A stretch of DNA of 64,000 bases from a virus: IMG/VR virus record IMGVR_UViG_3300009164_004047, positions 1 to 64,000 of that record, one strand, 5' to 3'. The position numbers and the translations under genes are program-made. Positions within the stretch are counted from its first letter, which is position 1; each line of letters starts with the position of its first letter. This document shows, one piece after another, positions 1 through 64,000 of this stretch. The notes under the pieces were generated by a model, which saw only the letters and a program-made list of their open reading frames with translations, searched no databases and was not told the origin of the DNA.

Positions 1-1
1 A

Positions 2-214
2 AAACTGGTATGGAACGGCACAGAATTTGTGCCTATACTGGTGTATAGGATACAAGGACATCTCAAGGACGAAGTGCATCAGTGGTTACGAAACACTTAC
101 GGACCGCGAGGGCAATATCTAAATGGTCGTCATTGGGATCATTACGAGGGGAAATTTACTGTGATGGACGAACAGGTGTATATGTTCTACAAATTGAAAT
201 GGGAGAGAGGATGA
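2..214 (+). CDS. C-terminal part of an unidentified phage protein
   Basis: The reading frame is open from the left edge of the window to a TGA at 212-214, so this is the 3' end of a gene that begins upstream. About 70 residues are visible. They are rich in aromatic and charged residues and include GPRGQYLNGRHWDHYEGKF. I do not recognise a family. The stop codon overlaps the ATG of the epimerase gene (ATGA at 211-214), so it probably belongs to the same plus-strand operon. A GTG at 29 could be an internal start, but the frame stays open upstream of it, so a truncated view of a longer protein is more likely. Confidence 0.5.
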   Translation, partial: KLVWNGTEFVPILVYRIQGHLKDEVHQWLRNTYGPRGQYLNGRHWDHYEGKFTVMDEQVYMFYKLKWERG

Positions 215-1176
215 AAATATTAGTCACAGGCGGGCTTGGCTTAATCGGACACAATGTAGTCAAACGCCTACAAGAACAAGGCCACACCGCATCCATCATC
301 GATAATCGTACCACATACGGAATAATTCCACAGGCAGAACTTGACTACTTGATGACCGAGAGATTGAAAAAGATTAAGTTATCACCATCGCACTTGTATA
401 ATCGAGACATCTGTGATAGAGAATCCATTGACGACATATTTGAGATTGAGCAGCCCGATGTAGTGATACACATGGCGTCATTTCCACGACAAAAAGTCGT
501 GAATGCCGACCCTGCATGGGGGTCTCGTGTGATGATGGAAGGGTTGATCAATGTGCTCGAAAGTGCCAAAAAACACAAAGTAAACCGAGTTGTGTATATT
601 TCCAGCTCAATGGTGTATGGTGACTTCACAGATGATGTCACTGAAGACGCTGTATGTAGGCCGCAAGGCCAATACGGTATTATGAAACTTGCAGGAGAAA
701 ACCTTGTTAAAGACTATGCTCGCCGTGGTTGTTTTGATCACGTTATTATCCGTCCCAGTGCTGTTTATGGGCCGCTCGATGTGGAAGACCGAGTTGTCTC
801 CAAATTCATGCTCACAGCAATGCGCGGCGGCGTGCTCCGGGTCAACGGATCTAGTGAAACACTAGACTTCACTTATGTGGATGACGCTGCTGATGGTATC
901 GTGGCTGCTGCTACGAGGTTTGTGGGTGCTTGCCAAACATTTAACATCACAAAAAGTCACAGCGTGAGTCTGCTACAGGCCGCTGGCATGATCATTGAGA
1001 TTGTTGGTAAAGGATCAATTGAACTGCGCGACAAGGATGCAGACTTTCCAAGTCGTGGTGCGTTGAATATAGATCTTGCTAGAGCCGTGTTGAAATATGA
1101 TCCCAAGGTGGATGTTGCAGAAGGATTTGAGAATTACTATAACTGGTTCACCAACAGTTCGTATTGGAAAACATGA
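211..1176 (+). CDS. NAD-dependent nucleotide-sugar epimerase/dehydratase (extended SDR)
   Basis: A 321-residue extended short-chain dehydrogenase/reductase of normal family length. The N-terminal dinucleotide-binding loop GGLGLIG is at residues 7-13. The active site shows the serine stretch SSSMVYG at 131-137 and the catalytic YGIMK (Tyr155, Lys159). Such enzymes epimerise or dehydrate NDP-sugars in the cytoplasm. The frame is open further upstream, but the ATG at 211 is chosen because it starts directly at the Rossmann strand MKILVTGG and overlaps the preceding stop (ATGA). The next gene starts inside its stop codon. Together with the aminotransferase and the Gfo/Idh/MocA oxidoreductase it forms a compact sugar-modifying module. 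The exact substrate cannot be deduced. Confidence 0.88.
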   Translation: MKILVTGGLGLIGHNVVKRLQEQGHTASIIDNRTTYGIIPQAELDYLMTERLKKIKLSPSHLYNRDICDRESIDDIFEIEQPDVVIHMASFPRQKVVNADPAWGSRVMMEGLINVLESAKKHKVNRVVYISSSMVYGDFTDDVTEDAVCRPQGQYGIMKLAGENLVKDYARRGCFDHVIIRPSAVYGPLDVEDRVVSKFMLTAMRGGVLRVNGSSETLDFTYVDDAADGIVAAATRFVGACQTFNITKSHSVSLLQAAGMIIEIVGKGSIELRDKDADFPSRGALNIDLARAVLKYDPKVDVAEGFENYYNWFTNSSYWKT

Positions 1177-2258
1177 ATATACCATTTACAAATTTACACC
1201 AGCAATATCTTGATTGCAAAACAGAGGTAGATCAGGCCATAGCAAACACTATCGCTAGTAGCAGTTACATCACAGGACCTGATGTTACTGTGTTTGAAGC
1301 AGCCATGGCTGAATATGTTGGTGCTGAAGATTGTGCCAGCACTGGGTCGGGCACCATGGCCCTGATCTGTGCATTACGAGCCGCTGGTGTCGGCCCTGGA
1401 CATGAAGTGTTAACTACTCCACACACTTTTGTAGCCACTACAGAAGCCATTGTCATGGTAGGTGCCCGACCTGTGTTTGTGGACATTGATCCTGCCACAC
1501 ACCTAATGGATTTACACTTGATGCTGGCAAGGATCACCTCTAGAACACGAGCAGTGCTTTGGGTAGATATGTATGGACAATGTCCAGATTTGGATCGCAT
1601 GAAAAAGATCTGTAAATTAAACGATCTTGTGATGATTGAGGATGCTGCTCACAGTCTAGGAACACAATGGAAAGGTCAACAAATTGGCAGCATAGCCGAT
1701 CTCACTTGCTTTAGTTTCAATCCGGTGAAGAATCTTGGCGCCATGGGCGATGCTGGTTGTGTGACTGGCAGTCAAGAACTCATGGATCGTGTGCGTATGT
1801 ATCGAGATCACGGCCGCACAGGACGCTATGACATAGTAGAACTGGGATACAATGCTAGAATTGACAACATGCAGAGCAACATTGTGCTGGCCAAGTTACC
1901 CAAACTGGTGCATTGGATCAATCGCAAACGTGCAATCTGCTCTTGGTATGATGAACAGTTGAGTGATATTGTCAAAACCATACATCGAGATCCGCGTGTA
2001 GGGCAAGGTCATTATGTGTATGTGATACAGACACCACAGCGAGATGCATTGAAACAGTTTTTAGCAGATCGTGGTATCCAGACCAATGTGCATTATGCTA
2101 CTACCACACATCAACAACCGGCATATCAAGCATGGTATTCTCCATGTCCTGTAGCAGAGATCACAGTGAAAGAGATTTTAAGCCTGCCTTGTTGGTATAG
2201 CATGACTCAAGATCAACTGGATCATGTTGTGACCAGCGTCAAGGAGTTTTTTGTATGA
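1173..2258 (+). CDS. DegT/DnrJ/EryC1/StrS-family PLP aminotransferase
   Basis: A 361-residue sugar aminotransferase of family length. EDAAHSLGT at 156-164 holds the Asp that binds the PLP pyridine nitrogen, and FSFNPVKNLGAMGDAG contains the Schiff-base lysine (about Lys186). The family transfers an amino group from glutamate to keto-sugars. The ATG at 1173 is preferred over an upstream in-frame TTG at 1164 because it forms an ATGA overlap with the epimerase stop, the arrangement used throughout this operon. The next gene also starts by ATGA overlap at 2255. With the neighbouring Gfo/Idh/MocA dehydrogenase the pair resembles the oxidise-then-aminate step of 3-amino-sugar pathways (for example WbpB/WbpE or NtdC/NtdA); that comparison is inference. 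Confidence 0.9.
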   Translation: MNIPFTNLHQQYLDCKTEVDQAIANTIASSSYITGPDVTVFEAAMAEYVGAEDCASTGSGTMALICALRAAGVGPGHEVLTTPHTFVATTEAIVMVGARPVFVDIDPATHLMDLHLMLARITSRTRAVLWVDMYGQCPDLDRMKKICKLNDLVMIEDAAHSLGTQWKGQQIGSIADLTCFSFNPVKNLGAMGDAGCVTGSQELMDRVRMYRDHGRTGRYDIVELGYNARIDNMQSNIVLAKLPKLVHWINRKRAICSWYDEQLSDIVKTIHRDPRVGQGHYVYVIQTPQRDALKQFLADRGIQTNVHYATTTHQQPAYQAWYSPCPVAEITVKEILSLPCWYSMTQDQLDHVVTSVKEFFV

Positions 2259-3127
2259 ATATGTGGTTGGTTGGTGCAGGATATTGGGGATCTAAGTTGT
2301 TGGAGACCTTGAAGAAGTTTGATGTGACTGCACAGGTCATCGACATACGCAATGGGCAGACCATTGATGATATCATTTCAAAGGATCCAGTTATGTTGGC
2401 CACACCACTGTGGCAGCATCACGAGCAGACTGTAAAATTACTACAGCGTGGGCACGATGTGTATGTAGAAAAGCCCATGGCCGAAACCGTGGAAGAAATC
2501 GCCGATATACAGAAATATTTACAATCTGGACAGTTGCTCATGGTGGGTCATTTGTTTGTGCATCATCCACAGATGCATGAGATCCGTTCTATAATCAATC
2601 AAGGTGCGATAGGAAAATTACAGCATGTAACCAGTCGTAGATTGAATTGGGGGATCTATCAAACCAAAACAGATCCACTGCTGAGCTTGGCTGTGCATGA
2701 TATCAGCATACTGTTACAGGTATGTTCAAATCTTAAAATCACCCAATCTCGGGCATGGAACTATGCCCAAGGACCACAATGCGACCGAGTATCATTCAGC
2801 GGGCATGCAGATGGTGTGACCTTTGATGTTGATGTGAGTTGGCATTGGCCTGTTCGCACTAGGCAAACTGTGTTCATTGGCACACAGGGACAGATTGTTT
2901 GGGATCAAGATGTGAATGCCGTGACTGTGAAGAAGAATCTGATCATCAACAATCGTGCTGTGGCGGATGAGAATCCAATTGAGATATATCTCAACGGTAT
3001 CACACCATTAGAAGCCGAGCTAGAGCATTGGATCGATTGTATACATTCTCGGCAAACACCCAGCAGTGATATCAAGCAGGCTGCCCAGGTGGCTAACATA
3101 GTTCAGCAAGTAAAAGACTTACTGTAA
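2255..3127 (+). CDS. Gfo/Idh/MocA-family NAD(P)-dependent sugar oxidoreductase
   Basis: A 290-residue protein with an N-terminal Rossmann motif GAGYWGSK (7-14) and the family signature VYVEKPMAE (EKP at 72-74), followed by the alpha/beta substrate domain (VGHLFVHHPQMHEI near 97-110). It is slightly shorter than typical members (about 330-350). The likely reaction is oxidation or reduction of a hydroxyl on a (nucleotide) sugar. It overlaps the aminotransferase stop by ATGA and ends 9 bases inside the end of the convergent minus-strand gene, so there is no room for a terminator between them. It closes a three-gene sugar module. Confidence 0.88.
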   Translation: MNMWLVGAGYWGSKLLETLKKFDVTAQVIDIRNGQTIDDIISKDPVMLATPLWQHHEQTVKLLQRGHDVYVEKPMAETVEEIADIQKYLQSGQLLMVGHLFVHHPQMHEIRSIINQGAIGKLQHVTSRRLNWGIYQTKTDPLLSLAVHDISILLQVCSNLKITQSRAWNYAQGPQCDRVSFSGHADGVTFDVDVSWHWPVRTRQTVFIGTQGQIVWDQDVNAVTVKKNLIINNRAVADENPIEIYLNGITPLEAELEHWIDCIHSRQTPSSDIKQAAQVANIVQQVKDLL

Positions 3128-4747
3128 GTCTCCGTAGCGTGACACAAAATACTCACGCAACCATTCCCATCTAAATGACTGTTTAAGAGTTGACAATGCT
3201 TGATCACTGGCTTTGAAGAACTCTACTCCATCACGAGCACCTTTCAAGCACCATTCAGCATGATTGCCTTGGGCACGAGATAGCCAGGTATTCAATCTGT
3301 ATTCGCCATCTACAGTGGGTGATTGCGATTCAAAGTAGGCCAACTTAGCACATTCTCTAAATGCTGTACGCCAGGTGTGGTAAGGAGTTTGATTGAAGTC
3401 ACCATAACAACTGACCATGGGCACACTTTCATGAGCAAAACTCAAGGTGTAATCCAATCCAAAGTTCTTTGCCTGATTGAGTTCACGAATACCTTGGCAG
3501 TTGTACATCACCACACCCATGTGTCCGTATTGTAACCCATTCACTGTGTTGATACAATCGAAGATGTAGTTCTTGGGTTGTTGCATGCGATCGGGCACAT
3601 AGGAAAAATCAAATTGTTCATGCAATCGGGTCTTGGCAAATACTGCGTAATACCAAGGAGTTGAACTGAGATCTGCTGCTGCCTCAAGAGCAGTTTCCAT
3701 ACCTGCCACACCATGCACACGCTTGGATCTGGCACATCGTTGTGCTAGTATGTTCCAATTTTGTTCTGCATCAGGTTCATCATAGGATATGAATACCACA
3801 TCCATCAAGGCATCAACACGATCATTACAGTGTGTTTTATCTATGTAGGGATAATCGTATAACTGGGTTTTTATGTAAGGAATCGCTGCCTTGGGCACAA
3901 TAACACCACCAGCACCCGGACTTAATGGAACTATGGTCTTGGTTTTCTCTCTCCATAACGAAACAGCCGGAGGTCTTAGGCCTTGACTGACAGTGTGTCC
4001 GGTCGAAAAGATAGCCAACGGCCCTGCAAAGTCTTGAGTCTGCACAGCATTGACATGGCTATCCAAGTTGTGTTTTATTACGGGCATAGGCCTTCGTGGC
4101 ACTGATAGGTATTGATCAACAAAGTTACAATCATACCAGTCCAACAACTCCACAGTTTCTGCCTTTGCAGCAAAACTAGGCACATGCATGAAGAATGTGT
4201 CTCCAAACTTTTGTTCATCGCTGGCAAACACATGCAGCAGATTGTATTGCCAATGACTAGGGTGCCACGAGAAATCAAAATCAGTGTAATCGCAGATACT
4301 AGAGCACACCCAAACAAATTCATGTTCAGTGGCAATGCTCTTGGCCAATCGGATCAATGTATCTCTGTAGTTGTCGAAGTATCTTACACGGCGAGCAACA
4401 TTGGGTATCTGTCCTGCTGCACCATCCATGTGATCGATCTCGTAGATAGCAGTGGCTAGAGTTCTTGGCAATACCGGAGCAGCATGATAGTTTGTGTCTG
4501 TGTAGCCCGCAGTAGGAACAAGATATGTGCCCGAATCCTGTTGATGTTGGCTGGGCCATGCATGTCGTTGATGTGCTTGCCAAGGTGGAGGTTCATAAAG
4601 GAAATCAAAGCCTGTGTAATCCACTAAGTATGATACCATCCAGAAGAATCGTGTACGCGATTGCTGTTGTGCTTGCTCAATAGATTCAACCTGTTGCTCA
4701 TGTGGAAACAGGTTAGGTTTGGTTCCAATATAAAATATATCAAACAT
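3119..4747 (-). CDS. Three-unit glycosyltransferase-like protein without DxD motifs
   Basis: A 542-residue protein that appears to be built from three copies of one unit. The landmarks are FFWMVSYLVDYTGFDF at residues 34-49, FVWVCSSICDYTDFDF at 144-159, and PWYYAVFAKTRLHEQFDF at 364-381. The third unit resembles the single-unit protein encoded at 24,076-24,990 (SYDEP, then a Gly-Val-x-Gly segment, then the motif, then MYGNGG/VMYN). There the motif reads FVLIDGDNLPDPEF, which looks like a metal-binding DxD of a GT-A glycosyltransferase. In all three units here the acidic pair is altered, so the protein may bind rather than transfer sugars. Its start codon shares bases with that of the divergent gene at 4,746, and I see no Shine-Dalgarno upstream. 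Function is inferred from resemblance only. Confidence 0.6.
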   Translation of the reverse strand: MFDIFYIGTKPNLFPHEQQVESIEQAQQQSRTRFFWMVSYLVDYTGFDFLYEPPPWQAHQRHAWPSQHQQDSGTYLVPTAGYTDTNYHAAPVLPRTLATAIYEIDHMDGAAGQIPNVARRVRYFDNYRDTLIRLAKSIATEHEFVWVCSSICDYTDFDFSWHPSHWQYNLLHVFASDEQKFGDTFFMHVPSFAAKAETVELLDWYDCNFVDQYLSVPRRPMPVIKHNLDSHVNAVQTQDFAGPLAIFSTGHTVSQGLRPPAVSLWREKTKTIVPLSPGAGGVIVPKAAIPYIKTQLYDYPYIDKTHCNDRVDALMDVVFISYDEPDAEQNWNILAQRCARSKRVHGVAGMETALEAAADLSSTPWYYAVFAKTRLHEQFDFSYVPDRMQQPKNYIFDCINTVNGLQYGHMGVVMYNCQGIRELNQAKNFGLDYTLSFAHESVPMVSCYGDFNQTPYHTWRTAFRECAKLAYFESQSPTVDGEYRLNTWLSRAQGNHAEWCLKGARDGVEFFKASDQALSTLKQSFRWEWLREYFVSRYGDLQ

Positions 4748-5867
4748 GATTAGGATAGATGAGATTTACGAAAATACATTCTTGCCCTGGGTGAGAAAAA
4801 ACTTACCTACCACCACTCTTTACTATCATGATCCTTTTGGGCATAGCGATCCTTCCAGTTTACATTGTAGAAGTTTAAATAATTTGCCACTCGACGATAC
4901 CAGTTTCATATACTTCTTTGATCAAGAACCTTTGATCTTAGATCTACATCAAACAACATTCGACCGTGTGGACCAAAACAACATAGCAAAATTTAAACCT
5001 TGTAATAGAAAAACAGGAGCCATAGTAGTTAGCGAAACTGCCAGTGACAACATAGATTATATATGTAAACAACGAAACTTGCAACCTTTTTATTATTTTT
5101 TTCATGGGTGGGCAGCACTAGACTGGTATCGCGGGTATGATCGAACTTTCCTAATCACTCCATGGACCAAAAGAACAATTCGAAAAACATTCTTCAGTGC
5201 CAATCGCATCATTGGTGGGCTACGACAACATCGTGTGTTAATGTTGTATCACTTTGCCCAGTTAGGATTATTGGATAATTGGATCAGCGCCAGTGCTGTG
5301 TGTCCAGTAGAGAATATGCCCATTGGTGAAATCGCTAAACATTATCAGGAACGATATCCCGACATCGTTGATGTAGTCAATAACATAGAGTTACCTAGAC
5401 TGTTTCCCGATGAAGATACTCCTAGAATGAGCAGTTGTTGGTTAGATCAATTTGATCCATGTGCCGAAAGTTTAGTGTATCATGTCACAGAAACTGTGTA
5501 TACTGGACGTAGATTACAACTTACCGAAAAATCATTCAAACCTATTGCCTTGGGTATGCCATTTGTACTGTCAGCCACCGCGGGAAGCCTGGCATATCTA
5601 AGAAGTTATGGATTCCAAACCTTTTCAGAGGTCTGGGACGAGAGTTACGATCTCGAATCTGACGACTTCTTACGAGCCGAGAAAGTTGCTGCCTTACTAA
5701 AACAATTAGATGATCTTTCTGAACAACAGAAACATGAACTGTTCCAAGCCTGTTGGCCTGTGATTGAACATAACTGGAACTGGTTCTATCGCGGTGAGTT
5801 TGAATCAGTACTGTGGACCGAACTCACCAACATGTTAGATTCAATCAAGGCACATTTAACAGTATGA
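4746..5867 (+). CDS. Glycosyltransferase-like protein, TEKxxKP family (paralogue 1)
   Basis: A 373-residue protein. The conserved C-terminal block is VTETVYTG, then TEKSFKPIALGMPFVL (TEK at 260-262), then LRSYGFQTF and DESYD. The same block recurs in the proteins at 5,864, 17,331 and 19,803. It resembles the donor-binding region of GT-B enzymes such as alpha-1,3-fucosyltransferases and exostosin-like proteins, where a Glu-Lys pair lies before a G-x-P-hydrophobic strand. The N-terminal half contains FDQEPLILD and a possible acceptor region. The gene is followed by paralogue 2 with an ATGA overlap. There is no clear Shine-Dalgarno before the ATG, and the start overlaps the divergent gene's start. 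Glycosyl transfer is a family-level inference. Confidence 0.6.
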   Translation: MIRIDEIYENTFLPWVRKNLPTTTLYYHDPFGHSDPSSLHCRSLNNLPLDDTSFIYFFDQEPLILDLHQTTFDRVDQNNIAKFKPCNRKTGAIVVSETASDNIDYICKQRNLQPFYYFFHGWAALDWYRGYDRTFLITPWTKRTIRKTFFSANRIIGGLRQHRVLMLYHFAQLGLLDNWISASAVCPVENMPIGEIAKHYQERYPDIVDVVNNIELPRLFPDEDTPRMSSCWLDQFDPCAESLVYHVTETVYTGRRLQLTEKSFKPIALGMPFVLSATAGSLAYLRSYGFQTFSEVWDESYDLESDDFLRAEKVAALLKQLDDLSEQQKHELFQACWPVIEHNWNWFYRGEFESVLWTELTNMLDSIKAHLTV

Positions 5868-7051
5868 TTTATATCTCAATAGATCACTTGCATCCTGTTA
5901 CCCGTAGACCTATGCCTAATGGTATACCTGTACATCAGCATGATCAGATTGATCAATTAGGCAACGATAGATTGGATTTTCCTCGCATAATTTACTATCT
6001 ACGTGATTGTAAAATCTCCTATCAAATAGTAAACCCTGCCCACGCACCTGTTGGATCATGGTATCCGATGGTGCTAAGTTGGTTTGATTTCAGCCGAGAC
6101 TATATGTCATTGATAAGCCCAGCAGCATTGAGTCGTATCAAAGCAAAAGAAATGCTAGTGGTGTTCACTTACCACGAAGGAGATCATCCTGGACGTATCC
6201 GTGATAGATTGGACACACTTTGTTCCGATCACGGGATAGATCCTGCTATGACATGGTTGATATCAGGCAATACAACTGCCGATCAATATCCAAACTCCGT
6301 GTATTGGCCTGAATTGGAATTCATGTATTGGCGGACCGTGGATAGAAACTCAGGTGCTCAGTATCACCTCAATCCTAGGTCACAAGCATATACTGGATTA
6401 TGCCGTATAGATAAACTATGGCGCAAGGTATTCATGAGTGATCTGTGGAGTCATGGATTGCACAAACAAGGTTACTTCAGTTACACTCAACATCTACTAG
6501 GAGGCGAGGACAACTACTACGAATGTGCATTAAGAAATAGTTATCTTGCTGAATGTCAACTCAGGGTAGATCAGTTCATTGCTGCCGGACCATTTCTTGT
6601 GGATGATCTAGATACTCGGGCTCACAATACCTATGATCAGAACATGACTGACTTGTACACAGACAGTTACTTCAACATTGTGTTAGAGACCATGATCGAT
6701 ATTGATGATTCTGGTGGACAGTTTATCACAGAAAAAACTTTTAAACCCATATTCAACAATCAATTCTTTGTGGCTGTGAGTTCCGCAGATCATCTCCGAC
6801 ATCTACGTGATCTAGGATATCAGACCTTTGGAAGATGCATAGATGAGAGTTACGATTCAAACACCAACAATCAAGATCGATTCGAATCTGTGTTGGATCT
6901 TACCAAGTCATTGATACAATCAGGGCAGGATAATTTGCATCGTCTGTACGAGGATCTTGCACCTGAGATACAACACAATGCTCGAGTGTTCCAGTCAGGA
7001 ATGGCTCACCGATTGAAAGTGGTCGTGGATCGCATCAACTGCAAACTTTGA
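5864..7051 (+). CDS. Glycosyltransferase-like protein, TEKxxKP family (paralogue 2)
   Basis: A 395-residue protein. The ATG at 5,864 overlaps the previous stop as ATGA and is preferred to an in-frame upstream ATG at 5,813, which would lie inside the preceding gene. Residues 285-330 carry the family block FITEKTFKPIFNN, then LRHLRDLGYQTF and DESYD, matching paralogue 1. A middle segment RIDKLWRKVFMSDLW resembles the acceptor-side helix of exostosin-like proteins. It overlaps the end of the convergent carbamoyltransferase gene by 17 bases. It probably acts in the same glycan assembly as paralogue 1; no acceptor can be named. Confidence 0.6.
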   Translation: MIYISIDHLHPVTRRPMPNGIPVHQHDQIDQLGNDRLDFPRIIYYLRDCKISYQIVNPAHAPVGSWYPMVLSWFDFSRDYMSLISPAALSRIKAKEMLVVFTYHEGDHPGRIRDRLDTLCSDHGIDPAMTWLISGNTTADQYPNSVYWPELEFMYWRTVDRNSGAQYHLNPRSQAYTGLCRIDKLWRKVFMSDLWSHGLHKQGYFSYTQHLLGGEDNYYECALRNSYLAECQLRVDQFIAAGPFLVDDLDTRAHNTYDQNMTDLYTDSYFNIVLETMIDIDDSGGQFITEKTFKPIFNNQFFVAVSSADHLRHLRDLGYQTFGRCIDESYDSNTNNQDRFESVLDLTKSLIQSGQDNLHRLYEDLAPEIQHNARVFQSGMAHRLKVVVDRINCKL

Positions 7052-8510
7052 TTCCATAACACCGTTGGAATCGATCGGCATCTCTGGGATCGTTGACCAT
7101 GGGCTCACCACGTATGTTGAGGCTGGTGTTTAACAGCATAGGGCATCCGGTCATCACATACCACTTTTCTAGTAGTTGTCGGATGCCTGATCCATCTCTA
7201 GGTACAGTTTGTACCCTGCTGGTGCCATCTACATGCACAATAGCAGGAAACTGACCTGGATCACGACATTCTGCTGTGACCTGCATGTATGGGCTGGTAT
7301 CGAAGTTAGGCGGCATATAAAAGTATTCTGCTGCGTATTCTTCTAGGATCACAGGTGCAAATGGTCGGAACTTTTGTCTGCGTTTGATCTCATTCACCCG
7401 GTTCTTGATTGAATGTCCTCTTGGGTCTGCTAGTAGACTGCGATTGCCCAGCGCCCGCGGTCCGAACTCTGCACGGCCTGATGCCACACCCACTATCTTG
7501 TCCGTGACTAGATGATCCAAGATTTCATTTACCGGGTAAGCACCGGGTATATTATGTCCCAGAAAAGTGTCTCGCCAATTAACACGGCCACCATGAGCCA
7601 AACAACTAGCACCGAGACTATTGCCAGCATCGCCCGGATTAGGCATAATCCAAATTTTTTCATAGTATTGTCCTAAGAATCTATTTGCCAGGCAGTTCAA
7701 TGCTACACCACCACCGTATACTAGATTACGGCTGCGGCCATGCTCTCTGGCTTTTTGTAGAACATCTCGTATCATGCTTTCCACTAGAAATTGTGCTGTG
7801 CTGGCAATGTTTGCAGGATCAGCATGAGGCAGAAAGTCATCGCCTACTCCAATGTGTAGATTCTGTTTAAAGCGGAGTCCAGGTATGGTATCTACTAACT
7901 GTTTTCTCATCTCGTCGAGATACAGTGGCTCACCATATGCTGCCATGCCTATGAGTATGTATTCTTCATCCATGGGCTTTAACCCTACACGAGCAGTCAT
8001 AGCCGAATAGAACAATCCAATACTATCAGGATATCGCAGACTCCACACTTTCTTGTATCGTGCTCGACCGTTTTCATACCAAGCATCCCAGATGGTCACA
8101 GTGTCAAACTCGCCAATGGCATCTATCACCACAACTGTGGCATCTTCAAATGGGCTGGTCTGGAATCCCCCTGCTGCATGACACAAGTGATGCCCATGTG
8201 TGTGTATTTTAGGACGCCCTATGATTCTGTATGAAGGTCCTAGTAATCGATCCCAACTGGGCCATTGAAATCCTTCACCGCTGCGTAGGTGTCGCATGGC
8301 TTTGATCCAAGGGCGTTCATAGTAGTGATACTCTAGTTTATCGGAATCTGTATGCGCTAATGCGTCCAATACAAGATGATCATTGAGATCCTTATCGTGC
8401 TTTTTCTTGCTGTAGCGTTCGCTGTGAGCAGCAAACAAGATATCGCCAGCCTGATTGACCACACTCACTGCGGCATCATGGAAGCCGGCTGAGATGCCTA
8501 TGTAATTCAT
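7035..8510 (-). CDS. O-carbamoyltransferase (NodU/CmcH/TobZ family)
   Basis: A 491-residue protein, shorter than typical family members of about 550-600. It opens with the ASKHA-type strand MNYIGISAGFHDAAVSVV. The metal-binding cluster THGHHLCHAAGGF is at 104-116 (the HHxxH signature). The C-terminal carbamoyl-phosphate/nucleotide domain is marked by GRAEFGPRALGNRS and KRRQKFRPFAPVI, followed by RDGSG and TGCPMLLNTSLN. The family makes carbamoyl-adenylate from carbamoyl phosphate and ATP and transfers the carbamoyl group to a hydroxyl of a sugar, antibiotic or Nod factor. It is the last gene of the long minus-strand operon and overlaps the upstream 33-residue gene by ATGA, so the two are probably translated together. 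Confidence 0.92.
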   Translation of the reverse strand: MNYIGISAGFHDAAVSVVNQAGDILFAAHSERYSKKKHDKDLNDHLVLDALAHTDSDKLEYHYYERPWIKAMRHLRSGEGFQWPSWDRLLGPSYRIIGRPKIHTHGHHLCHAAGGFQTSPFEDATVVVIDAIGEFDTVTIWDAWYENGRARYKKVWSLRYPDSIGLFYSAMTARVGLKPMDEEYILIGMAAYGEPLYLDEMRKQLVDTIPGLRFKQNLHIGVGDDFLPHADPANIASTAQFLVESMIRDVLQKAREHGRSRNLVYGGGVALNCLANRFLGQYYEKIWIMPNPGDAGNSLGASCLAHGGRVNWRDTFLGHNIPGAYPVNEILDHLVTDKIVGVASGRAEFGPRALGNRSLLADPRGHSIKNRVNEIKRRQKFRPFAPVILEEYAAEYFYMPPNFDTSPYMQVTAECRDPGQFPAIVHVDGTSRVQTVPRDGSGIRQLLEKWYVMTGCPMLLNTSLNIRGEPMVNDPRDADRFQRCYGIKVCS

Positions 8511-8608
8511 TTGTAGATAAAGGGATCGCGTTTGCGAAGTTCTCGCAGTTTTTTACGATAGCGTATCTCTAGTGTGATCTTTGCCCATAGTCTTTTAATC
8601 CAATTCAT
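8507..8608 (-). CDS. 33-residue basic protein ending in DPFIYK
   Basis: This small gene runs from ATG at 8,608 to TGA at 8,507. It overlaps the upstream gene's stop and the downstream carbamoyltransferase start, both as ATGA. The product begins MNWIKRLWAKITLEIRY, continues with a run of Lys/Arg/Leu (KKLRELRKR) and ends DPFIYK. It looks like one amphipathic, strongly basic helix. The double start/stop overlap and the absence of any other reading for these bases support a real gene. From memory, carbamoyltransferase neighbourhoods often hold a small DUF5989 protein that ends in PFIYTLF, and the shared PFIY tail could reflect the same role; this is a weak comparison. A peptide substrate of the nearby radical SAM enzymes is another, purely speculative, option. 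Confidence 0.75.
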   Translation of the reverse strand: MNWIKRLWAKITLEIRYRKKLRELRKRDPFIYK

Positions 8609-9681
8609 CGCATGCTCCTTATTTGTTGCAACTCATAATCGGCATCGCTCCACCGATACTCATATGTAGCCTGAGCACGATTGGTACGTATTTTATATAC
8701 ATCTAGATGAGTTTCCATCTGTCTCCATATTTCATCATGGTTGGTAGTACCGAAACTGCGAATTAAATCCACTTGGGCTACTTTTGGGTGGCCAATGGTC
8801 AGTGACTTGTCATCCGGATCAAACCCGTTTTGTGCGAGCCATGTTCTAAACTCAGCCAGTGCCCGGATCTGCCACTCATAAGACGCAGGATCTTTTGCCC
8901 ATTCGATATCAAAGTCACCGGCTGCTTCTGTCTGTGAACGTAATGCACCGGTGACCAATTCGCCTATCCGACTGTCACGCCCTTCGTCATTGAACACTTC
9001 CCAATGATGTTTGCCTACCGCTTTATTTACACCCACATACACCCCGCCTAGGCTTCGATTGATTGTTTCTATACCAAACAATTCGTAATCTTCTGCGTCT
9101 AGCACAAATCTTGGTGCTTTCAACCAACACATCAACTGTGATGGTCTGCGCCATTCAGGTGATTCAATCAGTCTGCGAATACTTAGAACCAGACTTTCAT
9201 GTTCGTGACACAACAAGTTCAACTGCCGTATATGCCATCGTGTTACATCATCTGCGGCAGTATAGTAAGGGCTCATGGCACCCGAGGTACCTTGGAGATC
9301 CTCAAAATATCTGTGCAATCGATTCATTAGATCTCGATTGACTCCGTCCCACCCCTTGGATTCTGTGTTTGATCCGGCAATCAACCAATCCGCGGACACA
9401 GTATTTTCCGGAGTGAATGAATCTGTGATCGTGTATCCTAACCCGGCTGAATTGATTGCTGTGATGCTGCGATTGATCTGTTCGCAAATATATGCAATTG
9501 AGCGATCACTGTTGGCCCATCCTAGCCAGCAGTAGTTTTTTTCTAGATGATAATTGTTTTGTACTAGATGATCAAGTGCAGCCAACCATTTGCGTGAAAG
9601 ACTATTATCTTCCACATCAATGTATACTGTTAGCACATGATCGTTTTTGTCACGTAAATCTATTTCAATTGTATCAAGCAA
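8605..9681 (-). CDS. Unidentified protein within the radical SAM operon
   Basis: A 358-residue protein I do not recognise. It is rich in Trp, Asp and Asn, with stretches such as YCWLGWANSDRSIAYICEQI near residue 50-70 and FGTTNHDEIWRQMETHLDVY near 315-335. There are no transmembrane segments, signal peptide, nucleotide-binding loop or cysteine cluster. The start overlaps the upstream radical SAM gene by 8 bases and the stop overlaps the 33-residue gene by ATGA, so it is translationally embedded between enzymes. The uniform composition and full length argue for a functional soluble protein. A role in the same pathway is inferred only from position. Confidence 0.6.
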   Translation of the reverse strand: MLDTIEIDLRDKNDHVLTVYIDVEDNSLSRKWLAALDHLVQNNYHLEKNYCWLGWANSDRSIAYICEQINRSITAINSAGLGYTITDSFTPENTVSADWLIAGSNTESKGWDGVNRDLMNRLHRYFEDLQGTSGAMSPYYTAADDVTRWHIRQLNLLCHEHESLVLSIRRLIESPEWRRPSQLMCWLKAPRFVLDAEDYELFGIETINRSLGGVYVGVNKAVGKHHWEVFNDEGRDSRIGELVTGALRSQTEAAGDFDIEWAKDPASYEWQIRALAEFRTWLAQNGFDPDDKSLTIGHPKVAQVDLIRSFGTTNHDEIWRQMETHLDVYKIRTNRAQATYEYRWSDADYELQQIRSMR

Positions 9682-10963
9682 TGTTCATCCACCATTTCAG
9701 TACATCGGGCCTTACCGACAGGATATCGGTCATAGTCACGGGTTGTGTTCTTATCTGTTCTAATTGTAACACACGAGTACGGCCTTGAGCAAGAGCAGAT
9801 TGGTATTGATCAGGCCATTGTTCTTCAAATGTAGGACGATTCTTCAACTGTGTCAATACATCTCGCATGGCGCCCGATGTATCTGCTATCAATTCATCTA
9901 GCCATGGTTCTAACAAGTGTCTAGGCAGAGCCAATGGGCTCATGATGATGTCCGGAGAGAATGAAAAGATGACTTTGGCTAGAACATCTACACCGAATTG
10001 TCTAGCGAGTTCTGTAATTTTGCCAACTTCGAACATTCCGGGCAGAGTGAGCGTAAAGTCAATTCTGACTTGACGAGGGTGACGCTGGATCGCAACTGCG
10101 TTACCGAAGTTTTCAAGCCATTGATCATAATCAAGACCTGTTCTAATGTATTCACCAATTGTGCCTGTACCGTCGAGACTTGCACATATCTGCCAATCGC
10201 GTAGCCCAGGAAGAACGTCGCGATAGAGATTGATGCCACGATACTCCACCCTGGATAAGTTTGTATTATATCTAGCATATACTTTCGGCCCATCCCCTAG
10301 TTCTATTATGCGTTGCATGTATCGCCAATGCTGTTCATACATCAATGGTTCGCCGCCCACCCAATATACTTCTTCTACTCTGTGCTGTTCTACAGCATCA
10401 CTGAACTCACGTTCAATTTGACTATCCTGGAACTTGGAGATCTGCTCACGTACCTCGGGCTGCATCCAGTTATTTTTAGGATTGCTCCAATTGACCATGT
10501 GATGTGTCTTTTGTTCCGACTCCCAACTACTACTCAGCATGTCTCCGCAGGTTCTACATTTGAAGTTGCACAGGTTGCTGAATCTATAATCCCAACTCAC
10601 TGGTTGCATGGTAGTGCGACCGGTAGCATCTGTTTGTTCTAAAATTGCGGAGTATTTATGTTGAAACAAATGGCTAAAGTATGTGCGATAAACATCAGTA
10701 TTCAAAAGTTGATCATTGCAGACCTCGCATTCAGGCAATCGTTCACCGGCCATCATGCGGCGCCGAACTGATCGCATGTGATCACCGTTCCAATGTTCCT
10801 CAAGGGTGATAGGAATATAGGTGCCGGTACCTGATTTAGTATCTATATATTGCTGGAAGTTTTGTGCTGGCTCGCGGCTAGCACAGCACATGCGCCTTTC
10901 AGTCTGTGGAGAGAGATAAGTGTGTACCCAAGGCGCTAAACATAGAGAATTAGGTTTTTGCAT
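9674..10963 (-). CDS. Radical SAM protein with N-terminal SPASM-like cysteines (group A, copy 1)
   Basis: A 429-residue protein. The radical SAM cluster motif CNFKCRTC gives Cys132, 136 and 139 (Cx3Cx2C), and the SAM-binding GGEP is at 203-206. Before the core lies a SPASM/twitch-like cysteine set: Cys8 in CLAPW, Cys26-Cys27, and Cys79/Cys82 in CEVC, with the usual EEHW...R spacing between. In classical SPASM proteins this module follows the core, so its order here is reversed. The family reduces SAM with a 4Fe-4S cluster to start radical chemistry; the substrate is unknown. The gene overlaps its neighbours by 8 and 14 bases. Confidence 0.88.
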   Translation of the reverse strand: MQKPNSLCLAPWVHTYLSPQTERRMCCASREPAQNFQQYIDTKSGTGTYIPITLEEHWNGDHMRSVRRRMMAGERLPECEVCNDQLLNTDVYRTYFSHLFQHKYSAILEQTDATGRTTMQPVSWDYRFSNLCNFKCRTCGDMLSSSWESEQKTHHMVNWSNPKNNWMQPEVREQISKFQDSQIEREFSDAVEQHRVEEVYWVGGEPLMYEQHWRYMQRIIELGDGPKVYARYNTNLSRVEYRGINLYRDVLPGLRDWQICASLDGTGTIGEYIRTGLDYDQWLENFGNAVAIQRHPRQVRIDFTLTLPGMFEVGKITELARQFGVDVLAKVIFSFSPDIIMSPLALPRHLLEPWLDELIADTSGAMRDVLTQLKNRPTFEEQWPDQYQSALAQGRTRVLQLEQIRTQPVTMTDILSVRPDVLKWWMNIA

Positions 10964-12161
10964 AGTTTAAAATATGTGCCAATTCCAGGGCTACCTTTTT
11001 TAGATCCTGTTGTCTGCGTTGATCTAATCGGCGTATCTGTTGTCGTGTTTCTTCACCGTCGGTCGATTCCCCGCGAATCATAAAGTCGATGATACGGCCA
11101 AACTCTGCACGAAATTGCTCAGGTGCCTCGCAAGTGCTGAGATAATCAGCAATGTGTTGTTTGGCATCAGATGGCAATCTTGAGATTGAAAAATACCATG
11201 CATCGTGCATCATGTTCCAATATACAAAATCAAAATCTTGTAATGCTATCCACAATGCCACTTCGTCAAGATATCGCACATTGAATACATTCACTGTGGT
11301 GCAGCATTGTAACTGCAAGTTAGGCATACCTTCTCTCATGAATCTAAAACGATCGATGTTCTCTTTTACTGTTCCCCAGGATGCATTTGAGCGTTGATAT
11401 TCAAAACGTGGCCCAATGTCATCAACACTAAACGCAATCTCTACAGTCTTAAAATGTTTCCATATTTCCGGGCCTCTCAACGGAAACAGCGTTCCATTGG
11501 TGTTGTAATGTATCTCAACCTGGCCAGCAATCCCACGATCCACTATTCCTTGTAACATATCAAAGTGCTGTTCGATCATGAATGGTTCGCCGCCAGTGAA
11601 TTCAATGTATCGTATATCGTCAAGCACACTATCAATCTGAGACCAGAAATGATCGTTATCTTTGGGCCATGCACCTGCTCGCAACATTTTGTAAGCATGG
11701 CTAGATTTTTGTTCGTTGCGCGGCATGAAAGAAATTTCTTCTCCGGCGAACTGTGAACTGGACCAGGAACCGCAGATCCTACATTTGAGATTGCAGATGT
11801 TCCCCAGTTTGAGATCTAAGAACATCAATGGTTTGGCATCCTGTGTCCAATGGTCATGCTTGAGCGTGTGTTTTAGACGATCTAGGGTGTGCATACGTTT
11901 TGATGTACGTCCTGCATCTTCTTCGTTCCAACATTTCCTACAAGTTTCTGGCTTTTGCCCTGCAAGGAATCCTGTGCGTAATTCGCGCATGTGATTGCTA
12001 TTTTGTATGTCAGCAAAGTCAGCCGTGGTTAATTCAAACTTGTTTCCATCGTTGTCTAGGATCTCATCGTCGGCCAAACAACAAGGTCTTACTGTGCCAA
12101 TGGGGCTGGCCTCTAGACTGATCCAAGGTAATACACAGAATTGATCGTGCGGCAAGTTCAA
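10950..12161 (-). CDS. Radical SAM protein with N-terminal SPASM-like cysteines (group A, copy 2)
   Basis: A 403-residue protein. The core motif CNLKCRIC gives Cys123, 127 and 130, and GGEP is at 190-193. The N-terminal auxiliary set is Cys9 (FCVLPW), Cys27-Cys28, and Cys74/Cys77 (CRKCW). The layout matches the genes at 9,674 and 13,411, so these are divergent paralogues rather than recent copies. The start lies 4 bases inside the preceding gene (ATGA). All cysteines expected for one catalytic and at least one auxiliary Fe-S cluster are present, so nothing suggests inactivation. The reaction and substrate cannot be assigned. Confidence 0.88.
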   Translation of the reverse strand: MNLPHDQFCVLPWISLEASPIGTVRPCCLADDEILDNDGNKFELTTADFADIQNSNHMRELRTGFLAGQKPETCRKCWNEEDAGRTSKRMHTLDRLKHTLKHDHWTQDAKPLMFLDLKLGNICNLKCRICGSWSSSQFAGEEISFMPRNEQKSSHAYKMLRAGAWPKDNDHFWSQIDSVLDDIRYIEFTGGEPFMIEQHFDMLQGIVDRGIAGQVEIHYNTNGTLFPLRGPEIWKHFKTVEIAFSVDDIGPRFEYQRSNASWGTVKENIDRFRFMREGMPNLQLQCCTTVNVFNVRYLDEVALWIALQDFDFVYWNMMHDAWYFSISRLPSDAKQHIADYLSTCEAPEQFRAEFGRIIDFMIRGESTDGEETRQQIRRLDQRRQQDLKKVALELAHILNYAKT

Positions 12162-13414
12162 AATAAAATCTTTCTATCTGCTTGTTTGAAAATCTCAACC
12201 AACTCATTGTATTGTGGATGATCAGGATTGTATATATTTTTCTGCTCGAATACCTCAGTTGACCAAGTGCCCCAGTTCCACATTTTCTGAAAATTAACAT
12301 TGGTGATACCCAACTGATCACAGAGTTTGACGAAAGCCGGAATTTCTTTATAGTTATCTAGTTGTACAACAAAGTCCGCAGTGATTTGAAGAGGGTGTTG
12401 GTTTTTTTTAATGATGTGTTGTACCCAACGAACATTATCTAACAATTGATTCCACTGTCCGTTGACTCTGATTTTTTTATAAGTTTCTTCTGTGGCAGCA
12501 TCAAAACTTATTCTCAATTCTTGTAATGTAGGAAGTAGTTTTTCTAACATGTCTGATTTAGATCGTAGATAACTCCCATTGGTTTGTATAATGTGTTTGA
12601 TGTTTTGTTTGCCAGTGGCCAGTATGTATTCCAACAATTCAATGTAAACATCACTGATAAACGGCTCGCCGCCGGCCCATCTGATTTCTATGGGTTGTGA
12701 TTGTATCTGATCAATTACAAGATGTTTGATTTTAGTTACTATTTGATCATTGATTGAACGGATGACATGATGATTGTTGTTGTTTATCAATTCAGTCCTG
12801 CAACTAGGGCATCGAAAATTACAAGTATAGTCAAAATCAAATATAAGATTTTTAGGAATTTCAGATACCAATAACTGGTCGTGACTCACAAATTCCAATG
12901 GCACGTGGTTTGATTGAGGATCACTGTGATATCTCTCTGGACTTACTTGTCCAAAAAATCCGCAGATCTGATTATTACAATAGAAATATCTTCCAGCAAC
13001 AATTTCTTGACGTATGCGTTGAGCAGATTCTGAATTCAAAACATCATATACATTGTCAACATGTAATATATTACCCACAAATTTTGGAACCCAACTTGGA
13101 CTACTACACACAAAAACTTCTCCGTTGTTGTTCACACCCATGGTACTCCATGGTACCTGGCATATCGGTTGCTCGTGATAATTTTTATCAAAAAATATCT
13201 GTTTCTGTCGTTGTTGATTATTTTCGGCAAGTATGCTGCCATCTATAGTTATATCTGAGTATGTTTGCTGCATCATGCTAACAAACTCATCAACTTCTCG
13301 TTGTATATCTGGATGGTCTGCAGGAATACCAGATATGATATCGTCTAGGCTTGGCCAAGAAGGTCCGGCAAATGTCTTATAGTCTAACTGACCGATGATT
13401 TTTTTTAAGTTCAT
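12158..13414 (-). CDS. Radical SAM protein with N-terminal SPASM-like cysteines (group A, copy 3, divergent)
   Basis: A 418-residue protein. The core motif CNFRCPSC gives Cys198, 202 and 205, and GGEP is at 248-251. The auxiliary module is further from the N-terminus than in its neighbours because about 75 extra residues precede Cys85 (CQVPW). The usual CC pair is reduced to a single Cys103 (FVCSS), and the last pair is Cys146 and Cys151 with wider spacing. The auxiliary cluster may therefore be ligated differently. Codon content is more AT-rich than in copies 1 and 2. It overlaps the gene at 13,411 by 4 bases (ATGA). Confidence 0.85.
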   Translation of the reverse strand: MNLKKIIGQLDYKTFAGPSWPSLDDIISGIPADHPDIQREVDEFVSMMQQTYSDITIDGSILAENNQQRQKQIFFDKNYHEQPICQVPWSTMGVNNNGEVFVCSSPSWVPKFVGNILHVDNVYDVLNSESAQRIRQEIVAGRYFYCNNQICGFFGQVSPERYHSDPQSNHVPLEFVSHDQLLVSEIPKNLIFDFDYTCNFRCPSCRTELINNNNHHVIRSINDQIVTKIKHLVIDQIQSQPIEIRWAGGEPFISDVYIELLEYILATGKQNIKHIIQTNGSYLRSKSDMLEKLLPTLQELRISFDAATEETYKKIRVNGQWNQLLDNVRWVQHIIKKNQHPLQITADFVVQLDNYKEIPAFVKLCDQLGITNVNFQKMWNWGTWSTEVFEQKNIYNPDHPQYNELVEIFKQADRKILF

Positions 13415-14670
13415 GTCAATGCCTGCAATTCAGGTATTACATCAAGCAAACGTTCTGCACGTATATCGTCTAGTTCATGTGTTTTACGCCAGAAGGTATC
13501 AATGAGATGTGTGTTGTCAGTGGCCATCATGAATTTAATAGCCGACTCAAACCCAACACTGGCACGTTGCAATGGATCATTGTCTCGCAACCAGTTAATG
13601 TGTTCTTGGTACTTCATCCGTAGACGTTGTTTGTATTTTATTGTAGCAATGTCGATTCTTAAATGTGCAGGATCTTGTAAGATGTTTACATTAAGGTCCT
13701 GCGGGCGTATCAACCCACGTTCAACCCAATCTCGATGAAAATCAGGTAAATGCCAAGCATTCATGATGCTTAGAGTAGGGCTGATGTAAAAATCTACATC
13801 AGGACATATTTTCAACATCTCTATCCTGTTTTGTTCAACACGATTCCAATCTGTACCTTTGCGTATATATTCAGCATACTTTGTTGATCCGTCAAGGCTG
13901 GCCCCCACTGCTACGCTGTCAAACTGTTTCCAATATTCAAAAACACTCTGCCCTTTTAGATCTGTATGTGTGAAGTTTGTATTGTAGATCAATCTCACAT
14001 CAAATCGTCCTCGACGAACAAGTTCATCTAAAATCCGATAATGTTCTTCCATCAGCAAAGGCTCACCACCGGCAAAGTATATCTGCTCTACATAATCGAT
14101 GTGAGGTAACAACTGTTCCCACATGTCAGTTTCTGTACGACCTGCGTAGTTTAATACCCGATTGCGATCTTTCCAGTCACCCCCGGCCAACTTGACCTGA
14201 TCCTGATACCATTGGCTTGAGAAGATATGCCCACAACTGCGACATTTGAGATTACAGAGATTTGAAAAACGTATGTCCCAATAGGTCATTTCAAAAGGAT
14301 TCTTGTCTAACTTTTTGATGTGATGACCATGATGTTTGTTTGCACTTTTGCGACCTGAAAAGAATCCCGATTGTTCTTGCTCGTAACAACGACCACAAGC
14401 AGCATTGGGTGTTTCATTCAACATATCTGCCCGTAACTGTTGCATGGGTTGATCTTTCCATATCTCTTCAAGTGTGCTGGATCTACAATTGCCCACTGGA
14501 TATTTCATCTCTGAGTGACAACAAGGATATGCTTCCCCGGTAGGGTAGGCATGTAGATGTATCCAAGGGTAAATGCAGAATGTTTTCGAATCTGTTAATA
14601 AGAATTCTTCACGTTCTGTGAGATCCACAGGCCTCACTAGATTTGTACTATTATATTTGTAATCACTCAT
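13411..14670 (-). CDS. Radical SAM protein with N-terminal SPASM-like cysteines (group A, copy 4)
   Basis: A 419-residue protein. The core motif CNLKCRSC gives Cys139, 143 and 146, and GGEP is at 201-204. The N-terminal auxiliary set is Cys32 (FCIYPW), Cys50-Cys51, and Cys92/Cys95 (CGRC), with EEIW...R between, which is close to the SPASM pattern. It overlaps the upstream gene by 8 bases and the downstream radical SAM gene by ATGA. It most resembles copy 1 (SNLCN, then CGHIFSSQW against CGDMLSSSW). Enzyme class is secure; substrate is unknown. Confidence 0.88.
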   Translation of the reverse strand: MSDYKYNSTNLVRPVDLTEREEFLLTDSKTFCIYPWIHLHAYPTGEAYPCCHSEMKYPVGNCRSSTLEEIWKDQPMQQLRADMLNETPNAACGRCYEQEQSGFFSGRKSANKHHGHHIKKLDKNPFEMTYWDIRFSNLCNLKCRSCGHIFSSQWYQDQVKLAGGDWKDRNRVLNYAGRTETDMWEQLLPHIDYVEQIYFAGGEPLLMEEHYRILDELVRRGRFDVRLIYNTNFTHTDLKGQSVFEYWKQFDSVAVGASLDGSTKYAEYIRKGTDWNRVEQNRIEMLKICPDVDFYISPTLSIMNAWHLPDFHRDWVERGLIRPQDLNVNILQDPAHLRIDIATIKYKQRLRMKYQEHINWLRDNDPLQRASVGFESAIKFMMATDNTHLIDTFWRKTHELDDIRAERLLDVIPELQALT

Positions 14671-15367
14671 ACAGATGTTGCCAATGTTGTAAAATTGTTT
14701 TTTCCAGATTTAAATTTAAATTTCCAACAAATGTACTTGGGGTCAGCAATACAAATTCTGAAAATTGTACGAGAAATTTTGTAATGTCAGAATGCAGTCG
14801 ATCTTCTTCATGCGAGTCGGCCCTGAACAGCACAAATTTGGTTTTTGAATTTCGACATTTTAAAACTATTTCATTCACATACTTTGTAAAATCATAAAAA
14901 CTGTTATCGCAGACTCTACTTAGTTGTAGCACTACATTTCTGTCAGTCAAGTCTGTTATCATTACTTGTTTCCATAACTCTTGATTGTTTTTGACTTTTA
15001 TAATCTGGCAGTTACTAGATGATGGGTTAAAATACGTGACTATATAACACCATGGAATCTGTGATTGTATGATCACATCCTGCCATTTTTTTAGATAGAT
15101 ACAGGTAGTCAAAGTTATATTAAAAATTGAGAGATCGTTATAGCTAAGTAGGTCTTGATCTAACATTATTAACAAATCAAATTTTTTACACATCAATCTC
15201 AAATAATCCACAGTTATGGTTCCAATATCTGTGTAATAACACCCAGGTAAGATGTCCAGTACAGATTCGATTAATAACCCGTTTAAGGGTATAGCATATT
15301 GTATTGATATCATCTTGGACTTGAGTGCGGTGTCCTCTGAACTATTACCTAGGCATAGTATTTTCAT
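14663..15367 (-). CDS. Unidentified AT-rich cargo protein
   Basis: A 234-residue protein starting MKILCLGNSSEDTALKSK. The ATG at 15,367 is chosen because it overlaps the stop of the upstream gene (ATGA); a longer in-frame start at 15,409 would lie inside that gene. Landmarks are YYTDIGTITVDY and FDLLIMLDQDLLSYND in the first half. I do not recognise a family. The gene is more AT-rich than the radical SAM genes on either side, as is its partner at 15,364, so the pair may be a later insertion into the operon. A hydrolase- or nucleotide-binding-like alpha/beta fold is suggested by alternating hydrophobic strands, but no catalytic motif can be named. Confidence 0.6.
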   Translation of the reverse strand: MKILCLGNSSEDTALKSKMISIQYAIPLNGLLIESVLDILPGCYYTDIGTITVDYLRLMCKKFDLLIMLDQDLLSYNDLSIFNITLTTCIYLKKWQDVIIQSQIPWCYIVTYFNPSSSNCQIIKVKNNQELWKQVMITDLTDRNVVLQLSRVCDNSFYDFTKYVNEIVLKCRNSKTKFVLFRADSHEEDRLHSDITKFLVQFSEFVLLTPSTFVGNLNLNLEKTILQHWQHLYE

Positions 15368-15996
15368 TGTTGCCAGGCCCGAGAACTTTCTTGAAACCAA
15401 TTTTTCCATAGCTTTGCAACCAGGCCAACATCTAGTTCTAAATTTAATTTTTTATCTAATAGAATAATCTGATCTAAATATGTATCCTCATTAAAAAAAC
15501 TATCAAACGGAATCGGGAGTAATCGATCTTGAAACATATTTTGTAATTTCAGTTGATGCTGATACTCATCATCAAAATCAAGATAATACTGTTTGGCTTT
15601 TTGATTGTTTATTAAAAAATCTTTATGGCTTGGAGTGACTTGAACTGAGATAACTTTTTCGTAGAAATTATCGCCCCACAATATATTTTTTGTATATTGA
15701 TTGTAAAAATCGACAGGATGCCATTGATCAATTAACCATAGTTTGGATTGTTCATAATGATAAAAATCAACTAGCCCACGTTTAAAATTTAAACAATCTT
15801 TGGTTTCTTCTTTTTTCCAGTTTTGGCTGTCCCATATTGAGTATCGATTGAATTTTTCTTCCGCAGTTAGTGTTTTTTCATATTCCCTGAGATCTCGTCC
15901 AGATGTTCCGGTGATTGTTTTCTCACTGAGAGTCAATGTTTTATACAACATATTTCCAGCAGACCCTGGCAAATAAATGATTGTTGCTTTTAACAT
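15364..15996 (-). CDS. Sulfotransferase-like P-loop protein (small)
   Basis: A 210-residue protein. The N-terminus IIYLPGSAGNMLYKTL has the shape of the 5'-phosphosulfate (PAPS) loop of sulfotransferases: a strand, then PGSxGN, then a helix. Sulfotransferases move a sulfo group from PAPS to hydroxyls or amines. The second PAPS site (a Ser/Arg motif) is not obvious, so the substrate and even the chemistry remain open. A counted 60-base sample (15,541-15,600) has 30% G+C, against 47% in the neighbouring radical SAM gene (13,561-13,620). It lies 6 bases downstream of the radical SAM gene at 16,003 and overlaps the next gene by ATGA. A gene with a similar loop lies at 62,097. Confidence 0.55.
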   Translation of the reverse strand: MLKATIIYLPGSAGNMLYKTLTLSEKTITGTSGRDLREYEKTLTAEEKFNRYSIWDSQNWKKEETKDCLNFKRGLVDFYHYEQSKLWLIDQWHPVDFYNQYTKNILWGDNFYEKVISVQVTPSHKDFLINNQKAKQYYLDFDDEYQHQLKLQNMFQDRLLPIPFDSFFNEDTYLDQIILLDKKLNLELDVGLVAKLWKNWFQESSRAWQQ

Positions 15997-16002
15997 AGTC
16001 GA

Positions 16003-17334
16003 TCAGAGAGTATGATACCAAGGTTTTAGTGCAGGAAATGCTAGATCAAAGCATTTGCCTCGACGCTGATCATATTGTGCGTAGAACTGCTTAAAGTCAT
16101 TCAGCAACTTGGGCCGATCAAATGCTTCTGAGTGCGGAGTTTTGACTATGTCAAGATAATCAATCAAGCGTTGAACATGATTGACTTCGTGCTCATGCAA
16201 GAATTCACTATTCCACCAAGAGTCAAGCCAGACTTCTAACCGTTGTCGAAATACCGTGCGTAGTTCGTCGGGCAACACCAAAGGTGATTGGAAACTAGGA
16301 AATCGCAGGATGTTCAAGGTAAAACTCACAGCATCACGGCCGTATTCTATTTTCCAGTTCATTATGCATTCCAAGAACTGATCCAGTGAGCACAGACACA
16401 ATGCATTGATTGTGTTCATGATGTGTATGCCACGGAACTTACCTGAATCAAGAAGTCGTTCCACATTGTTGGCCCAGTCATCCCATACTAACCCGTCTCT
16501 GATATATTCGGCTTGCAGACCTACACTTTCGTTGGATGTATATAAGTCAACTTCTAATCCATCAATGCTTGCTAACAATCGATCTAGATCCACCGCAGTG
16601 CCTAGATTTGAATTGATTGCCAAGCGTGTTTGGCTACGCCCTGGATTGTTCTTAAACCAGTCAATCAGTTTCCATGTCTCGCCCGACATCAGTGGCTCGC
16701 CACCGGTTATGCGGAGTTCTTGGAGGGTTCGATGTAGGTCCGACTCCCACCACGCAAAGAACGCCTCCACATAAGGATTGGTCTCACCGAAACTATAAAG
16801 CTGACTACTGCCATGATCGTGAGTAAAGTGATTCCTACCATCAGACACAAGACCTTGATAGGGTCCATTTTTACGAATGTCTCGAACCCAAGTGCTGCTG
16901 AATGCAGGATTACAATAACTGCAAGCAAATTGGCAAGTGCGGTCAAAAGCAATCTCCAAGGTACGGAGGTTGAAGTCTTGATCTGGTGAATTGGTATGTG
17001 CTTCATTTAACAACTCAATGGGGTAAATCTTACTCTTATACACACGGTCACTGATGGCATCACTGCCCATGTCTTCTATCTTCCAGCAATACTCACAACC
17101 AGCAGGGCGCTCGCCCTCAATCATCTTGCGACGATCCTCTTTCTTTTGATCAGTATTGTGCAGCAGCCTAGGGTTGGCCCGAACTTTATCAATGTCCACC
17201 AAATGGGCCGGCGGGTGATGGCAACTTGTAGTCATGCCACTTCCTAACCAGATGGTAGCATTGTACCATTTTGCTGCACAAAAACTTGCACTCTTGGTGT
17301 CTAGCACCTGTCGCTTGAATTCTAAATCGGTCAT
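16003..17334 (-). CDS. Radical SAM protein with N-terminal auxiliary cysteines (group B, copy 1)
   Basis: A 443-residue protein. The core motif CQFACSYC gives Cys134, 138 and 141, followed by NPAFSSTW, and GGEP is at 211-214. The N-terminal module differs from group A: Cys19 is in CAAKW rather than CxxPW, the CC pair is replaced by Cys38-His-His-Pro-Pro, and Cys80/Cys83 lie in CEYCW. The same pattern is in the protein at 18,433, so these two form a second subfamily. The His residues could be cluster or metal ligands. The gene overlaps the upstream TEKxxKP gene by ATGA. Substrate is unknown. Confidence 0.87.
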   Translation of the reverse strand: MTDLEFKRQVLDTKSASFCAAKWYNATIWLGSGMTTSCHHPPAHLVDIDKVRANPRLLHNTDQKKEDRRKMIEGERPAGCEYCWKIEDMGSDAISDRVYKSKIYPIELLNEAHTNSPDQDFNLRTLEIAFDRTCQFACSYCNPAFSSTWVRDIRKNGPYQGLVSDGRNHFTHDHGSSQLYSFGETNPYVEAFFAWWESDLHRTLQELRITGGEPLMSGETWKLIDWFKNNPGRSQTRLAINSNLGTAVDLDRLLASIDGLEVDLYTSNESVGLQAEYIRDGLVWDDWANNVERLLDSGKFRGIHIMNTINALCLCSLDQFLECIMNWKIEYGRDAVSFTLNILRFPSFQSPLVLPDELRTVFRQRLEVWLDSWWNSEFLHEHEVNHVQRLIDYLDIVKTPHSEAFDRPKLLNDFKQFYAQYDQRRGKCFDLAFPALKPWYHTL

Positions 17335-18443
17335 TGTTGTTGTAGGAATTGTAGAAATCGGTCAGGAAACTCCTGCCGGATCTTGGAACCCAGTTCCTTC
17401 ATATGTTGTTGATTATACTTACTTATTGCTTGGGCCGCAACCAGAAATTCATCTAAATCACCGGCACACAGATCTTGAACTATAGTGGCTATCCTATCCA
17501 ATCGGTCTTGATTGTTATCGATCAGATCAAACGATTCATCTATTAGAGTGTGATATGTTTGGAATCCTGCATGATGCAGATCTCTGTAAAAGCCACGATT
17601 GGCCACAACCACAAAAGGATGACCCATGGCCATGGGTTTGTAGATCTTTTCACTGCGTAGACTGTATGGATAATCACATACTGTTTCGGTGACTAAACTA
17701 AAATAGGTATCAATGTATGGCTCCGCACGGATGTATACGTCACCCCATTGGTTATTGAACAGTTCGTGTTTGATAAAAGCGTGTTCAAATTGATTTTGAG
17801 TGTTGTTATGATATCTCTCTACTTCATAATTGCTCGGCAACAAATGTATAGCAGATTGTCGACTCAATAAATCGGTCTGGTATGTATGATGATATACCAG
17901 TGTAGTGTCAAGATTGGTCCAAAGTGCATGTTCCAACAATTCGGCATCACGCATCTTTTCTATCATGTATTTTCTATGCGGGCGAGTACGGCCATTCAAG
18001 AACAAGAATTTGTAGGGCTTGTTTGTTTTGCTGTATATCTCATCCACTCGGCTGGATTGTTCCACATTTTGTTCATACCCAATCACCCGATTGAGATAAC
18101 AATCATACACTAGACAATTGAGTTCAGGTTCCATTTCGCCACACCCGACCAGCAAAAGTTTCTTTTGGGTTACTAGATCCAGCAGCCCTAGCCCCTGGCA
18201 TTGTAGTTTCAGAGTGCTTGATCCTTCACTAGGGTTGGCCAATACAGGTAAGAAGAATCCTTCTGTGGCCAATTCTTTTATCCTTGATGAGTACTGGTTT
18301 ACTGTTTGTCGAGCAAATATTGTGATTGAATTGGCCACAGGTTCATGCTGATCGAAATCCCAAAATGTATCATCTACTAGATGTTTGATTTCAGGATAGA
18401 TCTCACATTGAGTGTCACAGATGATAGTTCGGTTACCTAGCAT
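17331..18443 (-). CDS. Glycosyltransferase-like protein, TEKxxKP family (paralogue 3)
   Basis: A 370-residue protein. The middle contains KFLFLNGRTRPHRKYMI, an arginine-rich segment typical of exostosin-like transferases. The C-terminal family block is VTETVCDYPYSLRSEKIYKPMAMGHPFVV near residues 255-283, followed by HAGFQTY and DESFD, clearly related to the proteins at 4,746 and 5,864 on the other strand. It lies between the two group-B radical SAM genes and overlaps both (4 and 11 bases), which suggests that radical modification and glycosyl transfer act in one pathway. The role is inferred from the motif and from context. Confidence 0.6.
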   Translation of the reverse strand: MLGNRTIICDTQCEIYPEIKHLVDDTFWDFDQHEPVANSITIFARQTVNQYSSRIKELATEGFFLPVLANPSEGSSTLKLQCQGLGLLDLVTQKKLLLVGCGEMEPELNCLVYDCYLNRVIGYEQNVEQSSRVDEIYSKTNKPYKFLFLNGRTRPHRKYMIEKMRDAELLEHALWTNLDTTLVYHHTYQTDLLSRQSAIHLLPSNYEVERYHNNTQNQFEHAFIKHELFNNQWGDVYIRAEPYIDTYFSLVTETVCDYPYSLRSEKIYKPMAMGHPFVVVANRGFYRDLHHAGFQTYHTLIDESFDLIDNNQDRLDRIATIVQDLCAGDLDEFLVAAQAISKYNQQHMKELGSKIRQEFPDRFLQFLQQQ

Positions 18444-19806
18444 GTAGACTGCATTGTTTCCACCAAGAGATCATTTCAGGAAATGTTTTTTCAAAGTCTG
18501 TGCCTCTGCGGCGATCATGTTCGCTGAAAAATCTGTAAAAATCTGCTAGGTGTTGAGGGCTAGTTGTATTCAACGCTGATCGCATCCATGCTATATCACG
18601 CTCGAGCCGTTGCACTTCATAGTCCTTGAAACCATGAAACGGATCGGCCGCAGTTTCTAGGTTGGCCAACATAAAGTCTCGTGCTTGTTCTAGTTTTGCA
18701 GCATAACTTTCAGGCAAGGTCTGAAGGCTTTGCCATGCCGGTTGTCGCAGCACAGGTGTGTCAAACCACACACGCTGATATGTCTTGCTGTATTGGCGGC
18801 GTAGATCTAGTATCCATTGCATCAATGGCAGGAAGCCTGTTACACTTAAATTGTTCATTGTGATGATAAAGGTCAGACTATTACGATATGGAATGTCCGT
18901 GAGATATGTTTCCACATTGTTTTTCAATCTGTCAAAATCCAAGCCATGGCGTATGTATTCTGCTTGTGGGCCTATGCCCGAATCAAGGCTCACATACTGC
19001 ATGAAGTGTTCAATGTCAGTGCTGCATAGTCGTTGAACATAGTCAAAGTATTTTGTTGATAGTTCGGGCTCTACACTGAAGTTTGATGTCACGGCCAAAT
19101 GTAGATCGCTTTTTGGATTCTCCAACACATAGTCAAACACTCTGTAGGTGTTTCGATCCATCAGTGGTTCGCCACCGGTCATGCGGAAGTGTTTGAGTTC
19201 AGGATACAGACTAGGCCACCAAGCCCAGAATGCTTCTACATAAGGGTTGTGATCACGGGCAGGGATAGGCCTGCGGCTGCCGCTAAAATGCTCAGCAGCG
19301 TTATGAGGAACCAAAGTAGGAAATGCCCCGTGGCGTTCAACTTCTTGCTGCCAACTAGAGCTGAACTGCGGGCTGCAATAGCTGCATTTAAGGTTGCAGG
19401 CATTGTTAAAATTGACTTCCACATATGACGGTACGACATCTTCATCTCCAGTTGAGTTTTTTATCCGTTCAAAATCCACGGCTGCCCAGGGCTCACCAGA
19501 TCTATAATGTCGATCGCTGAGTTGTCCTAGATCTTCCATGTTCCAACAGTAACTGCATTCAGTGGGTCTCTGTTGTTGTAGCATTATCTTGCGTTGTTCT
19601 TTTTTATGCTGGGTATTATGCAAAGCAGCAGGATTGACAGCAATCGCAGCAGAATCTGTTGCATGCAAGGGCGGATGATAACAACTGTTATTTAATCCTG
19701 TAGTAAGATGCAAGCTGACCTGTTTCCATTTGGCCAGACACAATGCTGGCCCTAGATCTGTCTTCATCTGTTGAGCAGATACTATGAATTTACTTTGATC
19801 TGTCAT
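18433..19806 (-). CDS. Radical SAM protein with N-terminal auxiliary cysteines (group B, copy 2)
   Basis: A 457-residue protein. The core motif CNLKCSYC gives Cys137, 141 and 144, followed by SPQFSSSW, and GGEP is at 211-214. The N-terminal module has Cys23 (CLAKW), Cys42 in CYHPP, and Cys84/Cys87 (CSYCW). The layout is that of the protein at 16,003, including a similar NPYVEAFxAWW segment before the GGEP strand. The two are separated only by a glycosyltransferase-like gene. The start overlaps the upstream gene by ATGA. Nothing suggests truncation. Confidence 0.87.
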   Translation of the reverse strand: MTDQSKFIVSAQQMKTDLGPALCLAKWKQVSLHLTTGLNNSCYHPPLHATDSAAIAVNPAALHNTQHKKEQRKIMLQQQRPTECSYCWNMEDLGQLSDRHYRSGEPWAAVDFERIKNSTGDEDVVPSYVEVNFNNACNLKCSYCSPQFSSSWQQEVERHGAFPTLVPHNAAEHFSGSRRPIPARDHNPYVEAFWAWWPSLYPELKHFRMTGGEPLMDRNTYRVFDYVLENPKSDLHLAVTSNFSVEPELSTKYFDYVQRLCSTDIEHFMQYVSLDSGIGPQAEYIRHGLDFDRLKNNVETYLTDIPYRNSLTFIITMNNLSVTGFLPLMQWILDLRRQYSKTYQRVWFDTPVLRQPAWQSLQTLPESYAAKLEQARDFMLANLETAADPFHGFKDYEVQRLERDIAWMRSALNTTSPQHLADFYRFFSEHDRRRGTDFEKTFPEMISWWKQCSLHAR

Positions 19807-20792
19807 ACTCCAAATATCTTTGTAAAATCTTCTTCTGTTAATTCTAATAATCTATAGAGATTGTGATCCAAGATTGGAGTCATATCTTTGAACATAGATT
19901 CTAAATCTCTAATAGAGAGGCAGCTCAACTGTTGAATATTATCAATCATAGCCGGTACGTGGCACCCATCAGGGTCCTCACTATAGCCTTCGTCCCACCA
20001 CTTATTGAAAGTTTGAAACCCCAACCGTTTTAGATTGGGAATCAGATCAGCCGGTCCTTGAACCATAAACGGTGTACGCATCAATATTGGCCTCCATATT
20101 TTTTCATCTATATAAAAAGTATTGCCCTTGTTAAAAGTCAAGCTGACCAGCTCTAAGAAAAATCCAGGATAGTGATCTGTGATGTTGTATGTTAAATCCG
20201 GTCCAATGTAATCAACATCGATTGGATCTATTTTTATCGGTCCATGAGTTATCAGATCAAATGCCCAGGTCAAATTCTCTTTTGGTATGTTTATGTCACA
20301 CATCATATCCTCGATGCCAATAAATGATCGATGGAATGATTTTGAAACATCGCAATGATACGATTGCAAGGTCTGCGAACGATGATTGGCCCTTAGATAA
20401 CTTGCTAGATATAACCTCTCTTTGTTGCTGTGTCCGATAAAATGGCCAAAATGTCGTAAATCCTGATCAAACTTTTTAACGCTATCTACACCAGTGATAT
20501 ATTTTTTTTGTGCATTTTTTAGCTCGTAATTTTGGTGATGTTTTACTATGACGTAATCATGATGCCGTTCAATGAAATTAGCTGTGTGTATTTCTATCTG
20601 TTGTTTTGGGTAATTAAACACGCCACATATGTTATCAAGCAAGTCATATATGCCATTGCTTTGGCAGCAAGGACCTTCCCCATTAAGATCAATCCGGACC
20701 ACCGTTGGGTTGCTCTGTACTGCCTGTATTATCTCGATGATCACCCGATCACGATCTACAATCCTTCCTTCTGTGGTGACTAGTTTTATCAT
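19803..20792 (-). CDS. Glycosyltransferase-like protein, TEKxxKP family (paralogue 4); first gene of operon
   Basis: A 329-residue protein. The family block is FYIDEKIWRPILMRTPFMV near residues 232-250, then LKRLGFQTF and WWDEGYSED. The Thr of TEK is Asp and the Lys before Pro is Arg, so this is the most divergent of the four paralogues. It is the first gene of the operon that runs leftward to 7,035. Its ATG at 20,792 lies 31 bases from a divergent plus-strand gene, and the gap holds a perfect AT-rich palindrome. No good Shine-Dalgarno is visible. It is more AT-rich than the radical SAM genes. Confidence 0.55.
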   Translation of the reverse strand: MIKLVTTEGRIVDRDRVIIEIIQAVQSNPTVVRIDLNGEGPCCQSNGIYDLLDNICGVFNYPKQQIEIHTANFIERHHDYVIVKHHQNYELKNAQKKYITGVDSVKKFDQDLRHFGHFIGHSNKERLYLASYLRANHRSQTLQSYHCDVSKSFHRSFIGIEDMMCDINIPKENLTWAFDLITHGPIKIDPIDVDYIGPDLTYNITDHYPGFFLELVSLTFNKGNTFYIDEKIWRPILMRTPFMVQGPADLIPNLKRLGFQTFNKWWDEGYSEDPDGCHVPAMIDNIQQLSCLSIRDLESMFKDMTPILDHNLYRLLELTEEDFTKIFGV

Positions 20793-20801
20793 AGTAGGAA
20801 G

Positions 20802-20818
20802 TATTTAACAGTTAAATA
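20802..20818. promoter_or_regulatory. 17-base perfect palindrome between divergent genes
   Basis: The sequence TATTTAACAGTTAAATA consists of two 8-base arms around one central base. It fills most of the 31-base gap between the divergent starts at 20,792 and 20,824. On each strand it reads GTTAAATA, which differs from the T4 late promoter TATAAATA at two positions. It could be an operator, a two-way promoter element or both. It lies only 5 bases from the plus-strand ATG, so a plus-strand transcript starting downstream of it would be nearly leaderless. Confidence 0.4.
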
Positions 20819-20823
20819 GATGC

Positions 20824-21414
20824 ATGTTTGAAATAATCTCAGAATTTGAAAATCGCATTGCACAATTTTACGGCAGTTCTTACGCTGTGTCAACTGATAG
20901 TTGTACGCATGCCATTGAATTGTGCCTACGTCATCAGAAATCCAACGATGTAAGCTGTCCTACGCAGACCTACGTTAGCATTCCGATGACATTTGAAAAA
21001 CTTGGGTTGCGCTGGTCCTGGAACGATCAATCCTGGCAAGACTACTACTACATCGGTGGAACAAATGTCATTGATGCTGCTGTGTATTGGCAAAGAGATG
21101 GATACATCAACGGTACCTTGATGTGCCTTAGCTTTCAGTTCCAAAAACATCTAAGCCTTGTACGAGGTGGTGCTATATTAACCAATGATCATGACGAATA
21201 CGTGGCACTTAAAAAACTAAGTTTTGATGGCAGGTATGGTAATTCTCCCTGGAGGGATCAAGACATCACCAGTCTAGGATATCATTACTACATGCCTATA
21301 GAAACTGCTAAATTAGGATTGGAAAAAATTGATGCTGCTATTTCTTCTATTCCAAGAAAATGGAGCCATCTGGATTACCCTTACCTCCCGGATTTTTCAG
21401 TATTTCAGAAGTGA
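20824..21414 (+). CDS. Miniature DegT/DnrJ-type PLP aminotransferase
   Basis: A 196-residue protein, against about 360-390 for normal members. It keeps the two cofactor landmarks: NVIDAAVYW, whose Asp84 fits the pyridine-binding Asp, and CLSFQFQKHLSLVRGGAILT, whose Lys108 fits the Schiff-base lysine. An early STDSCTHAIELCL segment fits the phosphate-binding region. The C-terminal small domain of ordinary members is missing almost completely. The open frame is intact, so this looks like a stable compact form rather than a wreck, though loss of activity is possible. It is the only plus-strand gene here, and its last 68 bases overlap the convergent SGNH hydrolase gene. Confidence 0.7.
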   Translation: MFEIISEFENRIAQFYGSSYAVSTDSCTHAIELCLRHQKSNDVSCPTQTYVSIPMTFEKLGLRWSWNDQSWQDYYYIGGTNVIDAAVYWQRDGYINGTLMCLSFQFQKHLSLVRGGAILTNDHDEYVALKKLSFDGRYGNSPWRDQDITSLGYHYYMPIETAKLGLEKIDAAISSIPRKWSHLDYPYLPDFSVFQK

Positions 21415-22099
21415 TCCGTTGATGCAATAATTTTGCATAGTATCTGTGGCCGTCGGCAGTTGGATGTTTTCCATCTTCGGCAATCCAATTATTTCTTTGT
21501 GCAATGTCCTCAAGGCAATCTTCCTGATACACGTTATTCCAGTCTATTAGATTGTACAGGTGTTCAAACCTTGAGAACTTTCTAATAGGTCTCCAATGCA
21601 TGAACAAGTATGGTATGTTGTTTTCTTTAAGTACCGATTGCAAACTGATCATTCGAATGTATTCAGATTTGAGTATTTCTTTGTACCCAGTAACCGCATG
21701 GCATGATTGAAATACCTCACTCACACTATCTTTGGTTCCTCTTAGATATCCTAAGCTGAATATCCAATTTTTTTCTACATGATCTTGATCATCAATGGGA
21801 TATACTATTTTACTGGGCCAGTCATTCTGTGCGCTCTGATAGATTGAAGTATTAAGACTGTCAGAAAATTTAGAGATGTCATCCACACGGAAATCCATTC
21901 GACCACATTCTGCCCACATCACCAATACCAGATCATATTTCCTTTGTGAGATTTCGCCTATGGTGGTTTCGTGTATGTAGGTATTGCCACATCCTGCCAT
22001 GGCTAGATTTACTAGTTCGCATCCCAGTAGTTCTTTAAGAAAATAAGGCCAAGAATCTGGACCTCTACTGACACTAGCACCATTGACAAGTATATTCAT
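21347..22099 (-). CDS. SGNH/GDSL-like hydrolase
   Basis: A 250-residue protein with the blocks of the SGNH fold. MNILVNGASVSRG is at the N-terminus (nucleophile Ser in the block-I position, GxS). NLAMAGCGNTYI supplies the block-II Gly. VMWAECGRMDF is near block III. DGKHPTADGHRYYAKLL at the C-terminus contains the Asp-x-x-His-like dyad (KHPT). Family members are esterases or acetyl-group-removing or -adding enzymes acting on sugars and lipids. It overlaps the AMP-ligase gene by 4 bases and reads 68 bases into the end of the convergent aminotransferase. Its position suggests removal or transfer of an acyl group in the same pathway. Confidence 0.75.
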   Translation of the reverse strand: MNILVNGASVSRGPDSWPYFLKELLGCELVNLAMAGCGNTYIHETTIGEISQRKYDLVLVMWAECGRMDFRVDDISKFSDSLNTSIYQSAQNDWPSKIVYPIDDQDHVEKNWIFSLGYLRGTKDSVSEVFQSCHAVTGYKEILKSEYIRMISLQSVLKENNIPYLFMHWRPIRKFSRFEHLYNLIDWNNVYQEDCLEDIAQRNNWIAEDGKHPTADGHRYYAKLLHQRITSEILKNPGGKGNPDGSIFLE

Positions 22100-23178
22100 T
22101 GATATTGTTTCTCAAGTTGAGCACGTGATACTTTGCCGCTTGTGCCGGTCGAGATAGTGTCTAGTTGTTTTATCATGGTCGGGCGGCAATGCTGATTAAT
22201 ATCTGTCAGAACTTTTTGTACCTGAGCCGGCGTGCAATTTCCAGTGTACAAACATTTTACACTATCACTGCCAAATATAACACAGGTTTCGATCAATGGC
22301 AACAAACGCATCAACTGATTTTCTATACTTAGTGGATTGAGTTTGTACCCGTTGACATTGATTTGATCACGATGGCGACCTATGATGCGATAATACCCAT
22401 CTGAATCCTGCTGTGCTAGATCGCCGGTATCATACCAATCTTTAGTAAAGAGACATTCTCCTTTGATCCAAAGATGTTGATCTCTTATTTCTGCTTGTAT
22501 TCCCGAAGGCAATCCAACAGTTCCTATTCGTTGTTCGCCATTTAATGGATTTGTAAAACAATGGCTCAAAGATTCAGTCATGCCAAATGCTTCAATCACA
22601 GGCACATTGAATTTGGCACAGAGATGTTGATACAAGGTGTCAGGCAATGCTGCACTAGCACTACGAATAAATCTCAATGTTGTTAAATCTAGATTACCGA
22701 CGATCTTGAGAATACCCGGGATCGCTGTTATAAAAGTGGGAGAGAGTTTTGGAAGATTACGTATTTCATTCAATGACAAGAACTTCATTTCACATCCTGA
22801 TGATTTTGCAGCCCAATAAAATCCTTGCCCATGTGCATGGCTCAGGCTCATCACACTAACATACCGATCGTTGGCAGTGATGTTGTATGCATTACATATA
22901 GTTTTTGCAAGAATATCAATTTGATCTTGTGTAAAACTACAAAATTTACTGTCACCGGTAGTACCGGATGTATACCATAGCAATTTCTCTCCAGGATAGT
23001 CTCTTCCGGATCTACTAGATTCTCCTTGATTAGTAATTAACAAACTCCAATCGGCTTGATCTAATAGATATGATTGTCGTTGAACTGTTGCTTTAGGATC
23101 TATTATCATAAGACTATAGTCCGTCAACTCGTCGATATAATCTTGCGGATTATCTACACAAAGTACAGCCCGTTTCAT
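22096..23178 (-). CDS. AMP-forming acyl/aryl ligase (ANL superfamily), short
   Basis: A 360-residue adenylate-forming enzyme. The motifs are, in order: WYTSGTTGDSKF (A3, 69-80), EAFGMTES (A5), YDTGDLA (A7), GRHRDQINVNGYKL (A8/hinge) and TGTSGKVSR (A10, with the catalytic Lys). Usual members have about 500 residues; here the N-terminal subdomain before A3 is only about 70 residues instead of about 160. All catalytic motifs survive, so it is probably active. It activates a carboxylic acid as AMP-ester and passes it to CoA, a carrier protein or an amine. No carrier protein is visible nearby. It is flanked by ATGA overlaps. Confidence 0.88.
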   Translation of the reverse strand: MKRAVLCVDNPQDYIDELTDYSLMIIDPKATVQRQSYLLDQADWSLLITNQGESSRSGRDYPGEKLLWYTSGTTGDSKFCSFTQDQIDILAKTICNAYNITANDRYVSVMSLSHAHGQGFYWAAKSSGCEMKFLSLNEIRNLPKLSPTFITAIPGILKIVGNLDLTTLRFIRSASAALPDTLYQHLCAKFNVPVIEAFGMTESLSHCFTNPLNGEQRIGTVGLPSGIQAEIRDQHLWIKGECLFTKDWYDTGDLAQQDSDGYYRIIGRHRDQINVNGYKLNPLSIENQLMRLLPLIETCVIFGSDSVKCLYTGNCTPAQVQKVLTDINQHCRPTMIKQLDTISTGTSGKVSRAQLEKQYQ

Positions 23179-24056
23179 TTGTTGTTTATTTTATCTTTGT
23201 ATTTTGTTTGCAAGAGTCTGATCTGCCTGACGGATTTTATATAAAAATCTTCGACGGTGATTCCATCAAACTGTGGAGGCCGCATGGCAGACAAATTAAA
23301 AATTTCTCTCTCTCCTATATTTTGTGTAGCTGTGTTTAAAATCGTTGCTATCTCTTTTTGTTTGCGGACCGGCATGGATTTCAATGCAATAGTGATATTA
23401 AAAATATATGGAGCATCTATTCCTAGCTCTTTTAGTGTTTTTATTTTAGGTTCCTGAGGCAAGCGACCGGGGCAACTGGCAGCGATCATTTGCATCTTAG
23501 GGTTCTTTGTTTTTAACGAGGTATAACTTTCATACTTGTCAATAACAAATTCAATTCCATTGTCCCCGGCCATGTTGATTAACGCATCGTTGTTGCTTTT
23601 AAACACAATGTATAGAACATCAAATTTATACTTCTCACCAAGAGCAAGTGCAGTCAAATGCGAAGCATTTCCAGCCCCAACTCCGCCTACTACAAATTCT
23701 GACTGCCCGGATAAAGTTTTATTTGTTATCACTGCCCAACATGCATCACCAAATGCATAAATCGGCACATAATCAGTCTCAATGAGTTTTCCTGATTCAA
23801 TATTTTCTACATATGTTGGGGCGATAATTGCCAAGCTGTTTTCATCCAAGTTCTTGACAGCAATAATTTGATTACCACCAGGTTTGAATTCTACCACAAA
23901 TTTATAGGTAGATTGTATGAAATTTGCTTCGTCGACTACACGGAACAACGCCGGGGTGGCACTGTGTGCCGGGCTGTATGGGCTATAGATCTTGATTGTT
24001 TCACCGGCAAATGTGCTGCTGTACAAAACTAGTAATACTAATTTTAACCATTTCAT
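23175..24056 (-). CDS. Secreted TctC/Bug-type solute-binding protein
   Basis: A 293-residue protein. Residues 1-17 (MKWLKLVLLVLYSSTFA) form a signal peptide with a likely cut after Ala17; there is no lipobox cysteine. The rest resembles tripartite tricarboxylate transporter receptors (TctC/Bug): IYSPYSPAHSATP near the ligand loop, VGGVGAGNASHLTALAL in the middle and MPVRKQKEIATILNTA near the C-terminus. Such proteins bind carboxylates in the periplasm and work with TctA/TctB membrane subunits, which are not encoded here. The gene is AT-rich and overlaps the AMP-ligase by ATGA, so it may be acquired host DNA. Export of a phage-made ligand-binder is odd. Confidence 0.75.
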   Translation of the reverse strand: MKWLKLVLLVLYSSTFAGETIKIYSPYSPAHSATPALFRVVDEANFIQSTYKFVVEFKPGGNQIIAVKNLDENSLAIIAPTYVENIESGKLIETDYVPIYAFGDACWAVITNKTLSGQSEFVVGGVGAGNASHLTALALGEKYKFDVLYIVFKSNNDALINMAGDNGIEFVIDKYESYTSLKTKNPKMQMIAASCPGRLPQEPKIKTLKELGIDAPYIFNITIALKSMPVRKQKEIATILNTATQNIGEREIFNLSAMRPPQFDGITVEDFYIKSVRQIRLLQTKYKDKINNK

Positions 24057-24075
24057 ATTTTTAAAATTAAAATTA

Positions 24076-24990
24076 TTAAATGGTATCTATCTCTCGAACC
24101 ATGGCACCACGGTTGCGCCAATTGCTACGATAATGGCGTTTGAAAAACTCACTGGCTTCCACTGTGAGCATATGCATGGGTAGATCTAATTGTGTATGCA
24201 ATTCCGTAGCGATGTTGTTGCTCACATGCTCGGGCTGTTCCTTTTCTACAGTTCGCCATATCTCAGACAATGCATCAAAGTTTTGTACCTGCAAATAGTC
24301 CCAGTTGGTGAGCATGGTCATATATGTACCTTGTCGGGCTCCGGCCATGGCCCAGTATCCATAGTCTACATCTGCACCCACATTGTGCCAGATGGTAAGA
24401 TGGTCAAGATTGCGTTGATGCACACGTTGTTGAAATTCAGGCAATGTGGGCCGTCGGCCACGATCCAAACACATCTTTACACCTTCGCGGAAGCCAGCAC
24501 GCCAAGCATGGAATGCTGACCCATTGGGATATGTGGTTGAATAACAGTCATGCATGGCCCAATACAATGGATCGAAACAAAACTCCACTTGGGTTTCTGT
24601 ACGGCCGTCTGTAGCTTCATGAGTACGCATGGCATTCACAAACGTGCGTGTCCAACTACTGATGCCACCATTACCATACATAAGACCATTCACATGGTTA
24701 CGAGCACGCCATCGGAACACCGCTTGCTCATGTTGTTCAGTGGGGAATAGCAGTGTCTGGTTGAAAAACTCCGGATCAGGAAGGTTGTCACCATCAATCA
24801 ATACAAAACGCTCAGTGGTGCTGGCTTCTGCTGCTGCTTTGTGTGCTGCGTCTGATCCTTTGACTCCGTCTATTCTAGTGGCCCACGGAACCATGTTCCG
24901 TATCTTGACCCAGTGTTCTTCTTTCTGGGGCTCATCATAACTGAGATAGATGCAGTCTAGATCAGCGACATCAATTTGTTTCGACGACAT
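24076..24990 (-). CDS. GT-A-like glycosyltransferase-like protein (single unit)
   Basis: A 304-residue protein. It has an N-terminal strand with LDCIYLSYDEPQ, then RIDGVKGSDAAHKAAAEAST, then FVLIDGDNLPDPEF, which contains a DGD that can serve as the metal-binding DxD of GT-A glycosyltransferases. MYGNGGISSW follows. The third unit of the 542-residue protein at 3,119 shares this order but lacks the acidic residues. The ATG at 24,990 is chosen because it follows a weak Shine-Dalgarno (GGAAG); the in-frame ATG at 25,026 would overlap the upstream gene by 56 bases. The overlap with the preceding gene is then 20 bases. Confidence 0.6.
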   Translation of the reverse strand: MSSKQIDVADLDCIYLSYDEPQKEEHWVKIRNMVPWATRIDGVKGSDAAHKAAAEASTTERFVLIDGDNLPDPEFFNQTLLFPTEQHEQAVFRWRARNHVNGLMYGNGGISSWTRTFVNAMRTHEATDGRTETQVEFCFDPLYWAMHDCYSTTYPNGSAFHAWRAGFREGVKMCLDRGRRPTLPEFQQRVHQRNLDHLTIWHNVGADVDYGYWAMAGARQGTYMTMLTNWDYLQVQNFDALSEIWRTVEKEQPEHVSNNIATELHTQLDLPMHMLTVEASEFFKRHYRSNWRNRGAMVREIDTI

Positions 24991-25315
24991 TTTCTTTTTT
25001 CTTCCAATATTGTCCTGGTTGATCATTTACCACAACAGTCACATCATTGATATGGCAAAGTGTTCCTGAATCTGCAGGTACGAGTTTGGTCATCCTGGCA
25101 GTTCTACGTCTAACAATTTTTCCATCAACAACGTTCACTGCCCGGTCCTGCAATGCAAATTGCTCGGGTGTGACATCAACATACTTACCGGGCAACTCTT
25201 CATGACTGTAAAATAATGGTAGTCCTGCATCATCATAGTAGAGCCTATAGTATACCGGCTTGGCATCAGTCCATTTGTAGTTGTGCCAAAACTCTAAAAA
25301 TTCTTGTTCAGACAT
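24971..25315 (-). CDS. Small phage protein of unknown function
   Basis: A 114-residue protein beginning MSEQEFLEFWHNYKW, with YRLYYDDAGLPLFYSHEELPG and a motif VRRRTARMTKLVPADSG in the second half. It has no signal peptide, membrane segment or recognised fold. It overlaps its upstream neighbour by 8 bases and the downstream glycosyltransferase-like gene by 20 bases, so it is cotranslated with sugar-transfer genes. I do not assign a function. Confidence 0.6.
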   Translation of the reverse strand: MSEQEFLEFWHNYKWTDAKPVYYRLYYDDAGLPLFYSHEELPGKYVDVTPEQFALQDRAVNVVDGKIVRRRTARMTKLVPADSGTLCHINDVTVVVNDQPGQYWKKKENVVETN

Positions 25316-26084
25316 GTCGCCAATCTTTCACATGATAATGAACTGCACCCCACTGTGCCACAGTATTGATCCTTAACGGATTGAGTTCCCATGTGAGTTC
25401 TTTAGTCCAATCAGATGTGTGTATAGGAATCATATGTCGTTTCATATGCACGATTTGTGGATATATTGCAAATGGCATAGTAACCAATTCAGGTCCAATG
25501 ATCTGTGCTGCCATGGCATACACTAAATCCGTAGATGGTACTTCGTCTGGAAACTTTAGCAAGGTCTTGTAATCACTCCAGTGTTCGAATATCCTGCGTA
25601 CTAGACCAAAGAACTCCTGTGCAGTCGGGCTCAATCTCCAGTAAGTGATGGCATTGTATACATCGGGCAGGTTGTTTGTGTCAAATACTTTTCTGTAGAA
25701 TCTACTAGTGGCTGGTTGATCGTAGAAGTCTCTGGCACCAGTGGATATCACAACATCTCTATGCTCAAACATGGTCCACCAGTGATCTATCTCGCTGGCA
25801 ATGACCATGTCTGCTTCCAATTTGATAGTCTGCCTAAATGGGCTTGCACCAAACACTTGCCAGTCGTTGGCATAGAGATTATCACTGAGTGGTAACTCGA
25901 ATGTTTTGTAGTAGTCTATCAGGGCAGACCAATTGGCATTAGGTTGGTCGGTCAACAAACAGACTTTGGCATCAGGATGAAACTGCTTGATTGTTTTGAT
26001 CAAGTTATATGCACAGTCTACATAGTTGACCGTGGGAGTGTTTATGGCTGTGATCAAATAGCCGCGTTCACTTTGCACTGGCAA
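25308..26084 (-). CDS. GT8-like glycosyltransferase-like protein (TTG start)
   Basis: A 258-residue protein with a nucleotide-sugar-transferase layout: ITAINTPTVNYVDCAYNLIKT, a strand with CLLTD, then FRQTIKLEADMVI, where EAD stands in the DxD position, and later YNAITYWRLS. The start at 26,084 is TTG. It is preceded by a good Shine-Dalgarno (TAGGAG) 6 bases upstream, which supports it over the GTG two codons later. It overlaps the gene at 26,068 by 17 bases. The family usually transfers hexoses from UDP-sugars. The altered DxD leaves activity uncertain. Confidence 0.6.
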   Translation of the reverse strand: MPVQSERGYLITAINTPTVNYVDCAYNLIKTIKQFHPDAKVCLLTDQPNANWSALIDYYKTFELPLSDNLYANDWQVFGASPFRQTIKLEADMVIASEIDHWWTMFEHRDVVISTGARDFYDQPATSRFYRKVFDTNNLPDVYNAITYWRLSPTAQEFFGLVRRIFEHWSDYKTLLKFPDEVPSTDLVYAMAAQIIGPELVTMPFAIYPQIVHMKRHMIPIHTSDWTKELTWELNPLRINTVAQWGAVHYHVKDWRHV

Positions 26085-26868
26085 TGATATCTCCTAGATG
26101 TTTTTTGCCCATGGCATGAAAATTCATGCCCCATGCCATTCTTTTCAGTCGGCCTTGATCTTGATACTTGACTTCAAAGCGATCGTCGTCGATCTGTGTA
26201 ATTTCATGTTCGGGTAATACACTGGCCAGCATCCAAGGTATGTTGTCTACTTTTAATGTGTGTCCGCTTACTATACCCAGGGCGATGCTGAGTGCGTAGT
26301 CATTGCGATATTGACTGCCGGTGATATGGTATAGATCTTTGTAGTGCTTCCAGTTGTTTTTTACCATGGTCATTGAATCAAAGATATATTGTGCTGTGTT
26401 ACTACGACGGAACATCATCACTGTGGCCCACCACATGGGCATCTTATGCTGCCCAAAATAATTAAGTCCTGAAAAATCCGTGATACCTGTTATGTCCCAA
26501 GCCGTTTGATGGCACATAAATTCCTGTGGCGCGGCAAGAACCATTTTTAATTCGCTGCCGCAAACAACATAGTCAGCATCCAATAGCAGAGTCTGATCCC
26601 AAGGAGTTAAACTGTATGCGTCAGTTCGAGTGGCATTATACCAGGTTACAGTTTCTTTGTAATCATCAAAGTATCGGGTTCCTCCACTCGTAGGATCGGC
26701 TTGAATAACACGATCAAACTTGTCGAGCCGTGACTGATCAGTGCAATCTGTGATCACTGCTACTGGGATGTCAAGATGACGACGGATACGATCAGCACTC
26801 CATGCGGCCATAGCAATGTAATCAGTGTGTTCATTGTTGAACGCAAATATCAATGCACCAGTGGTCAT
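26068..26868 (-). CDS. GT8-like glycosyltransferase-like protein
   Basis: A 266-residue protein. FAFNNEHTDYIAMAAWSAD opens the fold, VAVITDCTDQS follows, and QTLLLDADYVVCG supplies a clean DxD (DAD) near residue 93-95. WWATVMMFRRS later matches the position where GT8 enzymes hold their substrate-facing strand. It is similar in plan to the next gene downstream (25,308) and is probably a diverged duplicate. Its start overlaps the stop of the upstream gene (ATGA). Sugar donor and acceptor are not known. Confidence 0.65.
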   Translation of the reverse strand: MTTGALIFAFNNEHTDYIAMAAWSADRIRRHLDIPVAVITDCTDQSRLDKFDRVIQADPTSGGTRYFDDYKETVTWYNATRTDAYSLTPWDQTLLLDADYVVCGSELKMVLAAPQEFMCHQTAWDITGITDFSGLNYFGQHKMPMWWATVMMFRRSNTAQYIFDSMTMVKNNWKHYKDLYHITGSQYRNDYALSIALGIVSGHTLKVDNIPWMLASVLPEHEITQIDDDRFEVKYQDQGRLKRMAWGMNFHAMGKKHLGDIIASAK

Positions 26869-27170
26869 CGTTGTTTGTTCAGTTGTTCGTGCTCTACATA
26901 CCAGGCATTCATCTGTTCTTGCCAGTGCATCATGGCCATGCCGCGTAGTTGTTCGGGATTGACCTGCACTGGGATTTCATACAAATCCAAGATCACTGCA
27001 TCGCATGGCGGCACTGTGGCCAACAATACCAAGAGTTCCGGGCCAGCACGCCACATACCTCCGGCGTGGGCAAATAGCATCTTGGCCTCGTATTTTTCTT
27101 TGAGTACACGGCGTGCAGCCACATGGTCAAACCGTGCTCGTGCATGAGCGATCAAATTGTCAGTATTCAT
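26865..27170 (-). CDS. Conserved-looking small protein at the cargo/virion boundary
   Basis: A 101-residue helical protein, MNTDNLIAHARARFDHVAAR followed by KYEAKMLFAHAGGMWRAG and VILDLYEIPVQVNPEQLRGM. The ATG at 27,170 is used; a longer reading from 27,269 would run through the terminator hairpin and into the tail gene, so it is not believable. It has no membrane segments. It is the first gene of the minus-strand cargo run after the terminator. I do not recognise its function; a chaperone or virion-accessory role is possible from position. Confidence 0.6.
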   Translation of the reverse strand: MNTDNLIAHARARFDHVAARRVLKEKYEAKMLFAHAGGMWRAGPELLVLLATVPPCDAVILDLYEIPVQVNPEQLRGMAMMHWQEQMNAWYVEHEQLNKQR

Positions 27171-27186
27171 TTGAGTATTATAAATG

Positions 27187-27217
27187 AAAAAAGGGCAAAA
27201 GTCTACCTTTTGCCCTT
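27187..27217 (-). terminator. Strong intrinsic terminator closing the virion module
   Basis: On the minus strand an 11-base perfect stem (AAGGGCAAAAG pairing with CTTTTGCCCTT, arms at 27,207-27,217 and 27,191-27,201) with a 5-base loop is followed by six T residues. It lies 16 bases after the stop of the tail gene at 27,233. It separates virion genes from the cargo operon downstream. The stem also reads as a hairpin on the plus strand, but there it lacks a good T-run. Confidence 0.85.
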
Positions 27218-27232
27218 GTGGAGTTTTGCCTA

Positions 27233-28216
27233 TTAAGCCACCGAAGCAGCGATTGAGGGCGTGCCCCAACTATCGCTTAATCCTTGTGCCGTGGATGGTG
27301 GAAGATAGGTGACCAATGTGGTCGGTGCAGTAGCACCACCAATTGAGGTAGCAGGGCTTGATACTGCTGTTCCGCCCGAAATGTCGGCTGTGGTACCTGC
27401 ACCTGAACTACCATCGCTGACCCAGGTTGTGACCAATGTCAGCACTGTGGCCGAAGAGGCCGCAGTTGTACGGATATATTCTCCAGAATATGGAGCAGTA
27501 GCGTTGTTTAGTTGGAATAAAGTTGCAGGGGTTCCTGTTAATTGATACCACCCAGTAGTTGTGGCCAATGTGGTCTGTGTTCCACCGCCACCACCAATAC
27601 GAGTGGTTCCGGTATAACTGACGCCGGCAATGGTCTGTGCCGCGCTGTTGACTCGACCACTTATGTAAATCGATCCACATTGGCCTGCAAGAGTATTCCA
27701 ATCTGGATCGGTGTCGGTTCCTGTGCTAGATTTACCATATTGCAATCTCACTAGGCCTCCGGCATTCCAAAAGTATCTGGCTTGATCGGCACTAGGGAAG
27801 GTCACAGTATGAGTGAATGTGATAGTCCATGCTGATTGCCCCGATCCGGTAGCAGTTGTTTTGCTTGTGGTACCTGAGAATGTGCCGTATTGTGTACCTG
27901 AACTTGTTGCATTACCACGATTGACGGTGACACTGGTAATGTCGGTAGCCACATTGGCTAAGATAGCAACAACATTACCAGTGACTGGGGCGGTTCTTGC
28001 GGTTATAGTCGTGGTAGTTTGAGCTCCTGCTGTGGCAAGATTATTAACCAAGGTAGCCCAACTAGTGGCGGTCACTATTCCACCGGTGCTCACTGCACTG
28101 ATTGCTGTTTGTCCCCACCCAGAGTCTGTGGCCCCTGTGCTCCAGATGTTGTTAACTTGGCCGGCAAAGGTATTATAGTCTGTTGCTTCAATCAATCCGC
28201 CTGATGAATATGTCAT
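27233..28216 (-). CDS. Tail-fibre-like structural protein, tandem copy 2
   Basis: A 327-residue protein rich in Thr, Ser, Gly and Ala, typical of phage fibres and virion surface proteins. It begins MTYSSGGLIEATDYNTFAGQ and ends with the segment SDSWGTPSIAASVA. It is a close relative of the next upstream gene (28,234-29,238): both share NIWSTG, GWGQ(T/S)AISAVSTGGIVTA, ADQARYF(W/F)NAGG and TSIGGATAPTTL at matching positions. A Shine-Dalgarno (AGAAGGAAAC) precedes its ATG. It is the last gene before the terminator. Likely a distal tail or capsid decoration protein; the exact site in the virion is not known. Confidence 0.7.
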   Translation of the reverse strand: MTYSSGGLIEATDYNTFAGQVNNIWSTGATDSGWGQTAISAVSTGGIVTATSWATLVNNLATAGAQTTTTITARTAPVTGNVVAILANVATDITSVTVNRGNATSSGTQYGTFSGTTSKTTATGSGQSAWTITFTHTVTFPSADQARYFWNAGGLVRLQYGKSSTGTDTDPDWNTLAGQCGSIYISGRVNSAAQTIAGVSYTGTTRIGGGGGTQTTLATTTGWYQLTGTPATLFQLNNATAPYSGEYIRTTAASSATVLTLVTTWVSDGSSGAGTTADISGGTAVSSPATSIGGATAPTTLVTYLPPSTAQGLSDSWGTPSIAASVA

Positions 28217-28233
28217 ATCTCAGTTTCCTTCTA

Positions 28234-29238
28234 TTATAACGGAACAACAGTCACCGAAGCAGCAATACTAGGTGTACCCCAGCTGGCACTCAACCCTTGT
28301 GCTGTGGATGGTGGAATATAGGTACACAATGTGGTCGGTGCGGTAGCACCACCAATTGAGGTGGCACCCACCGACGGTGCCGATCCGCCCGAAATGTTAG
28401 TAGTTGTGCCGGCTGCTGATACTGCTTGTTGACTCCAAGTGGTCGACAAGGTCAGGACTGTGGAAGAGGTTGCAGCTTGGACGATAATGTAGTTGGTTGT
28501 ATATGGCGAAGTGGTATCAAAAAGCGTGAAAATACCAGTGCCAGGTACGGTGCCTCCAAGACCATACCACCCGGTGGTTGTGGTCAATGCAGTCTGATTT
28601 CCACCTGTGCCACCGATACGAGTGGTTCCAGTATAGCTTACTCCGGCAACGGTCTGTGCTGCGCTGTTGACATAACCGGCAAGGTAAATTGATCCGCACC
28701 AGCCTGCTAGCTGATTCCAGTCGGGATCAAGATCGGTACCTGTGCTTGTCTTGCCAAATTGCAATCGAACACGGCCACCTGCATTAAAGAAGTATCTGGC
28801 TTGATCGGCACTAGGAAATGTCACGGTATGCACCCAACGAATCTGCCAGGCGCCCTGGGCTCCGTTACTGGCGCCGGAGGTTGCACTTGTAGTACCACTA
28901 GCGTATCCAACTTCAGTGCCTGCACTGGCGGCATTACCACGATTGGTAGTACAGTTGGTAATATCAGTGGCCACGTTGGCTAAAATACTGACAATATTTC
29001 CAGCAACAGGAGCAGTTCTTGATGTTATGGCGGTATTAGTTTGGGCGCCCGATGTAGAAAGATTGTTAACTAGTGTAGCCCAGTTGGTAGCCGTGACAAT
29101 GCCACCGGTACTTACAGCACTGATTGCTGATTGGCCCCATCCTTGATCTCCGGATCCGGTACTCCAGATGTTTCCAAGACTTGTAGCAAAAGTATTGTAA
29201 TCACTTGATTGGATTAAACTGTTGGCTGCATAAGTCAT
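28234..29238 (-). CDS. Tail-fibre-like structural protein, tandem copy 1
   Basis: A 334-residue paralogue of the next gene downstream, with the same order of segments (SSDYNTFATSLGNIWSTG, ADQARYFFNAGGRVRLQFG, SYTGTTRIGGTGG, TSIGGATAPTTL). Similarity is high at both ends and lower in the centre and in the loop segment before the GTTTNISGG region. Two adjacent diverged copies suggest duplication followed by change in a host-contact part. It starts just behind an AGGAAATAAATATG leader. Function as a virion surface or fibre protein is inferred from composition and location. Confidence 0.7.
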   Translation of the reverse strand: MTYAANSLIQSSDYNTFATSLGNIWSTGSGDQGWGQSAISAVSTGGIVTATNWATLVNNLSTSGAQTNTAITSRTAPVAGNIVSILANVATDITNCTTNRGNAASAGTEVGYASGTTSATSGASNGAQGAWQIRWVHTVTFPSADQARYFFNAGGRVRLQFGKTSTGTDLDPDWNQLAGWCGSIYLAGYVNSAAQTVAGVSYTGTTRIGGTGGNQTALTTTTGWYGLGGTVPGTGIFTLFDTTSPYTTNYIIVQAATSSTVLTLSTTWSQQAVSAAGTTTNISGGSAPSVGATSIGGATAPTTLCTYIPPSTAQGLSASWGTPSIAASVTVVPL

Positions 29239-29250
29239 ATTTATTTCCTA

Positions 29251-30486
29251 TTATTTTATTGTAACTATGGCTTCAACAGTACCCACGTCTGTAGTTGACT
29301 TGCTGCTTAATGCTCGGCCGATCACGTTAAACGAAGTTGCTTCTCCGGGCTGTGCTGCACGAGCCATACCATCACCTGCAGAGATCAATCGATCACCTTT
29401 GTTAACAACACCAGTAACTTTAACAGGAACACGACCTGTCATGGCCACTGGAGGATGTGTGTCATTGTCACCTGCGCCGCCATTCATTGTGAAAGCTGGG
29501 CGTGTGGAAATAACACCAAATACAGAATCGCTGGCGTCATGTTGCACTCGAGTAATCTCTGCTGATCCACCTAATTCAACCACAGTACCTGGTTCGTAGA
29601 TCTCATCTGCTGCAAATCGTTCTGCCACGTCCGCATACAATGCTGTGGTGGCCTGAGCGTACACAGTATTGAAATAACTTGATTGAGATCCAATGTTACC
29701 TATAGCGTTGCCTGCACCATTCACAATAGCGGTAGCACCGGCGGCTGTGTTGATAGTCAGGGTACCTGTGATAGTTTGATTGCCTGTGTTTTGCACATAT
29801 CCTGAGGCTACTACTCCACCAAGATATAATGAATTGTTTGCTGTGCCTTGCAGCAATTGTGGAACTCCACCAATGTTTCCTGACATGGTAAGTCCAGGCT
29901 GTACTTGTTTGCTACTGCCCCAACCGCCGCCTGCTGGCGCAACGGCAGGCGTGTATGCAGAATCTTTACTAAAGATACCAACAACTGCGTCTGCTACATA
30001 CATTTCTACAGCAACATGGCTAACTGCACTGATATCTGTGATAGTAGTAACAATCGCACCACTCACACCTGTGTTACCGGTGTATGCTGGTCCTACCAAG
30101 ATCCAACCAGTTGGTCGTCCGGCTGCTATTCCGCCATAAACATTGAGTTGAGCGTTTGTGGTATCGTACCAAAGATCACCCAATACATTTGAAACGGTTG
30201 GGTAAGTGCTACTTGCAGTGGCACCCGAAATCACTTTGAATGCGGTACCAGTGTATACCTTCATGGTGTCTGTGGTCTGATCCCACCAAAGTTGCCCAGT
30301 GAGTGGTGCACCAGGTGCTGTGGTGTTGGAACCATTTTCTAACAACCGGATGATATCATCGTTGATAAACTGGCCGTAACCGGCATAGTTTTTACCCACC
30401 AAGGTCATGCTTGAACTGGTGTTTATGGTACCATCTGGAATAGTTGCGAAAATCGAACCATCAGTGAGAGTGATTGTATATGACAT
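29251..30486 (-). CDS. Tail fibre-like structural protein
   Basis: A 411-residue protein. The N-terminal part carries LVGKNYAGYGQFINDDIIRL and two copies of a short module, GQLWWDQTTDTMKVYTG and GDLWYDTTNAQLNVYGG. The middle is Thr/Gly-rich. The C-terminal domain runs from ADVAERFAADEIYEPGTVVE to the end and includes HPPVAMTGRVPVKVTG, a compact beta-rich knob. I see no S74 peptidase motif. In marine T4-like phages similar proteins are tail or fibre components. It starts 24 bases after a palindromic GGTAATAAATACC. Confidence 0.72.
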   Translation of the reverse strand: MSYTITLTDGSIFATIPDGTINTSSSMTLVGKNYAGYGQFINDDIIRLLENGSNTTAPGAPLTGQLWWDQTTDTMKVYTGTAFKVISGATASSTYPTVSNVLGDLWYDTTNAQLNVYGGIAAGRPTGWILVGPAYTGNTGVSGAIVTTITDISAVSHVAVEMYVADAVVGIFSKDSAYTPAVAPAGGGWGSSKQVQPGLTMSGNIGGVPQLLQGTANNSLYLGGVVASGYVQNTGNQTITGTLTINTAAGATAIVNGAGNAIGNIGSQSSYFNTVYAQATTALYADVAERFAADEIYEPGTVVELGGSAEITRVQHDASDSVFGVISTRPAFTMNGGAGDNDTHPPVAMTGRVPVKVTGVVNKGDRLISAGDGMARAAQPGEATSFNVIGRALSSKSTTDVGTVEAIVTIK

Positions 30487-30538
30487 GTTTGTTTCTCCGA
30501 ATCTTATAGGTATTTATTACCTGTTAATCTACACATAT

Positions 30539-31150
30539 TTATGTTGTACTTAGGTTAGTTAAGGTCTGTATACGCACCGTATAGTCGATCTGTATCTGGC
30601 GATTTAGTGCTTTTTGCACAGGATGAAAGATCACATGGGTCAACAATCGTAAATTGGTTGTATCTCCATTTACGGCCTTTAGCCCTAGTTCATCAAACAC
30701 ATATTCACCATTGTAATTGGTACTGTTATCAAAGGCCTGTTGTCCCGGTGGTTCACCGTAATCTAACAAACAACTCACAAGAATATCTGTGTACACTTGC
30801 CCGGATGTATGCAATACTTCCATGTAATTGTTGATTATATCAGTATCTGCTGCTGAATTATCATCAACTACTTTGATATAAGTTTGATTGTAAAGATCAG
30901 CGTTGGCGCCAGTGGTATTTGGAGGCAAATAGGTGATCACACCTGTGGGATCCACAGCACTACCACCGTTTCCAAAGGCCATGGCATAAATCCATCCACC
31001 ACCTTGTGCGAGAGTTCTATTACTGAGTGTAGTAGCCAATGCCACACTCATATTTTCGTAATGAATCGCATTCTTTTTATCTACAAATATTTCTCCGCTA
31101 ACTGGATCAAAGATCTTTACAAATCCTTGTATTTGAACTGGTATCATCAT
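30539..31150 (-). CDS. Virion structural protein, fibre-associated
   Basis: A 203-residue protein beginning MMIPVQIQGFVKIFDPVSGE, with WIYAMAFGNGGS, VITYLPPNT and THVIFHPVQKALNRQIQIDY. It is beta-rich with no membrane segment or enzyme motif. Two adjacent ATGs (31,150 and 31,147) are possible; the first gives the ATGA overlap with the preceding small gene. Position between the giant baseplate gene and the fibre genes suggests a connector or fibre-base protein, but this is inferred. Confidence 0.65.
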   Translation of the reverse strand: MMIPVQIQGFVKIFDPVSGEIFVDKKNAIHYENMSVALATTLSNRTLAQGGGWIYAMAFGNGGSAVDPTGVITYLPPNTTGANADLYNQTYIKVVDDNSAADTDIINNYMEVLHTSGQVYTDILVSCLLDYGEPPGQQAFDNSTNYNGEYVFDELGLKAVNGDTTNLRLLTHVIFHPVQKALNRQIQIDYTVRIQTLTNLSTT

Positions 31151-31293
31151 GCTCGTGTCTCCACAAATACTTGTTTGGTTTTGGGATCCGAAATCTTTAA
31201 AAAGCTCGAAACTGCAATAGTGCCACGCTCATCGGGTTTTGCGACTGGCTGTGGTTTTGCTGGCTGTGGTTTAATCTGCTGGTTTTGCTGCAT
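31147..31293 (-). CDS. 48-residue virion-module protein
   Basis: A small gene from ATG at 31,293 to TGA at 31,147 that overlaps the next gene's start (ATGA). The product has a Gln/Pro/Lys-rich head (IKPQPAKPQPVAKP), then RGTIAVSSFLKISDPKTKQV, then FVETRA. It lies 12 bases after the stop of the giant gene and is preceded by AAGGTAAATAA. It is too short to classify. The SSFLKISDPKTKQV part looks like a small beta unit and might attach to the fibre base. Real-gene status is supported by position, overlap and the absence of stop codons. Confidence 0.7.
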   Translation of the reverse strand: MQQNQQIKPQPAKPQPVAKPDERGTIAVSSFLKISDPKTKQVFVETRA

Positions 31294-31305
31294 GATTTAT
31301 TTACC

Positions 31306-34300
31306 TTAGTTTTGTCCTCTGAAGAACCTTGCGGCGTCAGTTTGAGTCACTTGCAATGCTTGCCCATCTGAAGGATTGCCGTTGGCTGGTTGATACCATC
31401 CAAACCCTTGTCGTACTCGTATTGAAATTTCGTATCCGTCAGTGGGTGCTGTGGCGAATGTGATTGTAGCAGGGTCAACAGAATCTATAGTATAACCTGT
31501 ATACACACGTATTCCGGCCACATACACCAGGATGGCTTGCTCGGCAAAACTCAAACTCAACTCACTCAAATTGATATTTGGTGCAGTGAATGTTGTAGTA
31601 GCACCATCTGCTAGTGTGTTTGTATACACTATACGATCTTGATAGATCGTAGGTGCCAAATTGCCTTGTCCAAGATTGTACACGATACTGTCCACAGCAT
31701 GGTCAGACGCTGCTGTACCTGCTGTACCACGCATCAAACTGCTGACAGTATTGTTATCAATATCAAGTTCACGATACATGATACGCTCACCATTGATGGT
31801 GATGATACCCCAGATATTGGTCTCCAGGTCAGGCTGTGTTAATGCACCAGCATCCAAGACATAGATTATATCCTGATCTTTACGCAATGGTTCTACCAAC
31901 ATAGTTGTAGTTTGTGGAGTCATACGGTACGTTGCCTGTACTCCGCGCATGTCTTGGAATATACGGAATTCCATGGCCTCGGGCACAACAGAATCAGTAA
32001 ACAACTGCGCCACTACTACATCAGTCACGCCGATTGCCGGCCCATGCAATACAAGTTCTTGTCCAACAACTAGATAGTCATCGCCGTAGAAAATACGATC
32101 TCCATTCTTTGTGACCCACATCCTAGTTGGGTCAAGTACAACTCTACCCAATTGGAAGTCGTTAACAATGACCTGTATACCCTCAGTGTAGTCAAAACTT
32201 CCAGAATCACCAGTCACAGTTCCTTGGTCAAATGGTAATGAATCAAAAGGTTCTGTTATTACAGCACCCTCGGTTACAGGGCCTTGCCATAACAAGGTCA
32301 CTATACTTTGTTGTGCAGTGTCATTCCACGAAGTCACAGAGACGATATCACCGTACTGTGGATAGAACCCACCAATGGTACGGAATACCAGTGTATAATC
32401 GTTGATACTACTGCTGTCATCATATACCACATAGTCGGCTTTGGTAGTCACTGCAATCAAAATTTCTGAACCTGTTGCCGGTGGAATATTGAAATCTACA
32501 TACCTAACATTATTACCGCTGGTGTAAGAGTCTAGAGAATAATTGAGACCCAATGCCTGCAATTGATTATCTACATAAACCAATACCTCCTGATCAGTAA
32601 TCAATGCTACACTATATCCTCCACGGTTGGGCAATGCATATCCTGAACTTCCGTCGGAAATGTAGAATGCACCTTCGGGTGGTCTTGCACGAATACCATT
32701 TACTTCTACTACTATATTAGGAATGTTGGTACCCGACATAGTATTGTCAAGTCGATAATCTAATCTACCATCACTGACAAAATACTGAGTCTGAGGAGTC
32801 GACCATGAATCGGATTGACTGCCGTCAGTTTCACCAATAGCAGTGACATTTATCTCATCAGTTGATGTGTATGTGGTTGCAAAAGTTATATCTGTGGTGT
32901 TGTTTACACCTGCCACATAGGTATAATTGTTTATCAATTCACCATTTACAAAGATTACCATTTCAAAAATTTGATTTTCCTTTACAGGAATGTTCAAGCG
33001 ATTGCCAACATCTGCACCATTGTAACTGTTTTTATAAAGTTGATTACCACCACCTATGCCAAATATACTGAGTACCAATATATCACCATTGGCCGCCGGA
33101 GGTGCGCTTACGCTAGGAATGATAGCAACAGTGTTGTTGACCCAATCCACGGCGTATGCCAAATCCTGGGTGAGATCACGTCGTTGTGTTTGGTTGGTCA
33201 CACGTATCTGTACAGGATTGGGCACAATCCCATTGAAACTCTGTGCATATGCCGTGGTGCTATCGTATACCCATTTGACAATTTTCCAAGCAAATCCATG
33301 CCCGTTGAGATCCCAATCCCCACCAGGTTGTGTATACACACGGAAGTCCATGGTATCAAACTCTGAACCAGGTACCAATTCTTCAGGTGCGTGGCTTTCG
33401 TAAGGTCCAACAAATTCACCACCCACCACATTGACGTCGGTGGGGCGGATTCCTAGATAGATGTTTGAAAAACTACTTTCGTAAATAGCATCCAAGATTC
33501 GCGGATCGTATGTAGGAAGACCTTCTGGACCATAAGAAATATTATCCCAGGGGTTTACGTCCCAGTTACCCACATCAAAACCAGTATTTTGACTGAATGT
33601 AGGCGCTGACACTTGTACACCCGGGTAAGTCACACCATCAATCAACAAACCTAAATTCAATCCTGGTTCGTTGGCAGTGGGCACATATAATCCCATGGTA
33701 CGGTCAACTCCACTCAATGTGGCAGCATTGACCAAATTCCATTGGGCCGGATCAAAAGTAGCAGATTCTACGCCAGTTGAGTCACCACTGTCTGCTTGCC
33801 AAACTCTGTTATCATACCGAACTTGTGTACCGTTATCATAATTTACATTTGGTTCCCAATCAACAATGGTAGATACATACTGGAACCTGTCATATTTCAT
33901 TGTAATGTTGAAACTGCGTACCAAGTTATAGTATTGTGTATTGCCGTATGTAGACGAACTTGGGTCTTGATTTTCTCCCACACCTGGTCCGGACATTCGA
34001 GCAACTAACTGTCCGCCAGTGCCATTGCCACCACTTAATACGATCAAAGCAGTAGTGATGTATCCCACGCCTGGGTTGATCACGGTAACTCCGGTCAATT
34101 TTCCTAGACTGTTTATGTTAACTGTGAGTTCAGCAGGTGTAACACAATCGCCAATGACCGTGGCCACAGGCGGAACTGTGTAACCCGAACCACTGTCGGC
34201 CACAGCGGCACCTACCACAGCAAGAGTATAGTTTTGGTACCAGAAATTCCACGGCTGCGTTGTCCATATCAAACTGTCAGCAGCAGCATCACTGATATCG

Positions 34301-37300
34301 CTGGAAGTTCCAGTGCCTGTTGCTGTGCTCACAGTGTAAGGAGTCAATACTGGACTCACAAATTGATTAGGTACCACATCAGTGTCATAATATGCAGGTA
34401 CATCAAAGTCCGTAATTGATCCTTGGTAGTCATCCAATCCATTGTAAATCAAATTGAATTCACGTACCTGTACATGATAGGGTTTTACTTCTTGAATGTA
34501 GTCTAATACAAAATCTTGATTATCACGTCGATATGTTTGGAAAGCCAACAATTCACGTATGTTATGATCGACATCAATCAAAGAAGTTTTAGTCAACCAT
34601 TCTGGTGATTCAAATTCTGTGAGAGCAAAATTAAACATCAACATCAATGCACGATTGCGTTCGATCAACAATTCATCAATCAATAATTCCTGATTGATGG
34701 CCTGGATAATTTTACGGGTTTCGATCACAGGCTCTTGATCAAAATACTGTGAATCAAAAACTTGTGCATCCCATCCATATCTGGCCAATTGATAGTCCCA
34801 CAGGGTGGCAGAAAGTTCTATAGTGCCCGATTGAAGGCCCACACGCTCCCAGGTGCTAGTCGCCGCACGTAGATATATCTCCCATTTGCCTTGTGCATTG
34901 GAGGTTACACGTACACTAGAACCCACGGGTGCTTGATACACACTTAATTTGCTGAGGTCGCTGTATACAGCCACTGTGGTAATAACTTGTTGGCTAGAAT
35001 TATATCCTGGGAGATACCAATCAATGTATGACCAATACCTACGTGTGTCGTAGTTTTGAACTCGGACTAATTCTAATGTAGCAAATGTTTTTGGTGCTGT
35101 GACTTGATAGATAGTCCAAAGACCATTTTCCCCTGAATCACTGACCACAAGATATCTGTATCCCACTGACACGAATGCAAGATTTTGATAACTGAGTTCT
35201 TCAAGATTGGCCACTCGTTTATCCCACGCACCGCTGCCTTCTGGTGGCTCGGGTTCTCTGCTGTTTAATAAAACAAAACTGCGAATTTCGCTGATAGGTA
35301 ACTGTGCTAGAACTGAATTGGCTCTTCCAAAATAGTTTTTCAATGCAAGGAATCTATCCACAAACATACTTTGACGTGGGCTAAACAATACCCCATATCG
35401 ATTGGCTGCACTGACATTTAGATCAGGTACCAATGCTCCGAGAGAATTTACTCCGCATAAACTATCCTGGAATTTGAGATACAGGTTGTCAGGAAGGAAC
35501 CCATCGGCACGATCTTGAGGAATTAAACTGTACTGTACGTGAACGTTATTCTCAGTTAGTTCTCGATCAAACTCAATACTGAGTATGGTATCCTGTGCCG
35601 AAATATAATTTGCAGCATTGTAAATTCCAGTTGCACCTGCGCTTAAAAATGCCACATAGGTAATACCCGATGCTACAGGATCGGCAATGTATCTTGCGAT
35701 ACCAAGAGCACTGAGCGTTTTACCGGCCTGGGTATCTATAGTAGGAATGTTACGAACCCAAAAATAGTATTTTGTAACAATAAAACCATTGACATCTACA
35801 CCCGATACTACATTGTAACTGGTTGCGTTTCTAGGTATTCCTGGTCCGGTATAGCCGGCCGGAGGAACTGTACTGCTGATCCATTGATATATGTCAACAT
35901 TTGCACCAGGGAATATCTGCCCCCAACGGCGTGCCGCATAAGTGATGTTGTCTTGGTTGGGGTCAATGAATCGTACTCTGTTGGTATCCCACCAAATTTC
36001 TCCAAGGTGGGCTGCTGCCCATGTTTGACCATAGTTGTTTATAGGACCCACATTGTATGCAGCAGGGTCTACAGCACTAGTGTAGTTGATGTTTTCAGCG
36101 GCAGCACCTAGTATTTTTCCTTGCAATGGATCAATAAAATCAAAATATTGAGTTTTAGCACCAGTTGTGGCACTGTAAGTATACACAGAATTTATTAGGC
36201 TCACATTGACTACCGGCACTTGTTCACGTATCACGGTCCATGCTGGGGTCAAAGTAGGATTGTTGAACACAGCCACACGGCCATAATTCAAGTCGCTTAA
36301 TGTACTGTCACCTAGATCATTGCCCGGACTTCCTACCAGCAATACTCCATTGATGTAACTTATTGATGTACCAAACTGATCTAATTCTTGCACACGTTGA
36401 TCATATATCTGTTGACCAAACACAAACTTGCCTGGATCACTGAGTGAATCCGATGAACTTCTCAAATAATCATATGTATAAACCACACCGCTCTGATACA
36501 ATGGCCCATTAAATGTGGTTGTACGGCCATCAAAGTATGTATCGCCTTGGTCGAATGTGTTGGGTCGATATAGATTGCCACGTGGTACACCCACGGACAA
36601 TGTAGTGGCTGCGGTGTCAATGTTCACTGCTGATCCAAATCCAACATTAACTGCCGGAGCGGGACTGGTCACTGTTTGTGTGTATGCAAAAGTATTGAAG
36701 CCAAGACTTTGGAATATATTTCCTATCAATCCGGGTAGCACAGTGAGTCTGTTGCCTGCGACAGCGGCCAATGCATTTTTAACACTCACAGTCAATAATC
36801 CATAGGTTGCGGTGCCCGGAAGTCCAGTACTGGCTATCACATTGGCGATACCTGATGCATTGATGTTGTTGACCAAATTAGTCACCCAGGTGCTGGTTTC
36901 CCAATAAGATGTATCAGTTATGGCTACACCAGTAGGCACACTGCGTATAGATCGATACAGACCCGAGTTATATTGTACCACGGTATTGGCTGTCCAGGTC
37001 AAGGCGCTGTTCCATGTGGACGGATTGCTGAGAATCACTTCTTGATCGTTGATCCGTATGCTTTGTCCAGGAATCAATTGTGGGTTAGGATTTATGCTGG
37101 TGGTGATTCCGTATACTCGGCTTTGATTTAAATTGCGTTGTACTGACCCTGCTCCTTCCAACACAGAACTATCTTGTGGTGCTCCGGTATACAAACTGCA
37201 ACTATATCTACAGATATCCACCGCTGAACCAAACTTTGCGGACTGGCTTGGAGCATTGGCTGTTACAATCTGCAATAGATTGAATGTGTTTACCTGGACC

Positions 37301-40300
37301 TGCAACACATCTCCCACAGCCAATGGCACATTTACCGTGACCGTTGTTCCACTCACTGTGAATTGTTGTACCACATTGTTAACCAAGAAAGTATTGTTCA
37401 ATACCACTATGGTAGGATCTACTAACACAGCGCCATCCACTGTGTAAGATGTTTGGGTAGGATCGGTAATTATAAAATTCTGTACAGAACGGTCATACAC
37501 ATAAACAGAACCCGAATCATTGATGTTTTGATAATCATCATTGGGGGTCCCGATCATGACCTGACGCCCATCTATGGTACATGACACACTGGTTCCAAAC
37601 CCGGCATCATCACTCAATCTAGCAGTGATAGTGGTAGATGCTGTGGTCTGTGCTGGGATTACTTGATATGTGCCTGTTCCACCTGTGGCCGAAATCAAAC
37701 TTGTGATTCGTGTTCCTGCTGCCACTCCGGTGCCACTGAGCATCATGCCTACATACAGAGAAGATGATCCAGTAGGCACCGAAGTTACTGTCATGGTGCT
37801 GCCCGAGATAGAGGCTGCAAACGGTAAGGTAAATTCTAAAGTATTAGCAAAAGTATAATAACTGCCGGTGTTTACAGCAATGGTTGCGGCTGCTGCGGGT
37901 GCAGTGAAAAATATCAACTGTCTACCAACGGTGCTATAGTCAGGATTGAATTCATAGTCAATGTTGGGTCGTTGTGTCACTCCGTTTAAGATCACTATAA
38001 AACTATAGATACTCACAGCGGTGTACAAGTATTCATCCAACTCAAATATTCTAGTAAATCCATCACCGATAAAACTGGTACTAGTTCTACGAGTGATGTT
38101 TAAGATCAAATCTTTAGGAGGAGGTGTATTTAGAACAACATTATTAGCAGTTAAGTTATAATCAACTCCGCTGAACAATTCTTGATTGTTTAACACCACA
38201 CTGAGTTGATCTGGATATGCAGAATCTATAGTGATAGAATCAGAGTAATTGTAAATGTATGTATCACCATCAGTTACATATTTTACCGACTGAACTGGCA
38301 GTTCTACCAACCCATATGCATACACTTTATTGATGCCCGGTGCACCTATGTACATCCAATGTTCATCCTGGCTCACAGCCACGCTGTATCCAAATTTTGC
38401 CAGATACACTAACTCTATAGGGTTTGGCGCCGTGAGCAACGATCTGATTGAAAAATCAACTGTGCCCGGTTGACGATATACCACTGCCGCATATCCCCGA
38501 CTGTTGTAACTGTCCGGTGCTCCTACCACTTGCCAAGTTTGATTGCCGATGCTGACTGCATGACCAAACCCCACTGTATCGGTCGCAGATAGTTCAATAA
38601 TTGCATTTTGTTCAAATGGTACTATATACGATTTTATGTAAGTGTATATGGCACCATTGCCTGAATCATATCCTGGGCTGCCTACTATGGCGTATGCATT
38701 ATCTGTAGATTGTGCTATGCTTTGTCCAAAAAAACTATCAGTAACTGGATCGCGTGCTTTGATTTCGTCTTTACTGGTAAAGACTTCTTGTTTTTCTAAA
38801 ACTTCCCACAGGCCAAGTCCATTGTTATCAACCCAGGCTTTGTTGCCCGGTATCAAACTATTGGCATAAGGCAAGTTGATTACATCGCTGGCCTGGCTCA
38901 CTCTTTGAGTTTGTAAAACAAAACCAATGCCATTGCCTGTCTCAGTAATCTGGCTTTGGTTAGTAAAACTGAACACTGCTACCAACTGTGTGATACTGGG
39001 TATTCTCAATATCTTATAAGTCCCATCTACTATAGATGAGAAGAATCTAATTACAAATGTGAGATCCGCAGTGGTGGCATTTACTACAGAAAGACCATGT
39101 GGTTGAGTAAATGTAAACACACTGGTACCGTCGAGATTCGTGGTCACAGAAATCAAATAGCCGGGCAATTTGCTGATTCTATAAACGCCCCAATCATAAT
39201 TATTGATCTTGGCTGCCCAAACAGAAGATCCTAGATTGATCTCATTGAGAGTGGCATTTAAATTTACAGGAATACTTAGATCAAAAACTGTGATATCAAC
39301 ATCATCAAAGTTTACATAACCTGCACTAGGCAATGCAGAGTTGGCTATCGGAACGATCTCTGTGGTCAGTATGTTTGGGCTTGTTATCTTGTAACTGCTT
39401 TTCCATAAATTGTTTACCAAGACTGTTTGATTGGCTTCGCTGCTTTCACCGCTGGCAATCACTTGTATAGTACTGGGATTAGAGTTCAACAATGCTTCAT
39501 TCAATTGCAATTCATAAAAACTTCTATTGGCATTGGCACCATAGATGCCGCGTTGGATCGCCCAATTTTCGTAAATTTGGTATTGTGTTGGACCGCGTCC
39601 GAGATCAGCAAGAGAAAATATGTCAACTGCACGTAGTGTACCTTTGGTACCTAAAAATTGTTGATACAACTGTACTTGACTGGTACTATCTAATTCTAGA
39701 TTTACCATGTATTGTCTGGGTTTCCATCCAATCAATCCATAGGCAAATAGGTCCTGACTGAGTTCAAGATTGGCGGTATACACATTATAACTGTTGGCCA
39801 ACTGATTGCTCTTGTTAGCGGCATTGGGCAGCAGACCTTGCTGGATCTTTGTATAGTTAGATACTGTCCATTGTGTGATGTCAAATTCAGCCGAAGGTTG
39901 AACTATATCCAATGCACTGTAGTAAGTATTTTTCCATAGAACAATCTCACCTCTTGTGTATTTTTTCAACGGATTCCAGGACTCGATATTGTTTTGATTT
40001 AATATGAACCCTGGTGCATTAAGTTGGCCATTCCATTGTGCTGTATTCCATCCCACCAACCTCACACGACTTTGTCTTGCGGCAGTGACAGGATTGTAAA
40101 TCAGATCGTTGAATATAGTAACATTATCCAGTACGACCATATTTTCATAACTGGTAAATTTTATATTGAGAAAATTGATAGTCTCTGATGTCAGACTGGT
40201 AACACTAAAAGTATTGTCTAATCTTTCAACCACAAGATCTCGTGCATTGAATTGTCTACCATCCGCATTGAGCACCATGTTTTCCACAGTTTGTGCAGCA

Positions 40301-43300
40301 ATGCTGTCTACTATGGCACCGGGGCGGGTTACAATAAACTTATTGGCACCTGGATTCAAATTGATGATTGATCCTGTTTCCCAACCTTGATTGCTCCAAT
40401 ACAGGAATTCGTTGACCATCTGATTCCAGTCTAGCACATATCCGTTTTCAATGGTATTAAATGTTAACCCTTGATTTTGTAACAATGCACCATAACTCAG
40501 CAAAAAGTCAGCCATCAAAGTGCGGTTAATGAATACATATCCATATGGTATTTGCACCACATTATTGGTATATTCCACAGGCACACGTATGGTGCTACCG
40601 CCCGAAGAGATAGTGGCCAATGCTCCACTTATACGGCTTTGCAATATATTGAAATATGGTTGTGACATGTTATAACCATAGACCGCCCACCCGGCCCCGG
40701 TGCTTTGTACAATCACACTGGAATATGTAAGTTGATCAAACGGCACATTTTTGTAAAACAACAAATTATAACTATTGTCGGGTATCAACAAACTGGAATT
40801 TAAACTACTTGGACTAGATTTTTCTGAGTAAATTTGTAACAGATTCTTTCCAGTAAAGGAAGCCATCCTATAACACAATCTCACATCAAGATTTTTAAGA
40901 TCGGCAGTGAGAGCATCAGTGGAGTTAATACCACTTTGTCGATTGAAATCCACAATCCAATCAATATAACTGGCTTTGCTAGTACCGTTGCCATATATTT
41001 CGACTCCGTTAGCATCCAGTCTATAACGCTGGTTGTATAGATATTGATTGTAATCTGTGTCAAACTTGTACAAATCTCTATCAGCGAACAATGAGAAGAA
41101 TTCAGCCGGGCGTGTCAGAGACAACAATCGCATGATGGCAAACGGATACGCACTTGAGGTACGCCAAGCATTTTCTACTGGACCGTCATCACCGGCGATC
41201 CAACTGCGCTGAAAATCATTGCTGTTGAAATTACCAACCACGGTTTCCATGGGGCTCAGCAATGTACCTTCACTGCCTGCAGGTATCACATTTAACAGTC
41301 CTGAACGAATATATTCAGGACGTACATAAGGTGCCACAGGATCTCTAACTAAGCCGGCTGCAAGGTCTCCCCACAACACCAAGTTACCTGATGTGTACGG
41401 CGCAGGACCATACTGATTTTCCCACCATACCGGACGCTCGCTGAATCCCAACATCTCCCATGGTCTTGTGTTGGGATAGATAGTGTCGTAAAAGTAGTTA
41501 TAGATGCCGCGCCATGCACCTACCACCAGGGGTTGATTGTCCGTGAGTTTGTTTGATGCTGTGCTATAGTTCCAAGTGAACTGGTTATTCGATATGTAAT
41601 CTTGTGTCTTGTAATCTAACTTGTTCCATCCTACCCAGGTCAGGAAGTCCTGATTAAGAATTTCTTGCACCTCGGCAAGAGAATAATCTGTGGTACGGAA
41701 TTGCCCCGGAATAACTTCTGCTGCGGTAAGTGGAATAGGATTACCGTCTAATTTCAAATTGTTATAAATTCTTGTTTCAAATTCCAACAACACCGCATCA
41801 CGGAAATCGTTGAACGCTCTGGTAATTGATCCGTCATGCCCGCGTATTACAAAAATAGGGTCTACATAAGTGGTATCTAAAAATATTTCCGGAATATACG
41901 CCGGATACAATCCTAATTTGGTAGGAGTGTTAGGCACGTAGTTGCCATAGGTTGCTTCATACTCTTGAATAGTAACAACATCGCCCACCTCAAGCGGTAT
42001 TAAAATCTCAATGGTAGGTGCGTTGGCACTGACCAAATAATCAATTCCTCTTGTGAGAAGTCTGCCCGGTAGCGCAAGCCGGCCGGTGTTAGCATCATTG
42101 CTGTTGCGATATAGATATACCAACAATGCTTGATAATTTGCCGATGTGTAATTGTATATCTGTGTGAGATCAAATACCTGTTCGGTGATTGGAGTCACTG
42201 TGGTCTGAAGTTGTGTGTATACTGTGCCAATAGGCAACATGTCTGACCAATAGAATGGATTTGAACTTATACGACCAGTGTTGATTTCAGAAAATACTGC
42301 ATTGAGTATGTCCGGTACAGTCATATTCACATAGTCGCCTTGACCTGCTGTGTTTAAAAACTGTGCTTTGAACTTTTCGTATTCTCTCGAATTGTATGCC
42401 AATGAAGCAAAAATATCATATTCGGGCTTGCGAAGGAAGTATCCGGCCAGAGTCATTGGAGAACTCTGTTGCAGTATGTTCAATCCATAAGGAACAATAT
42501 TACCAAGATCTCTTGAGTTATTAGCACCGTTTATTGCACCAGTCAAGTTGATCAGATTTTGTGCAATGGTACTATAGTGTGTTCGTATTGTGCCCAATGT
42601 GAAGTTCTGGCTGTTTCCATTCAATGGATTGTTTTCCAAATTGATAGGAACTTGATAGAATCCTACCACACTGACTTGATCGCTGAGTGCCAGTACTTCT
42701 ACTATATCACCGTAAACTAATTTTGTACCAGGATTCAATCGTATCACTGTGGTATTGTCAGTTGTGGTAACAGTATAGGCACCTGGATCTTGGAATAAAC
42801 TACTGTAGTCCTGAGAAATGCTAGTGGCGTACAATTTAACACTAGGAATGGTTACAGTGGGCAATACTGCTATGTCTAAAATAAATGGTGTTGTGACTAC
42901 TAATTCTTTGGATAGCACAGTTTGTGAAATATTCACAGAATATGTTCCAACACCTCCGGTGGCGTTGAGTAATCCTGTGATCTGAGTTCCAACAGCAACA
43001 CCGGTGCCAGTTATGCCTTGACCTATCAGCAATGACGATCCATTGGCAGGTGCCACGGTCACTGTGAGTGTAGTACCCGATATCGATCCTGTGATGGCTT
43101 CGGGAGTGTAGGTAAAATTAAACTGTTGATAGATCTGACTCTTGACAGCGGCTTTTTGCCAACCTATTTCCTTTTGATAGATGGTTCTATTTTCATACTG
43201 ACGAACATAACCTATGCTGATATTGTCAGTGTATTGAATATTGTCCATAACATAGGTGAATGTATCTTTGTAAAGATTGTTATCAAATACAATATCACCT

Positions 43301-45678
43301 ATGTTGTTCAAACTCAGATATTGCAACGGAAATCCCAGCACAGTGTCTGCCACAGTGCCCGGACCAATGGCATAACTGAACAGTGGGCTTCCGCCAACTA
43401 TGGTTCCAAGATTGTTTTTAGTTATTGAAAATGTTGAACTTGGATAGATCGCACGGTTTCCCAAACTATACCCATTCAAGTCATACACATCAAACATGGG
43501 GTTTTGATTTATTTGGGTTTTTTGTTGTGCCTGGATCCATTGCACACCATCATAGTAAAATGTTGAGCCTTGTACATAATTGTTTGTATTGCTTAAAGCA
43601 ACCACGCATTGGTCAATCAATGCCTCTGCATCTGATGCCGGCACAAGATCAATCACCGGTTCAGCATACAATGTGCTGTCGGGTAATGGACCAGTGGCTG
43701 GATTGATAAAGTTTACCACGTAAATTTTATCTCTCACTTGAGGATCAGTGTCTTTGGCAAAGATTATTCTATTACCTTGTTGTACCAAATATCCATCTGC
43801 ATAGTATTGTGTGGCTCCATTGACATTGGAGAATGCATCTGTCTGAGTGAGATCTACAACATTTACCGGGGCCTTGGATTCAGTACCCATGTTGTATAAT
43901 TTCGTACCGCCTCGAAATTCTAAAATAGGGCGCTTGGCACGAAAATTATTATCTAAAACTGCGGTTGTGTTGTTGTATGCTGCGGCTGCATTTATCACCT
44001 CAACATGAAACCAACGATTTGATCTGGTCCAGGCATTGAGATCAGGACTATCTAATGCTATGGTAATGTAATCTGGATCCAAGGGCTCATTCAATGTGCC
44101 ATCCCAGTTGGCGGAATCCCATGGAACAAAATCCCATGGAGTGCTGGCAGTTCGAACAATTTCCGGAGTCACATAGTCGGTTACCGGTAATAATTGTATT
44201 GCTGTGCCTACTCCTGCCACATAATAAGTTTGACCTTGGTAACTGGAAGGTACTACTGTGCCTTGGAATGTAATTTTAAGATTGTTGGTAAACACAACTC
44301 CATTGGGAGAGATATATGTTGTTTTGCCAAGGATCTCGGTATCTACATTGATAGATTGAGTTTGTGTGGGTTCAATCAGTCTGATCTGTCCAAAAATTTC
44401 TGGGTTGGTTCCGTCTTGATACCACAGTAGATCTTTTACAGCAGTCAGCAAAGGTATCTGTTCAAAATACCCTTCGGCATTGCGATACCATTGTGTAGTG
44501 GACCATTCAGTGCCAAACAAGACAGTAAACTTAGTAAACTCTACACAAGGAGTAACCGATGACAGTTTGAGAATTGGCTCACCGCTTGTGGTGTATTCAT
44601 ATTGTATCAACCAAACACTATATCTGGTATTGACATCTACAATAGGTGTGGTTTGATCGTATGGTAGATAATCGTAACTACCTGGCTGTCCATTGTTGCT
44701 GGCTGCCTGTGCTAATGGGTCAAATTGTGTAGTGATCAACCAGCCGCCATCTTGAGGATCAGCGATAGTGTTGGTGAACACTATGGTACGATTCTGCAGA
44801 TTAGTGATGCCATCAATACCAGTGGGATATTGTTCCAAGAATGTAGATAAGAACACATTGTTGACTTGATCAAACTTCAATGTAGTAGTAAGTAGATCCA
44901 CTTGTCCGGCGGTAGGCAGGCTAGGTATGAGTTCTAGATCATAGTAGAATTGCTGTGCATTTTTGTATGGAACATCAAAGGTCACTGTGCCTTGATCTTC
45001 ACCGTTATTAGTAACACCCAGCACAGTCCTTGAACTGATGTTAGGAGCATAAGGCAACACGCCATTTACTCCCGGTTCGGCTTGTATCCAGAATTGATTA
45101 GGAACTTGATTAACTGCGAATTCGTAGTTGCCACCACGAACCAAAGTGATTGTGGGATTTTTTCCAGCAAGACCCGAGAACTCATAATAGTTGTCTGCTC
45201 TAGTTACATCAAATGTATCAGTGGTGGGAATAACTGTAGCACTTACATCTACCGACGGTGGTCCGCCAGGTAGCCAATAGTATTGAGAATAATTGCTAAA
45301 TTTATCAAAATTTATAAAAGGATCCCAGGTATAGTAATCACTGGTATACAATCGTGCAGCATTGTCAGTGAACGCGCCCTGGCGTGCCAATGCATCCGAC
45401 ATGCCAGGATATGTTATAGCGTCAGAGATAGTGTTGGCATCTGGTACCAAACTGATCACGCCCGGTTCAAGTTGATAATTGGCTCTATTGGTGGTAGGCT
45501 CAATCACATAGTAATCATTGGGATTGACCCCGGGTCCTACATGACGTCCAACAAACCCTTGCGTCTTTTTAAATTCAGGGTCCTGGGTCAATTGATCCAG
45601 TGTAGCCGCTAAGAACTGTTTGTTAGTGCTGGTTTGGAAAATTGGTGGTAGAAAATCTACTGTTCTAGTAGTGGCCAT
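31306..45678 (-). CDS. Giant baseplate/tail structural protein (4,790 residues)
   Basis: This single intact frame occupies 14.4 kb. Its start overlaps the gp6-like stop (TAATG), so it sits where T4 has gp7 and the following wedge genes. Visible modules are as follows. A cupredoxin-like beta-sandwich is near residues 160-250. Related (S)GxTLTV..GTGV segments lie near 860-930 and 2,617-2,688. CBM5/12-like modules lie near 1,900-1,940, 2,890-2,930 and 3,940-3,980. Seven FG-GAP-like blades spread over about 2,310-3,140. A GSGYTxPP...GVGY segment is near 3,825-3,900. It is rich in Tyr, Asn, Thr and Gly. It is probably a wedge or adhesin-like component contacting the host. No catalytic site is visible, and misassembly is unlikely because the frame is unbroken. 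Confidence 0.85.
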
Positions 45679-48600
45679 TAGATTACTCCACTGCCTGGTG
45701 CAGTTCTTATGTTAGTTGATGTCAACGCAGTGATCACCTCTACTGAATTTACTCCAGCAGCATTGACAAAGATTTCATTGGGTGCTGATCTTATTTCATA
45801 CAGATCGCCAAAATATCGTTGTGGGTCTATAGGAACCAATACTACACTGCTTACAATGCCTCCCATGTTCCTGTGTATATACGCTGCCAGTTCTGAGAAG
45901 TAGAATGTGTCTCCAAAATTCCATATAGCAATATCAAAATATTGATTGAGATTAGCCACTACTAGAGTTTTGATTTCACTCACGCTGGCTGTGGAATTTG
46001 CAGCACGGATCACTTTGATAGTGGCACGTAAATTTTCAGCAGCCTTGGGTCCAAACAGTGGTTTGAATGTGACTGAATTTAACACTATGTTGTCAGATAT
46101 CATTTTGTAAGATTGAAGCCCTTGATATGCTGTGCTGAGTTGATTGATCGTGGGCATAGCAGGTTCGGGTACGGTACCAGTGGAATCTTTGATCCAATTT
46201 TGATATGCTGTATAATAAGCATTGGTAACCACATAGAGATCAATGATGTTGCTGGTGCCTGGATCAATGCGATCTGTAAGTGGTGCGTTGTGTCGGTATT
46301 GGAAATACAAACTTGAACGGCCCACTCGGGCCAACCACTCTACACTGACGTCTACAAATACTTGAACTCCATTGGGATCCAAGGCAAGTTGATAAAATGC
46401 ACCAATCTGTCCTGTTAGCGGGCCAGTGTAAATCTCTTGACTGTATGCATAGAATACTTGCCCAATCACATACTCACTCTTGACTAATTCAATGTCATTC
46501 AATGTGGCATAACTGCTGTTTACACGGGCGGGTTCTACCAACAGATATCGTTGTAGATTGTCAAAGTCAACGGTCTTTTCAAAGAACACATATTTTGTAT
46601 TTGAATTCACTGTTGGTGCTACGATTTCAGCAAAGAAATCAGGATCATCTGTGACCCCATCATTATTGCGATCTTCATAACTCACTATCACTTGATAGTC
46701 GTCAACCAATCCGTCAACTTGCACAGGTTGATCAATGATTTTGAGATATACGTCTCCGGGTAGCGGACTGTTTGAATCTGGCAGACTGTTTGTTCTCAAC
46801 ACATTGATATAGTCACTGACTATATTTCCCAGTCGGGGATCATAGATGCGGTTGCCGGTTTCAAAGAAAAATCTAGTTTGTAATACTGATCCAAAATTGT
46901 ATACCAAGGCCCTGCTGCTCACGGTATATTTTGTTCCATCTGTAACAGCCTGTATCAGCCAACTAGCATCAGAGTTGATCCCGTTGGTATTACCGGCTAG
47001 TCCTGGTATTGTTTGACTCCATGGTGCATCAACATCTAAATTGGTAGATGTGATCAGATACCAAGTATAAGGAGTTCCAGTAACAGTGCCAATGCTGTCG
47101 TATCCCAATCCAAAGTTCCTGTATAAAGTTATTTGATTGACAATTTCTTGTTGAAGTGCGGTAGAAAAAGTTGTGACCAGTATAGGAATCACTTGTTCAG
47201 GAATTGCACCAGTGGGCACAAACACATTTAATGTCACAGGTCCTGTACCGTTGGCAAAGTTTCCTACCCCTTGGTTGGTACCATCTTGATAGACGCTTTG
47301 CGGAGACGCCCAGAAATAATATTTTTCTGTGGCCAATGTGGGTACTCCTAATTTGAGTTGATTATTTGTGTCAAAGAAATATCCCGCAGGTGCAGCAAAT
47401 TTTATCAAACTACCCACTGTGATAAATTTGGTATCGCTGCTGGAATAACTGCTGATCACCGCTGGATACCCTAGTGAATTTACAAAATATCCAGTGGTCT
47501 CATTGGCCAGTCTGGTGCTTTGACGCCAGGACAATTGCAACGGAATTAGATTGGGTCTAGGAAAGTTTTCGCGATAAAATTGTGTGAACGCTGTAGTAGC
47601 AACCAACGGTTGAAGTTGATTGGTTACTAAATTGGCAATATCATTGTTGTTGACCCAGGTAAAAAAGAATGAAGGTTCCTGGTTGTCTTCCCAGATAGCA
47701 CCGTCGCTGGCGAATATGTTTGTTGAACTATATTTGCCGGTGTTATCCACCAGATCAAGATATCTGCTGGTGCCGATGCTGGCACGATTCAATGCATAAC
47801 TTTTAATGATTGAATTGTATTGTGTGAATGGAAAGTTTGTGTAATCTTCTCCATTGACCATGCGATTCTGTGTGTAGTATCTAGCCGGAGCACGTTGTTT
47901 GATCTCATCCAGAGTTTCTCTGGCCTGTGCATTGCTCACAGGAGTAGTGATACCGCAGGTAAATGTGATAGTTTGTAACTGGCCCGATCTGCTGATATAA
48001 CTGATGGGGATGATTACACTTTGCATCTCTTCAGGGTTGATGATGTATGTGAGACCATTGCTGGCACGCACATATGCACGGAAAAATCCCACTGGAATAG
48101 ATGAAAATACTCCATCACCAAACGTCATGGTAATTTGATCGTTGGCTCTACTTAAAGTAGAATACAATTTACGTTGGTCGGGAGCTAATTGCTCTTGTGC
48201 CGCAGCATATACTGATTGTACATAGGTCCATTCACTGGCTATGGTACCAACATTGTCCAATTGGAACAGCCAACGATCTTCATTGTTCACACCCTCAATG
48301 TTGATATTCACTGTGCGGTTAGGTATGAGTTCACTCAAGTTAAAATCTTGATTTTGTAACACACCTTGTTTGAAGTAAAAGAAAAATCCTGTGTTAGCAC
48401 TGGAATATCCCAATTGATCATTACGGAACAAAATATTGAACAAGCCATTGGGTTGCGGTGCTGGTTCATATATGAATGGTGCAGTAGATGGAGTTCCCAC
48501 TGATGTGGAATTTACTGCTTCAAATGGCATGGTCACGCCATCAACTGTGGCGGTGTATGGTACCACAGGCAAGAACCCGGGCACAAGATTTATGGCATAT

Positions 48601-49157
48601 TCATTGGTATCCACACCCAATATAGTAGTGCGATTACCTGGATGCCCCATACGTTGACTGTCTATCAATGCAGCATTGAGTATGGCTGTGAATTGTTCTG
48701 ACCAGTTAAAATTGGTAGGATCATTCCAATTGATCGTGGCGTTGGCTAAATTTATACCGTTGAAGTCTGTGACATTTTCGGTAGTCTGAACAGAAAATAC
48801 TTTGAGATATCCACTGGCCGCTGTATTGCGCTTGGCAGTATAACTTACTAAATTGGCCAGTTTTACTACACTGTCTCTACGTTCTGCGGTGTCAATATAG
48901 TTTTCTCTGGTGTTTAGATCATTACGAAAACTCAGTGCCTGACCCATGAATGCTACCACATCTAATAAAGCAATAAATTCTGATGACTCAATGTAGTCAT
49001 TGAATGTTTCAGGATAGTATTGTCGCAGATAGTCTACAAAACTTTTACGCAGTGTTTCAAAGTCGTAACTTTGGAAGTCTGCTTCTCTATAAGTTTGGTA
49101 GATGCGTTTCCAGTCTTCTACTCCGAATATTACTGTTTGTCTAGTAGTGGTTGCCAT
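45678..49157 (-). CDS. gp6: Baseplate wedge protein, T4 gp6-like, long form
   Basis: A 1,159-residue protein, against 660 in T4. The N-terminus ([20 protein letters not shown]-like segment, then [20 protein letters not shown] and LVSYTAKRN) is the conserved gp6/baseplate-J region. [16 protein letters not shown] and [19 protein letters not shown] fit the J-like core. LRATIKVI followed by [20 protein letters not shown] near the C-terminus fits the end domain. The extra length lies mostly between the N-terminal region and the C-terminal domain. gp6 joins wedges into the baseplate ring. The neighbours gp25 and the giant protein support the call. Confidence 0.85.
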
Positions 49158-49205
49158 GATCGTCCATTGTTATCTGTTATTTACCAATGATATAAACGGC
49201 TAGTT

Positions 49206-49580
49206 TTATACAAAACTGGCTCGTCTTTGTTGTTGGTCAAAGAACACACTCAACAGTTGGGCGTCTGTGTTAGGTACAAATTGTATTTGAATTTCGATCA
49301 GCACGCCATTTTCTTGAGGATATACGTTAGCATCAGTGATGTTGAGCCTAGGATCTCCACCGCCCACACGTTGTATCTCGGCCAATATAGCAGCCATGGT
49401 AGTTTGATCTTGATTTTCAAACAAAATACTCCACAAAGTAGTACCGTAGGTTGGTCGCCCAGGTAACTGCCCTTGGAATATGTTTAAGGCGTTTAGTAAA
49501 TCGCGTTTGATCAATTCAGTATCAGTGAGTGTGAACTTTTTGTACTGATTTTGTGTGTTAAATCCAATGAATGTGGCCAT
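49206..49580 (-). CDS. gp25: Baseplate wedge protein, T4 gp25-like
   Basis: A 124-residue protein of family length. LIKRDLLNALNIFQGQLPGR and TTLWSILFE, then GGGDPRLNITDANVYPQENG, match the gp25/T6SS TssE fold, with DPR in place of the usual EPR motif. gp25 links the wedge to the sheath-initiating ring. It lies directly upstream of gp6 (48-base gap), as in many T4-like phages. CTAAATATT precedes its start by 5 bases. Confidence 0.88.
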   Translation of the reverse strand: MATFIGFNTQNQYKKFTLTDTELIKRDLLNALNIFQGQLPGRPTYGTTLWSILFENQDQTTMAAILAEIQRVGGGDPRLNITDANVYPQENGVLIEIQIQFVPNTDAQLLSVFFDQQQRRASFV

Positions 49581-49598
49581 AACAATATTTAGTCAAAG

Positions 49599-51632
49599 TT
49601 ATGCTGTGGTTCCGCCGCCATTGCTTTCACCGCCGCCAAATCCTCCTGGATCACTGTCGCCGCCGGCAACTTGACCTCCAGTATCACCACCAGTGTCACC
49701 TCCAGTGTCTCCGGCATCTGCCGAAGCTTCGCCTGTGCCGTTGTCCGCTTCGGCTGCTGATTCACTAGCATCCGCTGCGGCAACAGCCAATGATGCCTCA
49801 GTTGATGTAGTTTCGGCTGCGGCTGCTTCGGCTGCGGCTGCTTCGGCAGCAGTAACTTCACCTGCGGCTATTGCTGCTTCAACTGCTCTTATGTCTACTT
49901 TTGCTTGTGTCGCAATTGCAGCAGAAGTTGCAGCAGCATCGGCCTGTGCTGCTAAGGCTGAATTTATAGTAGGGGTCAATGAGGAGTTTAACGCACTGAC
50001 CGCTATCGTGCCAAGTGGGCCAAACGCAGATGCAGCAAAACTCAATGCCTTGAGAGCGGTACTAAAACCTTTTGGATCCGCTGCTGCTGCTGATTTAAGA
50101 CTGTTGATTGCACTGGTCACTGCGGAACCAACTGGTCCGGGTACAGATGCAGATTGTGTGGCAGCGGTAATTGCACTTGTTGTGGCAGTTGTTGTTAATG
50201 AAGAAATCAATGAACTTGGATTACCAGTAAGGATACTGCCAACCAGGGCTTTTTGTGTTGCGGTGTTATTGAAAGAACTGGCAAATTTATCCGAGGCAGC
50301 AGAAATAGATGAACCTATACTTGTGATGCTGCCAGGAACACCATCATTTTTTGTTCCTGTAACAGCACCAGCAGCACCACTGAACATGGCTGCTTTGTCT
50401 GCAGATGTGATTCCACTGCCCAATGTTGGACTGTTGTCACTGACTGAAATCGGGTTTCCGCCGCTGAGTACCGGGGCCCCGCTGGAATTTCTCAATATTC
50501 CACCATTGGTAGAAATTGTAGGGGTATCGGAGGCACCATTGATTGCTGCCACAATTTGTGCTCCACTAAGTCCTGATGTAGTTAGAGTAGTTACCGCCGA
50601 CTGTATCGCATCAGTAGCAGCAGCAGGGTTTGATGCACTGGTGCCTGCTGATGGAAAGTTTGGTGTTGGTATCTTAGGATTTCCAATGATGGCCTTCATG
50701 GCTTGATTTACATTGACTCGATTCACAGTGTTAACATAACCCTTGGCGACCACTGTGCCTGATGATAACGCACCACCACCGCTGATACTTTTATTGACTG
50801 TACCAAATGTTCCACCAAAATTGGATGATGCGACCAATCCAGTAATTCCAGCAACTGTTATCGCTGAGGCATTGTTGCTTAACCATTGTTTTGTATTGCT
50901 CACTCCATATACTGTGGCTGCATTTACCAATGGGCCCACAGTGGTTGATGATTCAGTTCCATTGATAGTACCACTTTGTTTTAATTGATTAAATGTGTTA
51001 GCCATCAACCCTTGTTGAGTCGACGTTTGTAAATTAGCATCAGACAATATAGCGTTGATATCTGTAGCACCTTGCTGCCCGGTCCAAGATGTTGGGCTAC
51101 TGAGTATGCTGACTGAATTTTCAGGATCTTGACGAACTTGATCAGCAATACCCGGTTTTATCAATCCTGCGGCTTGCAATTGTTCAGCAGTAAGTCCATA
51201 GGTTCCTAATCCTTTGCTGTTGGTAATCACATTGGCCGATTGATCCACACTGGCTGCTACTGTTGCAACTAACCCTTGTACTTGTGCCGATGACACAGTA
51301 CCGATGGTTTGAGCACTGGTATCGGTATTAACAAAATCACTGGTAGTGATAGCGATAGGCGGTACTGTACCTGGCGGCACAGGAAGAATAAGATAATTTC
51401 CTGCTTGCTGTGCCACTGTTACTGCCTGGGCACCTATCTGTGCAGGAGCAGTAGCCAGCCCATCGATAGATTGTGTTACAGCATTCAGCAACCCGCCTAC
51501 TGGAATTCCTGTGAGACCGCCCGTATTAAATTGTTTGTCAAACTCTGCCTTTGCTTGATCGTAGGTAGTACCTGGAGGTCCTTGCAACTCATAGGCTTCT
51601 CCGGCAGGGGTGGTAAATCTCCAGATGCTCAT
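49599..51632 (-). CDS. Ala/Ser-rich baseplate-region structural protein
   Basis: A 677-residue low-complexity protein. The N-terminal domain (MSIWRFTTPAGEAYELQGPP followed by GTTYDQAKAEF) is compact. A short motif YGLTAEQLQAAGLIKPG at about 144-161 recalls peptidoglycan- or LysM-type repeat helices. The centre is Ser/Thr/Ala-rich. The C-terminus has AAEAAAAEAAAAE helices followed by tandem TGGDTGG repeats and a Gly-rich tail. It overlaps the gp5-like gene by ATGA. The neighbourhood suggests a hub or spike-associated protein. The GCN-rich DNA makes long false frames on the other strand. Confidence 0.65.
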   Translation of the reverse strand: MSIWRFTTPAGEAYELQGPPGTTYDQAKAEFDKQFNTGGLTGIPVGGLLNAVTQSIDGLATAPAQIGAQAVTVAQQAGNYLILPVPPGTVPPIAITTSDFVNTDTSAQTIGTVSSAQVQGLVATVAASVDQSANVITNSKGLGTYGLTAEQLQAAGLIKPGIADQVRQDPENSVSILSSPTSWTGQQGATDINAILSDANLQTSTQQGLMANTFNQLKQSGTINGTESSTTVGPLVNAATVYGVSNTKQWLSNNASAITVAGITGLVASSNFGGTFGTVNKSISGGGALSSGTVVAKGYVNTVNRVNVNQAMKAIIGNPKIPTPNFPSAGTSASNPAAATDAIQSAVTTLTTSGLSGAQIVAAINGASDTPTISTNGGILRNSSGAPVLSGGNPISVSDNSPTLGSGITSADKAAMFSGAAGAVTGTKNDGVPGSITSIGSSISAASDKFASSFNNTATQKALVGSILTGNPSSLISSLTTTATTSAITAATQSASVPGPVGSAVTSAINSLKSAAAADPKGFSTALKALSFAASAFGPLGTIAVSALNSSLTPTINSALAAQADAAATSAAIATQAKVDIRAVEAAIAAGEVTAAEAAAAEAAAAETTSTEASLAVAAADASESAAEADNGTGEASADAGDTGGDTGGDTGGQVAGGDSDPGGFGGGESNGGGTTA

Positions 51633-53137
51633 GCTGTTTTAATTATGCTCCAATCAACGGCCACTGGTACTGCTGCCGGTGGTGGTGTGGGTGTTCCATC
51701 AGTGAAATTAGTTACTATCGGAACACCCTTGTTATGATAAGGATACGGCTCATGCGTGGGTGCGCGAGTTACTATACTGACCAGTGCATTTTCTTCAACT
51801 TGCCACCCGGTGCTGTTGTTGAATGTGGTATCTGGCATTAAAGTAGTAGGATATAGTCGAGGAGGTCTTACTGGTGTTCCGCCACCACCGTTGAGATCTA
51901 TTTTGCCAGCATTCAATTTCAATGCGCCGCCACCATTCCATGACCCTGATTTGCTTTGTAAAGTCAATGATCCATCACTGAGCACACCTATTTGTTTTTG
52001 ACTGTAAACTGTTATTGCGCTTTCACTGGCTATTTGTAAATTTGTTACCGCACCAATGTTTGTGGCAGCATTTGATTTCATATTGATGTTACGCCCGGCA
52101 AACATATTGATATCTTTGTCAGCATGTAAGTTGATAGTTCCTTCAGTTCTTACATTCACTGAATTGGTTGAATATACATCTACAGTTCCTTCGGCACCCA
52201 TTTCAATCCAAGTTTGTCCATTAGCATGACCGATATAGATAAAGTTATCACTGTCATTCATCATGATTTGATGACCTTTGGATGTGCGTAATCTAAACAA
52301 TGCGTTTTTGTTTTCTAGATCGCCGTCATCCATAACCAAGGTATGCCCGCCGACTCGTCCAATCACTTTGACGTCGTTGGGACTTAAACTGCCCGAACTA
52401 AGTTGCTTTCTTATGGTATTAGGATTTAGTCCTTTTTGGTAGATCGGCAGTCCAGGAGTGGAGATACCATATACTGTGCTAGGACTTTCGCGTTGTGCAT
52501 TAGAAATGATCGGTCCGCGCTCTGGATCGTTTGCAAGACCTTGTTGGAAAAATATAGAAGCCTGATAACTGTGTATTGGTTTGGGTTGATCAAAAAATCT
52601 AGTATTTTCGTCTAACTGTTTGTTTTCTGAGTTGATCTCTGTGACCGGTAGTTGTGTAGACTTGAGAAAATAATTGCCTTGTGAAACATTCTGAGACACA
52701 GATTGACTTTGTGGAGCAGCACCAATGGCCGGTAACATGTGATTCAAGTTATCATTGATCACGCAACCCAAATAATATCCTTGGCTAGGGTCGCCTTCGA
52801 CAAAGAAGCACAACACTTGAGTACCAATGTCCGGCGTGGTAAACCACATGCCATAACTTTGTTGATTGCCGGGATAATCGCCATAGCCTGCACTGGTTCC
52901 GGTTTTTTCTGTGGCACCATAAAACGGTGGCAGATATCTAACCCAACGCAGTCCATTCTGCTGATTTTCTGGGCCGGATGCAAATTGTTCTATATAAACT
53001 TGCACACGCCCGACTCTGGTGGGATCCACAGTGTTTGTTATGGTTCCAATGAATGGACCCATCTCAACAGGAGTACCACCACGATCAAATTTGTAGGTAC
53101 TGGAACGTCCAGAGAGTTGCGGATTATTTTGTGCCAT
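51629..53137 (-). CDS. gp5: Baseplate central spike protein, T4 gp5-like, without lysozyme domain
   Basis: A 502-residue protein. Residues about 25-150 form an OB-fold domain (GPFIGTITNTVDPTRVGRVQ, WVRYLPPFYG and GTQVLCFFVEGDPSQGYYLG). The second half has the strand-repeat of a triple beta-helix needle: VDVYSTNSVNVRTEGTIN, then HADKDINMFAGRNINMKS, then further repeats. T4 gp5 has a lysozyme domain between these parts; here only a linker is present. The protein forms the hub spike that punctures the envelope. A Shine-Dalgarno (CAAGGA) precedes its ATG. Confidence 0.87.
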   Translation of the reverse strand: MAQNNPQLSGRSSTYKFDRGGTPVEMGPFIGTITNTVDPTRVGRVQVYIEQFASGPENQQNGLRWVRYLPPFYGATEKTGTSAGYGDYPGNQQSYGMWFTTPDIGTQVLCFFVEGDPSQGYYLGCVINDNLNHMLPAIGAAPQSQSVSQNVSQGNYFLKSTQLPVTEINSENKQLDENTRFFDQPKPIHSYQASIFFQQGLANDPERGPIISNAQRESPSTVYGISTPGLPIYQKGLNPNTIRKQLSSGSLSPNDVKVIGRVGGHTLVMDDGDLENKNALFRLRTSKGHQIMMNDSDNFIYIGHANGQTWIEMGAEGTVDVYSTNSVNVRTEGTINLHADKDINMFAGRNINMKSNAATNIGAVTNLQIASESAITVYSQKQIGVLSDGSLTLQSKSGSWNGGGALKLNAGKIDLNGGGGTPVRPPRLYPTTLMPDTTFNNSTGWQVEENALVSIVTRAPTHEPYPYHNKGVPIVTNFTDGTPTPPPAAVPVAVDWSIIKTA

Positions 53138-53157
53138 TGACTATAGTTCCTTGTTGT

Positions 53158-54957
53158 TTATGCTTGGTCATATTGATCATCTTGTACTATGCCTTGCTCA
53201 GGTAATGGATCTGTCACAGGTGGTTCTTCGCTGGTATAGGAAGCATAGTCCACACCTCCTAGACCATTTTCTCCAGGTTTCCCAGACAGGGTAGGTGGTG
53301 CTTCGAATCCGCCAAACTCGTCGGTTTGTCCCACTGCTGCTACTATTGATGCCGGAGGTACCGGTGTTAGAGGTTTTGGTCCAGAGATAGAAGTGATAGA
53401 AGATTCTAGCCAATTACCTGCAGATTTTGCATAACCGTTTACTGTGTCCGTTAATTGTTGTTCATATGGACGAAGGAAATTTGTAGCAGCAGTTGATATA
53501 GCAGAGGTAGCAGCTTCTTTAAGTTTGGCGATGCCGGCCTGCAATGGAGTTGAAGAATTTACCAAACTGGAAATTAAATTGTTATCTGATACCCTTGATG
53601 CTCCGCCGGCCACGGCACCGGCTACAGCGCCGGCTACACTATTGACCAGGGTTGTTGCAACAGCAGGATCGGTATTTCTTCCTGCATCAGATGTACCAGC
53701 AGTGGTAGTGGTAGTGGTGGCAACAGTGGCAGTGACCGGAGTCGTTCTACTGCTGTCATCTTGTAACCATTTACCTTTTAGTTCCTGCGTGAATTTTCCA
53801 CCTTTAAAAGTGCTACGACAACTGATTGCTACATATGCAACTGCTTCTTGTGCGGTGCCCGCTGTCTGAACAAAATTGCTACGAGGATTATTTGCACCTG
53901 GATCCATGAGACCAGTTTCAAGATTATAATCTACTGGGCGATTCCACGCAAATTTAAAATATGGTATACTGGCGGTGATATTGATACTGCCATCAGGATT
54001 AAATGGTCCAGTAAAAAATTTGCCCGCGGTAAGTGGTACTATTGAAGGAAGCCACGCCGGATCTCCAATGATGTTTAAACTTATTGTGGCATAATCATTG
54101 GTATACAAAATATCAGCGGCATTGGCACCAGGTTCAAAAGTTTTGCCAGTTCCTCCTTGCCTGGTTTGATTACTGGCCGGTTGATAGGCTTTTTTCCACA
54201 AATAGTCCGGATTGGTTTGAGATCGAATCAGCGCATTATTTCCAGAAGTGATAGCCTGGTTCCATAGATTATTAAAACTTTGTTCGTACTGTAACACCTG
54301 TGTGTTTTGCCCTGTGAACCAGTAGTTATAAACTTTGTGTACTCCTCTAAATACACCGCTAGTGAAATATTCACTTTGTATTGGCATTTGATAAGGAGTT
54401 ACTGTGTAAATTATCCTATATGCAAAATCATTTCTTGCTGGATCATATTTTATCGGAATTGCGTTACCCACTATGTTATACCAAGCAAATACTTGTCCTG
54501 GTTTTCCCTGTGGGTCCCAGGAATTTGTTTTGGTATTCCAAGTTACATTTTGTTGATCACCAATGTATCTACTGCTACGCATGACTTGATCAATGAATTG
54601 TACTATTTGTTGACCTGCTGTAGTACCACGTGTTCTAACTTGCAATGGCGCACTTTGTTTTTCAGGCAACTTTGAGTTGGCCGCATTTGATGGTGCAGCA
54701 CCAGTAAATTCTTTTTCCTTAGGACCTGCTGGTATCATACTGGCATTTTCTAACAACGGATCAGCAAAATAAATTTCGTAAACATCAGGAATAAATCCTT
54801 GCTTTGCGGCTTGGTCAGCATAATAAGCATTGATAGCAGCACACAGTCCTGTACCAGTTTGAGTAGTTGCTGGTGTAGGAGCTGCGGACGCATTGGCCGG
54901 TGCTCCTTGTCGTGCAAATCTGCTATCACTTCCGTCGGCTGCTGTTATAGTCGCCAT
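53158..54957 (-). CDS. Baseplate hub-region structural protein
   Basis: A 599-residue protein. The ATG at 54,957 (MATITAADGSDSRFARQG) is preferred over an in-frame start at 54,987, which lies inside the preceding gene. The folded core includes DVYEIYFADPLLENASM, FIDQVMRSSRYIGDQQ and YTVTPYQMPIQSEYF. It is followed by a long low-complexity tail of Ala, Thr and Pro. There is no enzyme motif. Position between gp5-like and gp53-like genes, plus size, suggests a hub or tail-tube-associated protein. A specific T4 counterpart cannot be named. Confidence 0.6.
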   Translation of the reverse strand: MATITAADGSDSRFARQGAPANASAAPTPATTQTGTGLCAAINAYYADQAAKQGFIPDVYEIYFADPLLENASMIPAGPKEKEFTGAAPSNAANSKLPEKQSAPLQVRTRGTTAGQQIVQFIDQVMRSSRYIGDQQNVTWNTKTNSWDPQGKPGQVFAWYNIVGNAIPIKYDPARNDFAYRIIYTVTPYQMPIQSEYFTSGVFRGVHKVYNYWFTGQNTQVLQYEQSFNNLWNQAITSGNNALIRSQTNPDYLWKKAYQPASNQTRQGGTGKTFEPGANAADILYTNDYATISLNIIGDPAWLPSIVPLTAGKFFTGPFNPDGSINITASIPYFKFAWNRPVDYNLETGLMDPGANNPRSNFVQTAGTAQEAVAYVAISCRSTFKGGKFTQELKGKWLQDDSSRTTPVTATVATTTTTTAGTSDAGRNTDPAVATTLVNSVAGAVAGAVAGGASRVSDNNLISSLVNSSTPLQAGIAKLKEAATSAISTAATNFLRPYEQQLTDTVNGYAKSAGNWLESSITSISGPKPLTPVPPASIVAAVGQTDEFGGFEAPPTLSGKPGENGLGGVDYASYTSEEPPVTDPLPEQGIVQDDQYDQA

Positions 54958-54958
54958 G

Positions 54959-56440
54959 TTATGCCTGATCCCATCCGTTGCTTGCAATGCTGTTCAATAA
55001 TGCAGGATTACTAGTAGGCGATGAAGTTTGTATAGCAACACCGTTTCTAGTTTGGTCACCGGCGGCATTACTGGCTTTTGGTTGTGTTATACTGCCAACT
55101 AATATTTCTTTTACTGTTGATCCGTTAAAGGTAAAATTTTGTGGTATACTTCCTTTAATTGAACTGTTATTATAAACTTGTTGTATTGACGCACCTTCGA
55201 TATTGTATTCAACCAATCTATTAGCAACTTTGAAATCGATCTTGTTAATCGTAAAAGGTACAAATTTTTCCACCACGGCGGACCGATCTGTGACTCCTGA
55301 TCTCTGTGCTATGGGCAAAACAAGATTGCCGTCAGTGTCGTATCCATAAAATCTTATGACCATACAGTATTGCGCGGCTTTATAATTTGCAGGCGTGGTT
55401 GGACTAGTAACATTCGTGGCGTTGTACACATCAGTGACTGCACTGTAAAGATTTGATAGCAATGATATACCATTGGGTTCTGTAACTGTAAAAGTAAGTT
55501 TGCTAGTGTTTGATGCTGCTCTTGATCCTGGACCTGTATAGAAAGTATCATATACAAAGTTATCAAGATAGTAGTCTAGATAAAAATAAGGATTGCGTCC
55601 TACTCCCACAGTTCCACCATCCTGTGTGGGTACTGCATTCTGCACAGGTGCTCCACCGGTTTGGGCCAAAAGATAGTAACCAGTTAAATTACGATTGGGC
55701 AATAAAATAAGACTAGTGTATGTTTTAGGATCCAGTAGATACCAACTGAGACTGTAGGTATAACTGGCGTATTGATCTAATATATTATCTTGTGGTATGA
55801 TAGCGGCATTAGCACCACCATACAATTCACTCAATCGATTTTGTGTAGAATTGGTAATGGGTTGAGCAGCGTCGTCGGCGCCAGCACCTACTCCTATCTG
55901 TGTACCGCTGTTAGAAACCCTGGGTGCTCCGGCATTTGCTCTAGAAGTAAAAGGTAAAGCACCCGAGGCAGGTGGAGATGGTATGGCTTGACTGACGGTT
56001 ATTGGTACTGTTTTAGCATTGGTCCCTGAAGTCACTGCTCCACTTTGTTCACTAGGGATAACATTGGCATTGGTTGCCGAGTCGGTGATCTTGACTACTA
56101 TCCTGCCTTGTGGGGTTTGCACAGTTTGTACTGGTGGTGATGGTGCTCCTGGGCTGGCTGAATCATCACGGGCTACTTGTGCCTGTGCTGCTAATGTACC
56201 TGCACTGTCAGTCTTGCGTTGGTCCTGAAGTTGTAACTGATTTAGGAGTCGGACCAGGTCAGACTGCGAGGCTTGATATCTTGCTAACTCGGCTCGTAGA
56301 GCAGCCAATCTTGGTGCTTTTTCAGCAGCAGTGTATAAACTTGAATTTTCTGTAGATGCAATTTGCCTTAGAGTAATAGCAATGAGTGCATTAATGTCTG
56401 CTAAGGCTGCCTCGACTCCTTGTACTGTGTCTACTGCCAT
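54959..56440 (-). CDS. Baseplate-region structural protein with N-terminal coiled coil
   Basis: A 493-residue protein. Residues about 1-75 form a predicted helical coiled coil (ADINALIAITLRQIA and LRAELARYQASQSDLVRLLN). A disordered Pro/Ser/Ala linker follows, then a beta-rich domain from about residue 215 (YASYTYSLSWYLLDPKTY, TKLTFTVTEPNG-like segment, RLVEYNIEGASIQQVYNN). Its stop and the next start are separated by one base. Related plan to the protein at 53,158 (helical or flexible parts around a beta domain), but no clear sequence relation. Virion role is inferred from position. Confidence 0.6.
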   Translation of the reverse strand: MAVDTVQGVEAALADINALIAITLRQIASTENSSLYTAAEKAPRLAALRAELARYQASQSDLVRLLNQLQLQDQRKTDSAGTLAAQAQVARDDSASPGAPSPPVQTVQTPQGRIVVKITDSATNANVIPSEQSGAVTSGTNAKTVPITVSQAIPSPPASGALPFTSRANAGAPRVSNSGTQIGVGAGADDAAQPITNSTQNRLSELYGGANAAIIPQDNILDQYASYTYSLSWYLLDPKTYTSLILLPNRNLTGYYLLAQTGGAPVQNAVPTQDGGTVGVGRNPYFYLDYYLDNFVYDTFYTGPGSRAASNTSKLTFTVTEPNGISLLSNLYSAVTDVYNATNVTSPTTPANYKAAQYCMVIRFYGYDTDGNLVLPIAQRSGVTDRSAVVEKFVPFTINKIDFKVANRLVEYNIEGASIQQVYNNSSIKGSIPQNFTFNGSTVKEILVGSITQPKASNAAGDQTRNGVAIQTSSPTSNPALLNSIASNGWDQA

Positions 56441-56442
56441 GA

Positions 56443-56742
56443 TCAGAATCCTAGCACGCTACGTAGAGTGGTTATTTTGGGCAAATAGATACGCACCCCT
56501 GCCGCAAAATCCAAAGGTGGTGCGGTGAGAGTATTGGGATTACGCTGATAGAATACCCACCACAGATTGCTGTTGTTGTACAAGTCCAATGCCAACAAAT
56601 CTGGTCTGAATTGATAAACCTGATTTATTTCCATGAGTTGATCGTCGCTTTGTTTAGGAATTGGACGATTGGTCATCACATCCAGGAAAAACTGACTGTA
56701 TCCTGTAGAAAAATATGCACTTGTAGAATCATATGTGGACAT
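56443..56742 (-). CDS. gp53: Baseplate wedge protein, T4 gp53-like (LysM-like)
   Basis: A 99-residue protein, shorter than T4 gp53 (196). It keeps the signature YQFRPDLLALDLYNNSNLWW, then VFYQRNPNTLTAPP, then DFAAGVRIYLP, the LysM-like fold that gp53 uses to clamp neighbouring wedges. The start overlaps the stop of the upstream gene by one base and it ends 2 bases before the next start. Confidence 0.82.
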   Translation of the reverse strand: MSTYDSTSAYFSTGYSQFFLDVMTNRPIPKQSDDQLMEINQVYQFRPDLLALDLYNNSNLWWVFYQRNPNTLTAPPLDFAAGVRIYLPKITTLRSVLGF

Positions 56743-58736
56743 TACCAGAATCCTCCTCTAATTAAATCACCATTAGCAAATCCTTTCAAACTGAATTGCT
56801 GGCTGACTTGAGTACGTGATTGCATTGGTAACAGTCTCAATGAAAGATCGACACTGGTCGGAACATAAGTGGGATTATTTTGTCCTAATGTGGGTGGTGA
56901 TGGACGAGTGACCACGGCGCCCGGGCTTATGCCTTGGCTAGAAAACAGATTAGATATGCGTTGTACTGCACCCGATATAGGATCAGTAGGAGCAGTTTGA
57001 CGATCTCTACGGCTTAACAAATTGGTTCCATTCACATTCACACTACGAGCACGTATATAATCTACACCATCGGGCATGGTGTATGCGAAACTACTTACCA
57101 CGCAAGGATGTCGATTGAATTGGAATTCGCCAAATCCGGTAAGGAATACCAAGGGTGGCGGTGCTCCGCGTTGAGCATCTTGTCCATAGAACATGCGGGT
57201 AACAGATCTAAAGAAATGTATCACTGCCAATAGATATGCTGCTTCGTTGGTGTCTTGTGCTGTGAATTTGGCATCGATGCCGATTTCCCCTACATTGCTG
57301 TTTTGGTAGAAATAGTTCATGTAGTTTGAATGGGTAAGGTCCGTGGGCGAATACTTGGCATTGTAGGAGGTTGTAATCTTAGGGGTATACGGAAATATAA
57401 CACCACCGGTGTTTTTCAATGGCGCCAATATGCCATTTGGTGTTGCATTGTATAGATAATCTGCACCCGGTGCCAGGCTAAGTCTCAAACGCCAATCACC
57501 GTTGCTGGCTTGTTTGGTTTGTGCGGCCAACACTTCTCCGCGTTGTGCTAACAGTTTTCCTGAATAGGCCGCGGCAGCTTCATTAGCAGCGGCTGCCTGT
57601 TGAGGATCTAATATTTGATTAGGAGCAAATGCTGCTGCCGCTGCTGCTGCCGCATTGGCACCCAAGCCAGTTGCTGTGTTAGACAATACTGCTGCGGCGC
57701 TGCCCACTGCGTTTGCTGCTGCATTGCTCAATGCTGCTGCGGCTGCTTGCCCTGCATCAGAGGCAGCCACGGCTGCTGCGCTACCCACTGCTGCTAGGCT
57801 AACTGTTGGAGTTGCTGATTGGCCAGCGGCTGCACTGTCAACTGCTGCCGCAGTTTCGGTTCCAGGACCGCCTCCACCTGCGAAAGTGGCTCCTGTTGCT
57901 CCATCACCGCCACCACCTCCGCCGCCGGCTGCGGCTGAGACCGGAGTAGCACCAAAGACAGACGCTGCATTATTGCTTGCTTTGTCAACTAAGTTGTTGG
58001 CTACCTTGGCAAGAGGTGCAGGCAATGCGCCGGCCACGTATGATTTTACGGCACCTGTTGCTGCACCAATTGCTTGACCTATCAGTTGATTTTTTACTTC
58101 ACCAGCTTTGGATATGAGTTGCTTTTGAAGATCGGGTATTTGGGCTTTGAGTGCGGCGGTAGCACTATCTATTGCACCGGCCGCTGAGGTTTTGATTTGA
58201 TCCGCAAACAATGCAGATCTTCCTGTGATCTGATCTACCAAGCCGGGTTGCGAAACTGGAAATCCAGTTTCAGCAAATCTCTCCAGCCGTGCAGTCTCAG
58301 CAGCACTTTCATAAGGATTAAATTCGGGTTCAAAATTAGATGGTCCTACATCCTCTATACGTAGACCGCCTGCTGTGGGGTCAATGTTACCATCAACTGA
58401 GGCCCCGGCATCAATATTAGACAGCTCGAAGCGGGTATCGTAGTCAGGCGCAAACCCATCAACACTACCACCATCAAACAAGGCGGATTGAGTATCTGAA
58501 CCATAAAATGGTTGATCATAATCAACATTATACCACCCTTCTGGACCAAGATCGCCGCCAGCACCGGGTATAGCAGAACCTAAAAACCCATCAGGGCCTT
58601 GGGCGAAATCAAAAGCATTGGCGTCTGTGATACCGGCTTCGGCGGCAGCCGAAAACGAATCAAGCCCTGTGAGTTCGGCTGCATTAAATGCGGTTGCGGA
58701 TTCACCTATGTCAAATGCGTTAAAATCAAATGGCAT
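56742..58736 (-). CDS. Baseplate/tail-tube-cap-like protein with Ala-rich centre
   Basis: A 664-residue protein. The N-terminal third is acidic and Phe/Asp-rich (MPFDFNAFDIGESATAFNAA). A poly-Ala and Gly-rich middle includes eight consecutive Ala near GLGANA. The conserved C-terminal domain runs from about residue 410 (WRLRLSLAPGADYLYN, FPYTPKITTSYNAKYSPTDL, FFRSVTRMFYGQD, FLTGFGEFQFNRHPCVVSSF). That C-terminal domain resembles proteins found near gp53 in marine T4-like phages, possibly equivalents of gp48/gp54. Low-complexity parts probably form flexible or helical spacers. Confidence 0.65.
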   Translation of the reverse strand: MPFDFNAFDIGESATAFNAAELTGLDSFSAAAEAGITDANAFDFAQGPDGFLGSAIPGAGGDLGPEGWYNVDYDQPFYGSDTQSALFDGGSVDGFAPDYDTRFELSNIDAGASVDGNIDPTAGGLRIEDVGPSNFEPEFNPYESAAETARLERFAETGFPVSQPGLVDQITGRSALFADQIKTSAAGAIDSATAALKAQIPDLQKQLISKAGEVKNQLIGQAIGAATGAVKSYVAGALPAPLAKVANNLVDKASNNAASVFGATPVSAAAGGGGGGGDGATGATFAGGGGPGTETAAAVDSAAAGQSATPTVSLAAVGSAAAVAASDAGQAAAAALSNAAANAVGSAAAVLSNTATGLGANAAAAAAAAFAPNQILDPQQAAAANEAAAAYSGKLLAQRGEVLAAQTKQASNGDWRLRLSLAPGADYLYNATPNGILAPLKNTGGVIFPYTPKITTSYNAKYSPTDLTHSNYMNYFYQNSNVGEIGIDAKFTAQDTNEAAYLLAVIHFFRSVTRMFYGQDAQRGAPPPLVFLTGFGEFQFNRHPCVVSSFAYTMPDGVDYIRARSVNVNGTNLLSRRDRQTAPTDPISGAVQRISNLFSSQGISPGAVVTRPSPPTLGQNNPTYVPTSVDLSLRLLPMQSRTQVSQQFSLKGFANGDLIRGGFW

Positions 58737-59070
58737 GTGCTACCTCCGCTTGGCCGATTGATTCCGGAAAGTCAGTCCCGGTGCCACGTAGATTGTGTAA
58801 ACAACACAGCACTACATCGTCTGTGAGCGCCATGAATTTGTGTCGGCTGCCTGCAGGGATAGTGATTATTGCAGGAGCATGAAATTCTGTGGGTTCGGTA
58901 TCGTCTTGCCAAACACGCACTGATCCATTGGATACTAAAGTGATGTGGTCGTGAACGTGAACATGTTGACTGATCACTGTGCGGGCTTTTTTTACCGAGT
59001 AGGCGCGAACCCAGATGTCATCCACCTCGGCAAACTCAATATAATCTAATTTTAATTTTGTAGAGTCCAT
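58726..59070 (-). CDS. Cupin-like small protein at the head of the virion operon
   Basis: A 114-residue single-domain cupin. HVHVHDHITLVSNG supplies the metal-binding histidines of motif 1, and IPAGSRHKFMAL fits motif 2 with its His. A metal-dependent sugar or small-molecule-binding role is usual for this fold, but phage versions may be structural. Its end overlaps the next gene by 11 bases. It is the first gene on the minus strand after the divergent promoter region. The function in virion assembly is unknown. Confidence 0.75.
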   Translation of the reverse strand: MDSTKLKLDYIEFAEVDDIWVRAYSVKKARTVISQHVHVHDHITLVSNGSVRVWQDDTEPTEFHAPAIITIPAGSRHKFMALTDDVVLCCLHNLRGTGTDFPESIGQAEVAHAI

Positions 59071-59112
59071 GTGTTTATTTACCCAAAAAATAATCTGCCC
59101 AGTTTATAACCA

Positions 59113-59140
59113 TTGACAAACCCGCAATCTGTGTTATAAT
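59113..59140 (+). promoter_or_regulatory. Consensus sigma-70 promoter before the late sigma gene
   Basis: TTGACA (59,113-59,118) and TATAAT (59,135-59,140) are separated by 16 bases; both hexamers are perfect. The likely start of transcription is near 59,147, leaving a leader with AAGGAT (59,153-59,158) before the ATG at 59,167. This host-type promoter fits a gene that must be made before late transcription begins. The -10 runs into TAAATA (59,140-59,145), a core also seen before virion genes. Confidence 0.85.
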
Positions 59141-59166
59141 AAATACTACTTTAAGGATACTGCCTG

Positions 59167-60066
59167 ATGGCCACCATCGCAAGAGCAACACCAAAAACCA
59201 ATTATCTCAACAACAGAGATATTCTCAAAGAAATACACCTAAGCAAGAAAAACTATTGTTCCTACATCAATCCTGATCTAGACCACCAATACGACATCAT
59301 CTTGCCCAGCGTAAGCAAAATCAACCAAAAAACCACAGCAGAGGCACGCCGAAATCGTGCAGATCGCATCAAGCGTGAAACTGGTGAGATTGTAGATCCT
59401 AAAAAAATCCCCAACACAGACATTGTGTTTCGAATCATGACCTGGGAACACATACCCATGGCACCCAAAAAGATCACCAAAGCCGCTGCCAAAAAGCGCA
59501 AATTAGAAGATCTGCTTGAACTGGATGATACAGTAGAGGATGATCCATTGGCAGGATTGATTGACGAACCCATCCTAGATCCCACACACATGCGGGTGAA
59601 CTTTCCTCCGTTCTTCCACTATCGTGTGGATGAAAACAAAGAACCCGTCCTGGTTGGCAAGAGCCATTGGCGTGGTGATCTTGAAACCGGAGAGTTTAGC
59701 AAAGATCACGGCGAGATGACCCGCACCTTGGCAAAAATGTTTATGAAACTGTGTGAACGCTATGCCACAAGATCCAACTGGCGTGGATACACCTATAATG
59801 AAGAGATGCGTGGGCAGGCATTACTACAGTTAAGCCAGATTGGGTTGCAGTTTGATGAATCCAAATCACAGAATCCGTTTGCGTATTACACCGCTGCTAT
59901 CACCAACTCATTCACTCGTATCTTAAACATCGAGAAGAAGATGCAGAACATCCGAGATGACATCCTGGAGATGAACGGACTCAATCCTAGTTGGACTAGA
60001 CAGAATTCCGGCAAACATTCAATGGAAGCCATGTCCGGACCGGTTGTAAGCACATTGGATGAGTAG
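59167..60066 (+). CDS. gp55: Late-transcription sigma factor, T4 gp55-like
   Basis: A 299-residue protein, against 185 in T4 gp55; the extra part is a basic/acidic N-terminal extension. The conserved sigma-2-like region is RYATRSNWRGYTYNEEMRGQ, followed by DESKSQNPFAYYTAAITN and LNIEKKMQ near residues 197-262. It is predicted to direct host RNA polymerase to TATAAATA-type late promoters together with the clamp and coactivator, which are outside this window. It lies on the plus strand behind a sigma-70 promoter, opposite the virion operon it probably controls. Confidence 0.85.
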   Translation: MATIARATPKTNYLNNRDILKEIHLSKKNYCSYINPDLDHQYDIILPSVSKINQKTTAEARRNRADRIKRETGEIVDPKKIPNTDIVFRIMTWEHIPMAPKKITKAAAKKRKLEDLLELDDTVEDDPLAGLIDEPILDPTHMRVNFPPFFHYRVDENKEPVLVGKSHWRGDLETGEFSKDHGEMTRTLAKMFMKLCERYATRSNWRGYTYNEEMRGQALLQLSQIGLQFDESKSQNPFAYYTAAITNSFTRILNIEKKMQNIRDDILEMNGLNPSWTRQNSGKHSMEAMSGPVVSTLDE

Positions 60067-60078
60067 TATAATCAAAGG

Positions 60079-61095
60079 ATGACTAATCTATTCCGTAAAG
60101 CCGCGATCTTCACTGACATCCACTTTGGCTTAAAGTCAAACAGTGTCACTCACAATGAGGACTGCCTAAACTTTGTAAAGTGGGCCACTGCCAAAGCCCG
60201 AGAGGAAGGTTGTGAAACCTGCATGTTCTTGGGCGACTGGCACAACAACCGAGCCAGTCTCAACATCGTCACACTGAACTACAGCCTTAGGGCACTGGAG
60301 CACATGAATGCCAACTTTGATCGAGTATATTTTATTCCCGGAAATCACGATCTATATTATAGGGACAAGCGTGATATTCAAAGTGTTGAATGGGCACGCC
60401 ACCTCCCCAATGTTGAAATTTGTAACGATTGGTTTTCCAGTGGTGATGTGGTTATTGCTCCTTGGCTGGTTGGTGACGATCATAAGCGTATCTCTCGGCT
60501 GAAGGGCAAGTACATGTTCGGGCATTTTGAACTGCCCGGCTACTTGATGAACGCCATGGTAGAGATGCCGGATCACGGCGAAGTACGCAGAGAAGACTTC
60601 AACAACTTTGAACATGTGTTTACCGGGCACTTCCACAAACGCCAGACCAAGAAAAATATCACTTATATCGGCAATGCATTTCCACACAACTATGCTGATG
60701 CCGGTGACGATGCTCGCGGGCTTACTGTGTTAGAGTGGGGCCGAGATCCTGTGTATCATGCCTGGCCCGACCAACCCAGATATCGTGTGTTGGGACTGGC
60801 CAACATCATCGACAATGCTGCCTCATTGCTTGCTCCCAGGATGCATGTTCGTGTAAACTTGGACATTGAGATTTCATACGAAGAAGCCAACTTCATCAAG
60901 GAAACATACATCCGAGACTACAGTCTCAGAGAGATGGCCCTGATACCCAACAAGAACTCGTCAGTGGACACCGACATGGCACCTGGTGAGATTAAGTTTG
61001 AATCGGTAGATCAGATCGTGACAGATCAGATCACCAACATTGAATCTGAATTCTATGACAACCGACTGCTGCTAAAAATCTATCAGAATCTATGA
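60079..61095 (+). CDS. gp47: Recombination nuclease subunit, T4 gp47-like (Mre11/SbcD)
   Basis: A 338-residue metallophosphoesterase of family length. Motifs are TDIHFG (residues 12-17), LGDWHNN, GNHDLYY and GHFHKR, which together bind two metals. Mre11-type proteins are endo/exonucleases that act with the Rad50-type gp46 in DNA recombination and host DNA degradation. Start has AAAGGATG (Shine-Dalgarno overlapping ATG). Its stop overlaps the next gene (ATGA). Its partner gp46 is separated from it by three AT-rich cargo genes. Confidence 0.9.
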   Translation: MTNLFRKAAIFTDIHFGLKSNSVTHNEDCLNFVKWATAKAREEGCETCMFLGDWHNNRASLNIVTLNYSLRALEHMNANFDRVYFIPGNHDLYYRDKRDIQSVEWARHLPNVEICNDWFSSGDVVIAPWLVGDDHKRISRLKGKYMFGHFELPGYLMNAMVEMPDHGEVRREDFNNFEHVFTGHFHKRQTKKNITYIGNAFPHNYADAGDDARGLTVLEWGRDPVYHAWPDQPRYRVLGLANIIDNAASLLAPRMHVRVNLDIEISYEEANFIKETYIRDYSLREMALIPNKNSSVDTDMAPGEIKFESVDQIVTDQITNIESEFYDNRLLLKIYQNL

Positions 61096-61565
61096 GTTGG
61101 AGATCTGTTCAGTTAGGAGAGACTACTTGTGATCAAGACAATATAATTTTAAAATTGTTCGATGGCCAGCCGGTAAAGTATGTAGGGCACGATTTGGCGT
61201 TCTCAAACGTCTTGAATCAAGACGACCATGCTGAAAATTTAGTATTGATAATAAACCAATCAATGTGGTGTTCTGAATTGATCTCAACATGTAAAACTCA
61301 ACTAACAGATACAATAAAAACTTTTTACATTGGGATCAATCGGTACTGTATCAAAGGCAACGACACTGTGATTGATGTAAACCTATCAAAAGACAAAGGT
61401 AAAGATTTAATCAACTTCGTTGATATTCAGATTCGATTATCTGGATATTCAATCAAGCAGTCAGGATATTTTGATCAAGACCTGGGTAGATATTTTAACT
61501 TTGTCCAACCTCTCACGTGGCTTTATGGAAACAAAACAACAAACCAAAGTAACCAAACAGAATAA
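61092..61565 (+). CDS. Unidentified AT-rich cargo protein between gp47 and gp46
   Basis: A 157-residue protein beginning MSWRSVQLGETTCDQDNIIL and containing ENLVLIINQSMWCSELIST and a C-terminal GRYFNFVQPLTWLYGN. No known family is recognised and no catalytic motif stands out. It overlaps gp47 by ATGA and ends 41 bases inside the next gene. The strongly AT-rich composition compared with gp47 suggests it was inserted with its two neighbours. Confidence 0.6.
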   Translation: MSWRSVQLGETTCDQDNIILKLFDGQPVKYVGHDLAFSNVLNQDDHAENLVLIINQSMWCSELISTCKTQLTDTIKTFYIGINRYCIKGNDTVIDVNLSKDKGKDLINFVDIQIRLSGYSIKQSGYFDQDLGRYFNFVQPLTWLYGNKTTNQSNQTE

Positions 61566-62094
61566 AAGTGATTTTTTTCTTGCCATGTACCACCACCAAA
61601 ATTCAACCAAGAATCAATTGGTCAATTTAGATTCTCTAAAAGAAACCCAAGTTATTCTTGTTGATTGCTGCGGGTGGCATTATAAAAAATTGTTTACGCA
61701 GAAATCCATCGTTGGGTTAGAAACAATCAAAACAGTCAAACAGTTTGAGTTAGATAAAACATACTTTGACCGTTTGATTGACAACCAACAAGATCAGTTT
61801 ATTGGTTGGCCATCTGTGTGTGTCGATGACTGCGCTGTGGTATTTGATCGATCTCCTTTGTTAAAGTATCGGACGTTGGATCAGTTGTCTGAAATTATTA
61901 CGGATGTCACTGACAAATACATGCCCAACACCGTAATACTAGAGCAGTCACTGACATTCATAGATGACGACAGATTAGTTGATCGATTTTACAATTTTGC
62001 AAAATTTAAGATCCATGGATACATTGTAAAAAAAATTACCTACGATACTGATCTGATGCATGTCTCTATTAGGTTTCAAAAGAAATTTAATTAA
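61525..62094 (+). CDS. Unidentified AT-rich cargo protein
   Basis: A 189-residue protein. The ATG at 61,525 gives METKQQTKVTKQNKSDFFLAM; an ATG at 61,585 is a possible shorter start that would avoid the 41-base overlap. Landmarks are TQVILVDCCGWHYKKLF and VFDRSPLLKYRTLDQLSEI, then FIDDDRLVDRFYNFAKFKIH. An alpha/beta fold is likely, perhaps Rossmann-like, but no cofactor loop is seen. It is followed two bases later by the sulfotransferase-like gene. Confidence 0.55.
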   Translation: METKQQTKVTKQNKSDFFLAMYHHQNSTKNQLVNLDSLKETQVILVDCCGWHYKKLFTQKSIVGLETIKTVKQFELDKTYFDRLIDNQQDQFIGWPSVCVDDCAVVFDRSPLLKYRTLDQLSEIITDVTDKYMPNTVILEQSLTFIDDDRLVDRFYNFAKFKIHGYIVKKITYDTDLMHVSIRFQKKFN

Positions 62095-62096
62095 TC

Positions 62097-62975
62097 ATGA
62101 CTGTCATGATTGCAATCGATTTTGTGCCAGGAACTCACGGACATTTCCTTGAAAAAACACTCAACAAATTTTTCAATGTTACTCCTGACATGCCCGATAC
62201 ATTTACACCAACAGGAACAAGCCATAATAAAACACTCGATTATAACAACAACAGATTGTTTCATGCTGAACATTGGTCCGAACTTTATGCAGATAAACTA
62301 ACAAGTATCAAAAAAATAATATCTATTAGATTTGATCCAATGGATTTGTTGCTAGTATCATCAGTGAGTCTATTACGTGCAGGTGACGTAAACATCGACA
62401 ATGACAATCTTGAAACTGATACTGTTAGTAAATTAAACAGTTTCTATCAATCAACTTTAGAACAAATTTATACCGCATATCCATTTTTAGATCGAACACA
62501 GTCATCTATTCCTCGATATGTACTTAGAGAGTTTTTTAAATTTGGTTTTAAAAATACCAGCATGAATGGGTACTGGCTCAAACAACAGTTGATGGTATAC
62601 CCTGCCCAGTGTGAAGTTTTTCATTTTAATTTTTCCTCTTTCTACAATATTGACAATCTTGTGCTGAGCATCAAATCTATAGAAAAATTTGTAGAGAGAG
62701 AATTTGATTTCTCTTCAGAATTTTACCAATATCACAAAAACTTTTTAAATTTCATACCTTATCAATCTCACAAAAAACAATGCGATCTCATAGTTGAATC
62801 GGTTAGATCCGGTATCGAAATGCATATTCCAAAACTAACTATGTTTCAGGAAAGTTATATCAATGGGTGTTTAGAAAACATCTACCACAAGGAAATGCCT
62901 TTTCATCAAGATCAGTACTTTACTTCTACTAAAGATATGCTATACTATATAACTAATCGTGCTCCGAATTTATGA
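62097..62975 (+). CDS. Sulfotransferase-like P-loop protein
   Basis: A 292-residue protein. IAIDFVPGTHGHFLEKTLN at the N-terminus has the strand-PGTHG-helix form of the PAPS-binding loop. RFDPMDLLLVSS near residue 78-89 could belong to the second site. The rest is helical and AT-rich; a counted 60-base sample (62,281-62,340) has 22% G+C, against 40% in a gp47 sample (60,121-60,180). Its stop overlaps the gp46 start (ATGA). The protein at 15,364 shares the loop but little else by eye. Transfer of a sulfo or other group to a glycan is a guess. Confidence 0.55.
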   Translation: MTVMIAIDFVPGTHGHFLEKTLNKFFNVTPDMPDTFTPTGTSHNKTLDYNNNRLFHAEHWSELYADKLTSIKKIISIRFDPMDLLLVSSVSLLRAGDVNIDNDNLETDTVSKLNSFYQSTLEQIYTAYPFLDRTQSSIPRYVLREFFKFGFKNTSMNGYWLKQQLMVYPAQCEVFHFNFSSFYNIDNLVLSIKSIEKFVEREFDFSSEFYQYHKNFLNFIPYQSHKKQCDLIVESVRSGIEMHIPKLTMFQESYINGCLENIYHKEMPFHQDQYFTSTKDMLYYITNRAPNL

Positions 62976-64000
62976 TTCAAATTAAAAAGTTAACTGTTAA
63001 AAATTTCATCAGTGTGGGCAATACCACGCAGGCCATCGACTTTGATCGTTCAGACCTTACACTGGTACTGGGCGAAAACCTAGACATGGGCGGTGACGGT
63101 TCTCGCAACGGCACAGGTAAGACTACTATCATCAATGCGCTAAGTTATGCCCTGTATGGCCAAGCACTATCGAACATACGCAAAGACAATCTTGTGAACA
63201 AGACCAATGCTAAACACATGCTTGTGAGCCTGGATTTTGGTGTTGGCGGGCAGAACTATAGAATCGAACGTGGTCGTAAACCTAATGTGCTCAAGTTCTA
63301 TGTGAACGACGAACATCAAGCAGCACAGGACGAGGCACAAGGCGATTCAAGAGAAACACAAGAAGCCATCGAACGTGTGTTGGGTATGAGCCACGACATG
63401 TTCCAACACATTGTTGCCTTGAACACTTACACACCACCGTTCTTGAGTCTCAAAGCCAACGAACAACGAACCATTATCGAACAGTTATTAGGTATCACGT
63501 TGTTGAGCGAGCGAGCCGATCGTATCAAGGAACTCAACAGAGAAACCAAGGATTCCATCCAAGCAGAGGAACTGCGTATCCGTGCTGTGCAAGAAGCCAA
63601 CAAGCGCATCGAAGAACAGATCGCCAGCTTAGAAAAACGCAGAACCTTGTGGCTACGCAAACAAACAGAAGATACAGAAGCACTAGCACAAGGTATTGCT
63701 GATCTTGAACACATCGACATTGGCGCAGAGGTCCAGGCACACAGAGATCTCGACACATACAATGCAGGCAAGAAAGCCATAGACGAAGCCAATCGTTGGA
63801 TCCGACAGGTCGATGCCGACGATACAAAGCTGCTAAAACAAAAAGCCCAGATTGAAAAGGATCTCAATCAGATCGCCAGCCACAAATGTTTTGCTTGCGG
63901 CACAGACATACACGACAACAGCCTTGACTCTGTGAAAGCACAGCGTGAGAAGACCTTGCAAGAACTTGCATTGCAACTGTTGACCAACGATACACAACGA
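62972..64000 (+). CDS. gp46: Recombination nuclease ATPase subunit, T4 gp46-like (Rad50/SbcC), partial
   Basis: The first 343 residues are visible; the gene runs off the right edge. The Walker A loop is in GDGSRNGTGKTTIINALSYA, preceded by VKNFISVGNTTQAIDFD, as in T4 gp46. A long coiled coil starts near residue 185 (DRIKELNRETKDSI and repeats). CFACG near residue 306 is the zinc-hook CxxC that dimerises Rad50-type proteins. It works with gp47 as an ATP-dependent nuclease. The ATG overlaps the preceding stop as ATGA. No stop falls in the visible part. Confidence 0.92.
   Translation, partial: MIQIKKLTVKNFISVGNTTQAIDFDRSDLTLVLGENLDMGGDGSRNGTGKTTIINALSYALYGQALSNIRKDNLVNKTNAKHMLVSLDFGVGGQNYRIERGRKPNVLKFYVNDEHQAAQDEAQGDSRETQEAIERVLGMSHDMFQHIVALNTYTPPFLSLKANEQRTIIEQLLGITLLSERADRIKELNRETKDSIQAEELRIRAVQEANKRIEEQIASLEKRRTLWLRKQTEDTEALAQGIADLEHIDIGAEVQAHRDLDTYNAGKKAIDEANRWIRQVDADDTKLLKQKAQIEKDLNQIASHKCFACGTDIHDNSLDSVKAQREKTLQELALQLLTNDTQR

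Follow-up and report, generated by a model that had tools for sequence, protein, structure and literature searches.

We analysed a stretch of 64,000 nucleotides (the window) from virus record IMGVR_UViG_3300009164_004047, a 78,266-bp record whose T4-type baseplate genes identify its source as a phage. Six radical SAM open reading frames, R1 to R6, lie in the window, all on the minus strand (Table 1). An initial annotation of this DNA had described six genes with intact Cx3Cx2C and GGEP motifs, and both motifs are indeed present in all six ORFs, once each; none of 2000 shuffled versions of each protein contained the two together. With these motifs in every sequence, and with the modelled core of R6 matching known members (see below), R1 to R6 belong to the radical SAM superfamily. 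The genes overlap from R6 through U3, except for a 6-base gap, and the T4 late-promoter octamer is not found in the window.

Table 1. Features of the cassette and its surroundings in the window. The last column gives presence among 45 complete loci.
Feature	Position	Strand	Description	Complete loci
Sugar genes	82..3127	+	NAD-dependent epimerase (82-1176), DegT aminotransferase (1164-2258), Gfo/Idh/MocA oxidoreductase (2255-3127)	
G13	3119..4747	-	C-terminal domain GTa-like (GTa family aligned to it by hhalign at probability 99.1, E 7e-19)	
Q11	4746..5867	+	Q7 relative on opposite strand; contains the common motif (see Q14)	23/45
Q9	5813..7051	+	Q7 relative on opposite strand	29/45
CARB	7035..8510	-	NodU/Nol-type carbamoyltransferase	42/45
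U3	8605..9681	-	Conserved cassette protein; predicted cyclophilin-like fold with helical insertions	42/45
R1	9674..10963	-	N-twitch radical SAM, group A; auxiliary Cys 8, 26/27, 79, 82; core 132-139; GGEP 203	45/45
R2	10950..12161	-	N-twitch radical SAM, group A; auxiliary Cys 9, 27/28, 74, 77; core 123-130	44/45
R3	12158..13414	-	Divergent accessory radical SAM; auxiliary Cys 85, 103, 146, 151 (Cx4C); core 198-205	1/45
R4	13411..14670	-	N-twitch radical SAM, group A, best family match; auxiliary Cys 32, 50/51, 92, 95; core 139-146	44/45
R5	16003..17334	-	N-twitch radical SAM, group B (CHHPP); auxiliary Cys 19, 38, 80, 83; core 134-141	45/45
Q7	17331..18443	-	Unclassified family, between R5 and R6	31/45
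R6	18433..19806	-	N-twitch radical SAM, group B (CYHPP), the radical SAM gene that comes first after GTa; auxiliary Cys 23, 42, 84, 87; core 137-144	45/45
Q14	19803..20792	-	Distant Q7 relative; common motif EK..KP....PF...GFqTF	14/45
Accessory genes	20824..24056	+ (partial DegT); - (others)	Partial DegT; DUF6071/SGNH-like, AMP-ligase, TctC-like (Pfam)	4-5 loci each only
GTa	24076..25026	-	Putative glycosyltransferase-like, conserved DGDN; obligatory first module gene	45/45
u8	24971..25315	-	Small conserved protein	33/45
GTb	25308..26084	-	Conserved cassette protein	41/45
GTc	26068..26868	-	Invariant DxD (LLLDADY), D97/D99	38/45
u4	26865..27269	-	Small conserved protein, flanked by S5 and GTc	34/45
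S5a	27233..28216	-	Homologous to a virion (tail) protein; modification acceptor candidate	
S5b	28234..29238	-	Second S5 copy, same family as S5a; 28% identity to PA5oct gp360 over residues 1-188	
S12	29251..30486	-	Tail-fibre-type structural protein; phrog_14394 virion structural, weak Peptidase_G2; homolog of Phosso g292	
S18	30539..31150	-	Conserved structural-block protein; phrog_11259; 55% identity to Phosso g293	

Each of the six proteins carries four auxiliary cysteines ahead of its core, in the pattern C-x17/18-C(C)-x~42-53-CxxC (Cx4C in R3). The auxiliary set thus precedes the core, as had been proposed. In 383 cassette orthologs of R1, R2, R4, R5 and R6 from other phages and the window, the auxiliary and core cysteines are 100% conserved (R1 69/69, R2 74/74, R4 81/81, R5 80/80 and R6 79/79). 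A second SPASM-like set at the C-terminus had been named as a sign against a permuted domain; the five family alignments contain no such set, only one or two isolated conserved cysteines per family beyond the auxiliary and core sets. Among these, R1 C260, R2 C287, R4 C289, R5 C313 and R6 C261 are candidates for a hydrogen-atom donor of the kind used by radical epimerases. A profile of the R4 family also aligned in permuted order with BtrN (4m7t): query residues 31-98 fell on residues 186-256 of BtrN, its C-terminal twitch domain, with all four twitch cysteines aligned, and residues 118-188, in the core, fell weakly on the BtrN N-terminus (residues 9-77), the core stretch alone not being significant. 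BtrN (2-deoxy-scyllo-inosamine dehydrogenase, a twitch radical SAM enzyme; 4m7s/4m7t) is the only solved twitch relative of the cassette enzymes recognisable with this profile. Its four-cysteine twitch is spaced similarly to the R4 module but follows the core, whereas the phage module precedes it, and the similarity is marginal (overall E 0.005).

We regard the module as twitch-like rather than SPASM because of its four cysteines, predicted single cluster and BtrN spacing. An auxiliary module before the core therefore stands, but its description as SPASM-like does not: by its cysteines it is of the twitch (BtrN/MoaA) type, for which one auxiliary cluster is predicted, and none of R1 to R6 has the seven cysteines after the core that characterise SPASM (TIGR04085). 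Pfam SPASM scored over its cut-off at the N-termini of R2 (residues 9-78), R3 (residues 85-137) and R4 and found no match in R5 or R6; TIGR04085 gave R4 17 bits against a cut-off of 27. Classical SPASM maturases (TIGR04085/PF13186) thus share a related auxiliary-cluster domain with the phage enzymes but carry it at the other end, with seven cysteines instead of four, and no precursor peptide was found among cassette ORFs of at least 90 aa. The permuted architecture itself already has an NCBIfam entry, NF033640 ('N_Twi_rSAM'). R1, R2, R4, R5 and R6 share its full-length architecture and score 285, 331, 387, 291 and 318 bits against a whole-protein cut-off of 170, whereas R3 falls below it at 102.5 bits. 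NF033640 is a family model, and neither its name nor the model includes a five-member phage cassette; to our knowledge, no biochemical function or reaction has been assigned to it.

R3 is further set apart by its Cx4C in place of CxxC and by an N-terminal extension of ~80 aa, and it aligns with the R4 family over both the N-terminal module and the core (hhalign probability 97). Its placement in the tree, flagged as a long-branch join, was not used. The proposed split into groups A and B is real: R5 and R6 (group B) form one fully supported clade that includes bacterial members, and group A comprises R1, R2 and R4, with R3 as a divergent outlier. The two groups are homologous over their full length, including the N-terminus (hhalign probability 99.8). 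A phylogeny had been suggested as a test of whether the paralogs arose by duplication inside phages. It gives that origin no support for R5 and R6, whose clades contain Bdellovibrionota sequences, and makes it doubtful for R2 and R4, next to which bacterial sequences branch.

Related loci were collected by a contig profile search with the R4 family. The carriers are large freshwater phages, whose normal set is five N-twitch radical SAM enzymes, extended to six here by the accessory R3. The same-strand order GTa-R6-R5-R4-R2-R1-U3 is fixed in 38 of the 45 complete loci, all from uncultivated large phages, and R2 and R4 are fused into one gene in loci L076 and L078. These enzymes, with GTa, U3 and CARB, follow S5, a virion-protein gene, and have NDP-sugar genes as neighbours. 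When loci were picked by S5 alone, GTa was present in 57 of 58 with 6 kb downstream, and a radical SAM gene followed GTa in 47 of 48. Phages that have GTa but lack the radical SAM genes keep extra GTa paralogs instead, as if the radical SAM enzymes were tailoring add-ons.

Among the neighbouring genes, CARB is a NodU/TobZ carbamoyltransferase by sequence, with both its C and N domains recognised (Pfam Carbam_trans_C 6e-50, Carbam_trans_N 3e-35; phrog_1601, 304 bits). The epimerase, DegT and Gfo/Idh/MocA genes are likewise identified by Pfam (E 4e-44, 1e-102 and 7e-10, respectively), and a G13-DegT-epimerase grouping recurs in other loci. The names GTa, GTb and GTc are provisional because Pfam and PDB profiles gave no confirmation: GTa matches Glyco_tranf_2_3 below the cut-off (E 0.0075; 2 of 25 members), and neither Pfam nor the PDB yielded a glycosyltransferase match for GTb, GTc or the Q family. 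The AlphaFold model of U3 (pLDDT 88.4) gave no significant Foldseek match; in VIA, cyclophilins made up nearly all of the top 50 matches (best Z 9.0 over 137 residues, rmsd 3.2). The VIA-align Z values of 8-9 behind the predicted cyclophilin-like fold are borderline, though the leading matches agree almost throughout.

The S5 relative PA5oct gp360 is annotated as detected by ESI-MS/MS, as are the PA5oct positional equivalents of S12 and S18. Two isolated jumbo phages, Phosso and Atu_ph07, also have several radical SAM genes in the slot that follows their S18/S12 homologs, but the products are C-terminal SPASM-type enzymes resembling the peptide maturases PapB, DynA and HxsB, and neither phage has an N-twitch member over the NF033640 cut-off. 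The enzymes surround a protein, gp170 in Atu_ph07, with a conserved C-terminal tail, (F/Y)CHxSCHASCHxSRSRR, the remainder of which is 38% identical. Such a Cys/His tail is absent from S5, u4 and u8 in every cassette locus, and among cassette ORFs of at least 90 aa none looks like a RiPP precursor ending in a tail rich in Cys or His.

A tblastn search of 50,697 phage records with R4, R6, R2, U3, GTa and GTc did not find the cassette in any named phage. U3, GTa and GTc had no match, and distant radical SAM matches were confined to a 7.9-kb marine virus record and the Vibrio phages K566/K567 and CZ01. K566 has two N-twitch genes that exceed the NF033640 cut-off. The number of radical SAM genes, which the initial annotation had called unusual for a phage, is extraordinary beside isolated phages but has precedents: sixteen sampled phage records held 7-21 N-twitch enzymes each, one T4-like marine phage, TARA_ERS488813_N000010, has 12 radical SAM genes (PMC5332604), and pelagimyophage host-recognition islands contain radical SAM gene cassettes, together with glycosyltransferases in a tail-fibre island (PMC7029224). 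The available text of these two sources reports no permuted architecture, fixed five-gene order or linkage to S5, GTa, U3 and CARB.

Bacterial relatives occur in several settings. A Bacteriovoracaceae contig encodes homologs of R2, of R4 and, more weakly, of U3 with carbamoyltransferase, DegT and apparent ABC polysaccharide-export genes, and close GTa homologs adjoin N-twitch enzymes in Bdellovibrionota. An Elusimicrobia MAG encodes fusions of N-twitch proteins with TPR-like repeats; lone N-twitch members lie near housekeeping genes in Flavobacteriales, and N-twitch proteins also occur in a Paenibacillus cluster with ketoacyl-synthase genes.

The AlphaFold model of R6 (pLDDT 90.9, pTM 0.89) places C23 ahead of strands 29-33 and 38-40, followed by C42 and a helix (residues 82-92) carrying C84 and C87. 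Matches to this model concern its core, since a permuted domain is beyond VIA and Foldseek, which both follow the order of the sequence. The nearest Foldseek match was BlsE (E 4e-6), and VIA returned SkfB, DesII and BlsE (Z 13.8, 13.4 and 13.2). The sugar-acting enzymes DesII and AprD4 are among the best matches, and the core leaves the substrate class undecided because SuiB, SkfB and viperin rank high too.

We tentatively favor, as quite possible, a phage-encoded decoration pathway tied to a tail-protein gene, in which radical steps tailor a carbamoylated sugar that is put on the tail protein. GTa, with GTb and GTc, would assemble or transfer the sugar. The radical SAM enzymes would generate a 5'-deoxyadenosyl radical from the core cluster, with the single auxiliary [4Fe-4S] cluster of the front twitch module positioning the substrate or accepting an electron, as that of BtrN does, and would act successively on the sugar by oxidation, dehydration, epimerisation or coupling. 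The sugar would also be carbamoylated and the product attached to the tail protein, most simply S5, where it may mask the virion or alter host recognition. This reading draws on the order and overlap of the cassette genes, the S5 linkage, the ESI-MS/MS annotation in PA5oct, the extra GTa paralogs of phages without the radical SAM genes, the flanking carbamoyl and sugar genes, the bacterial neighbours, the proximity of the R6 core to BlsE and the link to BtrN; the borderline or absent glycosyltransferase matches argue against it. Several successive steps in one pathway, as initially suggested, are plausible given the fixed five-gene order and the gene fusions. A more specific version, with the five permuted-twitch enzymes acting in sequence, from one late transcription unit, on the tail protein or its glycan, and with entry through R6, which in most cases is the radical SAM enzyme encoded next after GTa, is possible and is put forward with added caution.

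The predicted fold of U3, which would suit a protein substrate, and the peptide-maturase-like enzymes in the slot of isolated phages also count against a sugar, and lend themselves to the main rival, in our view unlikely: that a tail protein is itself modified post-translationally by radical chemistry, in a RiPP-like maturation of S5, S12 or u4. The radical SAM enzymes would then crosslink the protein, epimerise its residues or alter side chains in other ways, with U3 as a chaperone or isomerase and sugars in a secondary role. The TPR-like repeat fusions would fit such a role, as would the CHxS-tailed protein of Phosso and Atu_ph07; however, the enzymes around that protein lie outside the N-twitch family, its tail has no counterpart on the cassette proteins listed above, no peptide-sized ORF appears to be conserved, and the sugar and carbamoyl genes are left without explanation.

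A sugar might instead be placed on the host O-chain or capsule, excluding competing phages. Such a role has been proposed for glycosyltransferases of the pelagimyophage islands that also gain radical SAM cassettes (PMC7029224), and the bacterial relatives beside surface-polysaccharide genes would agree with it. We consider it distinctly unlikely, as the cassette has no export or lipid-carrier gene and its overlapping genes sit within the structural block in fixed linkage to a virion-protein gene. Chemistry on small molecules, cofactors or nucleotides that has nothing to do with surfaces, such as hypermodification of a base or synthesis of an antiviral-like nucleotide, would be compatible with the versatility of radical SAM chemistry and with the Flavobacteriales and Paenibacillus settings; but the location of the cassette in the tail block, apart from genes for replication or nucleotides, and its carbamoyl- and amino-sugar genes make this quite improbable.

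Radical SAM enzymes with auxiliary clusters perform some of the hardest chemistry in biology, and BtrN, the solved relative, is an aminocyclitol dehydrogenase. Many phage contigs keep the cassette in fixed order behind a tail gene, and its product therefore matters to the phage. The cassette offers a defined enzyme set for reconstitution and a test of whether an auxiliary module functions at either end of the barrel, and it indicates a new means by which phages may change what their tails display. If true, a five-enzyme tail pathway would be the first virion decoration built by radical SAM enzymes.

All six minus-strand radical SAM (rSAM) ORFs of the initial annotation, here R1–R6, were recovered. 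Each contains one CxxxCxxC and one GGEP, a pairing of core motif and GGEP found in 0 of 2000 shuffles of each protein, and four cysteines ahead of the core. These are spaced C-x17/18-C(C)-...-CxxC in R1, R2 and R4 (group A) and in R5 and R6 (group B); the divergent outlier R3 has instead a Cx4C and an N-terminal extension. Among orthologs from other phages (69 for R1, 74 for R2, 81 for R4, 80 for R5, 79 for R6 and five for R3) every one of the seven cysteines (four auxiliary, three core) is 100% conserved, and no second cysteine set was found C-terminal to the core. Since pairwise identity among R1–R6 is just 24–35%, we regard them as old paralogs. One additional cysteine after GGEP is nearly invariant in each family with the N-terminal twitch-like module ('N-twitch'), at differing positions (R1 C260, R2 C287, R4 C289, R5 C313, R6 C261), and could possibly act as a hydrogen-atom donor.

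The proposal that an auxiliary cysteine module, which would bind a cluster, precedes the core was borne out as to position, although the layout is not new: the NCBIfam model NF033640 ('twitch domain-containing radical SAM protein') describes exactly this arrangement. R1, R2, R4, R5 and R6 score 285–387 bits against its cut-off of 170 bits; R3, at 102 bits, falls below it. Pfam SPASM exceeds its cut-off at the N-termini of R2, R3 and R4. When a profile of 28 R4 orthologs was run against solved structures, BtrN was the sole match, with profile positions 31–98 aligned to BtrN 186–256 (including its four twitch cysteines) and, weakly, 118–188 to BtrN 9–77, as expected of a permuted domain order. 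With an overall E-value of 0.005 and no significance for the core stretch by itself, this alignment supports the permutation rather than proving it. Profile–profile comparison matches the R4 family to the R6 family over the full length (probability 99.8), N-terminal cysteines included. The predicted R6 model (pLDDT 90.9, pTM 0.89) runs from a cysteine through a beta-hairpin, a second cysteine and a CxxC-bearing helix to a barrel whose closest solved relatives are SkfB, DesII and BlsE.

A viral contig scan returned at least 548 relatives, and almost all of the best 80, taken with up to 10 kb per side, encode four or more N-twitch enzymes. In the 45 loci with both flanks complete, R1, R5, R6 and GTa (a putative glycosyltransferase-like protein) are always present, R4 and R2 occur in 44, and U3 and a carbamoyltransferase in 42; the R4 count is circular and the others are not, since loci were selected via R4. 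The same-strand order GTa-R6-R5-R4-R2-R1-U3 is kept in 38/45, whereas R3 is accessory (1/45). Genes from R6 through U3 overlap, save for a single 6-base gap. Fusions of R4 to R2 and of R1 to another N-twitch domain favor joint action, in keeping with the several successive radical steps first proposed, although the order of reactions is something we infer; assembly error is disfavored for the R4–R2 fusion because it is seen in two loci (78% identical to each other).

Features located in the window and in related loci
Feature	Location	Strand	Remarks
rSAM ORFs R1–R6	window 9674–19806	(−)	
Two accessory ORFs between R4 and R5	window 14663–15996	(−)	248 and 210 aa; without family; three loci each
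Weak seventh rSAM match	G000:C1:64734–65264	(+)	full record, beyond window; 34 bits; core only, without N-terminal module
R4–R2 fusion, one ORF	L076:9983–12197		
R4–R2 fusion, one ORF	L078:9965–12520		
R1 fused to another N-twitch domain	L038:14631–17087		
CHxS-tailed protein, Phosso	L315:30415–31335		tail conserved, rest 38% identical to Atu_ph07 protein; three or four SPASM-type rSAM genes around; tail block
CHxS-tailed protein, Atu_ph07 gp170	L316:9001–9891		as for Phosso

U3 matched no family. Its predicted model (pLDDT 88.4) resembles cyclophilins with insertions, which fill the VIA list nearly throughout (best Z 9.0 over 137 residues); Foldseek returned nothing significant. As a borderline working idea, U3 may be a proline-isomerase-like or substrate-binding partner.

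The density of rSAM genes, initially called unusual for a phage, has precedents: earlier reports count twelve in a T4-like marine phage in 2017 (PMC5332604) and note rSAM cassettes in host-recognition islands of pelagimyophages in 2020 (PMC7029224). It is nonetheless high, with 7 to 21 matches in each of sixteen longer records (148–347 kb). One phage contig of 346,856 bp holds 21 NF033640 matches, most above cut-off. In the openly licensed literature we found no earlier description of phages with the permuted module, of the conserved five-gene order or of the tail-protein linkage.

A tree of 134 proteins runs counter to the suggestion that groups A and B arose by duplication inside phages. R5, R6 and bacterial relatives form one fully supported clade, in which R5 and R6 each have their own Bdellovibrionota neighbors. 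R4 and R2 also have bacterial sequences beside them; no close bacterial relative of R1 was found within this set. Because of these placements, we conclude that the two groups split before the phage cassette arose. Further rSAM genes are abundant near bacterial N-twitch genes (31/85 neighbors in one set), and GTa homologs occur among those neighbors in Bdellovibrionota. Five chromosomal Bdellovibrionota loci (L130, L131, L137, L138, L140) combine N-twitch and other rSAM genes with GTa homologs 34–42% identical to one phage GTa, and are an uncharacterized bacterial multi-rSAM cluster. One Bacteriovoracaceae neighborhood holds a carbamoyltransferase, a weak U3 homolog and, recognized by eye, DegT and apparent polysaccharide ABC-export genes. 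Elsewhere, six N-twitch rSAM genes stand in tandem on an Elusimicrobia MAG contig, several of them preceded at the N-terminus by long TPR-like repeat regions, and a lone Paenibacillus N-twitch rSAM lies among ketoacyl-synthase, carrier-protein-like and reductase genes.

Upstream of the rSAM set lie S5, u4, GTc, GTb, u8 and GTa, and the flanks hold the carbamoyltransferase and epimerase, DegT and Gfo/Idh genes. S5, classed as a virion (tail) protein homolog, resembles PA5oct gp360 (28% identity across 188 residues, E 1e-5), whose annotation records its detection by ESI-MS/MS. The adjoining PA5oct gene block matches that of the window in order, but PA5oct lacks the cassette. The window's baseplate wedge protein is 31–34% identical to jumbo phage versions (e.g. 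GAP32, SCTP-2, Phosso). In a scan with S5, independent of the R4-based choice of loci, GTa is present in 57/58 loci with enough sequence, with rSAM genes behind it in 47/48. In a second scan, with distant GTa sequences, 35/64 loci carry rSAMs, and many of the others hold additional GTa paralogs. On the basis of these two scans, we consider S5, the small genes and GTa the base, and the rSAM set a tailoring part.

The strongest rival explanation is that the rSAMs act on a protein substrate, by analogy with the distant isolated jumbo phages Phosso and Atu_ph07. There, rSAMs with C-terminal SPASM domains, like peptide maturases, lie behind homologs of the same structural-block proteins S18 and S12, which suggests that unrelated rSAM forms are drawn to the tail region. 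They flank a 296–306 aa protein ending in (F/Y)CHxSCHASCHxSRSRR, a tail reminiscent of a RiPP core but borne by a phage protein, and a protein substrate looks likely in those phages. The window's S5 has no such tail. The best reading of the cassette is a decoration pathway beside a tail protein, presumably expressed late, that would combine sugar, carbamoyl and radical steps; because the rSAM cassette is tightly linked to S5, the virion would be the likeliest destination of that decoration.
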